Origin: an uncultured Carboxylicivirga sp.
GTDB lineage: Bacteria > Bacteroidota > Bacteroidia > Bacteroidales > Marinilabiliaceae
DNA length: 64,000 nucleotides
Assembly (NCBI RefSeq): GCF_963668385.1
Contig: NZ_OY764327.1
Span: forward strand, 3,072,501 to 3,136,500
Direction: 5' to 3'
Under the pieces are notes generated by a model. It was not told the DNA's origin. It was given only the letters and a program-made list of their open reading frames with translations, and ran no database searches. The position numbers and the translations under genes are program-made. Each line of letters begins with the position of its first letter. The first letter of the stretch is position 1. Positions 1 to 64,000 of the stretch are shown one piece after another.

Positions 1-128
1 TGATATACGATATTTTTAGATTAGAAAGCGATTTGTTAGACCATTCTGATATGGAAGAAGGTGTTTTATATCCCAAAGTATCAGAAATGGAGAATATCGT
101 TAATGAAGCAATAAAACAGAGAGGTTGA
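1..128 (+). CDS. Hemerythrin-like (HHE) domain protein, C-terminal end only
   Basis: An open frame enters from the left edge (first full codon at 3) and stops with TGA at 126-128. The visible 41 residues include HSDMEEGVLYPKV, the H-x-x-x-E-E-x-x-L-x-P pattern of the last metal-binding helix in hemerythrin/HHE proteins such as RIC/YtfE/ScdA. Those proteins bind a di-iron centre and handle O2, NO or damaged iron-sulfur clusters. The next gene starts only 3 bp downstream, so the two are almost certainly co-transcribed. Family assignment rests on one motif, and the exact role cannot be read. Confidence 0.6.
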   Translation, partial: IYDIFRLESDLLDHSDMEEGVLYPKVSEMENIVNEAIKQRG

Positions 129-131
129 GTT

Positions 132-710
132 ATGATAAATGTTTTAATTGCAGAAAAATCTTATCTGGTAGCAAGTGGTTTGGCAAATTTATTTAATGAT
201 ATTAAAGAAGTGCAGCAGGTAAAGGTTACTGATAATGGTAAAGATTGTCTTCATTTGCTTTCTGATTTTGAGGCTCATATTATATTTATTAATTCATCGA
301 TGCTAAGTGTTGATGAATACGATATATTTAAAGAAATGGTCCCCAATGATACTATTATTGAGTATTTGCTTTATTCAGCATTGCCTGTTGATATTACAGG
401 TAATCAGTTTTCGATTGTGCAACCAAAAGCTACAATAGTTGATAAACTGCAGACTTTAGTACAAAAAGTGAATAAAAATCTTAGTCAAGAAGATCAAACA
501 GAAGAACTAAGTCCAAGAGAAAAGTCAATATTAAGATGTGTTGCTCTAGGGCTTACCAATAAAGAAATTGCAGAGAAGGAGTTTATTAGTACACATACTG
601 TTATTTCACATCGTAAAAATATTACTCGTAAATTAGGAATTAAAACAGTTTCGGGTTTGACAGTTTATGCAATAATAAATAACATTATTCATATGAATGA
701 TATAAAATAA
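132..710 (+). CDS. LuxR/NarL-type regulator with degenerate receiver
   Basis: 192 residues. Residues 1-115 have a receiver-like fold pattern. Residues 127-187 are a LuxR/GerE helix-turn-helix (LSPREKSILRCVALGLTNKE followed by a T-H-T-V-x-x-H-R-x-N-I-x-x-K-L-G recognition helix). In the receiver the usual phospho-acceptor Asp is replaced: the beta-3 end reads IIFINSSM, placing Asn54 at that position, and the acidic pair near the N-terminus is only A-E (6-7). It probably does not receive phosphate in the normal way. It is 3 bp downstream of a hemerythrin-like gene, so it may report on O2 or NO stress with that protein (inference). The ATG at 132 is the only sensible start. Confidence 0.8.
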   Translation: MINVLIAEKSYLVASGLANLFNDIKEVQQVKVTDNGKDCLHLLSDFEAHIIFINSSMLSVDEYDIFKEMVPNDTIIEYLLYSALPVDITGNQFSIVQPKATIVDKLQTLVQKVNKNLSQEDQTEELSPREKSILRCVALGLTNKEIAEKEFISTHTVISHRKNITRKLGIKTVSGLTVYAIINNIIHMNDIK

Positions 711-729
711 TTCATTAAAGATTGCTTAA

Positions 730-1098
730 ATGAAAATAGGTCGGACTAATTTATTTTATCAGCGTTTATTGGCTTATGTCATCGATATTGTAATTGTTAT
801 AGGTTTATGCTTATTTCCACGTATTGGATGGATATTTGGGCTTATTTACTTCCTTTTTAAAGATGCAATGCCTTTTACTAAAGGGCAGAGTTATGGTCGT
901 CGTTTATTTAAGATAAGATTGGTAAAATTACCCAATATGGAGTCGGTGGAGAAATATCCTGAGAAATCCATAATCAGAAATATCATTTTACTTATACCAA
1001 TCTTAAATATATATGAAGTTTATTTGTTCTTATTTCAGGATCAAAGATTAGGTGAAAAGTGGTCAGAAACTATAGTTATTTCAACTCATATGGATTAA
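730..1098 (+). CDS. RDD family membrane protein
   Basis: 122 residues with hydrophobic segments near 14-45 and 85-105. The family signature is seen as R-L-L-A-Y-V-I-D near the N-terminus and GQSYGRRLFKIRLV in the middle, the equivalent of the GQ(T/S)xGKRLxxLRVV motif of RDD proteins. RDD proteins are small inner-membrane proteins, some linked to Na+/H+ exchange; no specific role can be given here. It follows the regulator after 19 bp on the same strand. Its stop codon shares TTAA at 1095-1098 with the converging kinase gene. Confidence 0.8.
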   Translation: MKIGRTNLFYQRLLAYVIDIVIVIGLCLFPRIGWIFGLIYFLFKDAMPFTKGQSYGRRLFKIRLVKLPNMESVEKYPEKSIIRNIILLIPILNIYEVYLFLFQDQRLGEKWSETIVISTHMD

Positions 1099-4000
1099 GA
1101 TCCATAATAAAGTGGAAAATCTATATAGAAAGTTGTTCCAATGTTAGGAGTGGTTTCAAACCAGATATCACCACCACTGTTTTTAATGATGTTTTTAACG
1201 ATGGATAGACCTAATCCCATACCTGAAGATTTGGTAGTAAAGTTAGGCATAAATATTTTTTTCTTAGTTTCATCGTCCATCCCTCTACCATTATCTGAAA
1301 AACTTAAATGAACATTCGGACTTTTTTTATAGATTGAGATATTAATGTTGCCTTTTTTGCCTTTAGGAATAGCTTGAACAGCATTTTTTATAAGATTATT
1401 GAAAACACTTGTTAATTGGTCACTATCGGCAAAAATGGTCATATTATCCCCATCAACATGTAATTGGAAATGTATATTCGTTTCCGATTTTTCAAATAAA
1501 GATAATGCGTTTTCAAGTTTTTCAACCACATCTACTTTTTGTCGGTTTGCTTGTGGCATCTTAGCAAAGTTCGAAAACTCATTTGCTATTACATGTAATT
1601 GATCAATTTGCTCAATTAAAGTTTTAGCAACTCGTTGTAGATAAGACTCAAAATCGCGTTGTTCATCCCAAGCTCGAAGTAAGTATTGGACGCTTAATTT
1701 CATTGGAGTAAGTGGATTTTTGATTTCATGAGCAATTTGTTTTGCCATTTCTCTCCAGGCTGATTCTCTTTCTGATTTAGCTAACTTTTCAGCACTTTCA
1801 GATAATTCATCAACCATGCGATTGTACTCTTTTACCAGACTACCAATTTCATCTTTGCCTTTATAACCAATCTTTTTGTTTTGCTGGCCTAACTTAATTT
1901 GAGCTAATCGATCCTGAATTAGAATAAGTGGGTGAGTAATTCTTTTTGATATGACAACAGCTAACCCTATTGCCAACAAAACAAACAGAAGATAGGCATT
2001 AACCACAGCTACTACTAATGATGAAATTTCAGCCATGAGTTCGTTATTTCCTACAAAATAGGGAAGATTCAGATAAGCAAGAACCTTATTTTCGTAGTTA
2101 TAAATAGGGATGTATGCCGAGGTATAGGATAATGATCCAATGGTTTCTTCATGAATATATTCGGTATAATTTTCAATAGCAAGTTTGTAGTAAGCATGTG
2201 GATCCATTTTAGTTCCCGTTAAGCCTTTTTGATATAACTCGGGGCGTGAAGTTGCCAATAATTGACCATTCAGTCGATATAGATTAATATCACTGTAAAA
2301 AATATTTGAAAACTTTTGCAAAAGATATTGTAAGTAATCTTCTAATTCATTGTCTAATTGCGGTTCATTAATAATATTTTGTTCCATTTCTTGCAGTACA
2401 GAACGGATTCGTTGCGATAGCATCTGGGTATTTTTTTGTTTGTACTGGTATATGGAATAATAAACAGAGCTAATTCCCATTATGATTAGAATCATAACTA
2501 TTAAACTCACAAACGTAATTTGTGTGCGTTCTTGTATTGAAAAGTGGATTCTAAAATTACTTTTTTTGAATTTAGTATAGAGTAGTATGCATGATGCCAG
2601 CAAGAAGAACAATACAAAGAATGTTGAAAATGCCATCATTATATGAAATACTTTTACCTGACGTCGGCTCAAAACGATGGTTGTGTTTTTATTTGGACTG
2701 TAAATTAAATGCGACATATTTTCGTCTTTCATAAACAATTTTCCACCAACCTCAGCCTTATATTTATCGTTTTGCGATGGATAATTGAAATTGCCACTTT
2801 GCTTAACTAGTTTTCCATCGATATAATTAGCATAGGAGTAACTTTTAAGATTACTAAGGTTTACTTGCTCTTGTTCAGTTGTTAAAAGTTCGGGATATCC
2901 TAATCCAGAAAAGGCGGGTTTCGAATTTATCTCAAAAAAAAGGGTGGTTTCGTAAGAAGGATCATTTTCGAAAAATCTGATTTTGCCAAAATAAGAGATT
3001 TGACCATTATCATTATCAAGATAATAGAATGCTTTGCTGCTAGGAATGGGCTGGCCAAAGTTATTAACAATATTATCAAAATAATTATAGCAATTTGTGG
3101 TTTCAGCATTATGCTGCATTACCAAATCTACTTCAGGCCAGCAGGTAGTAACTTGTATATCATATCGTTGCCAATAGCCGTAAAAGTAATTTTTTTTAAG
3201 ATGGTCATATATTAGTTCTTCGTTGATTTGATTTCGATATAATAGGTCTTTTAATTCTTTATCTTGCGATAGTTTTGATTCCATCTCTGATAAATACATT
3301 TCTGCCACTGGATCGGCTTCACGCAATAGTTGGAAAGAGAGGTTTTCGATTAACAGTTTACGATTCGAAGCTTCTTTGTTAAGGTTATAATGATAAAGTT
3401 GAATGATATTGAATGCTGAAATCAGAAAAATACCCAAGATAAAAGAAGTATATGTTAATTTTTTTCCGTCTTTTCTTTTAGCAGTAAATAAGATTCCTCC
3501 TATAAACAAAAAGAATACTAGGCTTGCTGGATGAATATCAAAATGTAACCGATCGCTTAAAAGCCAAAAAACAATATAACTAAAGCAGCTGATCAATAAA
3601 AAACCAATGTAAGAGATATTTTTTTTGTAGGTTGAAATGAGTTTCTCAAAAACAAAAGCAAATGCAAGGAACAATTGAGCAAGTATTAGTAGCTTAAAAA
3701 CAAATACCTCATTTAAATCTTCGATATTAAAAAATATAGATGCCTGTGATGAGTTTCGAACAAGCATGTATATCAAATCATTGATAAATAAAAAATAGAT
3801 AAGTATAGTAAATACACTTATGAAAATATTTAAATAATATGCTTTTCTATTTGTGTAAAGTTGGTTTAATGCTTTAGGTTTCTTAAAGTATTTGTAAAAC
3901 CAAAAACTCCAATAAAGCATTAATAAACCAAATACTTCTAGGCTTGCAAGCGATGGTAGCCACACTGAAACAGCAAATGTTGAAGGTGAGAAAAATGTTG

Positions 4001-4793
4001 TATAATAGAATGGTTCAGGAATAACATAATTTTGAAATAGTAGATATACAAGAAATAAAAAGATTAATGCCGGAATAAATAAATAATTGCTTTTGGGATT
4101 ATTTTTATATCGGTTGAATAGTCTATCTACACCAGTTAGAAGCAGAAATATTGAAACTATATTGATTAGGAAAATGAAAATACTGATTTTAGGTAAATTT
4201 CGGTCTTTAGTATCAAACTGTAAGGAAAAAAGGAAGTTACCTTGTTTGTCTTTAATATCGAAATGAGAATTTTCTGCTCTGATTAATGAAATACTTGGAA
4301 TATAATTGAGTTTGTGCTGTTGGATAAAACGATTTGATAAAAATCTATTTTGATAACTATAATCTTTTTTAATTCTTTTAAGGGCTAGCCAAACAAAGCC
4401 GCTGTCTTTACGAGCAGAAGAAAGATACCAGCCATTAGCAAACTTATTAATTTCAATATTCTCTGATTTGCTAAAATAATTATTTATGGGTATTCGTGAG
4501 GATGACCAAGCCATGGGTACCGAATCTCGAAATAAGTAATAAATATTCTCAGTATTTGATAATGAGTCCATGGTAGCCCAAACTAACTTATTATTCGAAG
4601 CATCAATTTTCGACAGTTTATTCAGATTATACTCAATTGATTCTTGTGTTTGGAAAATGATTTTCTGAACAGATTGAATATCTTCCTCCTGAGAGTAATT
4701 CTGATCGAAATAATAAGAAGCAATTTTACCCAATGAAAAAAGTATAAGAGCTAAAATAAAATAAGTAATGATTTGGGGTTTCTGTTTCGCCAT
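1095..4793 (-). CDS. Large multi-pass membrane sensor histidine kinase
   Basis: 1232 residues. An N-terminal membrane anchor (about 10-27) precedes an extracytoplasmic segment, a block of about seven hydrophobic helices (about 205-480), a second extracytoplasmic domain (about 485-725), two more helices, a further sensor region (about 800-950), a last helix and a HAMP linker (about 980-1010). The kinase core is intact: His1022 in the H-E-I-K-N-P-L-T-P box, N-box NNLIKNAVQA, G1 DNGRGMD, G2 GMGLGLS. The kinase box is close to that of NtrY-like kinases. No partner response regulator lies beside it. rlmH is 91 bp upstream on the same strand, so they may be transcribed together. The signal sensed is unknown. 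Confidence 0.85.
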   Translation of the reverse strand: MAKQKPQIITYFILALILFSLGKIASYYFDQNYSQEEDIQSVQKIIFQTQESIEYNLNKLSKIDASNNKLVWATMDSLSNTENIYYLFRDSVPMAWSSSRIPINNYFSKSENIEINKFANGWYLSSARKDSGFVWLALKRIKKDYSYQNRFLSNRFIQQHKLNYIPSISLIRAENSHFDIKDKQGNFLFSLQFDTKDRNLPKISIFIFLINIVSIFLLLTGVDRLFNRYKNNPKSNYLFIPALIFLFLVYLLFQNYVIPEPFYYTTFFSPSTFAVSVWLPSLASLEVFGLLMLYWSFWFYKYFKKPKALNQLYTNRKAYYLNIFISVFTILIYFLFINDLIYMLVRNSSQASIFFNIEDLNEVFVFKLLILAQLFLAFAFVFEKLISTYKKNISYIGFLLISCFSYIVFWLLSDRLHFDIHPASLVFFLFIGGILFTAKRKDGKKLTYTSFILGIFLISAFNIIQLYHYNLNKEASNRKLLIENLSFQLLREADPVAEMYLSEMESKLSQDKELKDLLYRNQINEELIYDHLKKNYFYGYWQRYDIQVTTCWPEVDLVMQHNAETTNCYNYFDNIVNNFGQPIPSSKAFYYLDNDNGQISYFGKIRFFENDPSYETTLFFEINSKPAFSGLGYPELLTTEQEQVNLSNLKSYSYANYIDGKLVKQSGNFNYPSQNDKYKAEVGGKLFMKDENMSHLIYSPNKNTTIVLSRRQVKVFHIMMAFSTFFVLFFLLASCILLYTKFKKSNFRIHFSIQERTQITFVSLIVMILIIMGISSVYYSIYQYKQKNTQMLSQRIRSVLQEMEQNIINEPQLDNELEDYLQYLLQKFSNIFYSDINLYRLNGQLLATSRPELYQKGLTGTKMDPHAYYKLAIENYTEYIHEETIGSLSYTSAYIPIYNYENKVLAYLNLPYFVGNNELMAEISSLVVAVVNAYLLFVLLAIGLAVVISKRITHPLILIQDRLAQIKLGQQNKKIGYKGKDEIGSLVKEYNRMVDELSESAEKLAKSERESAWREMAKQIAHEIKNPLTPMKLSVQYLLRAWDEQRDFESYLQRVAKTLIEQIDQLHVIANEFSNFAKMPQANRQKVDVVEKLENALSLFEKSETNIHFQLHVDGDNMTIFADSDQLTSVFNNLIKNAVQAIPKGKKGNINISIYKKSPNVHLSFSDNGRGMDDETKKKIFMPNFTTKSSGMGLGLSIVKNIIKNSGGDIWFETTPNIGTTFYIDFPLYYGS

Positions 4794-4884
4794 GTTACTT
4801 TGAAAATATTGCTAATGATGGATATTTTGTCATCACGATGAATATAAATATGCAAAAACTGTGCTAATTATCACTCAAAATTCC

Positions 4885-5358
4885 TTATTGATGATGGTAG
4901 GGTTCATTTTTCAATATTGTCATTGCTCTGTACACTTGTTCAACAAAAAATAAGCGTACCATCTGATGAGAGAAGGTCATTTTAGATAGACTAATTTTAG
5001 AACTAGCTTTAGAATAAACTTCATCAGAAAAACCATAAGGTCCTCCTATTACAAAAATAATGCGTTTTAATCCCGATACCATTTTCTTTTCGATAAAGTC
5101 TGAAAAAGCAACAGATGTAAATTCTTTTCCATTTTCATCTAATAATATTAGCTGATCGCCTGGTTGGAGTTGTGATAGAATTAGGTCACCTTCCATTTTT
5201 TTTTGTTGATCTTCGCTTAAGTTTTTTGTCTTCTTTAAATCAGGAATTGTATTCATTTTAAAAGGAAGATAGTGTTTTAATCGCTGTAGGTATTTCTCAA
5301 TTCCCTCCACTATGTATTTCTCATCTGTCTTACCTATCATAACTAATTCTATTTTCAT
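4885..5358 (-). CDS. rlmH: 23S rRNA (pseudouridine1915-N3)-methyltransferase RlmH
   Basis: 157 residues, the usual RlmH length. The SPOUT-class knot is visible as FVIGGPYGFSDEV followed by SLSKMTFSHQMVRLFFVEQVYRA, with the conserved C-terminal Y-H. RlmH methylates N3 of pseudouridine 1915 in helix 69 of 23S rRNA on assembled 70S ribosomes, using SAM. The start at 5358 gives MKIELVMIGKT, the normal N-terminus. It is divergent from the DUF4783/nadC pair and upstream of the large histidine kinase gene. Confidence 0.95.
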   Translation of the reverse strand: MKIELVMIGKTDEKYIVEGIEKYLQRLKHYLPFKMNTIPDLKKTKNLSEDQQKKMEGDLILSQLQPGDQLILLDENGKEFTSVAFSDFIEKKMVSGLKRIIFVIGGPYGFSDEVYSKASSKISLSKMTFSHQMVRLFFVEQVYRAMTILKNEPYHHQ

Positions 5359-5404
5359 GCGTATATAGTATTAACTGTCAATTTTTAAAATAAAACAATA
5401 AAAT

Positions 5405-5436
5405 TGGTGGTAATAAATGCTATTTCCATACTTTTG
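5405..5436 (+). promoter_or_regulatory. Candidate Bacteroidota-type promoter for DUF4783-nadC
   Basis: TTG at 5405-5407 and TACTTTTG at 5429-5436 match the Bacteroidota -33/-7 pattern (TTG, then TAnnTTTG) with 21 nt between them. A transcript would begin near 5443, about 110 nt before the first gene. Assigned from sequence pattern only. Confidence 0.35.
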
Positions 5437-5552
5437 TTGCTAAAGTTAGTGAGTGTTCGTAAAAAACAATTGATAGATTTTGAATTAGCAAAGAAAAAGT
5501 TAGAAAAAGGCGTGGTTTTTGATTAATAGAACACAAACCAAATATCATTTAT

Positions 5553-5957
5553 ATGAAATTTCATACTTATCTGGTTCTTTTTATTGCTACATTAATGTAC
5601 AGTAATGAGGTGAAAGCCCAAGCTGATAACTCGATATCAGAATCGGTAGTTAATGCTATAAAAAAAGGAGATTCAGAAACACTTTCAGATAATTTTTACG
5701 GTAATATTGAGATTGTTTTACCATCTAAAACAGGTGTGTATAGCAAGAATCAGGCGGAAATGGTAATGAAAGATTTTTTCAACGAGTATCCTGTTGATAG
5801 TTTTAAAATTATTCATAAAGGGAAAAAAGAAAATGCGTCTTTTGCTATTGGTAATTATGCTTCATCTGATCATCATTTCCGATTTACTTTTCTCACTAAA
5901 ATACAGAATTCAAAATTATTGATTCACCAACTTAGAATTGAGAAACAAGATGAATAA
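5553..5957 (+). CDS. DUF4783 family exported protein
   Basis: 134 residues with an N-terminal signal peptide (hydrophobic 6-17, likely cleavage after VKAQA). The mature part is about 110 residues with a pattern like small NTF2-like domains (SVVNAIKKGDSETLSDNF at its start), as in DUF4783 proteins of Bacteroidota. The function of the family is not known. It overlaps the start of nadC by 8 bp, so the two are translated from one message; this pairing recurs in the phylum as far as I recall. Exported, probably periplasmic. Confidence 0.75.
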   Translation: MKFHTYLVLFIATLMYSNEVKAQADNSISESVVNAIKKGDSETLSDNFYGNIEIVLPSKTGVYSKNQAEMVMKDFFNEYPVDSFKIIHKGKKENASFAIGNYASSDHHFRFTFLTKIQNSKLLIHQLRIEKQDE

Positions 5958-6792
5958 TGAATTGATTAACACTTTTATTGATCTTGCCATTAAGGAAGAT
6001 ATTGGCGATGGAGATCACTCGTCTCGTTCATGTATTCCGCAAGAGGCAACCGGAAAAGTGAAATTATTGGTTAAAGAGGAAGGTGTTTTAGCCGGTGTTG
6101 AAGTGGGGATTTCAATTTTTAATAAAATCGATCCTGATATCAAAATTGAAAAACTTATTAACGATGGAGCCCTAATTACACCTGGTGATATAGTTTTAAA
6201 AGCAGAAGGTAAAGTTTGGGCTTTATTGCAAGCCGAAAGATTGGTTTTAAATGTAATGCAACGAATGAGTGGTATTGCAACCCGAACAAGTGAATATGTA
6301 AAAAGATTGGAAGGTACTTCAACACGAGTTTTAGATACAAGAAAAACAACTCCAGGTATGCGTATTCTTGAAAAAGAAGCAGTACGTATAGGAGGAGGAG
6401 TTAATCATCGAATGGGCCTTTATGATATGGTAATGTTAAAAGATAACCATATCGATTTTGCTGGAGGAATTGAAAAAGCAGTAGCATCAGTTCAGCAGTA
6501 TTTAAAACAGAATAATAAAGATCTAAAGATTGAAGTAGAAGTGCGCAATTTTGAGGAATTGAATGAGGTACTTCGGGTAGGAGGAATTCATCGTATTATG
6601 TTGGATAATTTTTCAACAGAAGATACTAAAAAAGCAGTTGAGTTAATTGGGAGACGATACGAAACAGAATCGTCCGGTGGTATTACCATTGATACACTTC
6701 GTAATTATGCAGAGTGTGGAGTAGATTATATTTCGGTAGGAGCATTAACGCATCATATTAAGAGTTTGGATTTAAGTTTGAAAGCTTATTAG
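5950..6792 (+). CDS. nadC: Nicotinate-nucleotide pyrophosphorylase (carboxylating)
   Basis: 280 residues from the ATG at 5950. A TTG four codons earlier is possible but less likely. NadC (quinolinate phosphoribosyltransferase) converts quinolinate and PRPP to nicotinate mononucleotide, CO2 and PPi in de novo NAD synthesis. Family motifs seen: EEGVLAGVEV, NVMQRMSGIAT, the DTRKTTPGMR substrate-binding loop, GGGVNHRMGLYDMVMLKDNH, EVEVRNFEE and IMLDNF, ending with a glycine-rich D-Y-I-S-V-G-A-L-T-H strand. All expected basic residues of the quinolinate/PRPP site are present. It overlaps the preceding DUF4783 gene by 8 bp and ends at a strong hairpin terminator. Confidence 0.95.
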   Translation: MNNELINTFIDLAIKEDIGDGDHSSRSCIPQEATGKVKLLVKEEGVLAGVEVGISIFNKIDPDIKIEKLINDGALITPGDIVLKAEGKVWALLQAERLVLNVMQRMSGIATRTSEYVKRLEGTSTRVLDTRKTTPGMRILEKEAVRIGGGVNHRMGLYDMVMLKDNHIDFAGGIEKAVASVQQYLKQNNKDLKIEVEVRNFEELNEVLRVGGIHRIMLDNFSTEDTKKAVELIGRRYETESSGGITIDTLRNYAECGVDYISVGALTHHIKSLDLSLKAY

Positions 6793-6810
6793 TAAAATTT
6801 TATATAACAA

Positions 6811-6840
6811 GAAAGGCTGTCCATTGGACAGCCTTTCTTT
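6811..6840. terminator. Bidirectional intrinsic terminator between nadC and LPP20 gene
   Basis: A perfect 12-bp stem, GAAAGGCTGTCC at 6811-6822 and its complement at 6826-6837, closes a 3-nt loop and is followed by TTT. It lies between two converging genes and can serve both; the T-tract on the minus side is weaker. Confidence 0.8.
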
Positions 6841-7828
6841 ATTTAAATCGAATGGTTATGAGGCACGATTGTCTTTTTTGATTTTCGATTAACTGACGAA
6901 CTAACAAATTCTTACTTGTTTTGCGAGCCAGATTGACAAAATCGATTTCTGCGTCTAATTGTTCTGTAGTTTTTTTATTATAATTTAATAATGGAGTTTT
7001 TACTTTTCCATTCACATCACTTACTACCTTATCATTGATAATATATCCTCCTGAATAAGTGAACTTAACCGGGATGTTTGTGGTTGGAATATGATTTAAA
7101 CTAACAAGAATTGAAGCGGTTCCGTTTGGGATCGTATTACCAGCTTTTCCGTCAATATTATTAGTTGAACATTGTATGTTAAGTTGTTCAATTAGCTTGA
7201 TAATACCTGTTTTTGATGTTTCAAATAAATCTATTTTCTCATCATTAACAATTTTCGAAGTTTCTTGATCAAGAAATCCACTTAAAGCATCAATAGCCGA
7301 AGCATAAAGTTGAATGGCTTCCGTCATATTGTTGTTTTTATCTTGCTCCAATGCCTGCTGAATTTTCAACCAGGCCAATTCAATTGCCTTATTTTTTCGC
7401 TCTGTTTTTAAGCTGTAAAAATCTGTTTTTGAAAGTTGATAGAAAGCGTATGTATTATCTTTGTCTTCCCATGAATCAACAAATTTATAGCCTTCTAAAA
7501 ATTCATTTGAGGTTGCATTAATTCTACTTTGAATATATTCATAAACGCCACTATTGTCTTCTGTTTTTGTAAAATTAGTTTCGCTCTTTACCCTTGTATT
7601 AATTTGTTGAGCCAAATCAGCTAAAGCCTTTTCTTTTGCCTTTTTTGTGTAATATTCACTTCCCCCAAGTTTTGGAGCAATACCAATTCCGTAGAAATAG
7701 TTTGAAGATACAGGGCGAGATTTCAACCACTCTGGTTTAGATAACTCAAGCAATTCTGCCTGTTTTTTTTTCGACTGGCAAGCTGAAATTAAAAGGATAA
7801 GAGTAAATAAGTAAATTATTTTTTTCAT
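6839..7828 (-). CDS. LPP20-family lipoprotein
   Basis: 329 residues with a lipoprotein signal peptide (lipobox ISAC, Cys17). The segment after it (PEWLKSRP, then YFYGIGIAP and KAKEKALADLAQQI) matches the start of LPP20/LpoB-operon lipoproteins, where an alanine-rich helix follows a short strand. The rest shows helical, weakly repeated sequence and a C-terminal beta-rich portion (about 230-329). It lies 17 bp downstream of another lipoprotein gene and is co-transcribed with it. Such pairs resemble the lipoprotein clusters that accompany LpoB/CsgG-like proteins at the envelope. The molecular role here is unknown. Confidence 0.7.
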   Translation of the reverse strand: MKKIIYLFTLILLISACQSKKKQAELLELSKPEWLKSRPVSSNYFYGIGIAPKLGGSEYYTKKAKEKALADLAQQINTRVKSETNFTKTEDNSGVYEYIQSRINATSNEFLEGYKFVDSWEDKDNTYAFYQLSKTDFYSLKTERKNKAIELAWLKIQQALEQDKNNNMTEAIQLYASAIDALSGFLDQETSKIVNDEKIDLFETSKTGIIKLIEQLNIQCSTNNIDGKAGNTIPNGTASILVSLNHIPTTNIPVKFTYSGGYIINDKVVSDVNGKVKTPLLNYNKKTTEQLDAEIDFVNLARKTSKNLLVRQLIENQKRQSCLITIRFK

Positions 7829-7845
7829 ATAATTTTCTGATTCTT

Positions 7846-9237
7846 TTAGTTTTCTGGTTGATATTTAACGATGTCGTCACAAACTTGAGTGGCACATTTT
7901 TTTAACGCTTCTTTTTCAAGGTCGTAAATCGATTTAATCTCTTTTTCATTCTTGAATAGTTTATGAAGCTTATTAATTGCATTACTATCATCATAAATTT
8001 TATCAGCATCAGAGTCTGTTGAGATTGATTTCCAATAACCTGGTACTAATTGTTTATAATTACCTTCAAACTGAGCGTAATGAATAGCATCTGTTGTATT
8101 GAATGAAAAGGAATTTGAAACACCTAATTCGTCTTTATCAACACGGCTTAAAGAATAGTTTAACTCCATTAGATATGTATTACTCTGCTTAAACTCGTAA
8201 TAGCGTACTTTTTCATAAACTACTTTCGATTCTTTTAAATGAGTAGTAGGATTGGTTACTTCTACTGTTTTCTTTAAATACCCTCTTTTTTCGGTTTTCG
8301 AAAGTCTACCTTGTTGTTTCGTCAAACGAGTTAATTTGGTTTGAAGAATACTTTTTGCTTCAAATTGGTGGCCCCATTTTTGAGCTAACTGCAAAGCCAT
8401 ATCAGCATCTCTTATTTGATTCCAGTTTTTAATAGTTTGAATCATTTTAGAATCGATTAGCTGATAAAAAGGTGATTGAATATTTTGAACACCATTAGTC
8501 AATTCTTGAAATATTTTTATGGTACTAATTTTGTATGATTTAGATTGATATTGAACAGGTAGAATTGCTATGGTTAAACGTGCATTTTCTAAAGCTGACT
8601 GCTGTAATTCAATACTGTTTTTATACCCTTTAGTTCCTTTATTAATTATATCGAAATCTGCATAAGCACTTCTAAATAACTGTGTGTTATAAAGAGTATT
8701 CCCCCTACGAAAAATAGGTTCGTACTTGGCTATGATCCATTGACTTTTTGCATCTTTGTAATTTGGATCAATATTTAAAATCTCATTAAAGGTACTCTCT
8801 GATTGATTAAACTCTTCTAATGAAAGAGCTTGTCTTGCTTTTTGGTATAATTCAGAAAGGTATTTGTCTTTTACTTCTTCAAAATACGTTGCTTGTTCTT
8901 CTTGATCAATTAGTTTAACCCCAACTCCCGATAACATATTATAATATTTACTGGCGGCCAAATAGGCATACACAGCCTCTTTTGTATTACCGGTGTTGTA
9001 TTGAGATTTGAAGGTTTTTAACTTATCTTCATAAACGAGCTGACCGGTTCTTTGAAGGCCCAGTTTTGCATCAATATTGTTATTATTTGCCTTTAATGAT
9101 TGATAATATAAGTTAGCAGCATCGACATACAAACCGGCATCATCGAACTTAGAAGCTTTATTAACCAAATGTTTGCTTTTGCAAGATGAAAAGACTGCTA
9201 ATACAATTAATAAGATTAGAAAGTGTAATTTCCCCAT
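7846..9237 (-). CDS. TPR-like lipoprotein with possible LpoB/TolB-like domain
   Basis: 463 residues, lipobox FSSC with Cys19. Residues about 25-215 are TPR-like helical repeats (DDAGLYVDAANLYYQSLKAN, and later LSLEEFNQSESTFNEILNID). Around 222-275 there is a strand-helix pattern, TIAILPVQYQSK followed by F-x-x-x-L-x-x-x-V-Q and Y-Q-L-I-D, similar to the start of CsgG/LpoB/TolB-like domains. A further Tyr/Lys-rich region of about 140 residues is unassigned. It is the first gene of a two-lipoprotein operon with the LPP20 gene. A cell-envelope complex is a reasonable inference, but I cannot name a function. Confidence 0.55.
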   Translation of the reverse strand: MGKLHFLILLIVLAVFSSCKSKHLVNKASKFDDAGLYVDAANLYYQSLKANNNNIDAKLGLQRTGQLVYEDKLKTFKSQYNTGNTKEAVYAYLAASKYYNMLSGVGVKLIDQEEQATYFEEVKDKYLSELYQKARQALSLEEFNQSESTFNEILNIDPNYKDAKSQWIIAKYEPIFRRGNTLYNTQLFRSAYADFDIINKGTKGYKNSIELQQSALENARLTIAILPVQYQSKSYKISTIKIFQELTNGVQNIQSPFYQLIDSKMIQTIKNWNQIRDADMALQLAQKWGHQFEAKSILQTKLTRLTKQQGRLSKTEKRGYLKKTVEVTNPTTHLKESKVVYEKVRYYEFKQSNTYLMELNYSLSRVDKDELGVSNSFSFNTTDAIHYAQFEGNYKQLVPGYWKSISTDSDADKIYDDSNAINKLHKLFKNEKEIKSIYDLEKEALKKCATQVCDDIVKYQPEN

Positions 9238-9341
9238 GATTATTTTCTTAGATTGCTTTGTTCAACGGTAAAAAAACAAAAGTGTTCCGTTTTTTGAGCG
9301 ATTAAATTATTTTTGTAAAATAACCTGCTAATATTAAGTAG

Positions 9342-10007
9342 ATGAATTGGATTTTATCTCGTATTAATAAGTTTCATGTTCGAATTAGTAATTATGGCTT
9401 GCTAACAATTATTTGTTTTACGCTTTTTGTTCTGCCTCTTATTTCACAGATATTTACTGCAAAAATATTTGATTTCTGTTTATCCTTGATAATAATGATT
9501 TCTGTTTATGCAACCAGCGAGAACAAAAAGATTTCAGCTCTACTACAAGTGATAGTTGGGTTAATTGCTATTTGGATTTCACGTGTTATCGATTTTCATG
9601 CCATGCATAATTCATCGAAAATACTTCTTGTGATGTTTTTTTTAACTCGTGTATTTAAATTTATCGGGCAAGTTTCGAAACGAAAAGAAGTAACTCAGTT
9701 AATAATTATTGAAGCTATAAATGGCTATTTATTATTGGGAATTGCTTTTGGTATTTTAATAGATTTCGTTTCGGGCTGGTTTCCTGGAGCTTTTAATTTT
9801 GTCCCCGGGGATATTAATTTCTTCGATCCTTTTTATTACTCTTTTATTACAATGAGTACGCTTGGCTACGGAGATTTATTGCCATCTCTACCTGCCTCAA
9901 AAGCAATTGCCATATTTGTTACCTTATGTGGTCAGATTTACCTGGTTACAGTAATGGCCTTTTTAATAGGACGATTAATATCTCAAGGTGAGAAAAAAGA
10001 TGATTAA
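9342..10007 (+). CDS. Potassium-channel-like membrane protein
   Basis: 221 residues. Several hydrophobic segments (about 20-36, 43-55, 62-78, 85-98, 118-140) precede a pore loop and a final helix (about 182-212). The selectivity filter STLGYGDLLP (about residues 167-176) is the T-x-G-Y-G signature of K+ channels. There is no C-terminal regulatory (RCK) domain. A TATTTTTG element at 9308-9315 could be its -7 promoter box. The stop codon shares TTAA at 10004-10007 with the converging PLP-enzyme gene. Ion specificity is inferred from the filter. Confidence 0.85.
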   Translation: MNWILSRINKFHVRISNYGLLTIICFTLFVLPLISQIFTAKIFDFCLSLIIMISVYATSENKKISALLQVIVGLIAIWISRVIDFHAMHNSSKILLVMFFLTRVFKFIGQVSKRKEVTQLIIIEAINGYLLLGIAFGILIDFVSGWFPGAFNFVPGDINFFDPFYYSFITMSTLGYGDLLPSLPASKAIAIFVTLCGQIYLVTVMAFLIGRLISQGEKKDD

Positions 10008-11092
10008 AGCATCATCTTAATAATTTCGCCATCTGTAGTTAAATATTCTTTCATCAAATTAGCTGTAAGACAAGAATGAATTGGTAATATTGCCAGTACA
10101 TCACCAATTTTAATAGTTTCCATTACATCTTTATTCACTTTGATGATGCCGTGTTCCTGCGATAATTTTGTAAGCTCACCAATCTTTTTGTTTGTATCCC
10201 AATTATATTTGTTTAAGCTAACAGCTGTCCCGTAATATATCTCACCATTTTTGTTTTTAGAATAGTCTTTTGAAAGATGTATGGCTCCTCCATGAATAAC
10301 AATTTCGTTTCGTTCAGGATGTTTTGCTACAACAGGAACAGCCAATGCAACTGAAATATCATTTCTTGTACAAGAACCAATATTTGCTTGAGTTTCATCA
10401 TAAAAAATAAAGTTGCCTGGACGTAATTCATTGTAATCCGAAAAATCATTTATAATGGAGCAGGAGGGTGTGTCGCCAAACGAAATTTCAGCTAATGGAA
10501 ACTCAGAAGACATAAATGTTTTTAACGCTAATAATTGTTCTGAAGCAGCTTTATTAATGGTTTCAATTTCTGATTTTGATGTTGCATTGTAGGTGTGTCC
10601 TGTATGACACAAATATCCAATAAATATTAAGTTGTGACAGCTTTTTAAATACCTTAACAGGTTCTGAATTATTTCAAAATCATCAGCTTTAATACCTGTT
10701 CGACCATAACCCGTATCGATTTTTAGATAAACACCAACGGGGAATGTGATATTCTTTTCAAGAAATTGAATGGCTTCTAATGATTCAAGTACGATATTAA
10801 GATTGATGTTCGCTGCTAATTGATTAATATTTTCCCATTCTAAGATATTTGCAGGAAAAGCAATGGTAATATCTTTCCAACCATTTTCCGCAAAATAGCT
10901 AGCCATTTTAACAGATGAAACGGTAATACAATCAATACCTTTCTCTCTAAACCATTCTCCAATTTGGGCTGATTGATGCGTTTTAAAATGAGGTCGGAAA
11001 GTAACATTGTTCCTCTGGGCCTTATTCATCATTCTTTCAATATTTGAAAGACATTTGTTTTTATCAAGCAGGAGAGTTGGCGACTTAATCAT
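10004..11092 (-). CDS. D-threonine aldolase-like PLP enzyme (alanine racemase N-terminal fold)
   Basis: 362 residues. The N-terminal PLP-lysine motif RPHFKTHQ is that of D-threonine aldolase/D-serine dehydratase-like fold-type III enzymes. It is followed by the barrel strands K-I-D-T-G-Y-G-R-T-G and GDTPSCS. The C-terminal beta domain contains IHGGAIHLSKD and the H-S-C metal-binding residues (LPIHSCL) typical of this family. Members cleave or dehydrate D-beta-hydroxy amino acids with PLP and a divalent metal; the true substrate is not readable. It lies after the purA terminator on the same strand and overlaps the channel gene by 4 bp at its end. Confidence 0.8.
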   Translation of the reverse strand: MIKSPTLLLDKNKCLSNIERMMNKAQRNNVTFRPHFKTHQSAQIGEWFREKGIDCITVSSVKMASYFAENGWKDITIAFPANILEWENINQLAANINLNIVLESLEAIQFLEKNITFPVGVYLKIDTGYGRTGIKADDFEIIQNLLRYLKSCHNLIFIGYLCHTGHTYNATSKSEIETINKAASEQLLALKTFMSSEFPLAEISFGDTPSCSIINDFSDYNELRPGNFIFYDETQANIGSCTRNDISVALAVPVVAKHPERNEIVIHGGAIHLSKDYSKNKNGEIYYGTAVSLNKYNWDTNKKIGELTKLSQEHGIIKVNKDVMETIKIGDVLAILPIHSCLTANLMKEYLTTDGEIIKMML

Positions 11093-11122
11093 ATTGGGAG
11101 AATTAACGCGATTTGTTGAGAA

Positions 11123-11153
11123 TAAAAAAGCCGGATCGATTCGAATCCGGCTT
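11123..11153 (-). terminator. Intrinsic terminator of purA
   Basis: On the minus strand, AAGCCGGAT and ATCCGGCTT (arms 11128-11136 and 11145-11153) pair in a 9-bp stem with an 8-nt loop, followed by a T-tract (A-run at 11124-11129 on the plus strand). It sits 20 bp after the purA stop and separates purA from the PLP-enzyme gene. Confidence 0.8.
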
Positions 11154-11173
11154 AAGTATGTTGAATGTAATTG

Positions 11174-12433
11174 TTATCGTACAATTGTTTGTTCTCTGTC
11201 CGGACCTACTGAAACGATTTTAATAGGTACTTCAAGTTGTTCTTCTAGATAGGCAATGTAATCAGAGAGTTCTTTCGGAAATTCTGATTCTGATTTAATA
11301 CCAGTTAAGTCAGTTTTCCAGCCAGGAAGTTCTTTATAAACCATTTCCACTTTTTCAGGTAATTCAAATGGGAATTCTTCAGTAACTTCACCATTAATTT
11401 TATATCCAGTGCCAACTTTAATTGTATCAAAGTCGCTAAGAACATCACCTTTCATCATTATTAACTGAGTAACTCCATTTAGCATCACTGCATATTTTAA
11501 TGCAACTAAGTCAATCCAGCCACATCGACGTGGACGTCCTGTAGTTGAACCAAATTCGTTACCAGCTTTACGCATTAAATCTCCATCAGCATCAAAAAGT
11601 TCTGTTGGGAATGGGCCACTACCAACACGAGTACAATAAGCCTTAAAGATACCAAATACTTCACCAATTTTATTAGGTGCAATACCCATACCAGTGCAAG
11701 CACCCGCACAAATAGTGTTTGACGAAGTTACAAAAGGATATGATCCAAAATCTATATCCAACATAGTACCTTGAGCTCCTTCTGCTAATACGCTTTTACC
11801 TTCTTTAATGTATTTGTTAATTTCGTGCTCGCTATCAATTAACTTACAACTTCTAAGTAATTCAATACCTTCAGCTAACCCTGTTTCAAAATCTTCAATG
11901 TTGTATTCGAAGTCGTACATGCTAAGCATTTTAATATGCTTATCTTTTAAAGCAGCATACTTTTCTTCAAAGTTTAGCAAAACATCACCTACACGTAAAC
12001 CATTTCTACCGGTTTTGTCCATATAAGTGGGGCCTATACCTTTTAAAGTAGAACCAATTTTAGTTTTTCCTTTTGAGGCTTCAGAAGCTGCATCTAAAAT
12101 ACGGTGAGTTGGTAAAATTAAATGAGCTTTTTTAGAAATATAAAGATTGTTTGTAATTTCAAACCCTTTCTCTTTCAAAGAGTCAATCTCTTGTTTAAAA
12201 GTAATTGGATCCAATACTACACCGTTTCCGATAATATTAATTTTACTGGAATGAAATATTCCTGATGGGATATTGTGTAAAACGTGTTTGAAGTTATCAA
12301 ATTCAAGTGTGTGACCGGCATTGGGTCCACCTTGGAAACGGGTAATGACATCGTATTTTGGCGTAAGTACATCTACTACTTTTCCTTTTCCTTCGTCTCC
12401 CCATTGAAGTCCCAGTAAAACATCAACCTTCAT
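11174..12433 (-). CDS. purA: Adenylosuccinate synthase
   Basis: 419 residues, slightly short of the common 425-430. PurA joins IMP and aspartate with GTP to make adenylosuccinate, the first committed step of AMP synthesis. Motifs: the N-terminal GTP/IMP loop QWGDEGKGK with the catalytic Asp, GGPNAGHT with the catalytic His, GTGIGP-type loop seen as STLKGIGPTY, AEGAQGTMLD, GSTTGRPRRCGW and a C-terminal SVGPDREQT. All active-site residues appear intact. It is monocistronic, bounded by its own terminator, and starts at the ATG that gives MKVDVLLGLQ. Confidence 0.97.
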   Translation of the reverse strand: MKVDVLLGLQWGDEGKGKVVDVLTPKYDVITRFQGGPNAGHTLEFDNFKHVLHNIPSGIFHSSKINIIGNGVVLDPITFKQEIDSLKEKGFEITNNLYISKKAHLILPTHRILDAASEASKGKTKIGSTLKGIGPTYMDKTGRNGLRVGDVLLNFEEKYAALKDKHIKMLSMYDFEYNIEDFETGLAEGIELLRSCKLIDSEHEINKYIKEGKSVLAEGAQGTMLDIDFGSYPFVTSSNTICAGACTGMGIAPNKIGEVFGIFKAYCTRVGSGPFPTELFDADGDLMRKAGNEFGSTTGRPRRCGWIDLVALKYAVMLNGVTQLIMMKGDVLSDFDTIKVGTGYKINGEVTEEFPFELPEKVEMVYKELPGWKTDLTGIKSESEFPKELSDYIAYLEEQLEVPIKIVSVGPDREQTIVR

Positions 12434-12531
12434 TTCTTGTGTTTTTAAGTCTTTAGCCTGTTGGCTTTTATAATTATGAACTACTAAAGTTATTTAAGGT
12501 AGTTTTCTTCTTTTATCTATGTATAAACAAT

Positions 12532-12567
12532 AAAAAATCGGATTCCCGGTTGACCCGAAATTCCGAT
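12532..12567 (-). terminator. Intrinsic terminator after the Fur-family gene
   Basis: Minus-strand hairpin with arms 12555-12567 and 12537-12549, one internal mismatch and two G-U pairs, followed by six T residues. It lies about 70 bp downstream of the regulator stop and shields purA from read-through. Confidence 0.65.
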
Positions 12568-12637
12568 GGGTAAAATTAAGGATAATCCCTTAAAAGCTAT
12601 CCTATTTTATGTCTTATTTTTTATAAAAGTTATTTTA

Positions 12638-13108
12638 CTACTTAACTTCCTTTTCTGCACAAGACTTACAAGTACCGTAAACATATAAAGAGTGATGTGA
12701 TACTCTGAAATCGTTATACCCCGCAGCGGTGTTTAAAACGTTTTGTATGGTTGGATCGCAAAACTCAATTACCTTGCCGCATTTTGTGCAAATCAAATGA
12801 TCGTGTTGCTTCGATTCAAAAGCCTTTTCAAATTGGGCAATGTTTTTTCCAAACTGATGTTTTATCACCAATTTACAATCTAACAATAAATCAATTGTAT
12901 TATACAAAGTAGCCCTGCTAACGCGGTAGTTCTTGTTTTTCATGAAAATGTACAGCGATTCAATGTCGAAGTGACCTTCTCTGCTGTATATTTCATCAAG
13001 TATCGCGTATCTCTCTGGCGTTTTCCTATGTCCGTTTCTCTGAAGGTATTCAGTAAAAATTTGTTTTACTGCATCCTTGCTTTCTACATTATTCATATGC
13101 AGTCTCAA
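12638..13108 (-). CDS. Fur-family metal-dependent repressor
   Basis: 156 residues (an internal Met at 13096 would give 152). The N-terminal winged helix is seen as [17 protein letters not shown] and [15 protein letters not shown]. The C-terminal dimerisation part has [16 protein letters not shown] and CKSCAEK, providing the structural Cys4 zinc site and the usual His residues of the regulatory metal site. Family members (Fur, PerR, Zur) repress metal uptake or peroxide genes. The Cys4 and His pattern does not by itself say which metal or signal is used. Monocistronic, between rel and purA on the same strand, with its own terminator. Confidence 0.88.
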
Positions 13109-13175
13109 TTAAAATAGTGCCTAAAAATAGATAAAAACTAATTAAATTGAAACTCTTACTTAGATTAAATAAAAA

Positions 13176-15395
13176 TCACGTTTTAATTCTTTCTTGACGC
13201 GAAACGTTGTGAATGCCTTTGATTTTCATGATGTTAAGTATGAGATTATTCAGGTCTTCAGTGTTGTGAATGTATAAATAAATGTTTCCTTCAAAAATTC
13301 CATCGTGACTTTCGATGTTAATCGAACGCATATTTACATTTTGATCTTCGGAAATGACCTTGGTAATTTTACTTACTATACCAATTTTATCTATACCCGA
13401 AAGATTGATTAATGCCAGATAAGACAGAATTTTGTGAGACTCCCATTGTGCAGATACGATTCGATCGCCCTGGCTCGACATTAATTTGATAGCCACTGGG
13501 CATTTTCTGCTGTGAAGAATTATTTTTTCATCTTCATCTACGTAGGCAAGTATATCATCCCCAGGGATTGGATTACAACATGATGAAATTGTAAAATTGC
13601 TTGTTTCATCAGCATCCGATAATACCAATTGTTTTTTCTTTGGCACTATTTCTGGTTCTTCTTTATCCTCTTGTTCTTTATTGGTGTTTTTACCAAATGA
13701 AAGTTTCCAATATTTAATCCACTTATTGCTAGATTTGGTACTAAGTACTTTATGAAGATTGTCTAGCTTTAATGTTCCTCTACCAATTTGGAAGTATAAT
13801 TCATCACGTTTAGCCACTTTGTGGTGATTCATTATTTTGCGAAGAATACGGGCATTAATGGTTAATTTTTTCTTGTTAAGTGCTTTTTCTAAAATTTGTT
13901 CGCCTTTAACAATTAAATCTTTTCTCTCTTCTTTAAAGGCATCTTTTATACGAGCTTTGGCTTTGGCAGTGGTCACAAAATTAAGCCAATCGTATTTGGG
14001 TTGTTGTTTTTCTGACGTGATTATTTCAACCTGATCACCACTTTTTAATGTATGACTCAGTGGAACTAATTTGAAATTAACCTTGGCTCCAATACATTTA
14101 TAACCAATGTCGGTATGGATGTCAAAAGCAAAATCGAGTGCGGTAGCTCCTGTAGGTAAAACTTTCACTTCTCCCTTGGGAGTAAAAATCATCATTTCTG
14201 ATGAGAAGAGGTTTAATTTAAAGTCATCTAGAAATTCTAAAGAGTCGGTATCCTGGTTTTCTAACAGCTCTTTAACCATATTGAGCCATTTATCCAGTTC
14301 CGATTCTTTTTCTTCCTGCGCTTTGTATTTCCAATGAGCAGCAAATCCTTTTTCGGCAATCTCGTCCATTCGCGTTGTGCGAATTTGTATCTCAACCCAC
14401 TTTCCGTTAGGCCCCATTACTGTGCTATGTAATGCTTCGTAACCATTAGCTTTGGGAGTTGATACCCAATCGCGTAAACGGTCTGGTTTGGGTTTGTAAA
14501 TGTCGGTAATCATCGAATAAATGGCCCAACATTGTGTTTTTTCAGGTAAGAGACTTTTGGGTTCGAAAATGACCCTTATAGCAAGAATGTCATAGATTTC
14601 TTCAAAAGGAACATTCTTTTTTTGCATCTTATTCCAAATAGAATAGATGGATTTATGTCGTCCAAAAACTTCAAATTTATAACCTTCAGCAGTTAAACGT
14701 TGCTCAATAGGTTCTTTGAAGTTTTTAATAAATTCTACATGTTTTTCTTCACTCTCTTTTACTTTAGCGCTAATTTCTTCATAAACTTTTGGAAGTTCGT
14801 ATTTTAAACTTAAGTCTTCGAGTTCTGATTTAATAGTATATAAGCCAAGGCGATGGGCAAGAGGAGCATAGAAGTAAATTGTTTCGCCTGCAATTTTTAG
14901 TTGTTTGCGTTCGGGCATCGACTTTAACGTTCGCATGTTGTGCAAACGGTCAGCAAGCTTAATAAGAATAACTCGAACATCTTCTACCATGGTAAGCAGA
15001 AGCTTCTTGAAATTTTCGGCCTGTAAGGATGAACTTTGATCGAATACTTCTTCCAATTTAGTAAGACCCGAAACGATTGAGGCAATTTTATCCCCAAACA
15101 TATTTTGAAGGTCTTCAACTGTATAATCAGTATCTTCAACAACATCGTGTAGAAGTGCAGCACAGATTCCTTTTGTGCCTAATCCAATCTCTACGGAGGT
15201 TATACGGGCTACTTCAAGGGGATGAAGAATATATGGTTCGCCTGATTTACGACGCATTCCCTTATGGGCGTGATGTGCCAACTCAAAGGCTTTTGTAACC
15301 AATTTTCTGTTTTCCTCAGTTTGGCATCTAGGACAAGCTTCCAGAAGCGCATTAAACTGATCTCGGATCATTTTTTCTTCTTCCCTTTCAGTCAT
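13176..15395 (-). CDS. Bifunctional (p)ppGpp synthetase/hydrolase, Rel/SpoT family
   Basis: 739 residues, full family length. Domain order: HD hydrolase (about 30-200; HPLEVARI, LLHDVVEDTDYT and the R-L-H-N-M-R-T segment), synthetase (about 245-365; DILAIRVIF, STPKANGYEALHSTV, EIQIRT), TGS (about 405-465; FTPKGEVKVLPTGATALDFA), a helical and zinc-finger-like part (SSCCNPIPGDDI), and a C-terminal ACT domain (about 660-739). Both catalytic sites look complete. The enzyme makes and degrades (p)ppGpp in the stringent response. It is 162 bp downstream of the M16 peptidase operon on the same strand. Confidence 0.95.
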   Translation of the reverse strand: MTEREEEKMIRDQFNALLEACPRCQTEENRKLVTKAFELAHHAHKGMRRKSGEPYILHPLEVARITSVEIGLGTKGICAALLHDVVEDTDYTVEDLQNMFGDKIASIVSGLTKLEEVFDQSSSLQAENFKKLLLTMVEDVRVILIKLADRLHNMRTLKSMPERKQLKIAGETIYFYAPLAHRLGLYTIKSELEDLSLKYELPKVYEEISAKVKESEEKHVEFIKNFKEPIEQRLTAEGYKFEVFGRHKSIYSIWNKMQKKNVPFEEIYDILAIRVIFEPKSLLPEKTQCWAIYSMITDIYKPKPDRLRDWVSTPKANGYEALHSTVMGPNGKWVEIQIRTTRMDEIAEKGFAAHWKYKAQEEKESELDKWLNMVKELLENQDTDSLEFLDDFKLNLFSSEMMIFTPKGEVKVLPTGATALDFAFDIHTDIGYKCIGAKVNFKLVPLSHTLKSGDQVEIITSEKQQPKYDWLNFVTTAKAKARIKDAFKEERKDLIVKGEQILEKALNKKKLTINARILRKIMNHHKVAKRDELYFQIGRGTLKLDNLHKVLSTKSSNKWIKYWKLSFGKNTNKEQEDKEEPEIVPKKKQLVLSDADETSNFTISSCCNPIPGDDILAYVDEDEKIILHSRKCPVAIKLMSSQGDRIVSAQWESHKILSYLALINLSGIDKIGIVSKITKVISEDQNVNMRSINIESHDGIFEGNIYLYIHNTEDLNNLILNIMKIKGIHNVSRQERIKT

Positions 15396-15557
15396 TCAGT
15401 AGAATTATTTTAAGCCAACTAAAATACTTATTTTCAATCATTCATACAATCCCTAAAAAGCATTGTATAATGATGTATTTGATTAATGACAAATGAAACT
15501 TGTGTAAAGTTCTAGAAATGAAATTGTCTTTTGTTTTTTATGGGAATGAACTGTTGA

Positions 15558-16835
15558 TTATTTTCCGGCAATTACAGTGATAAAATCTTCTTCTTGTAAA
15601 TATTTTTGAGCAAGATTTTGGAGGTCCGTAGCTGTTATATTCATCAGAACTTGAAAAAATTCATTAAAATATTGAGGATTGATTGCTAAATCAATTAATC
15701 CACGATAATTATCCGAGGTGGCAAAAGGACCATCGAAGTTTCGGATCATATCACCCGATAAGAAATTTCGAACTAGAGTTAATTCTTCTTCCGAAATTAC
15801 TTCATCGCGTAAGCGCTTTAGTTCATTAAATATTTCTTTAACAGCAATATCTCTATTTTCGGCCTTTACATCAGTGCTAATAACTAAAAAGCCTGAGTGT
15901 TTATATGTCATTATAAAAGAGGAAATACCATAAGTAAGTCCTTTTTCTTCACGAATATTAGTCATCAACCTCGATCCAAAATATCCACCTAATATGGTGT
16001 TTAGAATCTGCATCCCATGAAAATCAGGATGGAGCTTATTGAATAAAGGTCTACCGATTTTTAAAGCTGATTGAAGAGCATCTTTTTTAGGAATAAAAAC
16101 TTTGTGTTTCAGATTCTTGTTGATCTCAGGTTTGTTATCTCCTAAAGGAGTATTGCTACTCCATTTTTGCCCGAAATGCTTATTTAGTAATTCTTTAATA
16201 GCTTTGCCCGGCTGACCTGAGATAATGATATGTGTTCCGGCAGGGATAAATGCTTTCTTGTGAAATGCAATAATCTCATCGCGACTAACCTTATCAAAAT
16301 CTTCTATTTCTATATAATTTCCGTAAGGATGTTCTTTGCCAAATACATTTTGAGTAAAGGCACGGGAAGCAAGTGTTTTAACTTTATCACTCTCAATTCT
16401 AAATTCCTGTTTCTTTCGTTGTAGAATTGTATCTATCTCTTTTTGATCGAAAGTTGGATGCTTTATAATATCCTCCAGAATCTCCAGCGTTTGGGGCAAG
16501 AAATGACTTAAGCTGATCAATGTTAATATAGAGTGATGGAAAACTGTTTGTTGTCCCATGTAGGCTCCATAAAAGTCAATCTTTTCGGCAATTTCAGAGG
16601 CTGTATATTTCTCACTTCCTTCGGTCATAGCCTGACTTGTTGTTGAAGCCAAACCGGGTTTGGCAGCCTGAATAGATCCTGCCGGAAATATAAAATCTAT
16701 TTTCGCCACTTCCTGCGAACCAGCTTCCAGCAAATGAACCATAATTCCGTTGTTCAATTCAAATTTTTGAATAGGCAGGAGGTTAAAGCTTGAGATGGTT
16801 TTAAACTCAGGTGCTGTATGTCGATGTAGTTGCAT
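15558..16835 (-). CDS. M16-family peptidase homologue, inactive partner
   Basis: 425 residues with the two-domain M16 fold (peptidase-like N-half, then a C-half with R-P-L-F-N and NTILGGYFGSRLMTNIREEKG). The H-x-x-E-H zinc motif expected near residue 70 is absent: the matching helix reads STTSQAMTEGSEKYTASEIA. The C-half keeps the R...Y-type substrate residues. In two-subunit M16 peptidases one subunit carries zinc and the other has this degenerate helix but shapes the cavity. The active partner is the next gene upstream, 5 bp away, so the two products very likely form a heterodimer. No signal peptide is apparent. Confidence 0.88.
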   Translation of the reverse strand: MQLHRHTAPEFKTISSFNLLPIQKFELNNGIMVHLLEAGSQEVAKIDFIFPAGSIQAAKPGLASTTSQAMTEGSEKYTASEIAEKIDFYGAYMGQQTVFHHSILTLISLSHFLPQTLEILEDIIKHPTFDQKEIDTILQRKKQEFRIESDKVKTLASRAFTQNVFGKEHPYGNYIEIEDFDKVSRDEIIAFHKKAFIPAGTHIIISGQPGKAIKELLNKHFGQKWSSNTPLGDNKPEINKNLKHKVFIPKKDALQSALKIGRPLFNKLHPDFHGMQILNTILGGYFGSRLMTNIREEKGLTYGISSFIMTYKHSGFLVISTDVKAENRDIAVKEIFNELKRLRDEVISEEELTLVRNFLSGDMIRNFDGPFATSDNYRGLIDLAINPQYFNEFFQVLMNITATDLQNLAQKYLQEEDFITVIAGK

Positions 16836-16840
16836 TTGCG

Positions 16841-18079
16841 TTAGCCTTTTGCGTTATAATACAATGTGGAACGATTGCTGGCTTTGAACGTTTTTTGAGC
16901 CATTTCGATGAGCCCGTTTGCTGTAACAGCACGGTACTTTTCAACTTCGTGGTTGATATCTTCTGCTTTACTCAAAAGTTCAAATTGCGCCAGATTCATG
17001 GCTTTATTCAAAAAGTTGATTTCAGAAAAAACCAATGATGATTCAATCTTATTCTTTACTTTTTGAAGCTCATAGTCCGATACCTTGGTTGTGCTAATCT
17101 CATTCAATTGTTGATGGATGGCGGCTTCGGCTTGTTCCATGCTTGTTGAGGGCAGTAAACGACCGGTAACGGTAAATAAACCGGGATGATGATCGCCGGA
17201 AATATACGCATTGATATCGCTAAAAAGCTGTTGGTCTTTTACCAAATTTTGTGTTAATCGCGATGATGGTCCGTTGGAAAGAACATCAGATAGTAAATCC
17301 GTTGTATAAAAATCTTTATCCGTACGGTTTCCAATGTGATAAACCATATGAATTAAACTGGCCTGAACATCTCTTTCTACTTCAAGTTTGCGTTCTTCTG
17401 TTTGCTCCGGCTCTGTAGGGATTGGCTTATTGTCAATGGTACGATAAGGAATATCACCAAACCATTTATCTGCCAATTTAAATACCTGATCAGGATCTAC
17501 ATTTCCGCTAACCACCATAACTGCGTTGTTGGGCGCATAGTGGCTGTAGAAGAAATCCTTTACATCGCTTAATGTGGCATTTTCGATGTGAGAAATATCC
17601 TTTCCAATGGTTGGCCATTGATAAGGATGTACCTTATAAGCCATAGGCCCCACCAATAGAGGAATATCGCCATAAGGTTGATTCAGGTAGCGTTGCTTAT
17701 ATTCTTCAATAACTACCTTGCGCTGTACTTCCAGGCTTTTTTCTGAAAAATCTAACTCCAGCATTCTGTCTGATTCCAGCCAAAAGCCTGTTTCTAAATT
17801 TTCGGCTGGCAAAGTAAGGTAGTAATTTGTTACATCGTTATTGGTCCAGGCATTATTATCGCCACCCACACGTTGCAAAGGTGCATCGTATGAGGGAATG
17901 TTTTTACTGCCGCCAAACATCAGATGTTCGAATAAATGGGCAAAGCCTGTTTTATCGGGGTGCTCATTTTTAGCACCCACATTATATACTATATTGATAG
18001 CAGCCAGGGGAGTGCTTCTGTCCACGTGAACCACCACTCTTAACCCATTGGCAAGTGTTCGCTTCTCAATGTTTATCAT
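16841..18079 (-). CDS. M16-family zinc peptidase, active partner
   Basis: 412 residues. The inverted zinc motif HLFEH (in TGFAHLFEHLMFGG, about residues 45-58) is intact, and the distal Glu lies in the helix around KVVIEEYKQR, about 75 residues on. The family (pitrilysin, mitochondrial processing peptidase beta type) cleaves peptides or short unfolded segments. The gene starts one base inside the stop region of the flavoprotein gene upstream and ends 5 bp before the inactive M16 gene. Translational coupling within a four-gene operon is likely. Confidence 0.92.
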   Translation of the reverse strand: MINIEKRTLANGLRVVVHVDRSTPLAAINIVYNVGAKNEHPDKTGFAHLFEHLMFGGSKNIPSYDAPLQRVGGDNNAWTNNDVTNYYLTLPAENLETGFWLESDRMLELDFSEKSLEVQRKVVIEEYKQRYLNQPYGDIPLLVGPMAYKVHPYQWPTIGKDISHIENATLSDVKDFFYSHYAPNNAVMVVSGNVDPDQVFKLADKWFGDIPYRTIDNKPIPTEPEQTEERKLEVERDVQASLIHMVYHIGNRTDKDFYTTDLLSDVLSNGPSSRLTQNLVKDQQLFSDINAYISGDHHPGLFTVTGRLLPSTSMEQAEAAIHQQLNEISTTKVSDYELQKVKNKIESSLVFSEINFLNKAMNLAQFELLSKAEDINHEVEKYRAVTANGLIEMAQKTFKASNRSTLYYNAKG

Positions 18080-19032
18080 TAAAAATTGAATCTGTTATTT
18101 TTAGCTGTTTCTTCACGCACAGCTCTGTAGTCGTTTAATAAGTCATCCATAATGGTGGCAACCGGTTTGATTTCATCAATCAAAGCAGAAACCTGACCAA
18201 TTTCCAATTCCCCTTCAATCATATCACCCTCGAAGATTCCTTTTTTAGCACGACCTCTACCCAGTAATTGCTGTAGATCGGTGGCAGATTTTCCTTCTTG
18301 CTCAGCTTTAAAAACCTGTTCGAAGAAAGCATTTTTTATTAGACGAACCGGAGCCAGCTTTTTCAATGAAAGCATAGTGCCTCCTTCGCCGGTTTCGACG
18401 ATGCATTTTTTGAATTCGGTATGAGCTGATGATTCTTCGGAAGCTGCAAATAAAGATCCTATTTGAACACCATCGGCACCTAATGCCATGGCAGCAAACA
18501 TGCTTTTACCTGTTCCGATACCACCTGCTGCAATTAACGGAAGATTGGTGGCTTTGCGAATGTGAGGAATAAGAGTTAATGTAGTAGTCTCTTCTCGGCC
18601 GTTGTGACCACCGGCTTCAAAACCTTCGGCAACAATGGCATCTACTCCAGCATCTTCGCATTTTTGGGCAAAACGGGCGTTGGCAATAACATGAACCACC
18701 GTCATGCCGTTTTCTTTTAACAAAGATGTCCACTTGGCAGGGTTACCTGCCGAAGTGAAAACAATTTGTACTTTTTCTTCAATCAGAATCTGAATTAATT
18801 TATCAATGTCAGGATAAAGCAACGGAACATTTACTCCCCAAGGCTTATCGGTTGCTTGCTTCATTTTTTGAATGTGCTCGCGCAGTACCTCTGGATACAT
18901 AGATCCAGCTCCTAATAAGCCTAATCCACCATTGTTACTTACAGCTGAGGCCAGCTTCCATCCACTACACCATACCATTCCACCTTGAATGATTGGGTAT
19001 TTAATATTAAATAATTCAGTAATTCGATTCAT
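18079..19032 (-). CDS. Nitronate monooxygenase-like NAD(P)H/FMN oxidoreductase
   Basis: 317 residues in a TIM-barrel of the nitronate monooxygenase/FabK family. Seen: the N-terminal YPIIQGGMVWCSG, the NGGLGLLGAGSM loop, AEGFEAGGHNGRE with the catalytic His-type position, and the FMN phosphate loop AAGGIGTGKSM plus GADGVQIGSLF. Such enzymes oxidise nitronates or reduce enoyl-ACP, and the two are hard to separate by eye. It is the second gene of the operon with the THUMP methyltransferase (21 bp upstream) and the M16 pair. Confidence 0.85.
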   Translation of the reverse strand: MNRITELFNIKYPIIQGGMVWCSGWKLASAVSNNGGLGLLGAGSMYPEVLREHIQKMKQATDKPWGVNVPLLYPDIDKLIQILIEEKVQIVFTSAGNPAKWTSLLKENGMTVVHVIANARFAQKCEDAGVDAIVAEGFEAGGHNGREETTTLTLIPHIRKATNLPLIAAGGIGTGKSMFAAMALGADGVQIGSLFAASEESSAHTEFKKCIVETGEGGTMLSLKKLAPVRLIKNAFFEQVFKAEQEGKSATDLQQLLGRGRAKKGIFEGDMIEGELEIGQVSALIDEIKPVATIMDDLLNDYRAVREETAKNNRFNF

Positions 19033-19053
19033 GTCTTTGAGTTGTACAGAGAC

Positions 19054-20229
19054 TTAATCTGCTTTAAGCCTTCTGCTTCGATTTATTTTTTGTTTGAATT
19101 CTTTCATTTCGCCCTCAAACATATCGTACCCAACAAATTTACATTCCAACGGTCCATTGAATAAGGTATATTTATGCTGAGGCCTTAATCCAACGTGTTT
19201 CAATGCTTCATTGTTCGATGTAATCATCCAACATTGCCAGTTATTGAAATCCTTCTTCAAGTGACTACCGATAGATTTGTAAAAACCATTGATATCATCT
19301 TTCTGAAGACGTTCTCCGTATGGCGGATTGGTAATCATCATTCCTCGTGATGCATGTGGCATGTGTTCTTTCATATCAGAACGAACAATACTAATCATGC
19401 GGTTAAAACGGAAATCAAGCGATGTTTTTTTAGCAATATCAACAGCTTGAGGGTTGTTGTCTCCACCAACAATCTTAACACGTGGATAGCTAATTTGTTT
19501 TTCGGCTTCGCTATAAATTTTATCCCAAAGAATTTTATCAAAATCGGCCCAACTCATAAAGCCTAATTTTTTTCTTTTAAATGCAGGAGGCATGTTACAA
19601 GCAATCATAGCAGCTTCCATCAAAATGGTTCCGGTACCACACATTGGGTCAAGCAAAGGAATATCTTTATGCCATTTAACCAATTTAAGCATTCCGGCTG
19701 CTAATACTTCGTTTAATGGTGCTTTATGTCCCGGATCGCGGTATCCTCTGCGGTGCAACGATTCACCTGAACTGTCCAATGAAAGAGTAAATTGATCTTT
19801 AGCAACGTGAACATTGATTTGCAAATCAGGGTCATCAACACTTACTGATGGGCGAATACCTGTATTATCACGAAATTGGTCAACAATTGCATCTTTGGTT
19901 TTTAATGCAAGAAATTTTGTGTGTTTAAAAATATCTCCCGAAGCAACGGCATCAATAGCTAAGGTGCTTTTGGTGGTTAGATATTTCGACCAGTCAAGCT
20001 TTTTAACTTCGCTGTATAACTCGTCTTCGTTTTTGGCTGTGAATTTTGCTATAGGCACTAATACACGTAGTGCTGTGCGTAAATGAAGGTTGGCTTTGTA
20101 CAATAGTTCCTTATCGCCCTCGCACGAAACGGCTCTTTTAAGTTCTTTTACATCCGATGCGCCTAACCCTTTTAGCTCTTCGGCCAATACGCCTTCCAGT
20201 CCGTGGAAGGTTTTAATCAATAATTGCAT
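19054..20229 (-). CDS. THUMP-domain RNA methyltransferase (RlmL-like)
   Basis: 391 residues. The N-terminal THUMP domain (about 1-160) binds RNA. The Rossmann-type methyltransferase follows with LLDPMCGTGTILMEAAMIA as the SAM-binding motif, GGDNNPQAVDIAKK, and the catalytic TNPPYGERL. It matches the N2-guanine methyltransferase half of the fused E. coli RlmKL (m2G2445 of 23S rRNA), without the RlmK half. Target inferred from homology. First gene of a minus-strand operon with a promoter-like element just upstream. Confidence 0.88.
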   Translation of the reverse strand: MQLLIKTFHGLEGVLAEELKGLGASDVKELKRAVSCEGDKELLYKANLHLRTALRVLVPIAKFTAKNEDELYSEVKKLDWSKYLTTKSTLAIDAVASGDIFKHTKFLALKTKDAIVDQFRDNTGIRPSVSVDDPDLQINVHVAKDQFTLSLDSSGESLHRRGYRDPGHKAPLNEVLAAGMLKLVKWHKDIPLLDPMCGTGTILMEAAMIACNMPPAFKRKKLGFMSWADFDKILWDKIYSEAEKQISYPRVKIVGGDNNPQAVDIAKKTSLDFRFNRMISIVRSDMKEHMPHASRGMMITNPPYGERLQKDDINGFYKSIGSHLKKDFNNWQCWMITSNNEALKHVGLRPQHKYTLFNGPLECKFVGYDMFEGEMKEFKQKINRSRRLKAD

Positions 20230-20302
20230 ACCCTAAAATCAGTAAAATAATTGAGTGAATGTGTTTTCACCCTGATTGTTTCCTCGTTTATTAAACAAGC
20301 TG

Positions 20303-20332
20303 CAAAGGTACGAAAGTTACTACATATGGCAA
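20303..20332 (-). promoter_or_regulatory. Bacteroidota-type promoter of the methyltransferase/M16 operon
   Basis: On the minus strand TTG (20330-20332) is followed after 19 nt by TACCTTTG (20303-20310), a good match to the phylum's -33 and -7 consensus. The transcript would start about 65-75 nt before the methyltransferase ATG. Confidence 0.5.
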
Positions 20333-20421
20333 GTATAGAATCGTTAATAAGATACAAAATTAAAGTAACTTTTTTTTTGCTGGAATTTAACGATCAAAAG
20401 GTGCTCAAATTTTATCGAATA

Positions 20422-21330
20422 CTAACCACCTTCGATGGCTTCAATTCCATAATTGGCAAATATTTGAATAGTACGTTTAATCGTTTCTTTAGAAGGTTCA
20501 TGCATGCCATCTCCATTATAAGTAGAGCCCAGCTTAAGATGTTTATTTTTATCAACATCATGATACGGAAGCAGATTAACCAGTTTGGATGACCAATTTA
20601 AACGACTCAAGAATTGAGCACTTGCTTTAATATTTTCCTCATCAGCATTAATACCATCAATTAGAGGAATACGAATCCAGAAATCGGAACCTATTTCGGA
20701 TAAAAGCTGTATATTCTCGTGGATAAGTTTATTTGAAACGCCGGTATATTTCTTATGTTTCTCGTCGTTCATGTGTTTAAGGTCAATCAGAAATAATTCG
20801 GTTTTTTCAGCCACCTGTTTTACAATTTCTGATCGGCTAAATAAAGAGGTGTCAACCACCCGGTGTATATGACGCTGACCGCACTTATCCAATAATTCAA
20901 GAAGCGTTTTGTAATGCATCAATGGTTCACCACCTGAGAACGTAACACCACCGCCCGACTGATCAAAAAAGAGCGATTCACTCTCGATGGTTTTTAACAG
21001 ATGGTTGATATCCATCTGTTCACCACTCATCTCTATGGCTTTGGTTGGGCATACTTCGGCACATATGCCACAGGCTGTACATTTATCCCAGTCGGTAACA
21101 ATGCCATTCGGTGTTAATTGTAAAGCGTCATGAGGGCATACCTCAATACAGATTTGTGCTCCTATACACTTTTGCTTTGAGTACATTTTTTGCGTTTGTG
21201 GCGAGATGCTTTCAGGATTGTGACACCACACACAGCTTAACGGACATCCTTTAAAAAAGATGGTGAGGCGAATGCCTGGTCCGTCGTTGATGGCATAGCG
21301 TTTTATATCAAAAATAAGGCTGTTGCTCAT
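20422..21330 (-). CDS. Glycyl-radical enzyme activase (radical SAM), HypE-like
   Basis: 302 residues. The radical-SAM cysteines are in FKGCPLSCVWCHNPE (C-x3-C-x2-C). Two ferredoxin-type 4Fe-4S clusters are inserted right after (C-x-x-x-x-x-C-x-x-x-C-P and CTACGICAEVCPTKA), as in activases of glycerol-, choline- and hydroxyproline-type glycyl-radical enzymes. GGGVTFSGGEPLMH is the SAM-binding strand. It would abstract H from the conserved glycine of the enzyme encoded 185 bp upstream to form the stable radical under anoxic conditions. Partner assignment is by position and family. A 10-bp stem-loop lies between the two genes. Confidence 0.9.
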   Translation of the reverse strand: MSNSLIFDIKRYAINDGPGIRLTIFFKGCPLSCVWCHNPESISPQTQKMYSKQKCIGAQICIEVCPHDALQLTPNGIVTDWDKCTACGICAEVCPTKAIEMSGEQMDINHLLKTIESESLFFDQSGGGVTFSGGEPLMHYKTLLELLDKCGQRHIHRVVDTSLFSRSEIVKQVAEKTELFLIDLKHMNDEKHKKYTGVSNKLIHENIQLLSEIGSDFWIRIPLIDGINADEENIKASAQFLSRLNWSSKLVNLLPYHDVDKNKHLKLGSTYNGDGMHEPSKETIKRTIQIFANYGIEAIEGG

Positions 21331-21375
21331 TGGTTATTATTGATCAGAGATGAAAGTAAAGTCAATGAAAATAGT

Positions 21376-21418
21376 AGCCAAATCCAAAGATGACTATTGT
21401 ATCTCCGCGGATTTGGCT
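21376..21418 (-). promoter_or_regulatory. Stem-loop between glycyl-radical enzyme and activase genes
   Basis: AGCCAAATCC at 21376-21385 is the exact complement of GGATTTGGCT at 21409-21418, with a 23-nt loop. On the minus-strand message it falls about 100 nt after the enzyme stop. Only a weak T-tract follows (TACTATTTTC), so a partial terminator or an RNA-processing/stability element is more likely than a full stop. Confidence 0.55.
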
Positions 21419-21514
21419 GTGTATTTTGTTTTTAGAATATCAGATTACTAAAATGTTTTTTGTGTTCATGTAATCATTCTAACAATCTAATATATAATTA
21501 TCTAAAATCTGTTT

Positions 21515-23968
21515 TTAGAATGATTCGTTCTCGGTACGGTCAATTACTTCCTGTTGTAGGTCGGCATTCATATCGTTAAAATAATCACTATAACCGGCCA
21601 TACGAACCAATAAATCTTTATAATCATCCGGATTTTGCTGTGCGGCATACAAAGTTGCAGTATCTACAATATTAAACTGAACATGGTGACCACCCAAAGC
21701 AAAATAACTTCTGATTAACTGACTTAACTTGGCAATGTCCTGATCGCGTTTCAACAAACTAGGTAAAAAACGAAGGTTCAACAAAGTTCCTCCCGACATG
21801 GTCTGATCCAGCTTGGTTAGCGATTTGACAACAGCTGAAGGCCCATGCGTATCAGCCCCGTGAGATGGAGAAGTGCCATCAGAAATAGAACGACCTGCTA
21901 ATCTGCCGTTAGGTGTAGCCCCCATTACTTTACCAAAATAAACATGACAAGTAGTACTTAGCATATTCAAATAAAACTGTTCTCCCTTGGTATTTGGTTT
22001 TCCGTCGATGGCTTTTAATAAATCATCATACACCGTTAATGCAATATGGTCGGCATGAGGATCATCATTACCAAAAAATGGAGTATTGTTCATAATAGTT
22101 TGACGAAGAATTTCTTCTCCTTCAAAATCTTTTGCTACTGCAGTCAAAATCTTATCCATGCTGAAAGTATTCTTTTCAAAAACATGGTGTTTTAATACTG
22201 ATAAACTATCGGTTACTGTACCTAAGCCGGTACACTGAATGTAATTGGTGTTGTAACGAGGCCCGCCATTGTAATAATCTTTTCCTTTGGTGATACAATC
22301 ATCTATAACAACCGATAGGAAAGGAGCAGGTGCATATTTGGCAAACATCTGGTCGATGTAGTTGCTTACTCGCACTTTCTGATCAACTACAAAATTTAAT
22401 TGCTTTACAAAGGCTTCGTAAAGCTCTTCGTATGATTTAAAATCGCGAGGATCGCCTGTTTCAATACCTGCTTTTTTGCCGGTAACCGGATCGATACCAT
22501 TATTTAATGTTACTTCCAGAATCTTAGGAACGTTGAGGTAGCCTGTTAGCAAGTAGGCTTCCTTACCAAAAGCACCTACTTCAATACAGCCACTGCAACC
22601 ACCTTCGCGGGCATCTTGCAATGATTTACCCTGACGCAATAATTCCTGTATATAAATGTCGGGATTGAAAACTGAAGGGTATCCATGACCCTGACGAATT
22701 ACCTTACATCCTTCTTTTAAGAATCGATCGGGTGTTTTTGAACTTACATGAATGGAGCTGCCGGGTTGAAGAATATGCAAATCTTCAATAATTTCCAGCA
22801 TGATATATGAAACTTCATTTACACCATCCAAACCGTTGGGTGTAACACCACCAATGTTGATATTGGTAAAGTCGTTATAGGTTCCACTTTCGCGGGCGGT
22901 AATTCCTACTTTTGGAGGTGCAGGGTGGTTGTTCACTTTAATCCAGAAACACGATAGCAATTCTTTAGCTTCTTCGCGGGTTAGAGTGCCATCTGCTATT
23001 TCTTTTTCATAGAAAGGAGCCAGGTGCTGATCGAAATGCCCCGGGTTCATAGCATCCCAACCATTGAGTTCGGTTACTGTTCCTAAGTGAACAAACCAAT
23101 ACATTTGAATGGCTTCCCAAAACGTACGAGGCGCATTGGCCGGCACCCAACGGCAAACTTTAGCAATTTTTAAAAGCTCTGCTTTGCGTTTCTCATTGCT
23201 TTCTTTGGTAGCCAATTTTTCGGCTAATTCAGCATGTCGTTCTGCAAATAATATGGTAGCATCACATGAAATATCCATAGCTTTCAGTTGCTCCAATTTG
23301 TCGGTAGCTTCCACATCATTCATAAAATCAAGGCGGGCGATTTCTTCAGCTATCTGAGCTTTAAAATCGTTCATTCCCATTCGGTAGATTTTGCCATCGA
23401 GAGCAGTGTGGCCCGGAGCTCGTTGTTCCATAAACTCAGTGAACAGCCCAACTTCATAGGCAGCTTTCCATTCTTCAGGTACATGATTAAAAATGCGTTC
23501 GCGCTGAGTTCGACCTTCCCAATAGGGGATTACTTCACGCTCATAAGTATCAATATCTTCCTGGCTGATGGTGTATCGTTGTAATTCGCGGGTGTTTAGT
23601 ACGTGCAAATCTTCAACACTGTGACAGGTTAATTCAGGAAAGGTAGGAACGGCTTTAGGCACCGGACCACGTTCTCCCAAAATTAATTCGTCATCACCCA
23701 GGTATATGGTTTTCTTCTTGCAGATCTCCAGATAATTCAGTGCTCTTAAAACCGGAATTGAATATTTTCCATAATTTTCTTTGTAAAATTCAGTTTCGAT
23801 AAGTGCTCGTTCGATTGACAATGATGGTTGTGTGTCAACCGATAATTGTCTCAAACGTTGAATGCGCTCGTTCATGCCTGGAATTGATCGTTCCGTTTTT
23901 TCGCTATAGTAATTTCCTTCGGAATTAGCTGCACGTTGAGGTGTAGCCAAAGTTTGTTTAGTGTTCAT
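21515..23968 (-). CDS. hypD: Glycyl-radical dehydratase, trans-4-hydroxy-L-proline dehydratase type (HypD)
   Basis: 817 residues from the ATG at 23968; a Met 31 codons further in (23875) would match the shorter N-terminus of clostridial HypD. The active-site Cys loop reads GGCSGCIEVGAFGKEAY and the radical Gly (about residue 792) is in LVRMAGYSDYFN. Long stretches recall HypD: TEFMEQRAPGHT, MYWFVHLGTVTELN, NNHPAPPKVGIT, YLNVPKILEVTLNNG. HypD removes water from trans-4-hydroxy-L-proline to give 1-pyrroline-5-carboxylate, which proC then reduces to proline; no proC is in this window. Other dehydratases of the same superfamily remain possible. The activase follows on the same strand. Confidence 0.8.
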   Translation of the reverse strand: MNTKQTLATPQRAANSEGNYYSEKTERSIPGMNERIQRLRQLSVDTQPSLSIERALIETEFYKENYGKYSIPVLRALNYLEICKKKTIYLGDDELILGERGPVPKAVPTFPELTCHSVEDLHVLNTRELQRYTISQEDIDTYEREVIPYWEGRTQRERIFNHVPEEWKAAYEVGLFTEFMEQRAPGHTALDGKIYRMGMNDFKAQIAEEIARLDFMNDVEATDKLEQLKAMDISCDATILFAERHAELAEKLATKESNEKRKAELLKIAKVCRWVPANAPRTFWEAIQMYWFVHLGTVTELNGWDAMNPGHFDQHLAPFYEKEIADGTLTREEAKELLSCFWIKVNNHPAPPKVGITARESGTYNDFTNINIGGVTPNGLDGVNEVSYIMLEIIEDLHILQPGSSIHVSSKTPDRFLKEGCKVIRQGHGYPSVFNPDIYIQELLRQGKSLQDAREGGCSGCIEVGAFGKEAYLLTGYLNVPKILEVTLNNGIDPVTGKKAGIETGDPRDFKSYEELYEAFVKQLNFVVDQKVRVSNYIDQMFAKYAPAPFLSVVIDDCITKGKDYYNGGPRYNTNYIQCTGLGTVTDSLSVLKHHVFEKNTFSMDKILTAVAKDFEGEEILRQTIMNNTPFFGNDDPHADHIALTVYDDLLKAIDGKPNTKGEQFYLNMLSTTCHVYFGKVMGATPNGRLAGRSISDGTSPSHGADTHGPSAVVKSLTKLDQTMSGGTLLNLRFLPSLLKRDQDIAKLSQLIRSYFALGGHHVQFNIVDTATLYAAQQNPDDYKDLLVRMAGYSDYFNDMNADLQQEVIDRTENESF

Positions 23969-24041
23969 TTTTGAAATAATAATCGTGATAAATGGAGTTG
24001 AGTATAAAAGCAATGAAAAAGGTTGAAATGCATGAGTATAC

Positions 24042-24060
24042 CTTCTTCATTCAGAAGAAG
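24042..24060 (-). promoter_or_regulatory. Small hairpin in the hypD upstream region
   Basis: CTTCTTC and GAAGAAG (24042-24048, 24054-24060) form a 7-bp stem with a 5-nt loop about 75 bp before the hypD ATG. It could be a leader hairpin or an operator; nothing more can be said. Confidence 0.3.
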
Positions 24061-24133
24061 TGTTACCCGAGATAGACAATCAGGCACTCAAATAATTTCT
24101 TGTAAGTCTTAATAAACACGATATCTTAATTGA

Positions 24134-24151
24134 TTGAGTAAAAATACTCAA
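24134..24151. promoter_or_regulatory. Perfect dyad upstream of hypD, possible operator
   Basis: TTGAGTA-AAAA-TACTCAA is a perfect 7-bp-arm inverted repeat, about 166 bp upstream of the hypD start. The TTGA/TCAA ends recall CRP/FNR half-sites, but the 10-nt distance between them is wrong for the classical N6 spacing. A regulator site for the anaerobic enzyme is an inference. Confidence 0.3.
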
Positions 24152-24299
24152 AAAAGCAATTGTATGTTTGATTAAATATGAAAAAAATAGAGTAATCACT
24201 GTGTTTTTTTTGTTTAAATGTTATCTATTGTTAGCAAAAATGTTAACTACCTATTGAAATTCATGGGGGGCTATTGATTTTAGAATGATATTTTCATAA

Positions 24300-24328
24300 T
24301 TTGAAATTAGATTATTTTAATAGATTTA
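24300..24328 (+). promoter_or_regulatory. Candidate promoter of a small RNA
   Basis: TTTG at 24300-24303 and TAGATTTA at 24321-24328, 17 nt apart, are a near match to TTG/TAnnTTTG. They precede a non-coding stretch that ends in a strong terminator. Confidence 0.3.
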
Positions 24329-24334
24329 GTTGAT

Positions 24335-24474
24335 AATGTAATTATCGGACACCCAATACTACTTGTAGTATAACCAACCTATTCCGAATTCAACTTCTTA
24401 ACCAGGCAACGGCCTAACCAATAGGAATAGGACCCACTTCAACGAAATGGTGTAATGTTGAGGTGGGTTTTTTA
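24335..24474 (+). ncRNA. Candidate structured small RNA ending in an intrinsic terminator
   Basis: No ORF, but a run of ordered inverted repeats. Hairpin A: ATACTAC/GTAGTAT (24356-24371). An 8-bp outer stem CCTATTCC (24378-24385) with GGAATAGG (24424-24431) encloses an inner AGGC/GCCT hairpin (24404-24415). Immediately after comes a 12-bp terminator stem (24432-24443 with 24457-24468, one G-U pair) and six T. The hypD gene upstream runs the other way, so this terminator has no protein-coding gene to serve, and a promoter-like element lies at 24300-24328. A leader or attenuator of the patatin gene (start 24575) is the alternative, but that gene has its own promoter-like boxes after the terminator. 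Confidence 0.42.
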
Positions 24475-24517
24475 TGGAATAGGATTACTATTTTTTAAGT
24501 AACCGTTGGTTTCCTTC

Positions 24518-24546
24518 TTGATCTTATCTGATAAAACCTATATTTG
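24518..24546 (+). promoter_or_regulatory. Bacteroidota-type promoter of the patatin gene
   Basis: TTG at 24518-24520 and TATATTTG at 24539-24546, 18 nt apart, fit the TTG/TAnnTTTG consensus. A start near 24553 leaves a leader of about 20 nt before the ATG at 24575. Confidence 0.45.
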
Positions 24547-24574
24547 ATTATCAAAATAACTTAACATCTTAACT

Positions 24575-25777
24575 ATGTATAAGATTCTATCGCTTGATGG
24601 CGGCGGGAGTTGGGCAATATTGCAGTTGCTTACCTTGCAAGATCGCTACGGTGATGTTACAGGGCATGAGATACTAAAACAGTTCGATTTAGTTGTGGCT
24701 AATTCAGGAGGAAGCATTGTATTGGCTGCTTTGGCTGAAAACTGGAAACTAAGTAAGGCCTTAACCTTGTTTCAGGATAAGGAAACTCGCGAAAGTATTT
24801 TTAAAGCCAATACTTTCCGAAATCGTTTTTTTCCAGTTGATTATCTACGAGCTCTGGGTATTCCGTTTGGACCCAAATATAGTTCAAAGCAAAAGCTGCA
24901 AGCCTTTAGTAACTTATTTAAAGAAGTCAATAAAAGACAAATGGAAGAGCTCCCTGTTTTTATTGGAAAGGAGAGTTTGAAGATTGTGGTGGCTACATAC
25001 GATGCCTTAAATAATCGGGCTAAATTTTTCAAATCATATCGAGGTCATTCTGATGATTATGATTCGGTGCGTTTAACGCAGGCTATTCATGGATCGTCAA
25101 ATGCTCCGGTTCAATATTTCGATTTTCCGGCACGATTTAAAGCTAAGAACAGTGAGGTGTATTACGAATTGTGGGATGGTGCTCTGGGTGGTTTTAATAA
25201 TCCTATTTTGGCAGGACTAATCGAAGCTTTTAAGTGTGGTGTTGATCTGAAAGAAGTGAAAATAGTATCGCTTGGGACAGGTAACAAATTGATATCTGTT
25301 AAAGCTAAAGAAGAATATTGGAATGCCAAACAAACATCTATTCGATACAGAAGAAAGAAATGGGCTTTCGCTAAGTTAAAGCCTCAGGTTCGATTTTTCG
25401 GGGAAACCGTATTGAATCAAGCTAAAACCATTCTTTATCAGCCACCAGATTGGGCTAATTATGTAACTATGATGTTTTTGAAAGCCACCGGTGGTGAACA
25501 GTTTGAGCAACAGGTTATTCGTTTGTCACCTTTAATTCATTTTGATGAGAACGTGCCTGAAGAATCAAAAGAATTGGTGAATGTTCTTTACGATTTGGAT
25601 ATGGACTTAACTAAAGACGAACAGATAAACGAATTAATCCGTTGTTATGAAAGCTGGAAAGCTGGAAAACTTTTGAATCAGCCATTGGCACTAAAGGTGA
25701 AGCGCGATAATAATGTGATTTATCTGAATGGAGACAGAAGTTATCAACGGGCCATGGAAAGGTGGCGAGCCATTTAG
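24575..25777 (+). CDS. Patatin-like phospholipase family protein
   Basis: 400 residues. The oxyanion loop DGGGS is at residues 8-12 and the serine region reads VVANSGGSIV (about 41-50). The usual G-x-S-x-G elbow is A-N-S-G-G, so its first glycine is alanine. The second catalytic residue is in WDGALGGFNNP (about 206), the D-G-(A/G) motif. Patatins hydrolyse acyl ester bonds in membrane lipids. There is no signal peptide, so it is cytosolic. No nucleotidyltransferase, E1/E2 or other CBASS gene is adjacent, so a defence role is not supported. It follows the candidate small RNA and looks monocistronic. Confidence 0.8.
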   Translation: MYKILSLDGGGSWAILQLLTLQDRYGDVTGHEILKQFDLVVANSGGSIVLAALAENWKLSKALTLFQDKETRESIFKANTFRNRFFPVDYLRALGIPFGPKYSSKQKLQAFSNLFKEVNKRQMEELPVFIGKESLKIVVATYDALNNRAKFFKSYRGHSDDYDSVRLTQAIHGSSNAPVQYFDFPARFKAKNSEVYYELWDGALGGFNNPILAGLIEAFKCGVDLKEVKIVSLGTGNKLISVKAKEEYWNAKQTSIRYRRKKWAFAKLKPQVRFFGETVLNQAKTILYQPPDWANYVTMMFLKATGGEQFEQQVIRLSPLIHFDENVPEESKELVNVLYDLDMDLTKDEQINELIRCYESWKAGKLLNQPLALKVKRDNNVIYLNGDRSYQRAMERWRAI

Positions 25778-25854
25778 ATCTGTTAGAAATAGGAACCGTT
25801 TGGTATTAATATAATGAAGGTAGTATTTTAGGGATACCCTAATTATTTTCGTGA

Positions 25855-26106
25855 AAAAAAAAGTGTCATAGTGCCGATGATGGATGTCTGAAGCGAAAGT
25901 GTAAAGGGGGTTACGGTTGTTCTGTAGAAAAGAAAGTATTGCAGATTTGTTATCAGTGCAAAAACTATCTGTGTAGTAGGTTTAGACCATTTACCAATTA
26001 TTGGATGTAACATGGTAAATATCTGTTCAAAAATCATGCAATGATGAAAGATATCGGCGTGGATAGTTTTATTGATGAGGTGGTGAAGAGTTTCATAAAT
26101 AGATAA
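25855..26106 (+). pseudogene. Decayed remnant of a DUF3795-like cysteine-rich protein
   Basis: One reading frame from 25855 to TAA at 26104-26106 reads like protein but is broken by a TAA at 26008-26010 and has no start codon or N-terminal half. The first part (about 51 codons) is Cys-rich: CHSADDGCLKRKC, then ICYQCKNYLCSRF, the C-x-x-C-x-x-(Y/F)-x-C-x-x-F pattern of DUF3795 proteins. After the stop the same frame gives DIGVDSFIDEVVKSF, similar to the C-terminal helix of that family. The match is by eye and the region is otherwise non-coding (25778-26242). Confidence 0.4.
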
Positions 26107-26242
26107 TAGTTTTATGCTCGATAATAGAGTGAGAGAAGTTTAATATGGAATGTTTTTTTGTTTATTGCTTGAAAAAAGATGTGGTATATTAATCAAAATC
26201 TACATTTTTGCATTTGATATATACTAATTTGATAACGTATAA

Positions 26243-28111
26243 ATGAAAAAAGTAATATTTACCTTTTTTGTCTTTTTAATTGCAGTTTTTATTCAGGCGC
26301 AGGAGAGTCGACTTTTTGAACCATTAAATTATCAATATGCCATAGCAAAGGGAACTCGCAGTCGGGATGGCAAACCCGGACCTCAGTATTGGCAAAATCG
26401 TGCTGATTACCATATTCAAGTAAAATTAGATACCGCTATCAATAAAATAATTGGTGACGAAACGGTTTTGTATTTCAATCAAAGTCCCGATACGCTTAAA
26501 AATTTAGTAATTCGTTTGTATCCTAATCTTTTTAAGAAAGGAACCAATCGTAATCGTATGGTAAGTGCTGATGATTTGCACGGTGGAGTGGTTTTTGAAT
26601 CACTTGTAATTAATGATAGTACTATTGAAGTAGACAAGCAAAACGAGAATGGCACCAATTTGTTAATCAAACTTAAAGAGCCAGTTCCTCCTAATCAGCA
26701 ATTAGCGATGCAATGTAAATGGAACTATCCAGTACCTGTTAAGACCCGCGACAGAGTTGGGTATTATAAAGATGATGCTTGGTTTATCGGTTATTTCTAC
26801 CCACAAATTGCTGTATATGATGATTTAGAAATATTCGGGAGTATTTCAGGCTGGGATTTTATGTTGTATCATAAGGGTATACAACAGTTTTACAACGATT
26901 TTAATAATTATAAGGTTAATATTGAGGTTCCCAAAGGATATTATGTGTGGGCAACAGGCGAATTAACAAATGCTAAAGATGTTCTCCCAACAGAAATTCA
27001 AAATCGTATTGCATTAGCAAAAAAATCCGATACAATTGTTCCTATCCTAGCAAAGGGCGATGCTCAAAAATTTGTTCCGGGCAATAATTGGCAGTTCGAA
27101 GCTCAAAATGTAACTGATTTTGCGTTTGGCACTTCCGCCACTTATCAATGGGATGCTACCAGTGTTCAGCTTAAAAGTAAAAGAGTCATGACTAGTTCAG
27201 TTTATCATTCCGACTCTAAATTATATCATATGGTTGCCGATTTTACCAAAGAAACGGTTAAATATGCTTCGGAGGTTTATCCGGCCATTGAGTTTCCATA
27301 CAATTATGCAACTGTCTTTAATGGTAAAAAAGGCGGAGGTATGGAGTTTCCAATGGTAGCCAATAATGCCGAAATAGCTGATACAACAAGCCTGCATGGT
27401 TTATGTTTTCATGAGGTGTTTCATAACTATTTTCCGTTTATGATGGGCTTTAACGAAAAACGATACGGCTTTATGGATGAAGGTATGACTGAGTATTATA
27501 CCACCCATTACCAGTTAAATAAAATGCAAAAGCCTTTCAAAACAGGTAGAGGTCCTGTGGCTTATTATAACAGGGCTTCGGTATATGCCGATGCACCACT
27601 TATTTATTCTACAGCCATGGAGAATCGTTTCAATACTGGTTTACTTGACTATATAAAGCCTCAGATCGCTTATGAATTATTTTCGGAAATGGTAGGAGAG
27701 AAAGCATATATTAATGCCATGCAACAATTTGTAAAACGTTGGCAAGGTAAACATCCTGTGCCATGGGATTTCTTTTATACAATGAATGATGTATTGGGTC
27801 AAAATTATAATTGGTTTTGGCAAGCCTGGTTTTTCGATTTTGGTTACGCCGATTTAGGACTGAAACTAGAAGGGAAAAAATTAACCATTGAACGCGTAGG
27901 AGTAAACTCGCTACCAGTTCCGGTGTATTTGATTATTACTTTTAAAGATGATAGTTATAAGTGTATTTATAAATCGATGGATGTTTGGAAAGATGGAGCG
28001 CAACAGATCATCTTTAAGTTGAAAGATATTGATAGAATTAAATCAATTAGTATTGATGTTGATAGGGTGCCTGATGTAAATTATGAGAATAATAAGATCG
28101 TTTTGGATTAA
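26243..28111 (+). CDS. M1-family zinc metallopeptidase, exported
   Basis: 622 residues with a signal peptide (cleavage near VFIQAQ). The N-terminal beta domain runs to about residue 270. The catalytic domain has GGGMEFPM (the G-x-M-E-N substrate loop variant) and the zinc site HEVFHNYFPF...DEGMTEY, i.e. H-E-x-x-H with the third ligand Glu 18-20 residues on. M1 enzymes are aminopeptidases; export suggests digestion of peptides in the periplasm or at the cell surface. A strong hairpin terminator follows at 28218. Monocistronic. Confidence 0.92.
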   Translation: MKKVIFTFFVFLIAVFIQAQESRLFEPLNYQYAIAKGTRSRDGKPGPQYWQNRADYHIQVKLDTAINKIIGDETVLYFNQSPDTLKNLVIRLYPNLFKKGTNRNRMVSADDLHGGVVFESLVINDSTIEVDKQNENGTNLLIKLKEPVPPNQQLAMQCKWNYPVPVKTRDRVGYYKDDAWFIGYFYPQIAVYDDLEIFGSISGWDFMLYHKGIQQFYNDFNNYKVNIEVPKGYYVWATGELTNAKDVLPTEIQNRIALAKKSDTIVPILAKGDAQKFVPGNNWQFEAQNVTDFAFGTSATYQWDATSVQLKSKRVMTSSVYHSDSKLYHMVADFTKETVKYASEVYPAIEFPYNYATVFNGKKGGGMEFPMVANNAEIADTTSLHGLCFHEVFHNYFPFMMGFNEKRYGFMDEGMTEYYTTHYQLNKMQKPFKTGRGPVAYYNRASVYADAPLIYSTAMENRFNTGLLDYIKPQIAYELFSEMVGEKAYINAMQQFVKRWQGKHPVPWDFFYTMNDVLGQNYNWFWQAWFFDFGYADLGLKLEGKKLTIERVGVNSLPVPVYLIITFKDDSYKCIYKSMDVWKDGAQQIIFKLKDIDRIKSISIDVDRVPDVNYENNKIVLD

Positions 28112-28567
28112 AGTAGGATTTGTAAAAAAAGATTAAGCAAACTCTTTCTATCTAGTGAAATACGAAGTAGATTATAGTAACTTTTAACGAGTTTATTAAT
28201 TTTATAAGGATTGGTTAAAGATGTATGATGACAGGAGTGTTTATCATACATCTTTTTTTGTGTCTGATATTACAACTAATTGAAATTAGCCCGATCGCTT
28301 ATTGAATTTCTAGTGTGATGTTTAGAGCAATTGGTGATATTATTTAACCACATATTTTGAATGTTAGACTTTCATTTTCGGACTTTTGTCAATAAAGTAG
28401 AATTAAACTGGAAAAAATACACTTTAGAACGTAACTTCGTTAAATATAAGTTTTAGTGTTTGCTGTGTATCTATCCTCCTGATATTGCTGCTAATAAAAC
28501 GATTGATTGGAAAAGTGTAGTTGATTGTTATGATTAACATGTTAAATAAACTAGATTCGATCAAAAG
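28112..28567. other. Intergenic region between M1 peptidase and I42 inhibitor genes
   Basis: 456 bp with stop codons in all frames. Apart from the terminator at 28218-28260 I see no RNA fold, repeat or clear TAnnTTTG promoter; GACTTTTG near 28380 is the nearest match. Confidence 0.5.
28218..28260 (+). terminator. Intrinsic terminator of the M1 peptidase gene
   Basis: AAGATGTATGAT (28218-28229) pairs perfectly with its complement at 28243-28254, a 12-bp stem with a 13-nt loop, followed by a run of T. Confidence 0.8.
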
Positions 28568-28939
28568 ATGAAATCACCACTAGTAGTATTGGGAATATTA
28601 ATTGTCACTTTGGTTAGTTGTAAAACTGGTAGTCATTATACTACCAATAAGTTTATGGATACTTATACCGTTGATCTGGGCGAAGAATTCATGGTTAATT
28701 TGCGTTCCGATTTATGCAACGGTTATTCTTGGCAGTGGGTTAATAAACCTGATAATGTGGTTGATTCGGTTACCTGGCGATACATTACTCTTAATACTAA
28801 TTTAACTAATGTTGGAGGAACTGAAAAATGGGAATTTAAAGCGATTAAAAGTGGTGAAGATTCAATTAAATTGAGGTATTTTGCATGGGAAGATCAAGCT
28901 GCTATTGATTCTATTTATATTGTTATTCGGGTAAAATAA
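28568..28939 (+). CDS. Chagasin-like (I42) protease inhibitor lipoprotein, divergent copy
   Basis: 123 residues with lipobox LVSC (Cys18). The mature domain has the I42 layout: an NGYSWQW strand, NVGGTEKWEFKA and YFAWED. In canonical I42 inhibitors the three loops that enter the cysteine-protease cleft are N-x-T-T-G-Y, G-x-G-G and R-P-W. Here the first loop is DLCNGY and the third is YFAWE, so two of three loops are changed. The next gene is a paralogue with canonical loops. Membrane-anchored, outer surface or periplasm. Inhibitory activity of this copy is doubtful. Confidence 0.8.
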   Translation: MKSPLVVLGILIVTLVSCKTGSHYTTNKFMDTYTVDLGEEFMVNLRSDLCNGYSWQWVNKPDNVVDSVTWRYITLNTNLTNVGGTEKWEFKAIKSGEDSIKLRYFAWEDQAAIDSIYIVIRVK

Positions 28940-29021
28940 AATCTGTGATAATTTAAGAATTGTTTAAATAAAGAGACTATCTTGTTTAATAGTTAATCAA
29001 CTAATAACCTAAAACAGAAAA

Positions 29022-29399
29022 ATGAAATCAATCTTTATCTCTTTTGTTCTTCTAGTCCTGATTTTTTCAGGGTGTAAGTCGGGCAGTAATTTGGCATCTA
29101 AAAATACGCCCGATCATTATACTATTAATGTAGGTGAAGAATTCTCTATTAATTTAAAATCCAATAGCACCACAGGTTACTCTTGGCAGTGGATTAATAG
29201 CGAAAGTGTGGAAATTGTTGATTCAATTGATTGGCGATACGTTACTCTTAATACCAATTTAATAGGAGCAGGAGGTACCGAAAAGTGGACATTTAAAGGA
29301 ATAAAAAGTGGAATTGATTCCATTAAAATGATATACAGCCGACCATGGGAGGCGGATTCTGCCGTTGATTCAATAAGTATTGAGGTAAAAGTGCTATGA
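29022..29399 (+). CDS. Chagasin-like (I42) cysteine-protease inhibitor lipoprotein
   Basis: 125 residues, lipobox FSGC (Cys19). All three I42 loops are present: NSTTGYSWQW, GAGGTEKW and SRPWEAD. The family blocks papain-like (C1) cysteine proteases by inserting these loops in the active-site cleft. It is a tandem paralogue of the gene 82 bp upstream; both share the WRY(I/V)TLNTNL and KSG-DSIK segments, so the pair arose by duplication. It likely protects the cell envelope from its own or a foreign cysteine protease (inference); no C1 protease is in the window. Confidence 0.87.
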   Translation: MKSIFISFVLLVLIFSGCKSGSNLASKNTPDHYTINVGEEFSINLKSNSTTGYSWQWINSESVEIVDSIDWRYVTLNTNLIGAGGTEKWTFKGIKSGIDSIKMIYSRPWEADSAVDSISIEVKVL

Positions 29400-29475
29400 A
29401 TGATGTAGCAATCTTGTGATAATGTTAGACTTATCAAAAAGATATTTTTACATTTAGGCAACTAAACCAAATGGA

Positions 29476-30567
29476 ATGAAATATCTAGCAACTGCAATGA
29501 TTGTTTTAAGCTTATTAGGATGTAAGCAGCAATCAGAAGTGTCGTATCAGGCACCTATTGACAAAAATGATGGATTATCAGTATCTACACTTGAACAACA
29601 TCAATTCGAAAAATCGGCTTTTGAAAAAATTAGTAAAGAGGTAGTCGATGGTAAATATGGCAAAGTTCAAAGCATTCTTCTTATTCATAAAGGAGAATTG
29701 ATAATTGAGCAATATTATAATAATTGGGATCCAGAGAAATTGCATTACATGGCTTCTACCACCAAAAGTATGAGTCCAATTTTAATAGGTATTGCTATTG
29801 ATCAAGGAAAGATAAATGATACGAAAGAAAAGATGCTAGATTATTTTCCACAATATGCATCTCTTCGAAATGATACATTAAAAAATCAGATTACTATTCA
29901 AAACATACTGGCCAGTACTTCAGGCTTTGCCTGGGATGAGGTTTCGTTACCAATAACAGATCCTGAGAATATGGGAGCAAAAATGGATAAGATGGAGAAT
30001 TTGTTGGATGCATCTTTGAATCTCCCCATGAGTCATGTGCCAGGCTCGCAATATGCTTATAGCGGACCTAATAATATCATTGCCGGTGAAATAATAAAAG
30101 CTGCAACCGGACAGAATATCGCCGATTTTGCCTATGATAATCTTTTTAAACCACTTGGAATTTCATCTTATTATTGGTTTGAAAAAAATGGAGTTTATGA
30201 TGTAGGAGGAGGACTTGAATTAAGATCCAGGGATATTGCGAAATATGCGCTGATGCATTTTAATAAAGGTAAATGGATGGATAAGCAAATCGTTTCGTCC
30301 AAGTGGATTGATCGAATATTTACTCCATATATCGAGATTAAGCATCCGCTTTATGGCGGTTATCAGTGGCAAATGGTAAAAACTGAGTTTGGATTTGACT
30401 CTTGGTTTATTCCCGGTAATGGAGGGCAAATTATCAACATTGTGCCTGAATTGGATTTGGTAATTGTTATTAATGCTGATAATAAGCAGATACCTAAAAA
30501 TAAGCGTACTCCACTAGAATTTTTGATAAAAGATCTTACCAAACTTCATCCTGAATTGCATAACTAA
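29476..30567 (+). CDS. Serine hydrolase, class C beta-lactamase/DD-peptidase family, lipoprotein
   Basis: 363 residues, lipobox LLGC (Cys16). The S-x-x-K motif is in ASTTKSMSP (about 94-102). The second motif is YSGPNN, where class C enzymes have Y-x-N, and the third is GNGGQ near the C-terminus instead of K-T-G or H-x-G. The fold is that of esterases and DD-peptidases of the family often annotated beta-lactamase; with these motifs a role in hydrolysing a beta-lactam is unlikely. Located after the inhibitor pair, with 76 bp between. Confidence 0.82.
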   Translation: MKYLATAMIVLSLLGCKQQSEVSYQAPIDKNDGLSVSTLEQHQFEKSAFEKISKEVVDGKYGKVQSILLIHKGELIIEQYYNNWDPEKLHYMASTTKSMSPILIGIAIDQGKINDTKEKMLDYFPQYASLRNDTLKNQITIQNILASTSGFAWDEVSLPITDPENMGAKMDKMENLLDASLNLPMSHVPGSQYAYSGPNNIIAGEIIKAATGQNIADFAYDNLFKPLGISSYYWFEKNGVYDVGGGLELRSRDIAKYALMHFNKGKWMDKQIVSSKWIDRIFTPYIEIKHPLYGGYQWQMVKTEFGFDSWFIPGNGGQIINIVPELDLVIVINADNKQIPKNKRTPLEFLIKDLTKLHPELHN

Positions 30568-30635
30568 AATTTGTTACTTCATTGGCTGGATATTTAATTT
30601 GAAGAAGTATAACTTTTAATAAAACAGATTGCTGT

Positions 30636-30643
30636 TATCTTTG
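30636..30643 (+). promoter_or_regulatory. Promoter -7 box of the M24 peptidase gene
   Basis: TATCTTTG matches TAnnTTTG. It lies 22 bp before the ATG at 30665 and inside the longer reading frame beginning at 30629, which supports 30665 as the real start. No clear -33 TTG is present. Confidence 0.35.
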
Positions 30644-30664
30644 TCGCTTCAAAAACACAATTTT

Positions 30665-31858
30665 ATGAGCGAAAAAACACCGGCCTCAGAATTAAAAATG
30701 AGGATGGACGCATTTTGCCGGATTATGAATGATAATAATCCCGATTGGCAAATGGCGATGATATTCAGTAAAGTCAATTTATTATATTTCACAGGCTCAA
30801 TGTCGGAAGGAGTGTTGATTGTTGAGCGTGATAACGGAGCTATATATTGGGTTCGTCGTAGCTATGAACGTGCAATTGAAGAATCAGCATTTGAAGATAT
30901 TCGCCCAATGGGTAGTTATCGTGATGCAGCTCAACTATATGAGAAAAAACCTTCAGTAGTTTATCTCGAAAGCGAATTTGTTCCTTTGGCAATGTTTAAG
31001 CGTATTCAAAAGCACTTTTTGTTTGAATCGTTTAAAGGGCTTGATTTTCAGGTGTCGATGACGCGAGCTGTAAAAAGTGCCTGGGAACTTAATTTTATGG
31101 AGCAAGCAGGGAAAATACATCAGCGTGTGCTAGAAGATAAAGTGCCAGCTTTATTGCGCGAAGGAATGACTGAAGCTGATTTAGCTGCTGAATTATACGA
31201 AGTAATGGTGAAAGAAGGTCATCAGGGCACAGCTCGTTTTGCCATGCACGATACAGAGATTGTGGTTGCTCAACTAGGATTTGGAACAAGTTCGTTAGTG
31301 CCAACAAACTTTGATGGCCCGGGTGGAAATCGAGGACTAAATGCTGCCATGCCAAGTTTAGGAAGCCGACAGCGCAAGCTAAAGAAAGGCGATTTGGTAT
31401 TTGTTGATATGGGTGTGGGAGTAAATGGATATCATTCTGATAAAACCGTTACTTATATGTTTGGGCAGTCGTTGTCCGATGAGGTTATTAGCATTCATAA
31501 GCAATGCGTTGATATTCAAAATAAGGTTGCATCAATGTTAAAACCTGGTAATTCGGGCGAGATGATTTATGAATCCATCATGGATAGCTTGTCTTCTGAA
31601 TTTCAGACTAACTTTATGGGATTTGGTAATCGACAGGTTAAATTCTTAGGTCATGGTATAGGATTAACTGTTGATGAATTACCAGTTTTAGCAAAGGGAT
31701 TTGATATGCCTTTTGAAGAAAATATGGTGTTCGCAGTGGAACCTAAAAAAGGTATTGAAGGAGTTGGAATGGTAGGGATTGAAAATACATTTGTGGTAAC
31801 TCCCGATGGTGGACGATGCATTACCGGAACTAATCCTGGATTGATTTTGGTTGAGTAA
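30665..31858 (+). CDS. M24-family Xaa-Pro peptidase
   Basis: 397 residues from the ATG at 30665. The N-terminal creatinase-like domain (1-160) precedes the pita-bread catalytic domain. The metal ligands are visible in order: D (VFVDMGVGVNGYHSD, two Asp), H (FLGHGIGLTVDELP), E (FAVEPKKG) and E (VGIENTFVVT). The family removes N-terminal residues preceding proline or cleaves related peptides, with two Mn or Co ions. Cytosolic. It has its own promoter-like box and a terminator at 31879. Confidence 0.9.
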   Translation: MSEKTPASELKMRMDAFCRIMNDNNPDWQMAMIFSKVNLLYFTGSMSEGVLIVERDNGAIYWVRRSYERAIEESAFEDIRPMGSYRDAAQLYEKKPSVVYLESEFVPLAMFKRIQKHFLFESFKGLDFQVSMTRAVKSAWELNFMEQAGKIHQRVLEDKVPALLREGMTEADLAAELYEVMVKEGHQGTARFAMHDTEIVVAQLGFGTSSLVPTNFDGPGGNRGLNAAMPSLGSRQRKLKKGDLVFVDMGVGVNGYHSDKTVTYMFGQSLSDEVISIHKQCVDIQNKVASMLKPGNSGEMIYESIMDSLSSEFQTNFMGFGNRQVKFLGHGIGLTVDELPVLAKGFDMPFEENMVFAVEPKKGIEGVGMVGIENTFVVTPDGGRCITGTNPGLILVE

Positions 31859-31878
31859 AAATCTTATAATAGAACTGA

Positions 31879-31917
31879 ACGGAGTCGGGATGTTTTGTCA
31901 TCTTGCTCCGTTTTTTT
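31879..31917 (+). terminator. Intrinsic terminator of the M24 peptidase gene
   Basis: ACGGAGTCGGGATG and CATCTTGCTCCGT (31879-31892, 31899-31911) form an imperfect stem, followed by seven T. Confidence 0.7.
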
Positions 31918-32023
31918 ATTTGCTTTTATAGAGCCATAGTGACATTATCTACGAGTCTATTACTAAGAATATCAGTAAAGTTTATATTTTTAGGTTGTTG
32001 ACCAATCCTTTAAAGACCACTTT

Positions 32024-32605
32024 ATGATTAGATATGCATTGCTGTTTGTTCCTTTATTCAGTTTATCTTCCATAAAAAGTCAAAATAACTTTTTTTCGCA
32101 ATTAGCCGATTCTGCACTTGAATTGACTCAAAAACATGTTGTTTACGATCCTTCGTATTTTAGTATCCCTTATCCAAATGGTGATATCCCAACTGGTAAA
32201 GGTGTTTGTACCGATGTAATTATTCGGTCTTATCGAACGTTGGGTATTGACTTACAAAAAGAGGTTCATGAAGATATGAAAGTACATTTTGAACTTTACC
32301 CCAAAATATGGGGGCTAACGTCTACGGATAAAAACATTGATCATCGACGGGTTCCAAATTTGATGACATTTTTTGGCCGGTTTGGAGATGAACTTACCAA
32401 AATAAATAATCCCGCTGATTATAAACCGGGTGATATTGTTTGTTGGAATTTGGGGGGAAATATCACTCATATTGGAATAGTATCAGCAATTAAATCTGGA
32501 GATGAAAAACGATATCAAATTATCCATAATATTGGAGCGGGGCAGGTTTTAGAAGATTGTCTGTTTAGCTACAAAATCATTGGGCATTACCGATATCAAA
32601 AATAA
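32024..32605 (+). CDS. DUF1287 family exported protein (NlpC/P60-like fold)
   Basis: 193 residues with a signal peptide ending near SIKSQ. The motif GKGVCTDVIIRSYR places a Cys at the start of a helix. GDIVCWNL and ITHIGIVS carry a His, the arrangement of NlpC/P60-related Cys-His hydrolases; DUF1287 proteins belong to that fold. Substrate is probably peptidoglycan peptide or a similar amide, but this is not shown for the family. Periplasmic. The DinB-like gene follows after 21 bp, so they may share a message. Confidence 0.8.
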   Translation: MIRYALLFVPLFSLSSIKSQNNFFSQLADSALELTQKHVVYDPSYFSIPYPNGDIPTGKGVCTDVIIRSYRTLGIDLQKEVHEDMKVHFELYPKIWGLTSTDKNIDHRRVPNLMTFFGRFGDELTKINNPADYKPGDIVCWNLGGNITHIGIVSAIKSGDEKRYQIIHNIGAGQVLEDCLFSYKIIGHYRYQK

Positions 32606-32626
32606 TCTAACCTAAATATTATAAAT

Positions 32627-33100
32627 ATGAATTTTGATAATGTTATTAACGCGATAGAAAAAGGAGTTTCTGAATGGGAGGATGTTTTAAATAGATTAGA
32701 TTTACAAATAATATCCAAACGAAGAAACGGTCAAGATAGAACCATTAAACAAATAGTGGGACATATGGTGGATTCTGCTTCGAATAATACACATCGCATT
32801 GTTCATTTGCAATATCAGCCTAGTCCTTTTAAATTTCCATGTTATGCCAGTAATGGTAATAATGATCGATGGATAGCTATCCAAAATTATCAGAATGAAG
32901 ATTGGAAGCAATTGATTCAACTATGGAAGTTTACTCATCTCCATTATATTCATGTTGTAAAATTTATCCATCCTGATAAACGCCATAATCAATGGGACTC
33001 TGGTGATGGTTTGGTGACATTAATAGATATGGTAAATGACTTTCCCCGACATTTTAATTTACATATAAACGAAATTCAGGAATTAATTAATCAGAATTAA
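32627..33100 (+). CDS. DinB-like four-helix metal-binding protein
   Basis: 157 residues, predicted as four helices. His residues sit in the expected helix positions: IVGHMVDS, the HRIVHL pair and HFNLHINE near the end, the three-His pattern of DinB/YfiT metalloproteins. Family members bind Ni or Zn and include glutathione or bacillithiol S-transferases; the partner thiol is unknown here. It ends on TTAA (33097-33100) shared with the converging CDF transporter. Confidence 0.75.
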   Translation: MNFDNVINAIEKGVSEWEDVLNRLDLQIISKRRNGQDRTIKQIVGHMVDSASNNTHRIVHLQYQPSPFKFPCYASNGNNDRWIAIQNYQNEDWKQLIQLWKFTHLHYIHVVKFIHPDKRHNQWDSGDGLVTLIDMVNDFPRHFNLHINEIQELINQN

Positions 33101-33738
33101 TGATGATGGTGTTCTTTCTTTTGCATGTCTAATAAAGTTGAACCGGAATCTCTCAGTAGCCCAACCGACCATTTGATGATAACCAATGAGCTTATAATAG
33201 CTGCTATAGTATCGATAAACGGAATATTCCAAAACATGGCAGCTGTTAATCCTAATATGGCGGATAAACTGGTTAACGCATCTGCAATAACATGTATGTA
33301 TGCCGCACGTATGTTATGATCGGAATGTTCGTGATCGTGATGTAAAAGAAATGCACTGGCAATGTTTACAATTAACCCGATGATTGCTATTAATATTGCC
33401 TCTTTATAAGTTATATCCTGAGGATTGAAAATCCGTTCGATCGCCTCAATCATAATAACGATTGCAAAAAGCAATAGCAACAGTCCACTGCTATAACCCG
33501 AAAGTGACAAGATCTTGTCTGAATTACCTGTAAAACGTTTGCTTTTTACTGCTTTACGAACAAATATGTATGCCAGCCAACTTAAACCGATGGCTAGTAC
33601 ATGTGAACCCATGTGAATTCCATCTGCCAACAGGGCCATTGATTTGGTGCTTAATCCATAAAATATTTCAACAGCCATTGTGATAGCTGTTAATATTACT
33701 ACCCAAAAGGTTTTTCTTTCATGATTGTGTTCTTGCAT
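33097..33738 (-). CDS. CDF-family divalent-metal efflux transporter, short DmeF-like form
   Basis: 213 residues, six predicted membrane helices. The metal site is seen in helix 2, SMALLADGIHMGSH, and helix 5, AYIHVIADALTS, each with a His/Asp pair. A His-rich loop HHDHEHSDHN lies between helices 4 and 5, and the protein ends in EHHHH. The usual C-terminal cytosolic domain of about 90 residues is missing, as in DmeF-like cobalt/nickel exporters. It exports Zn, Co or Ni with proton exchange (family knowledge). Divergent from the ModE-like gene. Confidence 0.85.
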   Translation of the reverse strand: MQEHNHERKTFWVVILTAITMAVEIFYGLSTKSMALLADGIHMGSHVLAIGLSWLAYIFVRKAVKSKRFTGNSDKILSLSGYSSGLLLLLFAIVIMIEAIERIFNPQDITYKEAILIAIIGLIVNIASAFLLHHDHEHSDHNIRAAYIHVIADALTSLSAILGLTAAMFWNIPFIDTIAAIISSLVIIKWSVGLLRDSGSTLLDMQKKEHHHH

Positions 33739-33960
33739 AAGCTTGATATTGAGTTAGTAAAATTATAAAATGTCAGGATTATTGTGAATCCCAATAAGTA
33801 GGGATTTTAATTAATTGTCATGGGTGAAAAACAAACAATCGTGTAAGAAATTACTGTGGTTTCCTACAAAAATGTAAGAAGAATTTTGGGAGATATGATG
33901 TATTGTCGCTGTAATTCAAGATGATATATTTTGTGGCACTGTATTTATAAAGGTTTGAAT

Positions 33961-34311
33961 ATGAAGTCACCATTTACTATTAGTAACCATGTCGAAATCT
34001 ACAAGTTTGATCAACTTTTTGTGAATCAGAAAAGGATTGATTTACTGTGTTTGGTTCACGATAAGGGGTCGATAAATGCAGCCTCAAAAGAGATGAAAAT
34101 GTCTTATCAGCAGGCATGGCATTTTATAAAAGAGATGAATGAGTTGTCTCCTTTGCCATTAGTAATTAGGCAGCGTGGAGGAAGTAATGGAGGAGGTGCT
34201 GTAGTTACCAAGTTTGGATTAAAAGTAATTGCAAGGTTTGAGTTGATAGTGAATGAGATGAATAGTTGTGAACAGAAAATGAAAGAGCAATTAGCTGATG
34301 CTTTTTTTTAA
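33961..34311 (+). CDS. ModE-like winged-helix DNA-binding protein without ligand domain
   Basis: 116 residues from the ATG at 33961; a GTG/ATG-type extension back to 33931 is not supported. The helix-turn-helix DKGSINAASKEMKMSYQQAW and the wing RGGSNGGGAVVTKFG are those of the E. coli ModE N-terminal domain (S-x-S-Y-K-S-A-W and G-G-K-G-G-G-A). The C-terminal molybdate-binding MOP domains are absent, so it resembles single-domain ModE-type proteins. It lies just before three dyads (34315-34419), a porin and modA. Likely regulates that uptake locus in response to molybdate or tungstate; how it senses them is unknown. Confidence 0.85.
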   Translation: MKSPFTISNHVEIYKFDQLFVNQKRIDLLCLVHDKGSINAASKEMKMSYQQAWHFIKEMNELSPLPLVIRQRGGSNGGGAVVTKFGLKVIARFELIVNEMNSCEQKMKEQLADAFF

Positions 34312-34314
34312 AGA

Positions 34315-34419
34315 GCGTTATACATAAAAATGAATAAAGATTTTTTTTAAGTGTCGTTATTCATCTGGTTGAATAATGACTTTTTTAACCTGTTCGTTAT
34401 ACTGAATTCTGAATAACGC
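34315..34419. promoter_or_regulatory. Three tandem ModE-type dyads upstream of the porin gene
   Basis: Three imperfect inverted repeats with the same 6-nt spacer: CGTTATACA at 34316-34324 and TGAATAAAG at 34331-34339; GTCGTTATTCA at 34353-34363 and TGAATAATGAC at 34370-34380; TCGTTATACT at 34394-34403 and TGAATAACGCT at 34410-34420. The shared arm is (T)CGTTAT-x-C. The E. coli ModE operator also uses inverted CGTTATAT elements. Centres are 38-41 bp apart, about four helical turns. They sit between the modE-like gene and the porin gene, so they may control porin and modA. Confidence 0.6.
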
Positions 34420-34458
34420 TAAGTATTAATTAAAAACGTTAAACCATAAACCTTAACT

Positions 34459-35643
34459 ATGAATAAAGCAATATGTTGGAAAGGGATTTTTCTTGGATTG
34501 GCTTGCATTTTTTCTATTTCAGTGATGCAAGCCCAATCTAAGGGAGATGAAAAATCCATTTGGCTAAAGCCGGATATGGATAAGGCTTTTAAGCCTATTG
34601 TTTGGATTGAAACATGGGCAACTTACAGCTCTCAAGAAAAAGATGATGATCACGATTACGTTAATCGGAATGATACACAAATTCGTAGGTTTCGTGCCGG
34701 AGCTCAGGGTAAGCCCTATTGGTTTTTGTCTTATAGTTTTCAGCTTCAGCTCGATCGTTTAGGGCAGGATGGGTACTCATCAACCAAAGGAGCCTATGGT
34801 GGTATTGATATTTGGAATGCTTTTATAACGGCAAAGGTGTTACGTAAAAGTGATTTGCTGAATATTCATGCAGGATACTTTTGGGCTGCTACCAGTCGGC
34901 AGTTTAATACATCGCCATGGGCTGTGAGTGGTTTTGATAAAACACGAGCCTGTTGGTACATGCGTTCGTTTACAACTGGTAAAGGAAATGGTATTGAGAG
35001 TGGGATTGGTTTAGGAGGGTTTAAAAACTTTGATGGTTTTGGTATTAACTATCGTGTTGGAGTCTACGAACCTGAAGCATTTGAATGTCCTGAGAACTCA
35101 AGCCGATTGTTTACCGGGCGATTAATGTTTACGATAGGAGATCCGGAACAGACTAAATACAATTACATGCTTCCTGGTAATCAATGGCGAAAGCGAAAAG
35201 GTATAACATTAGCAGCTGGAGGATCCCATCAAAATGAAGGTTGTTTAAATCAGTCGCTTTATTTCGAAAAAACTCAATCGTACGGTGGAGATGTATGTAT
35301 AGATTATATAGGTTTTCATCTTGATGGAGAGTATTATAAAATGCGCAGAACGGCCGAAGGATATGAAAGCTTTACCGGAACTGAAGCACATATGTGTGTA
35401 TCGTACAATGTGATTATTGCCAATAAATATTTCGAGCCAAGTGTTACTTACGATTATTATGAGGGAAAAGGACCAAAGGATTTGTTTAAGCATATTGGTG
35501 AGGATGCAACGTGGGATGCCGGTATTAATTGGTATTTGAATAAAGATAGATTGAAAGTGTCGGCTCATTATATTATACAGAGTGGATCAGTTGCCAGTCG
35601 TGTGGGGAATTATGCCGGGTTAGCTCTTCAATTTAGACTCTAA
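34459..35643 (+). CDS. OprP/OprO-like outer-membrane porin
   Basis: 394 residues, signal peptide ending VMQAQ. The mature protein is beta-rich, with repeated aromatic-ended strands and a final L-Q-F-R-L strand ending in Phe-x-Leu, as in outer-membrane porins. The spacing WIETWATYS...RFRAGAQGKPYWFLSYSFQLQLDR resembles phosphate-selective porins of the OprP/OprO family. It lies directly after three ModE-type dyads and upstream of modA, so the substrate is likely an oxyanion such as molybdate or tungstate (inference from context). Confidence 0.7.
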   Translation: MNKAICWKGIFLGLACIFSISVMQAQSKGDEKSIWLKPDMDKAFKPIVWIETWATYSSQEKDDDHDYVNRNDTQIRRFRAGAQGKPYWFLSYSFQLQLDRLGQDGYSSTKGAYGGIDIWNAFITAKVLRKSDLLNIHAGYFWAATSRQFNTSPWAVSGFDKTRACWYMRSFTTGKGNGIESGIGLGGFKNFDGFGINYRVGVYEPEAFECPENSSRLFTGRLMFTIGDPEQTKYNYMLPGNQWRKRKGITLAAGGSHQNEGCLNQSLYFEKTQSYGGDVCIDYIGFHLDGEYYKMRRTAEGYESFTGTEAHMCVSYNVIIANKYFEPSVTYDYYEGKGPKDLFKHIGEDATWDAGINWYLNKDRLKVSAHYIIQSGSVASRVGNYAGLALQFRL

Positions 35644-35933
35644 GTAGTAGTTAGAAATAATAAAATCATTATTGTCTGGTTAATTATGAAATTTTAAAAG
35701 GAGTAATGGGTTGTATATTATTTGTTTGTGACTTAGAAGTTAATTTTTAAGTGTCTATCTCACTCGGGAGGTATGGCATCAACGTCAGAGAAGTTGAATA
35801 TCTGTAGAATGTAAAAATATGTCCATTAAGCACAACTCCAGAGGAGTTGCATATAAACAAAGATACTCATTGCAAAATAAATTATTAACCGGACATCAAC
35901 GATTAAAAGAAATTAGAAAATAAGAGAGAAAAT
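35644..35933. other. Gap between porin and modA, with one short palindrome
   Basis: 290 bp without a gene. CAACTCC-AGA-GGAGTTG (35833-35849) is a perfect 7-bp hairpin, about 85 bp before modA. No CGTTAT dyad like those upstream of the porin is present. It could be a mRNA hairpin or a short dispersed palindrome like those in the 57-61 kb island. Confidence 0.45.
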
Positions 35934-36713
35934 ATGAAAAAGAATATTATTTCACGAATAGCGCCGATTCTGATATTATTACTGTTTATTTCTGGCTGTA
36001 GCGGAAGTAAATCAAAAGAAAAAAAAGATGAAGTGATGGTGTTTGCCGCAGCCAGTTTAACTGATGTTTTAGCTGAAGTGGTTGAATTGTATCAGGTAGA
36101 ACATCAAACAAAAATAAAGTTAAACCTTGCTTCCAGTGGCTTATTGGCGCGTCAGATTAATCAAGGAGGGCAGGCAGATATTTTCCTGTCGGCCAGTAAA
36201 ACATGGGCCGATTATGTTGACAGTCTTGGTGTTGTTAAAGACGGAAAAAGAGCGAATATTGCCCAAAATGAGTTGGTTTTAATTACTCCTATAGCTTCAG
36301 CGTTTGATAATATATCAATTAATGATTCAACTGATTTTATTGCAATGCTAGGTAAAAGTCGATTATCCATTGGTGACCCTTCGCATGTTCCAGCAGGCCG
36401 ATATGCCAAACAGTCTCTTGATTATTTTAATGTTTATGATGGTCTGAAGGATCATTTGCTTCCTTCAAAAGATGTACGATCTGCTCTGATGATGGTGGAA
36501 CTGGGCGAGGCACCTTTGGGTATTGTGTATCGAACTGATGCAATGAAATCGGGGAGAGTAAAAATTATTGGTACTTTCCCGAATGAATCACATAAGCCGA
36601 TAGTTTACGTTGCTGAAGTTTGCAATTCAACCAGGAATGCAACGGAGTTTTTCAACTTCTTGCATTCGGATGAATTGCAGCCTGTATGGCAAAAATATGG
36701 GTTTAAAAAGTAG
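35934..36713 (+). CDS. modA: Molybdate ABC transporter substrate-binding lipoprotein ModA
   Basis: 259 residues, lipobox ISGC with Cys22. The ModA motifs are plain: VFAAASLTDVL, NLASSGLLARQI, GGQADIFLSAS, LSIGDPSHVPAGRYAKQ and LGIVYRTDA. ModA binds molybdate or tungstate and delivers it to ModB/ModC. Neither modB nor modC follows: the stop at 36711-36713 is directly adjacent to the stop of the converging hybrid regulator (36714). The permease must be elsewhere, or the locus was interrupted. Confidence 0.93.
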   Translation: MKKNIISRIAPILILLLFISGCSGSKSKEKKDEVMVFAAASLTDVLAEVVELYQVEHQTKIKLNLASSGLLARQINQGGQADIFLSASKTWADYVDSLGVVKDGKRANIAQNELVLITPIASAFDNISINDSTDFIAMLGKSRLSIGDPSHVPAGRYAKQSLDYFNVYDGLKDHLLPSKDVRSALMMVELGEAPLGIVYRTDAMKSGRVKIIGTFPNESHKPIVYVAEVCNSTRNATEFFNFLHSDELQPVWQKYGFKK

Positions 36714-39700
36714 TTATTTGTTAATGCTTCGTCGGTAAGCTGTTGGCGAAATGCCGTATTGTTGTTTGAAACTATAGCTGAAATAACTAATGTCGGTAAA
36801 ACCGCATTTATAGCCAATTTCAGATACCGCGTAATCCGACTCTTCTAAAAGTTTTGTTGCATTTAATAGTCGCATCTTTTTAATAAAAGCATTGGGATTA
36901 AGCTCTACAGCTTTCATTAGTTTACGATATAGCATAGAGTTGCTAACACTCAGTTCTTCGGCCAGCTGTTTTACTGTAAAATTAGGATCGGATAAGTGTT
37001 TGTTAACAACTTTGTTTACTTCGTTTAAGAATTTATTATGGACTTGATTTTTTGAAGTCGTACTTTTAATAATTGGATTTGATTCGGAACTTGTTTGATT
37101 TTTTTGTTCCATCAAATTCTGTACTCTTAATAATAATGTGTTAATGTCAATTGGAATAGGAAGGTAGCTATCAGCTCCAGCTTTGTAGCTTAAAGCTCTT
37201 TCTTCTTCCGATGGACGACCCGATAATAAGATAAAAGGTAGATATTCACCTTGCTTCTTTTTCTTAATCTCTTTACAAATATCAATACCTGATATATTTG
37301 AAGTTGCATTGTTGGAAATAACCAGATCAACTGAGTGTTCGGTAATGTATTTCAATCCACTTTGTCCATTACCGGCTTCCTTCATATTAAAGTATGGATT
37401 TAGCTGATTTACTAACACTCCTCTCAAATCAGCATCGGGCTCAATAATCATGATGGTTGATCGCTCGTCTTTGTTCTGATTCAGATTTCGTAAACTGGTT
37501 ATAATTTCTTCTTCAATAGTTAAAGTGTTTTTCAGAAAATCCATTTTTGCAGTTGAAGAAGGTTGATCGGGTATATCATACGATTCCTTTGAAATAGGAA
37601 TGCGGAATAAGGTTTGTATTTTATTTTCGCTATGTTCTTCGGGCCATAAATTACCTTTATGTAGTTCAATCATTTGTTTGGTAATAGCCATCCCAATTCC
37701 AAAATCCTCCGATAGTTCATATTCTTCATTATTGATGTTTAAATCTTTTTCAACAATTTTATGAGCATTGTTCGAAGTTGTATAGGTTAGCGAGAAGGTT
37801 GCGTAGTTAATATTGTTTTCATTCTCGGTTGATACAAGTAACGTGATTGTTCCTTTGTAGGATGAATGTTGTATTGCAAAGGCAATTAAATTATAGAGTA
37901 CAATATCTATTTTTTCGTAATCGAAATATGCTGTAGGATTATTTATTTGAAAATCATAGCTCAGTAGAATATCTTTCTTAATTAATAGCATCTTAAAGTT
38001 GTTGGCTATATTTTCAACCAAATCCTTTAAATCATATTTGTCAATAGATAGAGAAATTGTATTTGTTTCGGCAGAGCTGTAATATAACAGTTGTTTGGTG
38101 TATCTGATTAGACGGTTTATATTTCGTTGTGCTAGATTTAAATCATTAGGATCCGGAATCTGTTTTTTATGCTTCCAGTTTTGAATAAATACATGTAAAA
38201 TATTTAATGGAGTTGTTAGTTCGTTTGAAATGTTAGCAAATAACTGCTTTTTAAATGTTAATAGTTTTTCTGATTTCTCATGTTCGATGTATTGAATTTC
38301 TAGAGCCTGTTTAAGCTTTTGATTATGCCGTTCTTTACGTATATAATAAACTACTCCGGTTATTAATGTAATAAAATAAAAAGCAATGGCATACCATGTT
38401 TCGTATAGGGCTGGAACAACCTTAATTGTAAATGTTTGAGGAGTCGAATTCCAAACGCCATTATTGTTCGATGCGTTGTACGATAGAGTGTATGTTCCGG
38501 GTTTTAAGTTTGCATACGTTACAGTTCTAGACTTTGCATCGGTATTTCTTTGTTCATTATCTACTCCGATTAACTGCGTTGAATAGTGGTTGTTTTGAGA
38601 ATCGGAATATGAAAGAGCACTTAAAGTGATGGAGATACTGTTTTCGTGATGAGAAAGTGTAATGTTAGAGTTGAGAAAATCAACCGGGTATGATTTATTT
38701 CCAACCTGAATTTTTGTAATAACGGGTTTAGGAACATATGGATTGCTTCTTACTTCTGATGGATCGAAATAATTAAAACCTTTGTTTCCTCCAAAGAATA
38801 GTTTGCCATCATTTGTTGTCAAAGCGGCATGTCTGATAAACTGATTGCTTTGAAGTCCATTAGCTTGAGCGAAGGTGATGCTTTTGGGGTGTGGTAATGA
38901 TTTCATATATTTAATTAACCCATGGTTGGTTGATATCCATAAATTCTGATTAGCATCTTCGCAAATACTGTTGATAACAGAACTGGATAAATCAATACCT
39001 TCATTAATCGTATGAAAATGGTCTTGATCACTTGTTTTTTTGAGTAGGTCACCACTTGCTGTTCCTGCCCAAACAGTTTTATTTGCATCTTCAAACAATG
39101 TCATTATCTGGTTCGAGGGTAAGTAATCATTGCCTTTTTGGTGGTACCCATAATGCTTAAAAATAGCGGGGTAATGTGTGTCAATACTTGATGTTAATAA
39201 ATTAATTCCCTGATCAAGTGTTGCAATCCATATCTGATTATGAGAGTCAAGAATTATACTACTTACCTGATCGCTGCTAATACTGTTATTATCATTTTGA
39301 TATCGATAATTAACCAAACTGAAATTCTTTAGATCAATGGGTTGATGAGGTATGATTTTGTAGACACCTTTTTCTGTTCCCACCCAAATATGATTCGAAT
39401 GGTCTTCAATAATACTAGCTACCTGTTCGGCTTCAAAATCGTAATTATTCTGATTAAGTATTATGTATTCCTTTTTATCAACATCTGTTTTTATAAGCCC
39501 ATGATATCGGGTTCCTAACCATAAATAGCCCTTTGAATCCCAGAAAAAACAGTTAATAGCATTTAGGTTCGTAGGTAAAAAGTTGTAGGTTGATGATTCG
39601 GTATATGGTGTAAAAAGGTGATTTTTTAGGTCGTAAATTCCAAAACCTACACCTCTGGCACTAATTAATAACTGCCCATCTTTATCAAACGAAAATGCAG

Positions 39701-40901
39701 TAACGGTTTGAGTATATAAGTTTGTGTTTTCAATGGGTAAGGTATATGGGGTGAATAATTTTGTAATTGGATCCCAAATGCTAATTCCAGTAATTGTGCC
39801 ACACCATATAAGTCCGGTTTGATCGCAATAGATCGAATAAACTTCATATTCAGGAATCTCTTTTATATCTCCTTTTATTGCTTTAACACTCTTAAATTGA
39901 GGGTTGTCAGAATAAGGTTTGTCTAGTAATACTATACCATTGGGCGTGCCTAACCATATGTTTTTATTTTGGTCTAACTCAATGTCGTATACAATAGTGT
40001 TGTTTGGATTTTTATTGATTAATTTAGTTTTGGTAATTTCTTTTTTATCGGCTAATTCAAATCGTAAAACACCTTTGCCCCATAAACCAAGCCAATAAGT
40101 ATTGTCTTTGCCTTCGGTAATGCAGAATGGTGATGTTTTGGTGAAATCAATGTCTCCATTTAAGTTCGACCAGGCCTTATAGATTTCATCCTTTTCGTTG
40201 ATAAGTATTAAGTTTCCTTCCCAGGAGCAACACCATATATTATCTTTCGAATCACAATAAACAGAAGTGATCCACTCCGAATTCATTTCAATGTGTGAGC
40301 TGTTTCTAGAATATTGAACCAACGAATCTTGCGACTGTAAGTATTTGTATACTCCACTTCCTGCTGTTCCAATCCATAAATTGTGTTGATTATCGAATGT
40401 AATTGAGTTAATCAAGTTATAAGTATTCTCACCCCAAGTCTTGTTAATTGGATTAAAGAAAGAAAATTCTTCAGTGATTAAATCTAATTTGGCAAGGCCA
40501 TGATCTGTAGCACACCATAAGTATTGACTATCATCCTGAGTTATGTCTAAAAAGTTATTGGTTATTAATCCTTTGTTTAAAGAGTTTGAGGTGGTAAAAG
40601 TTTTAAACTCATAACCATCGTACCTTATTAATCCTTCGGCAGTGGCAAACCACATAAATCCTTGTTGATCCTGGTAAACTCGTTTAATCTCTTCCGATGA
40701 TAATCCATCTCTGCTTGTTAGTATATAAGATAGAGTTGTTCCTTCTTCTTGAGCTCTTAATGATATGAATGAAAAAAAGCCTGAAAGTACTATACTGTAT
40801 AGTAGGAATAGTCTTAGGTAGAGCGATGCTGTTCTAATATTATGGAATGTTTTTTTAACAGAAGTTGATTTTTCCATAAAGATTCGATGATATTTTTTCA
40901 T
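36714..40901 (-). CDS. Hybrid two-component regulator (HTCS) with degenerate phosphorelay
   Basis: 1395 residues (a Met 8 codons in is possible). Signal/anchor helix (about 27-47), two seven-bladed Reg_prop propellers (about 60-730), a Y_Y_Y domain (about 745-830), a membrane helix (about 835-855), a kinase-like region, a receiver (about 1145-1260) and an AraC domain (about 1295-1395). The H-box reads FANISNELTTPL: His is Asn893 (codon at 38223-38225). The receiver reads DLVISNNATSN: the acceptor Asp is Asn1197 (37311-37313), and the K-P loop is P-I-P. The G1 box is also degenerate; the G2 box GIGMAI remains partly. Likely controls the adjacent polysaccharide locus by a route other than phosphate transfer. 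Confidence 0.9.
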   Translation of the reverse strand: MKKYHRIFMEKSTSVKKTFHNIRTASLYLRLFLLYSIVLSGFFSFISLRAQEEGTTLSYILTSRDGLSSEEIKRVYQDQQGFMWFATAEGLIRYDGYEFKTFTTSNSLNKGLITNNFLDITQDDSQYLWCATDHGLAKLDLITEEFSFFNPINKTWGENTYNLINSITFDNQHNLWIGTAGSGVYKYLQSQDSLVQYSRNSSHIEMNSEWITSVYCDSKDNIWCCSWEGNLILINEKDEIYKAWSNLNGDIDFTKTSPFCITEGKDNTYWLGLWGKGVLRFELADKKEITKTKLINKNPNNTIVYDIELDQNKNIWLGTPNGIVLLDKPYSDNPQFKSVKAIKGDIKEIPEYEVYSIYCDQTGLIWCGTITGISIWDPITKLFTPYTLPIENTNLYTQTVTAFSFDKDGQLLISARGVGFGIYDLKNHLFTPYTESSTYNFLPTNLNAINCFFWDSKGYLWLGTRYHGLIKTDVDKKEYIILNQNNYDFEAEQVASIIEDHSNHIWVGTEKGVYKIIPHQPIDLKNFSLVNYRYQNDNNSISSDQVSSIILDSHNQIWIATLDQGINLLTSSIDTHYPAIFKHYGYHQKGNDYLPSNQIMTLFEDANKTVWAGTASGDLLKKTSDQDHFHTINEGIDLSSSVINSICEDANQNLWISTNHGLIKYMKSLPHPKSITFAQANGLQSNQFIRHAALTTNDGKLFFGGNKGFNYFDPSEVRSNPYVPKPVITKIQVGNKSYPVDFLNSNITLSHHENSISITLSALSYSDSQNNHYSTQLIGVDNEQRNTDAKSRTVTYANLKPGTYTLSYNASNNNGVWNSTPQTFTIKVVPALYETWYAIAFYFITLITGVVYYIRKERHNQKLKQALEIQYIEHEKSEKLLTFKKQLFANISNELTTPLNILHVFIQNWKHKKQIPDPNDLNLAQRNINRLIRYTKQLLYYSSAETNTISLSIDKYDLKDLVENIANNFKMLLIKKDILLSYDFQINNPTAYFDYEKIDIVLYNLIAFAIQHSSYKGTITLLVSTENENNINYATFSLTYTTSNNAHKIVEKDLNINNEEYELSEDFGIGMAITKQMIELHKGNLWPEEHSENKIQTLFRIPISKESYDIPDQPSSTAKMDFLKNTLTIEEEIITSLRNLNQNKDERSTIMIIEPDADLRGVLVNQLNPYFNMKEAGNGQSGLKYITEHSVDLVISNNATSNISGIDICKEIKKKKQGEYLPFILLSGRPSEEERALSYKAGADSYLPIPIDINTLLLRVQNLMEQKNQTSSESNPIIKSTTSKNQVHNKFLNEVNKVVNKHLSDPNFTVKQLAEELSVSNSMLYRKLMKAVELNPNAFIKKMRLLNATKLLEESDYAVSEIGYKCGFTDISYFSYSFKQQYGISPTAYRRSINK

Positions 40902-41031
40902 TTTTTAAGAATTCATCCTTTTTCGACTAGCAATATTTATGCATGCTAAAAAAAGAATGTGAATTATAATTTACAAATAATATATTAAAGAGGTGAAAAT
41001 CAAGCTTTAGAGGCTGTTTGTTTCTTGTTTG

Positions 41032-41059
41032 CAAAGATAATGAAATGATTTATAAACAA
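41032..41059 (-). promoter_or_regulatory. Candidate promoter of the hybrid regulator gene
   Basis: Minus-strand TTG (41057-41059) and TATCTTTG (41032-41039), 17 nt apart, match the phylum consensus. The leader would be about 125 nt. Confidence 0.45.
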
Positions 41060-41178
41060 TACTAAATGAATAAAAAACTACAATCATTCGTTCTGTTTCG
41101 CGTTTATTTGCACAGCTTTCATTTAGGGAAAGTAATATTCAATTGTTAAATATTATTTAAATTCAAAAATAAGTTGTT

Positions 41179-42603
41179 ATGAAAAAATGGTTTCTAACCG
41201 GGAAGCTACTAGCATGCATGTCGCTGTTGCTTTTAGCTTCTTGCGATGATGATGATAAGAGTTGGACAGCTACTTCTGATCCGGTTCTTGCATTCGCATC
41301 AGACAATATCCATAGTCAACCTGGCAGAACTCTTACTATTGGAGGTACTGTTACCGATGAAGTTGGTCTTAAGTCTATAGAAATTAATATAGATGAATGG
41401 TTTTTGGATAAAACTATTGAAGTATATAAAGGTGATGAAGTTAAGCAGAAATTTGACTTGAACTATAATTTTTTAGTTCCTGCAGATTCAGAAGACAAAG
41501 AGTTTATTATTAAGGTTACTGTTACAAATTTAGGAGGAAGAACTACAACTAAAGACTTAAGTGTTTTTATGGATGGTGATTTTGAAAATCCAACTTTAGA
41601 TGTAACTAGTCCGGCAGATGGTTTAACAGTTGAACCTTCTTCTGAACAAGAACTTACTCTTTCTGCTAAAATAGAGGATGCTCGTCAATTAGGTTATATA
41701 GTTGTTGAAGAACCAACTTTAGCATTTTATGATAGTATTTCTTTTATGGGCCAAGGTTTAACTAGTTACGAGTATGCTAGTACCGTTACATTGCCAGCCG
41801 AAGTTGCTGAATATAGTTTTAATTTTTCCGTTGCCGATAGTGCGGGTCTTGTAGTTAATGCAACCAGAGGGGTTTCTGCTTCATATGTATATGCTAAAAT
41901 GTATTTAGCTGACGTTGCAACAGATGCTGAATTAGTTTCTGATTTATTTGGTGTTCCTATGTTGATTAAAACAACTGGTACCAATGTTTTCCAAGCTGAA
42001 TATTATTCTGCAGTACCAAATACTGAAGTTAAATTTATTCCACAAACTTCTAGTTTTGCTCCTCACTGCTTTGGTATTGATCCAGCTAATTCAGAGAAGT
42101 TCATTGATTCACAAAATGCACTTCCAGTAGTACTTCCAGAAGTTGGTTACTACAGAATTAATTTTGACTTGAATGATTTATCTTATAGTGTTGAGAAATT
42201 CACTCCAGATTACTGGTATTACGAATCTCGTACAGAATCAACCGATGATGACTATATCAGTTCTACATGGATTGGTGAGTTAGGTATTGTTGGTAAAGGA
42301 TTTCCAGAGTACGATCAAAACTGGGGTACAGGTAACCCAATCACTTTTGACAGAGATCCTGATAATTTATATGTTTTTACTAAAACATTAGACTTATATG
42401 GTGATGTTGAAATGATCTTCTCTCCTCAGCACCCTTGGGGATGGTGGCCAGAGCCATTCTGGAGATTTGATAATGGTTCTAATCCAGAAACAACGAAGCT
42501 AAACGGTGGAAATAATATTTCTATGAATGTTCCAACCAGAACAAGATATACGATAACATTTGATAGTTACTTAAACAGAGTTAAAGCTGTTAAAGTTGAA
42601 TAA
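41179..42603 (+). CDS. SusE/SGBP-like surface glycan-binding lipoprotein
   Basis: 474 residues, lipobox LASC (Cys23) followed by D-D-D-D, an acidic signal often seen in surface-exposed lipoproteins of Bacteroidota. Two Ig-like/PKD-type repeats (about 35-125 and 133-230) precede a C-terminal beta-rich part (about 240-474) with many Trp and Tyr (DYWYYESR, HPWGWWPEPFW), suited to glycan binding. Placed before susC, unusual since such proteins normally follow susD. The ligand is not readable. A hairpin-like sequence at 42613-42637 lies between this gene and susC. Confidence 0.72.
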   Translation: MKKWFLTGKLLACMSLLLLASCDDDDKSWTATSDPVLAFASDNIHSQPGRTLTIGGTVTDEVGLKSIEINIDEWFLDKTIEVYKGDEVKQKFDLNYNFLVPADSEDKEFIIKVTVTNLGGRTTTKDLSVFMDGDFENPTLDVTSPADGLTVEPSSEQELTLSAKIEDARQLGYIVVEEPTLAFYDSISFMGQGLTSYEYASTVTLPAEVAEYSFNFSVADSAGLVVNATRGVSASYVYAKMYLADVATDAELVSDLFGVPMLIKTTGTNVFQAEYYSAVPNTEVKFIPQTSSFAPHCFGIDPANSEKFIDSQNALPVVLPEVGYYRINFDLNDLSYSVEKFTPDYWYYESRTESTDDDYISSTWIGELGIVGKGFPEYDQNWGTGNPITFDRDPDNLYVFTKTLDLYGDVEMIFSPQHPWGWWPEPFWRFDNGSNPETTKLNGGNNISMNVPTRTRYTITFDSYLNRVKAVKVE

Positions 42604-42676
42604 ATAATAATTCTCCCGATGCAGCAGTGTCGAGGGGTATTATTATGAACAAATAACACAAATCAAATTAACAAGA

Positions 42677-45600
42677 ATGAAAAAAATCATATATAATAAG
42701 TTGTGGCTAACAACTTTACTGCTATTGATTAATGTGTTGGCATTTGCCCAACAAAAAACCATTACTGGTACCATTACCGACCAGAGTGGACCTATCCCTG
42801 GTGTTTCTATCCTTATTAAAGGGACGACTTCGGGTACCATTACAAATATTGATGGACAATATATGCTAGATGCTGAAGTGGGTCAAACTTTAGTTATTAG
42901 TTTTATTGGATATCAAGAACAAGAAAAACAAATTACTGCAGCAGAATCTAAAATTGATTTTGTTTTGGTAGAAGATAATATTGCACTTAACGAAGTAGTG
43001 GCCATTGGTTATGGTAAAGCTCGGAAAAAAGACCTTACCAGTGCTATATCTTCAGTAAATGGAGATGAAGTTAAAACCATGAGTGTAAGTAATCCGGTAG
43101 AGGCGTTGCAAGGAAAAGCTCCTGGTATTCAGGTTACTTCAACAGGAGGCGCTCCGGGTAGTGCACCAAGGGTTTTAGTACGTGGATTTACCTCTGTGAG
43201 TTTAAGTACAAGCCCACTTTATGTTGTGGATGGTGTCCCTATGGGGGATAATCTCAACTTTTTAAATTCAAATGAAATTGATCATATTGATGTGTTGAAA
43301 GATGCTTCTGCATCGGCTATTTATGGTAGTCGAGCTTCTAATGGTGTGATTTTAATTACTACAAAACGAGGATCAGAAGGTAAAACAAACTTTTCGGCTG
43401 ATTTAAGCTATGGAGTTCAAAGGTTTAAAAAACCATTTGAAATGGCTGATGCAACTGAGTATGCTCAAATTATGAATCAGTCGCTTAATAATGCCGGATT
43501 AGCAAGTCGTTTCGATGATCCTGAATCTTTAGGAAAAGGAACTGATTGGTGGGATGCTGGTGTGAACGATTATTCGCCGCAAACAAACTTCTCATTTCAA
43601 GCTTCAGGAGGTTCTGAAAAATATAAGTATTCTGCCTCAATGAGTTATTTTAATCAACAGTCGTTTTATAACTCAGGTGAATGGGAAAGATTTACTGCTC
43701 GTGTTAACCTAGACTGGAAATTTAGTGACAAAGTGTCGGCGGGATTTATGGTAAACCCTCGTCGTGAAAGATGGGATAATACCCCTAGCTGGTATCAAGA
43801 TTACTTATTAATCGATCCTATTACGCCAATTTATCGTCCTGAATCTGAACAAGCAGGATTAAATGAATATAGTATTTTCCAACGTTCGTATTATACTTAT
43901 GTATGGAACCCAATTGCGCGTGATGCTCGTAGTTTTGGAACAGGTGGATATTATGCAGCAGCAACAAGTTTGTTTGTAGCTTATAAGCCAATTAAAGATT
44001 TGGAAATTAAATCACAAATAAGTGGTGATTACCGATATAATCATAAGGATGATTTTGCTCCTGATTTTGTGATTGATGGAGCTCATGAATGGAATGCTGT
44101 GAACAGTGTTTCTAGGGATTATCAATTTGATGATTATTATAACTGGACAAATACAGCTACCTATGATTTCAAACGAAACGACCATAGCTTAAATGTATTG
44201 GGGGGTGTTACTTTTGAAAGATGGAATTATCGTAATATAAAAGGTAGTAAAGAGAATATTCCAAATAATACTGAATTATTACGTGAATTGGATGCTGCTA
44301 CAACCAATGATAAAATCTATGGTAATACTTGGGGTAATACATTAGAATCTTTCTTAGGTCGTGTATCTTATAACTACCTAGGAAGGTATTATATTACCGG
44401 TACTTATCGTGTTGATGGAGCATCTAAATTTTATGGTGACAATGTTTGGGGTTCATTCCCTTCTGCATCTGTAGCATGGCGTATTTCTGATGAATCATTT
44501 ATGGAAAGTTTATCATTTATGGATGATATGAAAATACGTGTTGGCTGGGGACGATTAGGTAACCAAAATATAAATAATGGTTTGTTTAATACTTTATTAG
44601 CTAAGAATTACTATGTCTTAGGTAATGGAGGAAATGTAGTTAATACAACTGCAGTTGATCAGGTGGGTAATCAGGAATTAAAATGGGAAACTGTTGAAGA
44701 TGTTAATGTCGGTGTTGACTTTACTTTGTTTAACAGTAAAATTACCGGATCAGTTGAATATTATCAAAAGAAAACCATTGATATGCTATTCTCAAACGGT
44801 TATCCATATTACAGTGGATATCCAGGATATGCAAGTGTGATGACTAACATTGGCTCGATGAAATCAAATGGGATGGAATTTGCTGTAACCTATCGCGATC
44901 AAGTGGGAGACTTTAAATATGATGTTACATTAACAGCAATGACTGGTAGTGTTGAGATGACTGAATTGTCTGATTCTTCTCCTATAATTTATAGGAAAGA
45001 TGAGAGATCGAGAACTGAAGTTGGTAGTGAACCAGGTTATTTTTACGGATATAAAACAAATGGTTTATTTCAAAATCAATACGATGTCAATTCTCATACA
45101 AGTGATCAAGGAGATTTATTACAACCATTTGCTCAACCAGGAGATATCCGATTTGTAGATTTAAATGGCGACGGAGTATTAGATGGGGATGATAGAACAA
45201 AGCTTGGTAGTCCATGGCCTGATTTTACAACAGGTTTAAATATTAGTGTATCTTATAAAAACTTTGATTTCTTAGCAAACTTATACGCATCGATAGGTAA
45301 CGATGTTGTAAATGAAGTTAAAACCAGTTTATATAGTACAACGGCATCAGAGCACAATGTTATTTCAGGTTTGTTAAACGATGCTTGGCACGGAGAAGGA
45401 ACAAGTAATGATATTCCTCGTGTAAATCATATTGATAATAACCAGAATTACACTCGTTTTAGCGATTTCTTTGTGGAGGATGCATCATTCTTACGTTTGA
45501 AGAATATTCAGTTAGGTTATACTTTACCTGAAAATATTTCGGGTAAAGCTGGTTTAAGTCGTTGTAGAGTTTATGTATCGGGTCAAAATTTAATGACTAT

Positions 45601-45718
45601 TACCGGATACGAAGGTGTTGAGCCTGAGGTAGCAGGAGCTGCTATGGAAGCTGGTTATGGTGGATGGACTTATCCTGTATTGCCAATGTACTTAGTAGGA
45701 TTAAACATTAACTTTTAA
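42677..45718 (+). CDS. SusC/RagA-family TonB-dependent glycan transporter
   Basis: 1013 residues. Signal peptide (cleavage near VLAFAQ), a carboxypeptidase-D-like N-terminal domain (about 25-100; GTITDQSGPIPGVSILIKG), then the TonB box and plug (ALNEVVAIGYGKARKKDLTS, SPLYVVDGVPM, ASASAIYGSRASNGVI) and a 22-strand barrel ending in N-I-N-F. All typical SusC features. With the SusD protein it forms the outer-membrane bed-and-lid importer of oligosaccharides. 35 bp before susD. Confidence 0.96.
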   Translation: MKKIIYNKLWLTTLLLLINVLAFAQQKTITGTITDQSGPIPGVSILIKGTTSGTITNIDGQYMLDAEVGQTLVISFIGYQEQEKQITAAESKIDFVLVEDNIALNEVVAIGYGKARKKDLTSAISSVNGDEVKTMSVSNPVEALQGKAPGIQVTSTGGAPGSAPRVLVRGFTSVSLSTSPLYVVDGVPMGDNLNFLNSNEIDHIDVLKDASASAIYGSRASNGVILITTKRGSEGKTNFSADLSYGVQRFKKPFEMADATEYAQIMNQSLNNAGLASRFDDPESLGKGTDWWDAGVNDYSPQTNFSFQASGGSEKYKYSASMSYFNQQSFYNSGEWERFTARVNLDWKFSDKVSAGFMVNPRRERWDNTPSWYQDYLLIDPITPIYRPESEQAGLNEYSIFQRSYYTYVWNPIARDARSFGTGGYYAAATSLFVAYKPIKDLEIKSQISGDYRYNHKDDFAPDFVIDGAHEWNAVNSVSRDYQFDDYYNWTNTATYDFKRNDHSLNVLGGVTFERWNYRNIKGSKENIPNNTELLRELDAATTNDKIYGNTWGNTLESFLGRVSYNYLGRYYITGTYRVDGASKFYGDNVWGSFPSASVAWRISDESFMESLSFMDDMKIRVGWGRLGNQNINNGLFNTLLAKNYYVLGNGGNVVNTTAVDQVGNQELKWETVEDVNVGVDFTLFNSKITGSVEYYQKKTIDMLFSNGYPYYSGYPGYASVMTNIGSMKSNGMEFAVTYRDQVGDFKYDVTLTAMTGSVEMTELSDSSPIIYRKDERSRTEVGSEPGYFYGYKTNGLFQNQYDVNSHTSDQGDLLQPFAQPGDIRFVDLNGDGVLDGDDRTKLGSPWPDFTTGLNISVSYKNFDFLANLYASIGNDVVNEVKTSLYSTTASEHNVISGLLNDAWHGEGTSNDIPRVNHIDNNQNYTRFSDFFVEDASFLRLKNIQLGYTLPENISGKAGLSRCRVYVSGQNLMTITGYEGVEPEVAGAAMEAGYGGWTYPVLPMYLVGLNINF

Positions 45719-45753
45719 TCCAATAGTCAATTATTGATAAATATTGAATAGAC

Positions 45754-47364
45754 ATGAAAAAAAATAAATATATTCTAATAATAGCTTTGTTTCTAGGAAT
45801 TCTCACTTCCTGTAAAGATTATTTAGAAGTTGATCAAAGAGGAAAGCAGACTCTAGATAATTACTTTGCTAATGAAACAGAGAGTGAAGTTTTTATTAAC
45901 GGATTATATCGTTCTCTTACTTTTTATAGCGATTGGTGGCAACAGTATATGTTTATTACCAATAATATGGCGACTGATGATGCATGGATGGGTAACATGA
46001 GTCAGGATCCTAGTGGTAACTACCCATACGCATTCTATACTATCGATGCTTCTAATGCACCAGGTAATTTACTTGACCAATATGTTCACGATTATTACCA
46101 TTTGTATAATTGTAACATTGCAATTAATCGTTTGCCGGGTGCAAATATTGAAGAAAATTTAAAACAACAGTTTATTGCTGAAGCTAAATTCTTGCGTGCT
46201 TTTACTTACTGGGAATTAGTTCAAAACTTTGGTGATGTTGTGTTAGTGACTGAGCCATTAGCGGTAAGCGAATTAAACATGGAGCGTTCTCCTAAAGAGG
46301 TTGTTTATGCGCAGGTGGTTAAGGATTTAAAAGAAGCTGCAGCTGTTTTACCTGAAAGATTTACCTCTGAAAATGTAGGGCGTGCAACAAAATATGCTTG
46401 TCAGGCTTTATTAGCTCGTACTTATTTGTACATGAAAGATTATCCAAATGCATATGCATATGCTGATAGTGTAATCAGAAGAGGTGGATATCAGTTAGAG
46501 CCTAACTTTGTTGATATCTGGAGTGTATACAATCACAATGGACAGGAATCTATTTTTGAGGTTCAAACAAGCGAAAATCAGGATTTCTCTGTAGGTAATA
46601 TGTTTTCAGTAGTAATGAATGCTCGTTCTGAAATTTGGTCTGATGATGAAGCAGATAAAATTATGGATGGTTGGGGATGGAATGTTCCTTCTTCACATCT
46701 TGAGCAAGCTTACCTGTCAGAAGGTGATGAAATCAGAAGAAAGAGTACCATTATTCGTTACGGCGAGCCTGTATATGGTGACGAGGAGTTAAATCCAAAT
46801 TATCAGTTCAACATTGATATTAATAAATCAGGTAGAACATGGCGTAAATTTTATGTGCCTATCGAAATGCGTAGATCTATCGCAAAGAAAGATGGACATA
46901 TTCCATTGCCATTTGTTTTACTTCGTTTAGGCGAAATGTATTTAACAAGAGCTGAAGCAGCATATTTCAATGGTGATATAGACCAAGCTCATCAAGATAT
47001 TGCTACAATCCGTGGCCGCGTTGGTTTAGGTGATAAAAATGATTTAACAGGTAACGATTTATTATATGCTATCTGGAAAGAACGTAGATTGGAAATGGCT
47101 TGCGAAGGCCAACGTTTATTCGATTTACGTCGCGAAATTGATCCTGTACAAAACAAACCAATGATTGACTTGGCAATGGGTCCTAATGGATACTTTGTGA
47201 AATATAACTTGGAAGAAAGTACTGATGAGTACGAAACTATCCATCCAGGAGAAGATCAAAGTAAGGGTTCTTTCTTTGTTGAAGGAAGACATGAACTTTG
47301 GCCTATTCCTCAGTCAGAAATTGACCGTACCAATGGAGTAGTATCTCAGAATCCAAATTACTAG
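45754..47364 (+). CDS. SusD/RagB-family outer-membrane lipoprotein
   Basis: 536 residues, lipobox LTSC (Cys20). The SusD TPR core is seen in HLYNCNIAINRLPGAN, KFLRAFTYWELVQNFGDVVL, and the C-terminal RAEAAYFNGDIDQAHQDIATIRGRVGL and WKERRLEMACEGQRLFDLRR segments. Ends with HELWPIPQSEIDRT, the family's usual end. It binds glycan at the surface and caps SusC. A strong terminator follows at 47380, so downstream enzyme genes are probably expressed at a lower level or from another promoter. Confidence 0.95.
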   Translation: MKKNKYILIIALFLGILTSCKDYLEVDQRGKQTLDNYFANETESEVFINGLYRSLTFYSDWWQQYMFITNNMATDDAWMGNMSQDPSGNYPYAFYTIDASNAPGNLLDQYVHDYYHLYNCNIAINRLPGANIEENLKQQFIAEAKFLRAFTYWELVQNFGDVVLVTEPLAVSELNMERSPKEVVYAQVVKDLKEAAAVLPERFTSENVGRATKYACQALLARTYLYMKDYPNAYAYADSVIRRGGYQLEPNFVDIWSVYNHNGQESIFEVQTSENQDFSVGNMFSVVMNARSEIWSDDEADKIMDGWGWNVPSSHLEQAYLSEGDEIRRKSTIIRYGEPVYGDEELNPNYQFNIDINKSGRTWRKFYVPIEMRRSIAKKDGHIPLPFVLLRLGEMYLTRAEAAYFNGDIDQAHQDIATIRGRVGLGDKNDLTGNDLLYAIWKERRLEMACEGQRLFDLRREIDPVQNKPMIDLAMGPNGYFVKYNLEESTDEYETIHPGEDQSKGSFFVEGRHELWPIPQSEIDRTNGVVSQNPNY

Positions 47365-47379
47365 TAAGATAAAATATTG

Positions 47380-47417
47380 AAAGGGTTGGGCCTGTCTTAG
47401 GCTCAGCCCTTTGTCTT
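47380..47417 (+). terminator. Terminator between susD and the glycoside hydrolases
   Basis: AAAGGGTTGGGCCT and AGGCTCAGCCCTTT (47380-47393, 47399-47412) pair over 14 positions with one mismatch, followed by GTCTTTTT. It divides the locus into a susCD part and an enzyme part. Confidence 0.75.
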
Positions 47418-47486
47418 TTTATATTATGTATACCTTCCCTAATTCTATTCTCATTACCATAATACCACATAGATAAATTACATCAT

Positions 47487-49094
47487 ATGGCATTTATAAA
47501 AATATCGACTTGCCTTGCATTTATTATAGCTTTAACGTGCTCATGTAATAGCAATAAAAAAACTTCAACGACGGGTGCACAGGAAGTTTTGATCAACTCA
47601 AATCAAAGTTTTCAAACCATGGAAGGGTTTGGAGCATCTGATTGCTGGACACTTCAGTTTGTTGGTAAAAACTGGCCCGAAGAAAAGAAAGAAGCAATAG
47701 CCGATTTATTATTCAGTAAAGAAAACGATGCAAATGGCAATCCTAAAGGTATTGGTTTGTCGCAATGGCGATTTAATATTGGTGGGGGTACCGCTGAACA
47801 AGGCGATAAAAGTGAAATACCAAGTAATTGGAGAAGAGCCGAGTGTTTTTTAAACGCCGATGGAACTTATAACTGGAATAAGCAGATTGGACAACAATGG
47901 TTTTTGAAAGCTGCTCAACAGAGAGGGGTTGAATCATTATTGGCCTTTAATAATACAGCGCCTGTTTACTTTACCAAAAATGGAAAAGGATGGTCGCCTG
48001 GTGGTCATCAATATAATTTAAAAGCAGATAAGTACGACGACTATGCTCAATTCTTAGTAGAAGTTTGTCAACACTTTGAAAACGAAGGCCTGGCTTTCGA
48101 TTATATCAGTCCATTTAACGAACCTCAATGGGACTGGAAAGCTCCTGCAACACAAGAAGGCAGTCCTGCCTGGAATGAAGAAATTGCTAAGTTAGTAAAG
48201 GAATTATCACCTGTTTTAGCTCAGAAAGTTCCTCATGCATTAATTGCAATTCCCGAAGCTGCTCAGCTTCAGTTTTTATATGAAAATAGAGGGTATAAAA
48301 ATCGCGATAATCAGATAAAAGATTTATTTAATTCGGCATCCGATATGTCTGTAATAGATCTTCCCAATGTAAAAAAGACTGCGATGGGCCATAGTTATTT
48401 TACAACTAATATTATGGATACCCTTATTACTGTAAGAGAAAAATTACGCGATTATTTAGATAATAATACAAAGGATGTCAATTATTGGCAAAGTGAATTC
48501 TGCATTCTTGAATCGCATGAAGATATTGGTGGAGGACACAAAAGAGATTTGGGTATGGCCACTGCCTTATATGTAGCAAGAGTTATTCATGCTGATTTGG
48601 CAATAGGTAATGCTTCACTTTGGAGTTGGTGGACTGCCGTTTCGCCTAATGATTATAAAGATGGTTTGGTATATATTGATTTAGGACCAGAGGTAAAACG
48701 AACTGAAACTTACGATGCTCAGTTGCAAAAAGATGGATATGTATACGATTCGAAATTGATGTGGGCATTGGGTAACTATTCTCGTTTTATTTCTCCGGGA
48801 ATGGTTCGCATCGATACACATTTAGAGAATTCTCCATCTCTTAAAGATCAAATGACTCAGTTGATGATTAGTGGATATGGAACAGTTGAAAAGGATAAAT
48901 ATGTTTTTGTAGCTGTTAATTATCAGGATAAAGAAACAGATCTTTCATTCAATGAATTTATGAAAGAGAATGATGATATGACAGCAAGTTGTTATATCAC
49001 ATCTGACGATAAAAATCTGGAAAAAACCGAAATAAATGAATCGGATATTCACATTCCGGCTCGCTCTGTAGTAACATTCGTTTTTGAACGATAA
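47487..49094 (+). CDS. GH30-family glycoside hydrolase, lipoprotein
   Basis: 535 residues, lipobox TCSC (Cys20). The (beta/alpha)8 barrel keeps GFGASDCW and the acid/base in SPFNEPQWDW (Glu212), and the nucleophile in YWQSEFCI (Glu337), followed by a beta-sandwich domain that ends IPARSVVTF. GH30 retains beta-glucosidase, beta-xylanase, beta-1,6-glucanase and beta-1,6-galactanase activities in different subfamilies; I cannot assign the subfamily. GH30 with GH5 and GH43 suggests a branched plant hemicellulose or arabinogalactan-type glycan (inference). It starts 122 bp after susD. Confidence 0.85.
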   Translation: MAFIKISTCLAFIIALTCSCNSNKKTSTTGAQEVLINSNQSFQTMEGFGASDCWTLQFVGKNWPEEKKEAIADLLFSKENDANGNPKGIGLSQWRFNIGGGTAEQGDKSEIPSNWRRAECFLNADGTYNWNKQIGQQWFLKAAQQRGVESLLAFNNTAPVYFTKNGKGWSPGGHQYNLKADKYDDYAQFLVEVCQHFENEGLAFDYISPFNEPQWDWKAPATQEGSPAWNEEIAKLVKELSPVLAQKVPHALIAIPEAAQLQFLYENRGYKNRDNQIKDLFNSASDMSVIDLPNVKKTAMGHSYFTTNIMDTLITVREKLRDYLDNNTKDVNYWQSEFCILESHEDIGGGHKRDLGMATALYVARVIHADLAIGNASLWSWWTAVSPNDYKDGLVYIDLGPEVKRTETYDAQLQKDGYVYDSKLMWALGNYSRFISPGMVRIDTHLENSPSLKDQMTQLMISGYGTVEKDKYVFVAVNYQDKETDLSFNEFMKENDDMTASCYITSDDKNLEKTEINESDIHIPARSVVTFVFER

Positions 49095-49106
49095 ATAAGG
49101 AAAGAA

Positions 49107-50141
49107 ATGAAAAAAATACTTTTAAGCTTATTAGGGCTTGCTTTTATTGCTATGTCGTGTAGCGATAGTTCAAGCGACCCCGCCCCTGGACAAGAAGATG
49201 ACAACAAAGTGGAAGATCCTGCTGCAAATATTGATTTTACTCAGCCTATTAGAGGGGTGAACTGGGCTGATGCAAGAGATAATTTTGTGGATGGATTGTT
49301 ATTGCCAAGTGGTTTAACCTCTGGCGATAATTATTATATGGTACAAGTTAATGCGCAATACATCATTAATGGTTTTATTAAAAACATGGATGCCAATACG
49401 GTTCGATTACCTATAAATTATGCAACGGTAAGCAGCTCTTGGTGGAATGGTTATAAAGGTGCCATTGATAAAGCCGTTGAAAAAGGAATGAGAGTGATAC
49501 TTGCCTATTGGGAAGGAGATAGCTCGCGTGATGGCAAGGTGGATGATGCTGCCGAGTTCTGGGAAATGTGGGCAACTGTAACAACTGATTATGCCGATAA
49601 TAAAGGGGTTTATTTCGAAGTGATGAACGAACCTCATGGGTATTCTCTTACTGAATTAACTGATTTATATGCTTCGTGGTTAGAGGAGTTTCCTACTATT
49701 CCTCATAGTCGTATATTATTGGGAGGAAAAGGTTGGAGTGAAGATGTAACCGGAGTTGGTGCCGATGCTCGTTTTTCTGATTGTTTATTATCATTACATA
49801 ATTATGCTTTCTGGGCTGAACGATCAGCCGACGAATGGAGAACTGATTGGTTAAACCGAATTGGTGATTATGGCAGCAGAACTGTTGTAACCGAGTTTGG
49901 AAGTACCATGACTCAAGGTAAAGATTATAACTCAACTCAGGAAGGGGATAATGAGGTGGATTATATTCAGGCAGCTACTGCAATATTCCGCGAAAAGGGA
50001 GTGCAAAGCGTTTATTGGCCTGGTTTGCGCGATGGCGACTGGTATAGTATTCAAACATACAATCCTGCAACATATACCTTGAGTACCACTAACCAATCGG
50101 GTTTAAGCCAGATCCGATACGGATGGGGATTTAATGATTAG
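49107..50141 (+). CDS. GH5-family glycoside hydrolase, lipoprotein
   Basis: 344 residues, lipobox AMSC (Cys18), then an acidic linker. The barrel shows RGVNWADARDNF, NTVRLPINY, the acid/base in FEVMNEPHGYS (Glu175), a His-Asn-Tyr (HNY) and the nucleophile in VVTEFGST (Glu263), followed by YWPGLRDGDW. GH5 retains endo-beta-glucanases, mannanases and related enzymes; the subfamily is not assigned. It lies 12 bp after the GH30 gene and 20 bp before the GH43 gene, in one operon. Lipid-anchored, probably at the cell surface. Confidence 0.85.
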   Translation: MKKILLSLLGLAFIAMSCSDSSSDPAPGQEDDNKVEDPAANIDFTQPIRGVNWADARDNFVDGLLLPSGLTSGDNYYMVQVNAQYIINGFIKNMDANTVRLPINYATVSSSWWNGYKGAIDKAVEKGMRVILAYWEGDSSRDGKVDDAAEFWEMWATVTTDYADNKGVYFEVMNEPHGYSLTELTDLYASWLEEFPTIPHSRILLGGKGWSEDVTGVGADARFSDCLLSLHNYAFWAERSADEWRTDWLNRIGDYGSRTVVTEFGSTMTQGKDYNSTQEGDNEVDYIQAATAIFREKGVQSVYWPGLRDGDWYSIQTYNPATYTLSTTNQSGLSQIRYGWGFND

Positions 50142-50161
50142 TAATACTAAATAGTTTATAA

Positions 50162-52063
50162 ATGAAGTATATATATAAATTAGTCACGATTGTTGTTTTG
50201 AGCTTGTTACCAGTTGTGGGATTTGCTCAAAAAGCTACCGATGCAAATAAGTATTCAGCCTATCTATTTACCTATTTTACCGGTAATGGTATGGATCAAG
50301 AGCAAATTCATTTTGCAATTAGTGAAGATGGCTACCATTTTTCAGCTTTAAATTATGATGCTCCGGTAATTAAATCAACCGAAATTAGTTCAACAGGTGG
50401 AGTACGCGATCCTCATATTTTAAGAGGCGAAGACGGAAAAACGTTTTACATGGTTGTAACCGATATGGTGTCGGCCAATGGCTGGAGCTCGAACCGTGCA
50501 ATGGTGTTGTTAAAATCAACCGATTTGGTGAATTGGTCTTCAAGTGTGGTTAATATTCAAAAGAAATACGATGATCAGGAAAGATTAAGAAGAGTTTGGG
50601 CCCCTCAAACTATTTTTGATCGCGAGGCTGGCAAGTATATGATATATTGGTCGATGATGTACGAAGGTGGTGGTGATATTATCTACTATGCGTATGCAAA
50701 CGATGATTTCACCGATATCGAAGGTCGTCCAAAACAATTATTCTTCCCTAAGAATAAACTGTCGTGTATCGATGGTGATATAATTTATAAAGATGGTAAG
50801 TACCACTTGTTTTATAAAACCGAAGGACATGGTAATGGTATCAAAAAAGCCACAACTACTTCGTTGACTTCCGGTAAATGGGAAGAGCAGGATAATTATC
50901 TGCAACAAACAACCGAGCCTGTTGAAGGTGCAGGTGTGTTTAAGCTGATTAACGAAGATGCCTACATTTTAATGTACGATGTGTACACAGCGGGTAAATA
51001 TCAATTCACAAAAACTACTGATCTAGAAAACTTCACCATTGTGGATCAGGAGGTAGAAATGGATTTTCATCCTCGTCATGGAACGGTTATTCCAATCACA
51101 TCTGAAGAATTAAACCGATTGAAGGATAAATGGGGGCAAGCGTTTACTGCCGATATTCAATTGGGAAGCAATCCTGTTTTGAAAGGATATTATGCCGACC
51201 CGGATGTATTGTATTCGCACAAAACCAACAAGTATTATATCTATCCAACCAGTGATGGTTTTGATGGATGGTCGGGTACTTTCTTCAAAACCTTTTCGTC
51301 GAAAGATATGGTTGACTGGAAAGATGAAGGTGTAATTCTGGATTTGAAAAAAGATGTGAAGTGGGCCGATCGTAACGCATGGGCTCCTTGCATCATAGAA
51401 AAAAAGGTAGGTAAGAAATATAAATACTACTATTATTTTACTGCAGCGCAAAAAATTGGAGTTGCAGTTGCCAATAAACCAGAAGGTCCATTCAAAGATT
51501 CGGGTAAGGCGTTAATTGCTGAACGTCCCGAAGGAGTTAACGGTGGTCAGGAGATTGATCCGGATGTGTTTCAAGATCCTGTAACTAAAAAATCATATTT
51601 GTACTGGGGTAATGGATATATGGCGGTTGCCGAGTTAAACGACGATATGGTGTCGATCAAGCCCAATACTACCAAGGTGATTACTCCGGATAATACATTC
51701 CGCGAAGGAACAACCGTTTTGTATCGCGATGGATTATACTATTTTTTATGGTCGGAAGATGATACCCGCAGTGCAAATTACCGTGTTCGTTACGGAGTAT
51801 CTAAATCTCCGGTAGGTCCTATCACCATTCCTGATCATAACCTGATTTTAAAGCGTGATGATTCAAAAGGTATTTATGCTACCGGGCATAATTCTGTAAT
51901 TCAGGTGCCAGGAAAAGATGAATGGTACATTGTTTATCATCGTTTTCAACGACCTGACGGTATAAAAATGGGAGATGCCGCCGGATTTCATCGCGAAGTT
52001 TGTATCGATCGAATGCAGTTTAACGAAAAAGGAGCTATAGTGCCCGTTGTACCTACAAAATAG
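50162..52063 (+). CDS. Double GH43-type glycoside hydrolase
   Basis: 633 residues, signal peptide ending near VGFAQ. Two five-bladed propellers in tandem: module 1 (about 30-300) with GGVRDPHI, DGDIIYKDG and PVEGAGVF; module 2 (about 320-625) with YYADPDVLY, EIDPDVFQD and FREGTTVLY. In each the Asp-Asp-Glu catalytic set of GH43 appears to be in place. GH43 covers alpha-arabinofuranosidases, beta-xylosidases and beta-galactosidases/galactofuranosidases. Two intact modules in one chain could act on different linkages. Last gene of the locus, with a terminator 30 bp downstream. Confidence 0.85.
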   Translation: MKYIYKLVTIVVLSLLPVVGFAQKATDANKYSAYLFTYFTGNGMDQEQIHFAISEDGYHFSALNYDAPVIKSTEISSTGGVRDPHILRGEDGKTFYMVVTDMVSANGWSSNRAMVLLKSTDLVNWSSSVVNIQKKYDDQERLRRVWAPQTIFDREAGKYMIYWSMMYEGGGDIIYYAYANDDFTDIEGRPKQLFFPKNKLSCIDGDIIYKDGKYHLFYKTEGHGNGIKKATTTSLTSGKWEEQDNYLQQTTEPVEGAGVFKLINEDAYILMYDVYTAGKYQFTKTTDLENFTIVDQEVEMDFHPRHGTVIPITSEELNRLKDKWGQAFTADIQLGSNPVLKGYYADPDVLYSHKTNKYYIYPTSDGFDGWSGTFFKTFSSKDMVDWKDEGVILDLKKDVKWADRNAWAPCIIEKKVGKKYKYYYYFTAAQKIGVAVANKPEGPFKDSGKALIAERPEGVNGGQEIDPDVFQDPVTKKSYLYWGNGYMAVAELNDDMVSIKPNTTKVITPDNTFREGTTVLYRDGLYYFLWSEDDTRSANYRVRYGVSKSPVGPITIPDHNLILKRDDSKGIYATGHNSVIQVPGKDEWYIVYHRFQRPDGIKMGDAAGFHREVCIDRMQFNEKGAIVPVVPTK

Positions 52064-52092
52064 GATTATTTAATGATTACAATACGTTACCT

Positions 52093-52131
52093 GGAAAGGC
52101 TGCATTAGCGGTCTTTCCAATTTTATTTTAT
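52093..52131 (+). terminator. Terminator of the polysaccharide locus
   Basis: GGAAAGGC (52093-52100) and GTCTTTCC (52111-52118) form an 8-bp stem with one G-U pair, then AATTTTATTTTATATT reaching the ATG of the chemoreceptor gene at 52135. Confidence 0.6.
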
Positions 52132-52134
52132 ATT

Positions 52135-53889
52135 ATGAAGTTACCAAGACTATCCATTAGGTTTAATTTAAATGATGTAAAAGTTAGTAAGCGACTAATT
52201 ATTAGCTTTGCAGTTTTGATTGTACTGATGTTTGTAGTTGGCGCATTTAGCGTGCTTACTATTCGCAGTACTGAGGAGGGGGCTGAGATTCAAGCCTATA
52301 TCGAGAATGCAATATCGGATGTGCGCGTTATTAATGAGCACAATATTGCTTATCGATACGATCGTAATGATTATCGTCCGGATATTATTCGCGATAAAGT
52401 GGGTAATGGAGTGTGGGTCTTAGATCAGTTACAGCCATATGTACCTGAATCTATTCAAGCACGTTTTGATTCTGCTTATACAGATTTGTTTAGTCTAACA
52501 GAGTTTACCGAAGACTATTTTCAATCGGCCTTAACATACGACAGTTTGGCTAATTTAGGAATTGATCAAGGGGCAGAATTGATAGCATATTACGAAGATT
52601 CATCTTTGCCTTTCTCGCAAAAAAGAGCTGCTTTTCAAGCTTTAGAACTACTGCATTTAGAATTAGTGAAACATCGGTTGCATCAGGGAATGATTAAAGA
52701 CTTTTCTCCAATTGATCAATCATTAGAAGTGATTACTGAACAGGTTAATTCAACTCACCCCGACGAGCAGGCCTTTGCAATGGTAAGTGATTTGAAAAAT
52801 ACCATTGATCAGTTTAAAACGATTCATGAGCACACAGGCTGGGTTAACTGGAAAATTGAGAATGTTTCGTTCAATGCCATTACTAATATCGATACAATGT
52901 CAACTCGCTTTAAAACGTACTTAAGTGATGAAATGAAGCGTAATATTCTGATTATTGTACTAACTATTGTGTTCTCTTTATTGTTTGCAGGAGGTATTGC
53001 TTTTGCGCTTATCCGATCGATTAATGTGGGCTTAAGCGAGGTAATTGACATTGCAGGTCAAATTGCCAAAGGTAATCTTAGTTTAGATGCTTTAAATAAA
53101 AGTAAAGTACGCAAAGACGAATTTGGAGTGTTAAAACAAGAGTTTGGTTTAATGTTACAATCGTTGCGCAACAATGTAAATAGTTTACTTGAAATGTCGA
53201 GTGTGTTGGAATCAACGGGTGATGCTTTGTTACAAAGTGCTCAGCATATATCGAATAATGCAACTGGTCAGGCTGCATCGGTTGAAGAAATTAGTGCTAC
53301 CCTTGATGAAATTGCAGTTGATATTGAAAGCAGTGCTGAAAATGCCAGTAAAACAAAACAATTATCTAATGAGTCGATGCAGTTTGTTGAAAAGATTGCA
53401 GAGCGTAATCAGCTGATGATTGATAAATCGGTGCAGATCGAAAGTGAGTCGGAGACTGTAACTCAAATTGCTTTACAAACCAATATTCTAGCTTTAAATG
53501 CAGCGGTTGAAGCTGCCATAGCCGGAGTAGCTGGCAGAGCCTTTGGTGTGGTTGCAACGCAGGTGAAAGAACTGGCAAATACCAGTAAAAAAGCTGCTGA
53601 TCGAATTATTAATCTATCAAAAGAAGGAGTGGAGTCATCAACCGAAGGTGGTGAGATGGTAAATAAAGTACTTCCTAGTCTGCAACAGATCGATGAAAAA
53701 ATCGATGAAGTGGCATTTGCCACTAACGAACAACGTTATAAATCCCAACAAATTATTAAAGCATTACAAAATCTGAACGACCTGTCGCAGGTGAACGCAA
53801 CTCAGTCAGAGGAGTTATCTGCCAGTTCCGAAGAATTAAAAGATCATGCTATTCAGTTAAAACATCAAGTCGATTTCTTTACATTATAA
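52135..53889 (+). CDS. Methyl-accepting chemotaxis protein-like receptor with atypical hairpin tip
   Basis: 584 residues. A first membrane helix (about 24-45), a periplasmic four-helix-like domain (about 46-265), a second helix (about 266-290), HAMP (about 290-345) and a long signalling coiled coil. The tip QTNILALNAAVEAAIAGVAG-RAFGVVAT departs from the usual AARAGExGRGFAVVAxEV: the Arg and Glu corresponding to Tsr 388 and 391 are Ile and Val, and the Glu matching Tsr 402 is Gln. No che gene is near. It begins 71 bp after the GH43 gene, past a terminator. Sugar-linked chemotaxis is only an inference. Confidence 0.85.
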   Translation: MKLPRLSIRFNLNDVKVSKRLIISFAVLIVLMFVVGAFSVLTIRSTEEGAEIQAYIENAISDVRVINEHNIAYRYDRNDYRPDIIRDKVGNGVWVLDQLQPYVPESIQARFDSAYTDLFSLTEFTEDYFQSALTYDSLANLGIDQGAELIAYYEDSSLPFSQKRAAFQALELLHLELVKHRLHQGMIKDFSPIDQSLEVITEQVNSTHPDEQAFAMVSDLKNTIDQFKTIHEHTGWVNWKIENVSFNAITNIDTMSTRFKTYLSDEMKRNILIIVLTIVFSLLFAGGIAFALIRSINVGLSEVIDIAGQIAKGNLSLDALNKSKVRKDEFGVLKQEFGLMLQSLRNNVNSLLEMSSVLESTGDALLQSAQHISNNATGQAASVEEISATLDEIAVDIESSAENASKTKQLSNESMQFVEKIAERNQLMIDKSVQIESESETVTQIALQTNILALNAAVEAAIAGVAGRAFGVVATQVKELANTSKKAADRIINLSKEGVESSTEGGEMVNKVLPSLQQIDEKIDEVAFATNEQRYKSQQIIKALQNLNDLSQVNATQSEELSASSEELKDHAIQLKHQVDFFTL

Positions 53890-54013
53890 GCAAGGTAATG
53901 TAAATCAATATCGAATTGTATTATCCCGTGTGTTGTTTCGGGTTTAATTATCTGAATAATATTTAAACTTCATTTATAAGCCTTCTCACTCAGTACGATT
54001 TCTCAAATTTTCT

Positions 54014-54143
54014 TACTTTTGCAATCTTAAACTAATTGCATAACAAAGTGGGGAGGCTTCCTCTTTTGTTTACTGTAATGGTAAATGCCCATAAAGCATT
54101 AAAAGGGTGTTTTTTATTCAAACGAAAAACTCTTTTTGTTTGA
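54014..54143 (+). promoter_or_regulatory. valS promoter and structured leader with a terminator-like hairpin and short ORF
   Basis: A -7 box TACTTTTG (54014-54021) puts the start about 160 nt before valS. The leader holds a GAGG/CCTC hairpin (54053-54063), then AAATGCCC (54083-54090) which can pair with GGGTGTTT (54105-54112, two G-U) followed by T6, a terminator-like hairpin. Its left arm can instead pair with GCATT (54096-54100). A 21-codon ORF (ATG 54078, stop 54141-54143) covers the hairpin, and a third hairpin lies at 54118-54143. Consistent with attenuation, not proven. Confidence 0.35.
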
Positions 54144-54189
54144 GTATGGGTAATGTAAAAATGCACATTTAAGTAGATAAAGTTAGAAT

Positions 54190-56802
54190 ATGGAAATTGC
54201 AAGCAAGTACAGTCCTAATGCTACTGAAGACAAGTGGTATAAGTATTGGATGGACAAGGGATTTTTCAAATCGGTACCCGACGAAAGGGAGCCATATACC
54301 ATTGTAATCCCACCGCCAAACGTCACCGGGGTCCTTCATATGGGACATATGCTTAACAATACCATTCAAGATATTTTGATTCGTCGTGCCCGTATGATGG
54401 GTAAAAATGCCTGTTGGGTACCTGGTACCGATCACGCTTCTATTGCTACCGAGGCTAAAGTGGTAAACCGCCTTAAAACGCAAGGAATCGATAAGTCTGA
54501 TTTAAGCCGCGATGAGTTTTTAAGTCATGCCTGGAATTGGACCGAAGAACATGGTGGTATTATTTTAGAACAGTTGAAGAAACTAGGCGCCTCGTGCGAC
54601 TGGGATCGTACCTGTTTTACTTTAGATGAACCTCGCAGCAAAGCGGTGATCGATACTTTTGTGAAATTGTACGAAAAAGATTTGATTTATCGTGGTATTC
54701 GCATGGTAAATTGGGATCCGGAAGCCTTAACGGCTGTTTCGGACGAAGAGGTGATTTACAAAGAGGTTCATTCAAAATTGTACTATTTAAAGTATAAAAT
54801 TGAAGGTGAAGAAGAGTTTGTAACCATCGCTACCACTCGTCCTGAAACTATTTTGGGTGATACTGCTGTTTGTATCAATCCAAACGACGAACGTTTTGCT
54901 CACTTAAGAGGCAAACGAGTAATTGTACCATTGATCAATCGTTCTATTCCTATTATCGAAGATGAGTATGTGGATATGGAATTTGGTACCGGTTGTTTGA
55001 AAATTACACCGGCTCACGATATTCATGACTACGAAATTGGTATGCGCCATAACCTGGAGAGCATCGATATTTTAAACGATAACGGTACGCTTAGCGAAAA
55101 AGCCGGATTATTTGTGGGTAAAGATCGTTTTGTGGTTCGTGATGAGATTATTCCTGAATTAGAAAAAGCAGGTAACCTTCTTAAAGTTGAAAACTACGAT
55201 AATAAAGTAGGATGTTCGGAACGTACAGGTGCTGTTATCGAGCCTAAATTAAGTACCCAATGGTTCTTAAAAATGAGCGATATGGCTAAGGTTGCCCTGG
55301 ATGCTGTGATGAATGATGAAGTGAAGTTTCATCCTGCTAAATTCAAAAATGTGTACCGTCACTGGATGGAAAATGTAAAAGACTGGTGTATTTCGCGTCA
55401 GCTATACTGGGGGCACCGTATCCCTGTTTTCTATTTAGAGTCGGGCGATTTTGTAGTGGCATCAACCATCGAAGAAGCGGTTGAAAAAGCAAAAGCTAAA
55501 ACCGGAAACGAGGCCTTAACTACTGCTGATTTATCACAGGAAGAAGATGTATTGGATACATGGGCATCGTCATGGTTATGGCCAATGTCGGTTTTCGATC
55601 AGAATAACGAAGTAGATTATTACTACCCAACCAACGATTTGGTGACGGGTCATGATATTATCTTTTTCTGGGTAGCTCGTATGATTATGGCGGGTTACGA
55701 GTTTAAAGGAACATTCCCATTCCGCAATGTGTATTTCACAGGTATGGTACGCGATAAACAAGGGCGTAAAATGAGTAAGCAGCTGGGTAATTCGCCCGAT
55801 CCGTTGGATTTGATAGCTACTTATGGTGCCGATGGTGTACGTGTGGGTATGTTGTTGTGTTCGCCTGCTGGTGGCGACTTGTTGTTCGACGAGAGTTTGC
55901 CTGAACAAGGTCGTAACTTCTCTAACAAAATATGGAATGCATTCCGTTTGGTAAAAGGTTGGGATATCGATAACTCAATTGAGCAGCCCGAATATGCTAA
56001 ACAAGCTATTAGTTGGTTCGATGCTAAGTTGGATCAAACCATCGAAATTGTTAATGATCATTTCTCAAAATATCGTATTTCTGATGCTTTGATGACAGTT
56101 TATACTGTTTTCTGGCAAGAGTTCTCGTCGTGGTATCTCGAGGCTATCAAGCCTGCCTACCAACAGCCATTAGACGGTGCTACCTATAAAGCAACCGTTG
56201 AATTTTTCGATAAGATGTTACGTCTGTTGCATCCTTTTATGCCTTTCTTAACCGAAGAAATCTGGCAGACTTTGGAAGAGCGTAAAGAGGGCGAGAGCAT
56301 CATGGTGGCTGATATGCCGGTTGCCAAGCCTTTGAACGAAGACTTGTTGGATAAGTTTGAGTTGATGAAAGAGGCTGTAGGTGGTATTCGTACCATTCGC
56401 AAGGAGAAAAACATTCCAATGAAAGATGCTTTAAAGCTGGATGTGAAGGGTGGCGATAATTATGCTGATGATTTTGATGCTGTATTGGTAAAAATGGCCA
56501 ATATTAGCGAAATGACCATGGTAAATGAGAATACCGAGGGTGCTGTGTCGTTTATGGCGCGTACAAATGAGTATTTTATTCCGATGGATGGCATGATTGA
56601 CGTTGAAGCGGAGTTAGAAAAGCTACGCAAAGACCTTGCTCACCAGGAAGGATTCTTGAAAGGGGTGATGAAGAAGCTGGGTAACGAGCGTTTTGTGGGC
56701 AGTGCTCCCGAAGCAGTAGTTGCCAAAGAACGTCAGAAACAAGCCGATGCTGAGGCAAAGATTAAAACCCTTACCGAAAGCATTGCTCGTTTAGAAAAAT
56801 AG
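54190..56802 (+). CDS. valS: Valyl-tRNA synthetase
   Basis: 870 residues, normal length. Class I signatures: HIGH as [11 protein letters not shown] (about 50) preceded by PPPNVTG, and KMSKS as [14 protein letters not shown] (about 525). The CP1 editing domain is recognisable ([14 protein letters not shown] and DEEVIY). The C-terminal part has the tRNA-binding helical bundle and a coiled-coil arm (about 800-870, Lys/Glu/Ala-rich). It attaches valine to tRNA-Val and edits threonine. Alone in its operon, with an unusual 5' leader and a strong 3' terminator. Confidence 0.97.
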
Positions 56803-56825
56803 AAAGAAGTACATAAGTATATAGC

Positions 56826-56856
56826 AAAGGGCTGCGATTGATCGCAGCCCTTTTTG
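56826..56856 (+). terminator. Intrinsic terminator of valS
   Basis: AAAGGGCTGCGAT (56826-56838) pairs perfectly with its complement at 56841-56853 over a 2-nt loop, then further T residues. It marks the left edge of a gene-free island. Confidence 0.85.
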
Positions 56857-56869
56857 TATATCAGTAAAT

Positions 56870-57300
56870 TGTTATTGTCTGATGATTAAAAATGGATAGC
56901 TTAAGATTTGAATAAGATATCTCTACATGTAAAGATACTATCTTAACAATAATTGGTTTGAACTAATATTAGTTTATAGATTCTATATAATGAAAATTGA
57001 TTTATAAATATTAGTATCTAGTTTCTGATACTGAAAATAGAATATCTAATTATAAAAATAATAGTCTAAAAATATAAAGAATGTATCTATATTAAAATAT
57101 GAATATATATTAATAATAATAAGAGAATAAAACTAATAATAGATAATAACAATAATTAAATAGATAATTACAAAAGAAAAAAAGAAAGCAACAAAAGAAA
57201 ACTAGATTTAAATATTAATAATTAGTATTAGAATCGAAAATATAAGAATATAAATGATATAATAAGGAATCAGTTTTTTAATAATAGATAGATGTTTGAG
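56870..57300. other. Very AT-rich, C-poor gene-free stretch
   Basis: About 430 bp that is nearly all A and T on this strand, with very few C residues and many short AATAATA-type runs. No ORF, no tRNA-like fold and no clear repeat unit. It separates valS from a repeat island and is well below the GC of the neighbours. Confidence 0.55.
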
Positions 57301-57390
57301 GATGGAATAGACTCTCTCTACCTTTGATTAATCATATACTAGTAAAGAATTAAGCGGATCGAATTTTGTCTAACGAAATTGGTTGGAAAA

Positions 57391-57838
57391 ATCATTAAGC
57401 ATCATTGGAGTAGCAAGCAGCCATCAGCAAGCAGCTTTTTTTATTGGTAATCTATTAAGTGCGGTATCTCTGCCGCAAAGGCATTTGCGATTTAAATTTG
57501 GTTGGAGAGTGCGGCAGTAGTTTGTTTTGTGCGTCCCGGGGTTGCGTTCGTTTCTTCGCGAAGCTCAGATGCCTCATTTACCCCGGGCTATTCATATTTA
57601 ACCTCTTCGAGGTTATTTTTTAGGAGATATGGGAACCTCATATGTTATATGGAAATAGCTAAAAGCTAGCAGCCAATAGCCAGTAGCTTTTAATTGATAA
57701 TCGTTTAATCGGGTAATGGAATAATGGTCTCATCGATAATTGATAATCATTCACAGTCGTCCCTCGGGGACTTGCTGTTGCAGCTAGTATACACAGCACT
57801 TACGTACTGTGCTGTTACAGTCAGGCCTCCGGCCTTCG
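57391..57838. repeat. Repeat copy 1 of a 499-bp-period tandem repeat rich in short palindromes
   Basis: The core 57419-57744 recurs at 57918-58243, 499 bp away, with only two substitutions in 326 bp. The tail 57745-57838 recurs at 60781-60874 (about ten differences in 94) on the other side of the IS21 element. The unit is non-coding and packed with small palindromes: CTTCGCGAAG, AACCTCTTCGAGGTT, paired CCCGGGG/CCCCGGG, GTCCCTCGGGGAC, CAGCAC/GTGCTG and AGGCCTCCGGCCT. This is a REP-like architecture. No REP-associated tyrosine transposase is in the window. Confidence 0.8.
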
Positions 57839-57917
57839 AAAGTTCAGGAAGCTCATTCTATAGTATTAGAGAAAACTTTTTTACAGCCATTGTAATAGCT
57901 AAAAGTTAGAGGCCAAT

Positions 57918-58243
57918 AGCCATCAGCAAGCAGCTTTTTTTATTGGTAATCTATTAAGTGCGGTATCTCTGCCGCAAAGGCATTTGCGATTTAAATTTGG
58001 TTGGAGAGTGCGGCAGTAGTTTGTTTTGTGCATCCCGGGGTTGCGTTCGTTTCTTCGCGAAGCTCAGATGCCTCATTTACCCCGGGCTATTCATATTTAA
58101 CCTCTTCGAGGTTATTTTTTAGGAGATATGGGAACCTCATATGTTATATGGAAATAGCTATAAGCTAGCAGCCAATAGCCAGTAGCTTTTAATTGATAAT
58201 CGTTTAATCGGGTAATGGAATAATGGTCTCATCGATAATTGAT
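57918..58243. repeat. Repeat copy 2, 5' part, interrupted by IS21
   Basis: Near-identical to 57419-57744 (two substitutions). The last 8 bp, taattgat, are the left target-site duplication of the IS21 element; the unit resumes at 60781 after the second copy of taattgat. Confidence 0.85.
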
Positions 58244-58316
58244 TGTTTATTTCAATCAGAAAGTATACCAGTATTTCAATCCAAAAGTATACCATTTCTT
58301 TTAAAAAGGAAAGAGA

Positions 58317-58354
58317 GATGATCGTTCTCTGGGGTACCCCAGAGAACGATCATC
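58317..58354. repeat. Perfect 38-bp palindrome inside the IS21 element
   Basis: Arms 58317-58335 and 58336-58354 are exactly complementary with no loop; the centre is GGGGTACCCC. It lies 26 bp after the istB stop. As RNA it folds to a stem of about 17 bp on either strand. It can act as a terminator or insulator against read-through into istAB, or as a cruciform. Confidence 0.75.
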
Positions 58355-58379
58355 TGGTGCGCGGATTTTTTTGTTTTTT

Positions 58380-59135
58380 TCATTTTTTCATCATTTGCTT
58401 TGTTTCTTTTAGTCTGTACGATTCACCATTCATATTTATTAAGTATGCCTTATGAGTCAGTCTGTCGACAAGAGCAGCTGTTAATACTGGATCTCCAAAT
58501 ATTTCTTCCCATCGATCAAAACCAAGATTGGTTGTAATAATGGTTGATTTACGTCCAACCCTTAATGATAAATGGTTAAAAAGAAGTTCAGAACCTTCTT
58601 TATCAAAGGAGATATAACCAAATTCATCACATATAACCAGATCGTATTTTTCAAACTTAAGTTCCATTTGGCGTAATGAACGTTCAGAGTGAGCCTCTCG
58701 TAGTTGGGTTAGCAGTCGGTGCACCGTTGTAAAAAGCACTTTGTAGCCTTGCATGCAAGCTTTAAGACCTAAGCCTGTTGCAATATGAGTTTTACCCGTT
58801 CCCGGATTACCTGCCAATACTATGTTTTGACCTTCAGCGATAAAATCAAGCCTTTCCAACAATGGTAGTTTTTCATTTGCATCGGGTGGCAACTGGTCTC
58901 TTTTTAAATCACCCAGATACATTTTAGCAGGAAAACCGGCTAACCTGATCTGTGATTTCTTTCGGTTTTCAAGGCGTACTTCAAACTCTTTTTCCATTAA
59001 TTTGAGCAGATATTGTTCGTAATCCAGATTTTCTTTGGCTGCTTCCTGGGCTATATGCTTAAAATCTCTTCTGAAAACAGGCAATCTAAGCTCTTTGCTG
59101 TATTTGATGATTTCGTTATTTGTATAATTATCCAT
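58380..59135 (-). CDS. istB: IstB-like ATPase, IS21 transposition helper
   Basis: 251 residues. AAA+ motifs: Walker A GNPGTGKTHIA (about 108-118), Walker B LVICDEFGY (about 170-178), and a sensor-like S-T-I-I-T-T-N. The N-terminal 70 residues bind DNA or partner. The gene starts 11 bp after the istA stop, normal for IS21. IstB assembles on DNA and directs the transposase to the target. Full length and undamaged. Confidence 0.95.
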   Translation of the reverse strand: MDNYTNNEIIKYSKELRLPVFRRDFKHIAQEAAKENLDYEQYLLKLMEKEFEVRLENRKKSQIRLAGFPAKMYLGDLKRDQLPPDANEKLPLLERLDFIAEGQNIVLAGNPGTGKTHIATGLGLKACMQGYKVLFTTVHRLLTQLREAHSERSLRQMELKFEKYDLVICDEFGYISFDKEGSELLFNHLSLRVGRKSTIITTNLGFDRWEEIFGDPVLTAALVDRLTHKAYLINMNGESYRLKETKQMMKK

Positions 59136-59146
59136 GACTTGATTTT

Positions 59147-60679
59147 TTAATTTAGTAATGCTGTTATTTGAGATAATTGCTGTTTGGCCAGTCCGGTTGT
59201 TAAATCTGCTTGCTGTTGATAATTACTGTCTTGCTTATTCCCCAATAAGGCTTTTATCTGTTCTGATGTAATTTGTTGCACACCGCAATCCAACAACCTT
59301 TTTACTGTGTTTTCAAGCCGTTCTCCTTCAATAGCGTATTTTTGGCAATAGGTTAATAGCTCTATAAAATCCTTAGGTACATCTATAAAAAATTCATCAT
59401 ACAGACCTTTAAGATATTTACTGCAAGCCAGTGCTACACTTCCTTTTAGAGCTCCGGGCTTTTGCTTAAAAGTGGTAAGATAATGCTCTATGGTTATGAC
59501 CCATTGATGCAGCCCATAACATCGGGCATGCTTTGCAAGTAAAACACCTTCGGCATAAACAAGTATGTGATGGCTCATTACCCTCACTTCCAACATGTGC
59601 CCAACCAAACGATCCGGCACTGAGTAACGATTGGTTCGGTAGCAAATAGTGGCATATTTGTCTACCCTAAGAAATTCTTCTTCGTAACACGATAATTTAG
59701 GAGGGCAGGATAATAAGGCTTGCTTCTCAATAGCAAATAACTCTGCTGCTGTTTTTCCGGTTAGTTGTTGTTTGGTACTATTGACCTTTTGTATGGCTGT
59801 GTCAAGTTTCTTTTGTGCTGATTCGATAGTGTCAAAATGATCTGTCAGACTAAAAGCTTTACGTCTTATGTATTCAACACTTCGTTCTACATGTCCTTTT
59901 TCATTGCCTCTGTAAGCATTGCAAAAGCGATGACTAAATTGATAATGACCTCGCATCCTTAATAGTGCTTTTGTGGGCTCTTTCTCATGTCTGCCAACAA
60001 AATTTGCCACTGCAACACGCATATTATCATATATCATTTGCTTATAAACTCCACCGGCAAATTCCATGAAAGAAACATGAGACTCCATAAAAGACAAAGT
60101 ATCCTGACGCTGGTAAATGGCTGCATATCGATAATTGCTGTAAGTAGAGGTAAAAACAGCTAATTGTAATCGTACCAATCGTCCCTGGATGTAAAGTTTT
60201 ATTTCACCCCAATCAAACTCACAACTCTCTCCAGGTTGGTACTCCTGGCGGATATATGCTTCTTTTGATGATGGAATGTTTTCTTTTTCCCGGATGTAAT
60301 TACAAACGGTGGTATAGCCTATTTTAAATCCACATTCATTTAACTGCTCATGAATATCCTTTTTCTTCATTATTTGCTTGCGCAAACCGCCTTTTTGCTT
60401 TTGTGCATTAAGCAACAATAATCGGTCTATTTCTGCTTGAACTTCTTGTGTTAGCTTCAACTTGCTTCTGTCACCTTGTTTGTATTTTATTGGCTCTGTA
60501 AGGTAGTGTGTTAATAATGTTGTTGAACTCTTGTTTGACTGGCAATACTGTTCGTATTCTTCTATGTACTTTTTTACCGTTTTTCGGCTAATATTTAGTT
60601 CCCTTGATATGGCACGTTGACTTTTGCCTTCTCGGTAACTACTTATGATTATTTCTTGCTTTGTATACATACTTATCAT
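59147..60679 (-). CDS. istA: IstA-like DDE transposase of IS21
   Basis: 510 residues. The N-terminal helix-turn-helix (SQRAISRELNISRKTVKKYI) binds the ends. The RNase-H-like catalytic core has the D-D-E set in EFDWGEIKL, IYDNMRVAV and KGHVERSVEYIRR. A C-terminal beta-barrel domain follows (about 325-415). The upstream boundary and the right IS end lie 93 bp beyond the start. No frameshift, so the element may still move. Confidence 0.95.
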   Translation of the reverse strand: MISMYTKQEIIISSYREGKSQRAISRELNISRKTVKKYIEEYEQYCQSNKSSTTLLTHYLTEPIKYKQGDRSKLKLTQEVQAEIDRLLLLNAQKQKGGLRKQIMKKKDIHEQLNECGFKIGYTTVCNYIREKENIPSSKEAYIRQEYQPGESCEFDWGEIKLYIQGRLVRLQLAVFTSTYSNYRYAAIYQRQDTLSFMESHVSFMEFAGGVYKQMIYDNMRVAVANFVGRHEKEPTKALLRMRGHYQFSHRFCNAYRGNEKGHVERSVEYIRRKAFSLTDHFDTIESAQKKLDTAIQKVNSTKQQLTGKTAAELFAIEKQALLSCPPKLSCYEEEFLRVDKYATICYRTNRYSVPDRLVGHMLEVRVMSHHILVYAEGVLLAKHARCYGLHQWVITIEHYLTTFKQKPGALKGSVALACSKYLKGLYDEFFIDVPKDFIELLTYCQKYAIEGERLENTVKRLLDCGVQQITSEQIKALLGNKQDSNYQQQADLTTGLAKQQLSQITALLN

Positions 60680-60780
60680 GTTTTATGAACGTAATAATCT
60701 TCGTTCATTTATGAATAACAAGTGGTATACTTTTCGATTAATATGTGGGGTACTTTCTTATTAATATATACATAATTGAT

Positions 60781-60874
60781 AATCATTCACAGTCGTCCCT
60801 CCGGGACTTGGTCTTGCCTCATGTGCACACAGCACTTACGTACTGTGCTGTTACAGTCAGGCCTCCAGCCTTCG
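60781..60874. repeat. Repeat copy 2, 3' part, after IS21
   Basis: Aligns without gaps to 57745-57838 with about ten substitutions. It contains the same hairpins (GTCCCTCCGGGAC, CAGCACTTACGTACTGTGCTG). Just downstream GGTTACT-gagcctgtcga-AGTAACC forms another palindrome of the cactgagcctgtcgaagtg kind that is common between genes of many Bacteroidota (recalled, not checked). At 60930-60960 a third partial unit start matches 57391-57420. Confidence 0.75.
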
Positions 60875-61045
60875 GAAAAGGTTACTGAGCCTGTCGAAGT
60901 AACCTTGTTATTTGTAAGTAGAGGAAATAAATCATTAAGCACCATTGTAGTAGCAAGCAGCTAGAGGCCAACAGCCATTGGCTTTTAATCGATAATCGTG
61001 TAATCGATAATTGGTAATCAATCACATTGGTTAATTGGATTATCA

Positions 61046-63433
61046 TTAAAGCGCAAACTCAAGCCCCAGTTTAAAAGCCCAGTTATCAATTCCTTTATCT
61101 AACTGATAGGCTCCATAACGGTAATGAACCGACAAACCATATCGGAAAATAAAGTTAGATAAGAGATTGCGGAAGTATACGCCCGACTCGTAATAGCCTT
61201 TCTCCATCGATTGGATGCCTTTGGGAGCCTCGCCCCACGCGGCATTGGTCGAAAGTACAATCTCGGGTTTAATGCGTCGGTTCGTGTTTAAAGATAGGGG
61301 TATGCCATGCGAAAAATAAACAGCCGAAAATTGATCGCTGGCAAACTCATTCAGGCGCATGGTGGCAAATGAGTTGGGTATGTATATAGTAAGACTCTTG
61401 TACGATCCCAGCGAGCTATACAAAAAGGTAGTGGGGTAATCGCCGTATAATTTGGCAGCTTGCAACCTTATGTTGGTATACATGGCGTTGGGATAATTAA
61501 AAGTCTTTTCAATCTGCCCCTCCAGTTTCTGGTAGTCGAACGTGCCGTTTTGTTCCAATTGCCCATAGCAAGCATTCAGCCAAACTTTCGGATATTTAGT
61601 GCCTTCCGAAATTAATCCTAAAGCAGTGTTGGTAAATCTTTCGCGGTGCGCCCATTTTAAACGTACCGATGCTTCCTGAAAGTCAAATCGCGGAGCAATC
61701 TCTTCAGTATCTAAAAAGCGATACTTCTTTTTGGGTGTAACCGATGCATTTCGATAATACAATCCGGTTTTAAAATATTTTAGAAAACGAAATTCAGTAC
61801 CAGTTTTCAATTCTTGAGTTCGGTCCATGGTTTCGATTAAATAGCCACGAAACATTTCAGCCGAATTTATTTGAATACCATCCATAAAGCTCAGCTCACC
61901 TGTTGCAAAAACATCATCCTTGTAATCGAATATAAAACGGTTTTCCTTTTTACTGAATGGAGTAAGATTAAGCGAGCCTCCGTACTTCCATTCTTTATCA
62001 CCAAAACCATATGTAGCATATCCACCTGTCGAAAATTTGGTCGAAATCTTGGGGCCGGTATACAATCCCATTCCCACTTTAAAACCTTCGTAATCGTTAT
62101 AATCGAAAAAACGACGTAAATCCAACTGAAACTTACCGGCAGGAATGTAGCCTTTAATCATCGACATTTGCAGGTTTACAATAGCATCAAAATGCATGCG
62201 TTTACCCAAGCTGTCGAGCAATTGATAGGTTAACGAATCGCTTGCAGTTAAGGGTTCGTATCTGTAGGTGCCAATATCGGGCGATGTGCGCGCTAGTGTA
62301 GCATCTTCAAATACCACATTGTCAAAATCCTTGGCAGTAAAGTCTGGGTGGGTATCAATGGCCGTTACATAACTCTTACCTTTTCCTATTAAAGGATAGG
62401 GGAGTTGCTGCGACGATCCAATGCTTTTAAACTCCAAACTACTTTCGAGCTGGTGTGGAAACCATAATCCATCTTCGTTGGGCTGATAAATTTGCTTGAT
62501 GTAAAGGTTAAATCCCTTGTTTGATCCTGCTGTTTTGGCAACTACACTTTTAATGGCCCAATCGGCCTGATGTATGTGAAAGGTACCAATTAAACCTCTG
62601 AAATTATGTGTTGGTTTGGGATTGTAGGATATATAGAAGATCGAATCGCCTTTGTTATCAACAATGGTATCGAGCAGTTGAAAGTAATAGTTATTTAACC
62701 CTGCTTTGGATGCGGGGTTCAGGTAGTCATTATCAAGTATGTTTAGGTACTGATCGTAGAACGAAAAGGGTTGAAGCAATGCAGGCAACGAAGCTAGTGT
62801 TGAGTTTTTCATTCCACTAACGCGGCCTGATAAAATGCGCTCTTTATCCATTCCTTTCTTAAAATGTCTTTTCTCCGAAACCGATTCAAAAAGCATCAAG
62901 TAACTATCTTTGCTTAATCCCATTTCGTTCATTAGTATGGGTAGCTCTTCGTCGCGTATTTCTTCCGGCATATCGTATTCCATCACCATTTTATGATACA
63001 GAATACAACTAAAAGGTTGGTATAACGACGGGTTGTGCCGGTCGCTGTTGGCAATTACATTTTTCATGATGGTAACAGCCGGATTCTCGCCTGGTACTAC
63101 ATTAATTTCGTCCAGTTCGTATTGTATCGGATGAAGTCGGATCGTTAGAAATGGGTCCACATCTTCGCTTTTAAGTTCCGATGGATAATACCCCAGACAC
63201 GAAAACTGAATATTGGATGAATGAGTGTAGCCGCTTATTTTAAATTTCCCATCGATATCGGTAATGGTACCTTTCTGCTTGCCATAAATAACATTTACAA
63301 ACGGAATAGACTGACCTGTGATGGCATCAACTACAGTTCCGGAAATTTCCTGAGCATTACTGCTGATGCCGGGTAGAATTAGGCAGGTAAGTAATATAAG
63401 TTGGATAAAGTGTTTTAAAGCTCTGGCAGGCAT
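61046..63433 (-). CDS. DUF5686 outer-membrane protein with carboxypeptidase-like N-terminal domain
   Basis: 795 residues, signal peptide ending GISSNAQ. Residues about 27-110 are a carboxypeptidase-D regulatory-like (CarboxypepD_reg) domain: ISGTVVDAITGQSIPFVNVIYG and KGTITDIDGKFKI. After it come an exported alpha/beta region and a C-terminal beta-barrel whose last strand ends in a LGLEFAL-type motif. This is the DUF5686 architecture in Bacteroidota. There is no TonB box or SusC plug, so it is not a SusC. Function is unknown; it may insert or bind outer-membrane components. It is the first host gene after the repeat island. Confidence 0.8.
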   Translation of the reverse strand: MPARALKHFIQLILLTCLILPGISSNAQEISGTVVDAITGQSIPFVNVIYGKQKGTITDIDGKFKISGYTHSSNIQFSCLGYYPSELKSEDVDPFLTIRLHPIQYELDEINVVPGENPAVTIMKNVIANSDRHNPSLYQPFSCILYHKMVMEYDMPEEIRDEELPILMNEMGLSKDSYLMLFESVSEKRHFKKGMDKERILSGRVSGMKNSTLASLPALLQPFSFYDQYLNILDNDYLNPASKAGLNNYYFQLLDTIVDNKGDSIFYISYNPKPTHNFRGLIGTFHIHQADWAIKSVVAKTAGSNKGFNLYIKQIYQPNEDGLWFPHQLESSLEFKSIGSSQQLPYPLIGKGKSYVTAIDTHPDFTAKDFDNVVFEDATLARTSPDIGTYRYEPLTASDSLTYQLLDSLGKRMHFDAIVNLQMSMIKGYIPAGKFQLDLRRFFDYNDYEGFKVGMGLYTGPKISTKFSTGGYATYGFGDKEWKYGGSLNLTPFSKKENRFIFDYKDDVFATGELSFMDGIQINSAEMFRGYLIETMDRTQELKTGTEFRFLKYFKTGLYYRNASVTPKKKYRFLDTEEIAPRFDFQEASVRLKWAHRERFTNTALGLISEGTKYPKVWLNACYGQLEQNGTFDYQKLEGQIEKTFNYPNAMYTNIRLQAAKLYGDYPTTFLYSSLGSYKSLTIYIPNSFATMRLNEFASDQFSAVYFSHGIPLSLNTNRRIKPEIVLSTNAAWGEAPKGIQSMEKGYYESGVYFRNLLSNFIFRYGLSVHYRYGAYQLDKGIDNWAFKLGLEFAL

Positions 63434-63465
63434 AGGAATTTTAAAAATGGTTAGCGAGCGAAAAA

Positions 63466-63496
63466 TACAAAAAAAAGAGCCAATATAAAGGCTCTT
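63466..63496 (-). terminator. Intrinsic terminator of the rluB-like gene
   Basis: Minus-strand AAGAGCC and GGCTCTT (63490-63496, 63475-63481) form a 7-bp stem with an 8-nt loop followed by T8. It lies a few bases after the pseudouridine synthase stop. Confidence 0.75.
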
Positions 63497-63501
63497 CTTA
63501 T

Positions 63502-64000
63502 TTATCTTAACATTCCGGCTTTGAGTCGGGTTACTTCTTTAGCTGATAGATAGCGCCACTTGCCGCGCGGTATGTTTTGCTTGGTTAATCCGGCAAAATA
63601 AACACGGTCGAGTTTTACAACTTTATAGCCCAGGTGTTCAAACATACGACGAACAATGCGGTTACGTCCTGAGTGAATTTCAACACCTACCTGTGTTTTG
63701 TCATCCTTATCGGCATAGCTGATGGCATCGGCATGAATAGGACCATCGTCAAGGGTAATTCCTTTAGCTAACTGATCGATGTGATTGGCAAAAACAGGTT
63801 TATCTAAAAATACATGGTAAATCTTCTTAACATTGTATTTAGGGTGAGTAAGCGTTTTAGTTAAATCGCCGTCGTTGGTTAATAAAAGCAATCCTGTTGT
63901 CATACGGTCAAGGCGGCCTACCGGGTAAATACGATTGGGGCTTGCATCGCGCACTAAATCCATTACCGTTTGCTTGGCATGGCGGTCTTCAACTGTTGTA
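63502..64000 (-). CDS. RsuA/RluB-family pseudouridine synthase, partial
   Basis: The reading frame stays open to the right edge, so the Met at 63963 is internal; the visible part is 166 residues. Upstream of it the frame reads TTVEDRHAKQTVMDLV, the usual RluB sequence. The catalytic-loop VGRLDRMTTGLLLLTNDG (with Asp) and EIHSGRNRIVRRMFEHLGY are intact. Members isomerise uridines in 23S or 16S rRNA; RluB acts on 23S U2605 in E. coli. The N-terminal S4 domain lies outside the window. Confidence 0.9.
   Translation of the reverse strand, partial: TTVEDRHAKQTVMDLVRDASPNRIYPVGRLDRMTTGLLLLTNDGDLTKTLTHPKYNVKKIYHVFLDKPVFANHIDQLAKGITLDDGPIHADAISYADKDDKTQVGVEIHSGRNRIVRRMFEHLGYKVVKLDRVYFAGLTKQNIPRGKWRYLSAKEVTRLKAGMLR

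Follow-up and report, generated by a model that had tools for sequence, protein, structure and literature searches.

The closest described systems are the HTCS regulators of Bacteroidota PULs. BT4124 and BT4663, for example, carry a propeller, Y_Y_Y, HisKA, HATPase_c, receiver and AraC domain in that order, stand divergent from susC/susD and have a tandem operator that repeats every 21 bp, which is the average HTCS operator period according to passages of PMC3878776. EMSA results in the available part of Gao et al. 2024 indicated that altering the contact between the receiver and the DNA-binding domain enables two HTCS response regulators to bind their DNA without phosphorylation. One HTCS of B. 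thetaiotaomicron, BT4236, lacks the kinase His (Gln instead) and has a deviant contact, CSIP-EK; in excerpts of PMC11253607 its authors suggested a phosphorylation-independent mechanism. Aspartate-less receivers, e.g. RitR with Asn, keep the receiver fold without the acceptor Asp, and some are joined to a DNA-binding domain (extracts of PMC12632262 and PMC4395418). Pseudo-histidine kinases such as DivL are described, in excerpted sources, as kinase-like proteins that lack normal kinase function and are kept for signalling. According to the sections at hand of Bourret et al. 2025 (PMC12632262), 0.9% of HisKA domains lack the His and 2.0% of receivers the Asp. Extracts of this literature name Glu and Asn as the two commonest replacements of the acceptor Asp.

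The window, a 64,000-nucleotide stretch from an uncultured Carboxylicivirga sp., encodes an HTCS (‘P0001’ in short) with the following features.

36714..40901 (-): HTCS regulator P0001, inactivated kinase and receiver sites; 1395 aa, open frame, Pfam domains
38622..40739 (-): periplasmic propeller region, residues about 55-760; Reg_prop E 2.4e-45
38418..38612 (-): Y_Y_Y domain, residues 764-828; Pfam E 7.1e-13
38316..38378 (-): transmembrane helix ahead of DHp, residues about 842-862; hydrophobic stretch, by eye
38058..38288 (-): DHp/HisKA segment, residues 872-948; 67.5% identity with the relative L111 vs 45.6% overall
38223..38225 (-): Asn893 at the phosphorylated-His position; codon AAC, alignment
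37587..38018 (-): CA/HATPase_c domain, second N-box Asn and G1 box lost, residues 962-1105; alignment, fold strands/helices in the AlphaFold2 model
37107..37463 (-): receiver domain lacking Asp, second acid, Thr and Lys, residues 1147-1265; alignment, alternating strands/helices in the AlphaFold2 model
37311..37313 (-): Asn1197 at the phospho-accepting Asp position; codon AAC, alignment
37236..37247 (-): receiver loop EYLP at the receiver-DBD inhibitory contact, usually S/C-H-I-P in HTCSs; translation, consensus from excerpts of PMC11253607
36729..37040 (-): AraC-type DNA-binding domain, residues 1288-1391; HTH_18 E 1.6e-18

The gene is a single uninterrupted frame of 1395 codons. Pfam recognized Reg_prop, Y_Y_Y, HisKA, HATPase_c, Response_reg (E 6.8e-13) and HTH_18, all of them complete, which gives the full HTCS architecture on one chain and bears out an earlier note on this DNA that the propeller, Y_Y_Y and AraC domains are full length without a frameshift. 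The HisKA score (26.5 bits) lies just below the Pfam cut-off of 26.9 and that of HATPase_c at its cut-off; a match to the solved two-component sensor 4a2l covers residues 350-835 (E 6.6e-68). In an alignment of P0001 with relatives and with 14 further HTCSs from its own genome, N893 takes the place of the H-box His and N1197 that of the acceptor Asp. Both codons are AAC, as the earlier note had read them, and its degenerate G1 box and changed K-P loop were also found: the G1 box has disappeared, with G2 (GIG) still in place, and residue 1249 is Ile in place of the receiver Lys. The second receiver acid (Pro at residue 1155), the switch Thr (Ser at 1227) and the second N-box Asn (Phe at 1008; the first is kept) have gone as well. 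Judged by these residues, the kinase and receiver chemistry of P0001 is lost. Its Response_reg domain is recognized without an acceptor Asp, as in aspartate-less receivers, and its HisKA/HATPase_c domains without the His, which is the sequence part of the definition of a pseudo-histidine kinase. Sequencing error was rejected for the H-box, where Asn is present in three genomes, and for N1197, which occurs in the P0001 genome only, since adjacent catalytic residues are altered too. His and Asp are both kept in all 14 other HTCSs present among the best 30 of 136 matches in the same genome. The same holds for 23/23 HTCSs whose alignment extends across the AraC domain, out of 80 loci taken from named genomes. 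On sequence grounds, the double loss in P0001 exceeds chance expectation.

A DNA pattern of the Asn H-box matched exactly three genes in 71 same-family genomes, namely P0001 and its two nearest relatives, L111 and L124, all at the same DUF4625-SusC-SusD locus type. His is thus replaced by Asn in every member of a group that spans two genera; counts of His loss here cover replacement by Asn, with Gln, Tyr and others uncounted. Thirteen of 14 order-wide matches to the pattern were read, the fourteenth being P0001: L147, L149 and L151 looked kinase-like by eye, and the ten that were unlike a kinase H-box were discarded. A scan of genome contigs, a set from which very near genomes may be absent, gave no relative above 28% identity. 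Both residues are kept in seven further relatives (37-41% identity). Because the receiver Asp and Lys persist in L111 and L124, the two residues were lost one after the other. This overturns the claim that both ends of the phosphorelay were lost together: the His loss is common to P0001, L111 and L124, and the Asp loss belongs to P0001. It likewise rules out conservation of both Asn residues, for which the earlier note had proposed an alignment of orthologues. The same note had counted clade orthologues with both His and Asp against its reading; such genes exist outside the trio, which counts in part against that reading. Phosphate may still play a role in L111 and L124. There is a very slim chance of residual phosphorylation, through deamidation of Asn1197 to Asp (receiver Asn-to-Asp reversion is cited in the available part of Maule et al. 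2015) or through L111/L124-type receivers, with Asp and Lys kept, that accept phosphate from small donors; in P0001, however, the second acid, Thr and Lys have disappeared too, and the kinase has no His. No phospho-site mutants were found in passages of PMC3404733.

In a second family, His is replaced by Asn in 14 of the 14 genes read, and the receiver Asp by Glu in 13 and Lys in one. These genes come from 20 of 46 matches (one of the 20 is the query gene; the other 26 include two at 46-47% identity). The pseudo-receiver ChxR has Glu at the acceptor Asp. In a tree built without L124, the second-group Asn genes form one clade with 100% bootstrap, and its sister pair, L163/L165, keeps both His and Asp. 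Their frames span 1223-1380 codons (1223 in L169); six of the 14 carried a flag for an internal stop in the match, but open frames of 1324 codons or more are present in every one of the six. By this phylogenetic comparison, the His-to-Asn loss arose independently in two families.

The divergent operon and the region upstream of it have the following features.

41046..41057 (+): predicted operator half-site 1; PWM, tandem score reached by 3/2000 shuffles
41067..41078 (+): predicted operator half-site 2, shifted 21 bp downstream from half-site 1; PWM
41103..41110 (+): promoter-like element TTTATTTG, 24 bp past half-site 2
41179..42603 (+): DUF4625/Ig-like protein, whose gene opens the divergent operon; Pfam
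42677..45718 (+): SusC-like TonB-dependent receptor; Pfam, relatives' loci
45754..47364 (+): SusD-like protein; Pfam, relatives' loci
47487..49094 (+): GH30-family glycoside hydrolase; PF14587 E 5.1e-144
49107..50141 (+): GH5-family (Cellulase) glycoside hydrolase
50162..52063 (+): GH43-family glycoside hydrolase

P0001 is divergent from susC/susD and faces a tandem predicted operator of ~21 bp, as expected of an HTCS locus. Visual inspection first revealed the operator in all ten intergenic regions, and a PWM was then trained from the typed consensus of six intact-HTCS loci. With this intact-trained PWM the predicted operator was present at all three Asn loci, its score being reached by 3, 0 and 2 of 2000 shuffles. 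The distance to the promoter-like element is 25 bp in L123 and in five of the six intact loci, compared with 24 bp in the window; in L124 the best pair lies one unit closer to the element (4 bp, not 25), in L130 the operator was detected out of register (element at 29, score 15.6), and in L131 the PWM failed. A DUF4625 homologue occurs in 9/10 of the relatives' stretches examined (absent in L132); L118, on a short contig, was excluded from the locus comparison. The tandem 21-bp predicted operator of intact relatives is thus retained upstream of the susC operon.

The alternative raised in the earlier note, a heterodimer with another HTCS, here taken as an intact one providing the phosphate, found little support and appears quite improbable. 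Candidate partners exist: the P0001 genome has at least 14 other HTCSs, among which the closest paralogue, L002 (34%), faces a similar PUL, and genome G046, which holds L124, has an intact HTCS (L138) ~48 kb from its Asn gene. The L002 locus, however, lacks the operator (score reached by 1179/2000 shuffles), no second HTCS occurs among the window's listed matches or beside L111 and L124 (5-10 kb each side), and a P0001 receiver without Asp, Thr and Lys would be at most a passive subunit.

Domain-by-domain rates were compared as fixed-topology distances, expressed as the ratio of Asn genes over intact sisters. Ratios in the second group, which depend on one intact sister lineage, were 1.80 for the propeller, 1.74 for Y_Y_Y and 1.45 for the DNA-binding domain (DBD), against 4.57 for DHp and 2.90 for CA; the receiver value of 34.7 is unreliable, its denominator being near zero. 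By these distances, constraint in the second group is stronger on the sensor and DNA-binding domains than on the kinase domains. In the first group, the propeller (1.32) and Y_Y_Y (1.36) were again lower than DHp (2.42), CA (2.11) and the receiver (1.88), and the DBD (2.01), measured against intact sisters, was as fast as CA. After the stem, the P0001 receiver kept equal pace with intact sisters (0.39 vs 0.40), the DBD gave 0.40 vs 0.33, and CA was fast (1.20 vs a mean of 0.55). A speed-up of the whole P0001 protein over L111 was ruled out, as the two are equidistant from L112 (39.5% and 39.6%). Most intact pairs likewise have DHp as their most conserved domain, so its conservation in P0001 is no special sign.

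These rates bear on a gene that is simply decaying, its function lost and its frame still undisrupted. Such decay would fit the fast CA domain, the patchy occurrence and the state of L124, one of three group members, which is split by a frameshift and lacks its first 60 residues. The 1395 open codons, the near-sister pace of the receiver and DBD, the retained predicted operator and the independent group of 14 with long frames speak against it, and we consider it improbable. The earlier note's contention of selection for a different mode rather than decay stands in part: the Asn pair is unconserved and L124 is frameshifted, but the Asn group, the second group, the kept operator and the constrained sensor and DBD of the second group favour a different signalling mode over decay.

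At the receiver-DBD contact, P0001 has EYLP-HK instead of S/CHIP-DK. The complete motif was found in 0/16 Asn genes and 13/28 intact genes; the 16 exclude L124, and L174, gapped at two motif positions, was scored as not complete. It is also incomplete in the intact sisters of both groups (0/6 and 0/2 complete), so an altered contact does not single out Asn genes and was rejected as their mark. AlphaFold2 models of Asn and intact proteins had similar pTM (0.57 and 0.56), made no distinction between open and closed receiver-DBD states and were silent on domain arrangement; a fold search with both models listed hybrid, ordinary and pseudo-kinases without discrimination. With the contact gone, P0001 might instead be a constitutive DNA binder that always occupies its operator, an ungated activator or repressor whose effect is set by its own amount. 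The incomplete motif in all 16 Asn genes examined agrees with this, as do accounts, in excerpted sources, that BT4124 and BT4663 bind DNA without phosphate once they carry such substitutions and that the deviant HTCS BT2391 represses its PUL (PMC11253607). We nevertheless regard it as unlikely: nothing is missing from the periplasmic sensor or the membrane linkage, and the propeller is less changed than the kinase domains in both groups, which would be needless in an ungated protein.

Our preferred reading, to which we give a probability of roughly 0.57, is that P0001 is a maintained HTCS turned phosphate-free one-component transmembrane switch, built from two-component parts. The loss of both phospho-residues, the seemingly maintained gene and the separate repeat suggest that the signal is probably carried by shape change alone. 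A glycan fragment would bind the periplasmic propeller/Y_Y_Y dimer, and the conformational change would travel via the membrane helices into the DHp bundle, still a dimer and conduit and no longer phosphorylatable. The geometry of this bundle, with CA and receiver as spacers, would decide whether two AraC domains fit together on the 21-bp tandem operator, where the pair would activate the divergent susC operon. We infer the ligand, the dimer geometry, activation rather than repression, and the absence of any phosphate. A broader scenario, offered tentatively, has at least two conversions of HTCSs to phosphate-free ‘pseudo-hybrids’: the receiver-DBD contact (in the second lineage also the ATP site) would have eroded first, His would then have become Asn and Asp become Asn or Glu, and Asn would thereafter have been kept in all 17 known genes, with the DHp dimer, not phosphate, carrying the signal from sugar to promoter.

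Compared with HTCSs of the BT4124/BT4663 type, P0001 shares domain order, divergent susC/susD and tandem operator (predicted here), but has no phosphorylatable His or Asp, no N2 or G1 motifs and an altered receiver-DBD contact. BT4236 is a single protein with Gln rather than Asn, and the portions of PMC11253607 at hand are silent on loss at the receiver, on a conserved group and on recurrence of the loss. DivL, as excerpted accounts describe it, regulates another kinase, whereas P0001 carries its own DNA-binding output. Pseudo-receivers usually take their input from a separate or unknown protein, whereas the sensor of P0001 is covalently joined. Sections of PMC12632262 call the on/off switching of pseudo-receivers a major unknown and functional convergent evolution not clear. 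P0001 offers a pseudo-receiver fused to its own sensor and DBD, a predicted operator, intact same-locus controls and a second group, and thus makes the switching question directly testable.

The gene studied here encodes a hybrid two-component system (HTCS) protein, in which sensor, kinase, receiver and AraC DNA-binding domain are joined in one chain:

36714-40901, minus strand: HTCS gene P0001, a reading frame of 1395 codons

The host genome is a single contig of 6.27 Mb, and the protein carries Reg_prop, Y_Y_Y, HisKA, HATPase_c, Response_reg and HTH_18 domains. Alignment to relatives and to 14 other HTCSs encoded in the host genome placed Asn893 at the H-box His and Phe1008 at the second N-box Asn of the kinase, where the G1 box is lost and the G2 box retained. 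In the receiver, the acid pair is E-P instead of the usual E-D, the acceptor Asp is replaced by Asn1197, Thr by Ser1227 and Lys by Ile1249; the cis-Pro and the switch Tyr are retained. This agrees with the earlier note, which had described the Asn residues at 893 and 1197 and a degenerate G1 box. Both His and Asp were present in the other same-genome HTCSs (14/14, all those among 30 of 136 matches) and in 23/23 HTCSs from named genomes, where 57 of the 80 loci had been excluded because the AraC domain was not aligned through or, for L098, because the protein was not an HTCS. We consider a phosphate-free conformational switch the likeliest reading of P0001, with a probability of roughly 0.57 as judged from sequence.

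AlphaFold2 models built on 36 sequences for P0001 (mean pLDDT 80.9, pTM 0.57) and for the intact relative L112 (mean pLDDT 81.7, pTM 0.56) had the expected strands and helices in the DHp, CA, receiver and DNA-binding (DBD) domains, and do not speak to how the domains are arranged. Residues 1147-1391 of P0001 match (E 1e-31) a solved PDB chain, 12aw_A, which is listed as a hybrid two-component system protein and could serve as a template for testing that arrangement.

Of 71 genomes of the family searched at E <= 1e-170, 10 contained a match, the host genome counted among them. Within the genus, no match turned up in the remaining 13 genomes at E <= 1e-250, nor at E <= 1e-170 with 8 candidates scored per genome. 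The Asn H-box was common to the nearest relatives of P0001, L111 (47%) and L119/L124 (46%). A degenerate DNA pattern encoding N-[IV]-[ST]-N-[ED]-hydrophobic-x-T-P had three matches in the 71 genomes, exactly the P0001, L111 and L124 genes. His and Asp were intact in L112-L118 (37-41% to P0001), in the distant L120 (32%) and in L002 (34%), the closest paralogue in the host genome. The earlier note had named clade orthologues with both residues as evidence against its reading; the relatives outside the trio, which have both, bear this out in part, and L111 and L124 lack His. In the receivers of these two, Asp and Lys are retained, the second acid is replaced by Pro and the Thr by Ser, and the M-P motif is missing. 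Of the Asn pair, whose conservation in orthologues the earlier note had suggested checking, the H-box Asn is shared and that at residue 1197 is not, and the claim that both ends of the phosphorelay were lost together does not hold: kinase loss and partial receiver change preceded the loss of Asp and Lys, which took place in the window's lineage only. The L124 gene (L124:10426-14590, genome G046) lacks the N-terminal 60 residues and is split by a DHp frameshift, either genuine or an assembly error; an intact HTCS (L138), a possible partner, lies about 48 kb from it.

In 393 genomes of the order, the same DNA pattern had 14 matches, of which those in a kinase context were P0001, the HTCS L151/L154 and the kinase-like L147 and L149. 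Reading near the H-box identified the last two as further sensor-kinase-like proteins with an Asn H-box. L154 encodes a complete HTCS, and its immediate divergent neighbour is a SusC-like gene. Matches at E <= 1e-200 were found in 32 of the 123 genomes of its family (46 matches, 20 loci used). An Asn H-box was found in 14 genes among the loci used, with Glu (13) or Lys (1) at the acceptor position; L163, L165 and L171-L174 retain His and Asp. In a 44-sequence tree, the 14 Asn genes formed one clade (bootstrap 100%), sister to L163/L165, and P0001/L111 formed another (100%) far from them. The loss therefore arose at least twice. Four of five more stretches have a SusC-like gene as the immediate divergent neighbour: L175, L178 and L179, each with an Asn gene, and L177, with the intact L163. 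The fifth, L176, is arranged differently. L163 and L165, both with Ser at the second N-box Asn and, in L163, a degenerate G1 box, may represent intermediate stages of the second loss.

In the first group, conservation is highest in DHp (67% between P0001 and L111 or L124, overall 46%) and lowest in CA (38%). Most intact pairs also have DHp as their best conserved domain, but with CA near the overall value. On a fixed topology, the first-group stem was long in CA, receiver and DHp. After the stem, the P0001 receiver evolved about as fast as in intact sisters (0.39 vs 0.40), and CA was still fast (1.20 vs 0.55). In the second group, the ratio of Asn-gene to intact-sister (L163) distance was 1.80 (propeller) and 1.45 (DBD) against 4.57 (DHp) and 2.90 (CA), and the receiver value of 34.7 is unreliable. 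The first-group DBD ratio (2.01) is close to that of CA (2.11), so the contrast is weaker there. The second-group Asn (14/14 genes) is among 13 invariant of 74 DHp columns compared.

An operator PWM trained on six intact-HTCS loci comprised a pair of half-sites resembling TGAATRAAAAAC with a 21-bp period, and a TTWWTTTG element 25 bp after them in 5/6 training loci. Direct repeats averaging 21 bp are described for HTCS motifs by Ravcheev et al. 2013 (PMC3878776). The three Asn loci scored 14.9, 22.2 and 15.9, reached by 3, 0 and 2 of 2000 dinucleotide shuffles, and the best period at each was 21 bp (periods 14-31 compared). At the paralogue locus the operator fails, its score being reached by 1179/2000 shuffles. 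The TTWWTTTG element lies 24 bp downstream in the window, 25 bp in L123 and 4 bp in L124. The displacement of the L124 operator relative to the promoter-like element, together with the thin sampling of intact sisters, slightly lowers our confidence in the switch and slightly raises that in P0001 being a decaying gene, which we regard as improbable.

The main rival to the phosphate-free switch is that P0001 binds DNA constitutively. In the work of Gao, Wu and Stock 2024 (PMC11253607), the DBD is restrained until phosphorylation by an S/CHIP-DK contact, and substitutions were shown to free it. With D and K placed from the 39-residue spacing in BT4124, this contact was complete in 0/16 Asn genes and 13/28 intact genes. 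It was incomplete in the intact sisters too (complete in 0/6 for the first group, 0/2 for the second), so its erosion may have preceded the loss of phosphate chemistry.

P0001 is divergent from an operon encoding a DUF4625-type protein, SusC, SusD, GH30, GH5 and GH43. DUF4625-SusC-SusD lies opposite each of the three Asn genes, with GH30 after SusD in the window and in L123; the L124 stretch stops within SusD. Opposite the intact L112-L117 and the paralogue L002, an additional GH30 gene comes first, then DUF4625-SusC; this directly facing GH30, present at the six intact loci and the paralogue locus (L125-L131), is absent at the Asn loci (41179, 36714 in the window; L123, L124). The window SusC (42677-45718) has its best similarity to the L124 SusC (74.5%), against only 45.5% between the HTCSs of these two loci. 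L111 and L124 agree at 69% in HTCS and 68% in SusC, and P0001 is at the same distance from both of their HTCSs. The locus therefore looks mosaic. A methyl-accepting chemotaxis protein gene (52135-53889) lies between the PUL and a valyl-tRNA synthetase gene, downstream of which is an IS21-type element (58380-60679; IstB-like ATPase and Mu-type transposase).

Separate elements of this system, pseudo-receivers and pseudo-kinases, are already known. In the literature searched, which covered few subscription journals, no HTCS with both sites lost and no repeated loss was described, and BT4236 was the sole HTCS found described without the His. P0001 and BT4236 are alike in lacking the kinase His, but differ in its replacement, which is Asn in P0001 and Gln in BT4236 (Gao, Wu and Stock 2024, PMC11253607).
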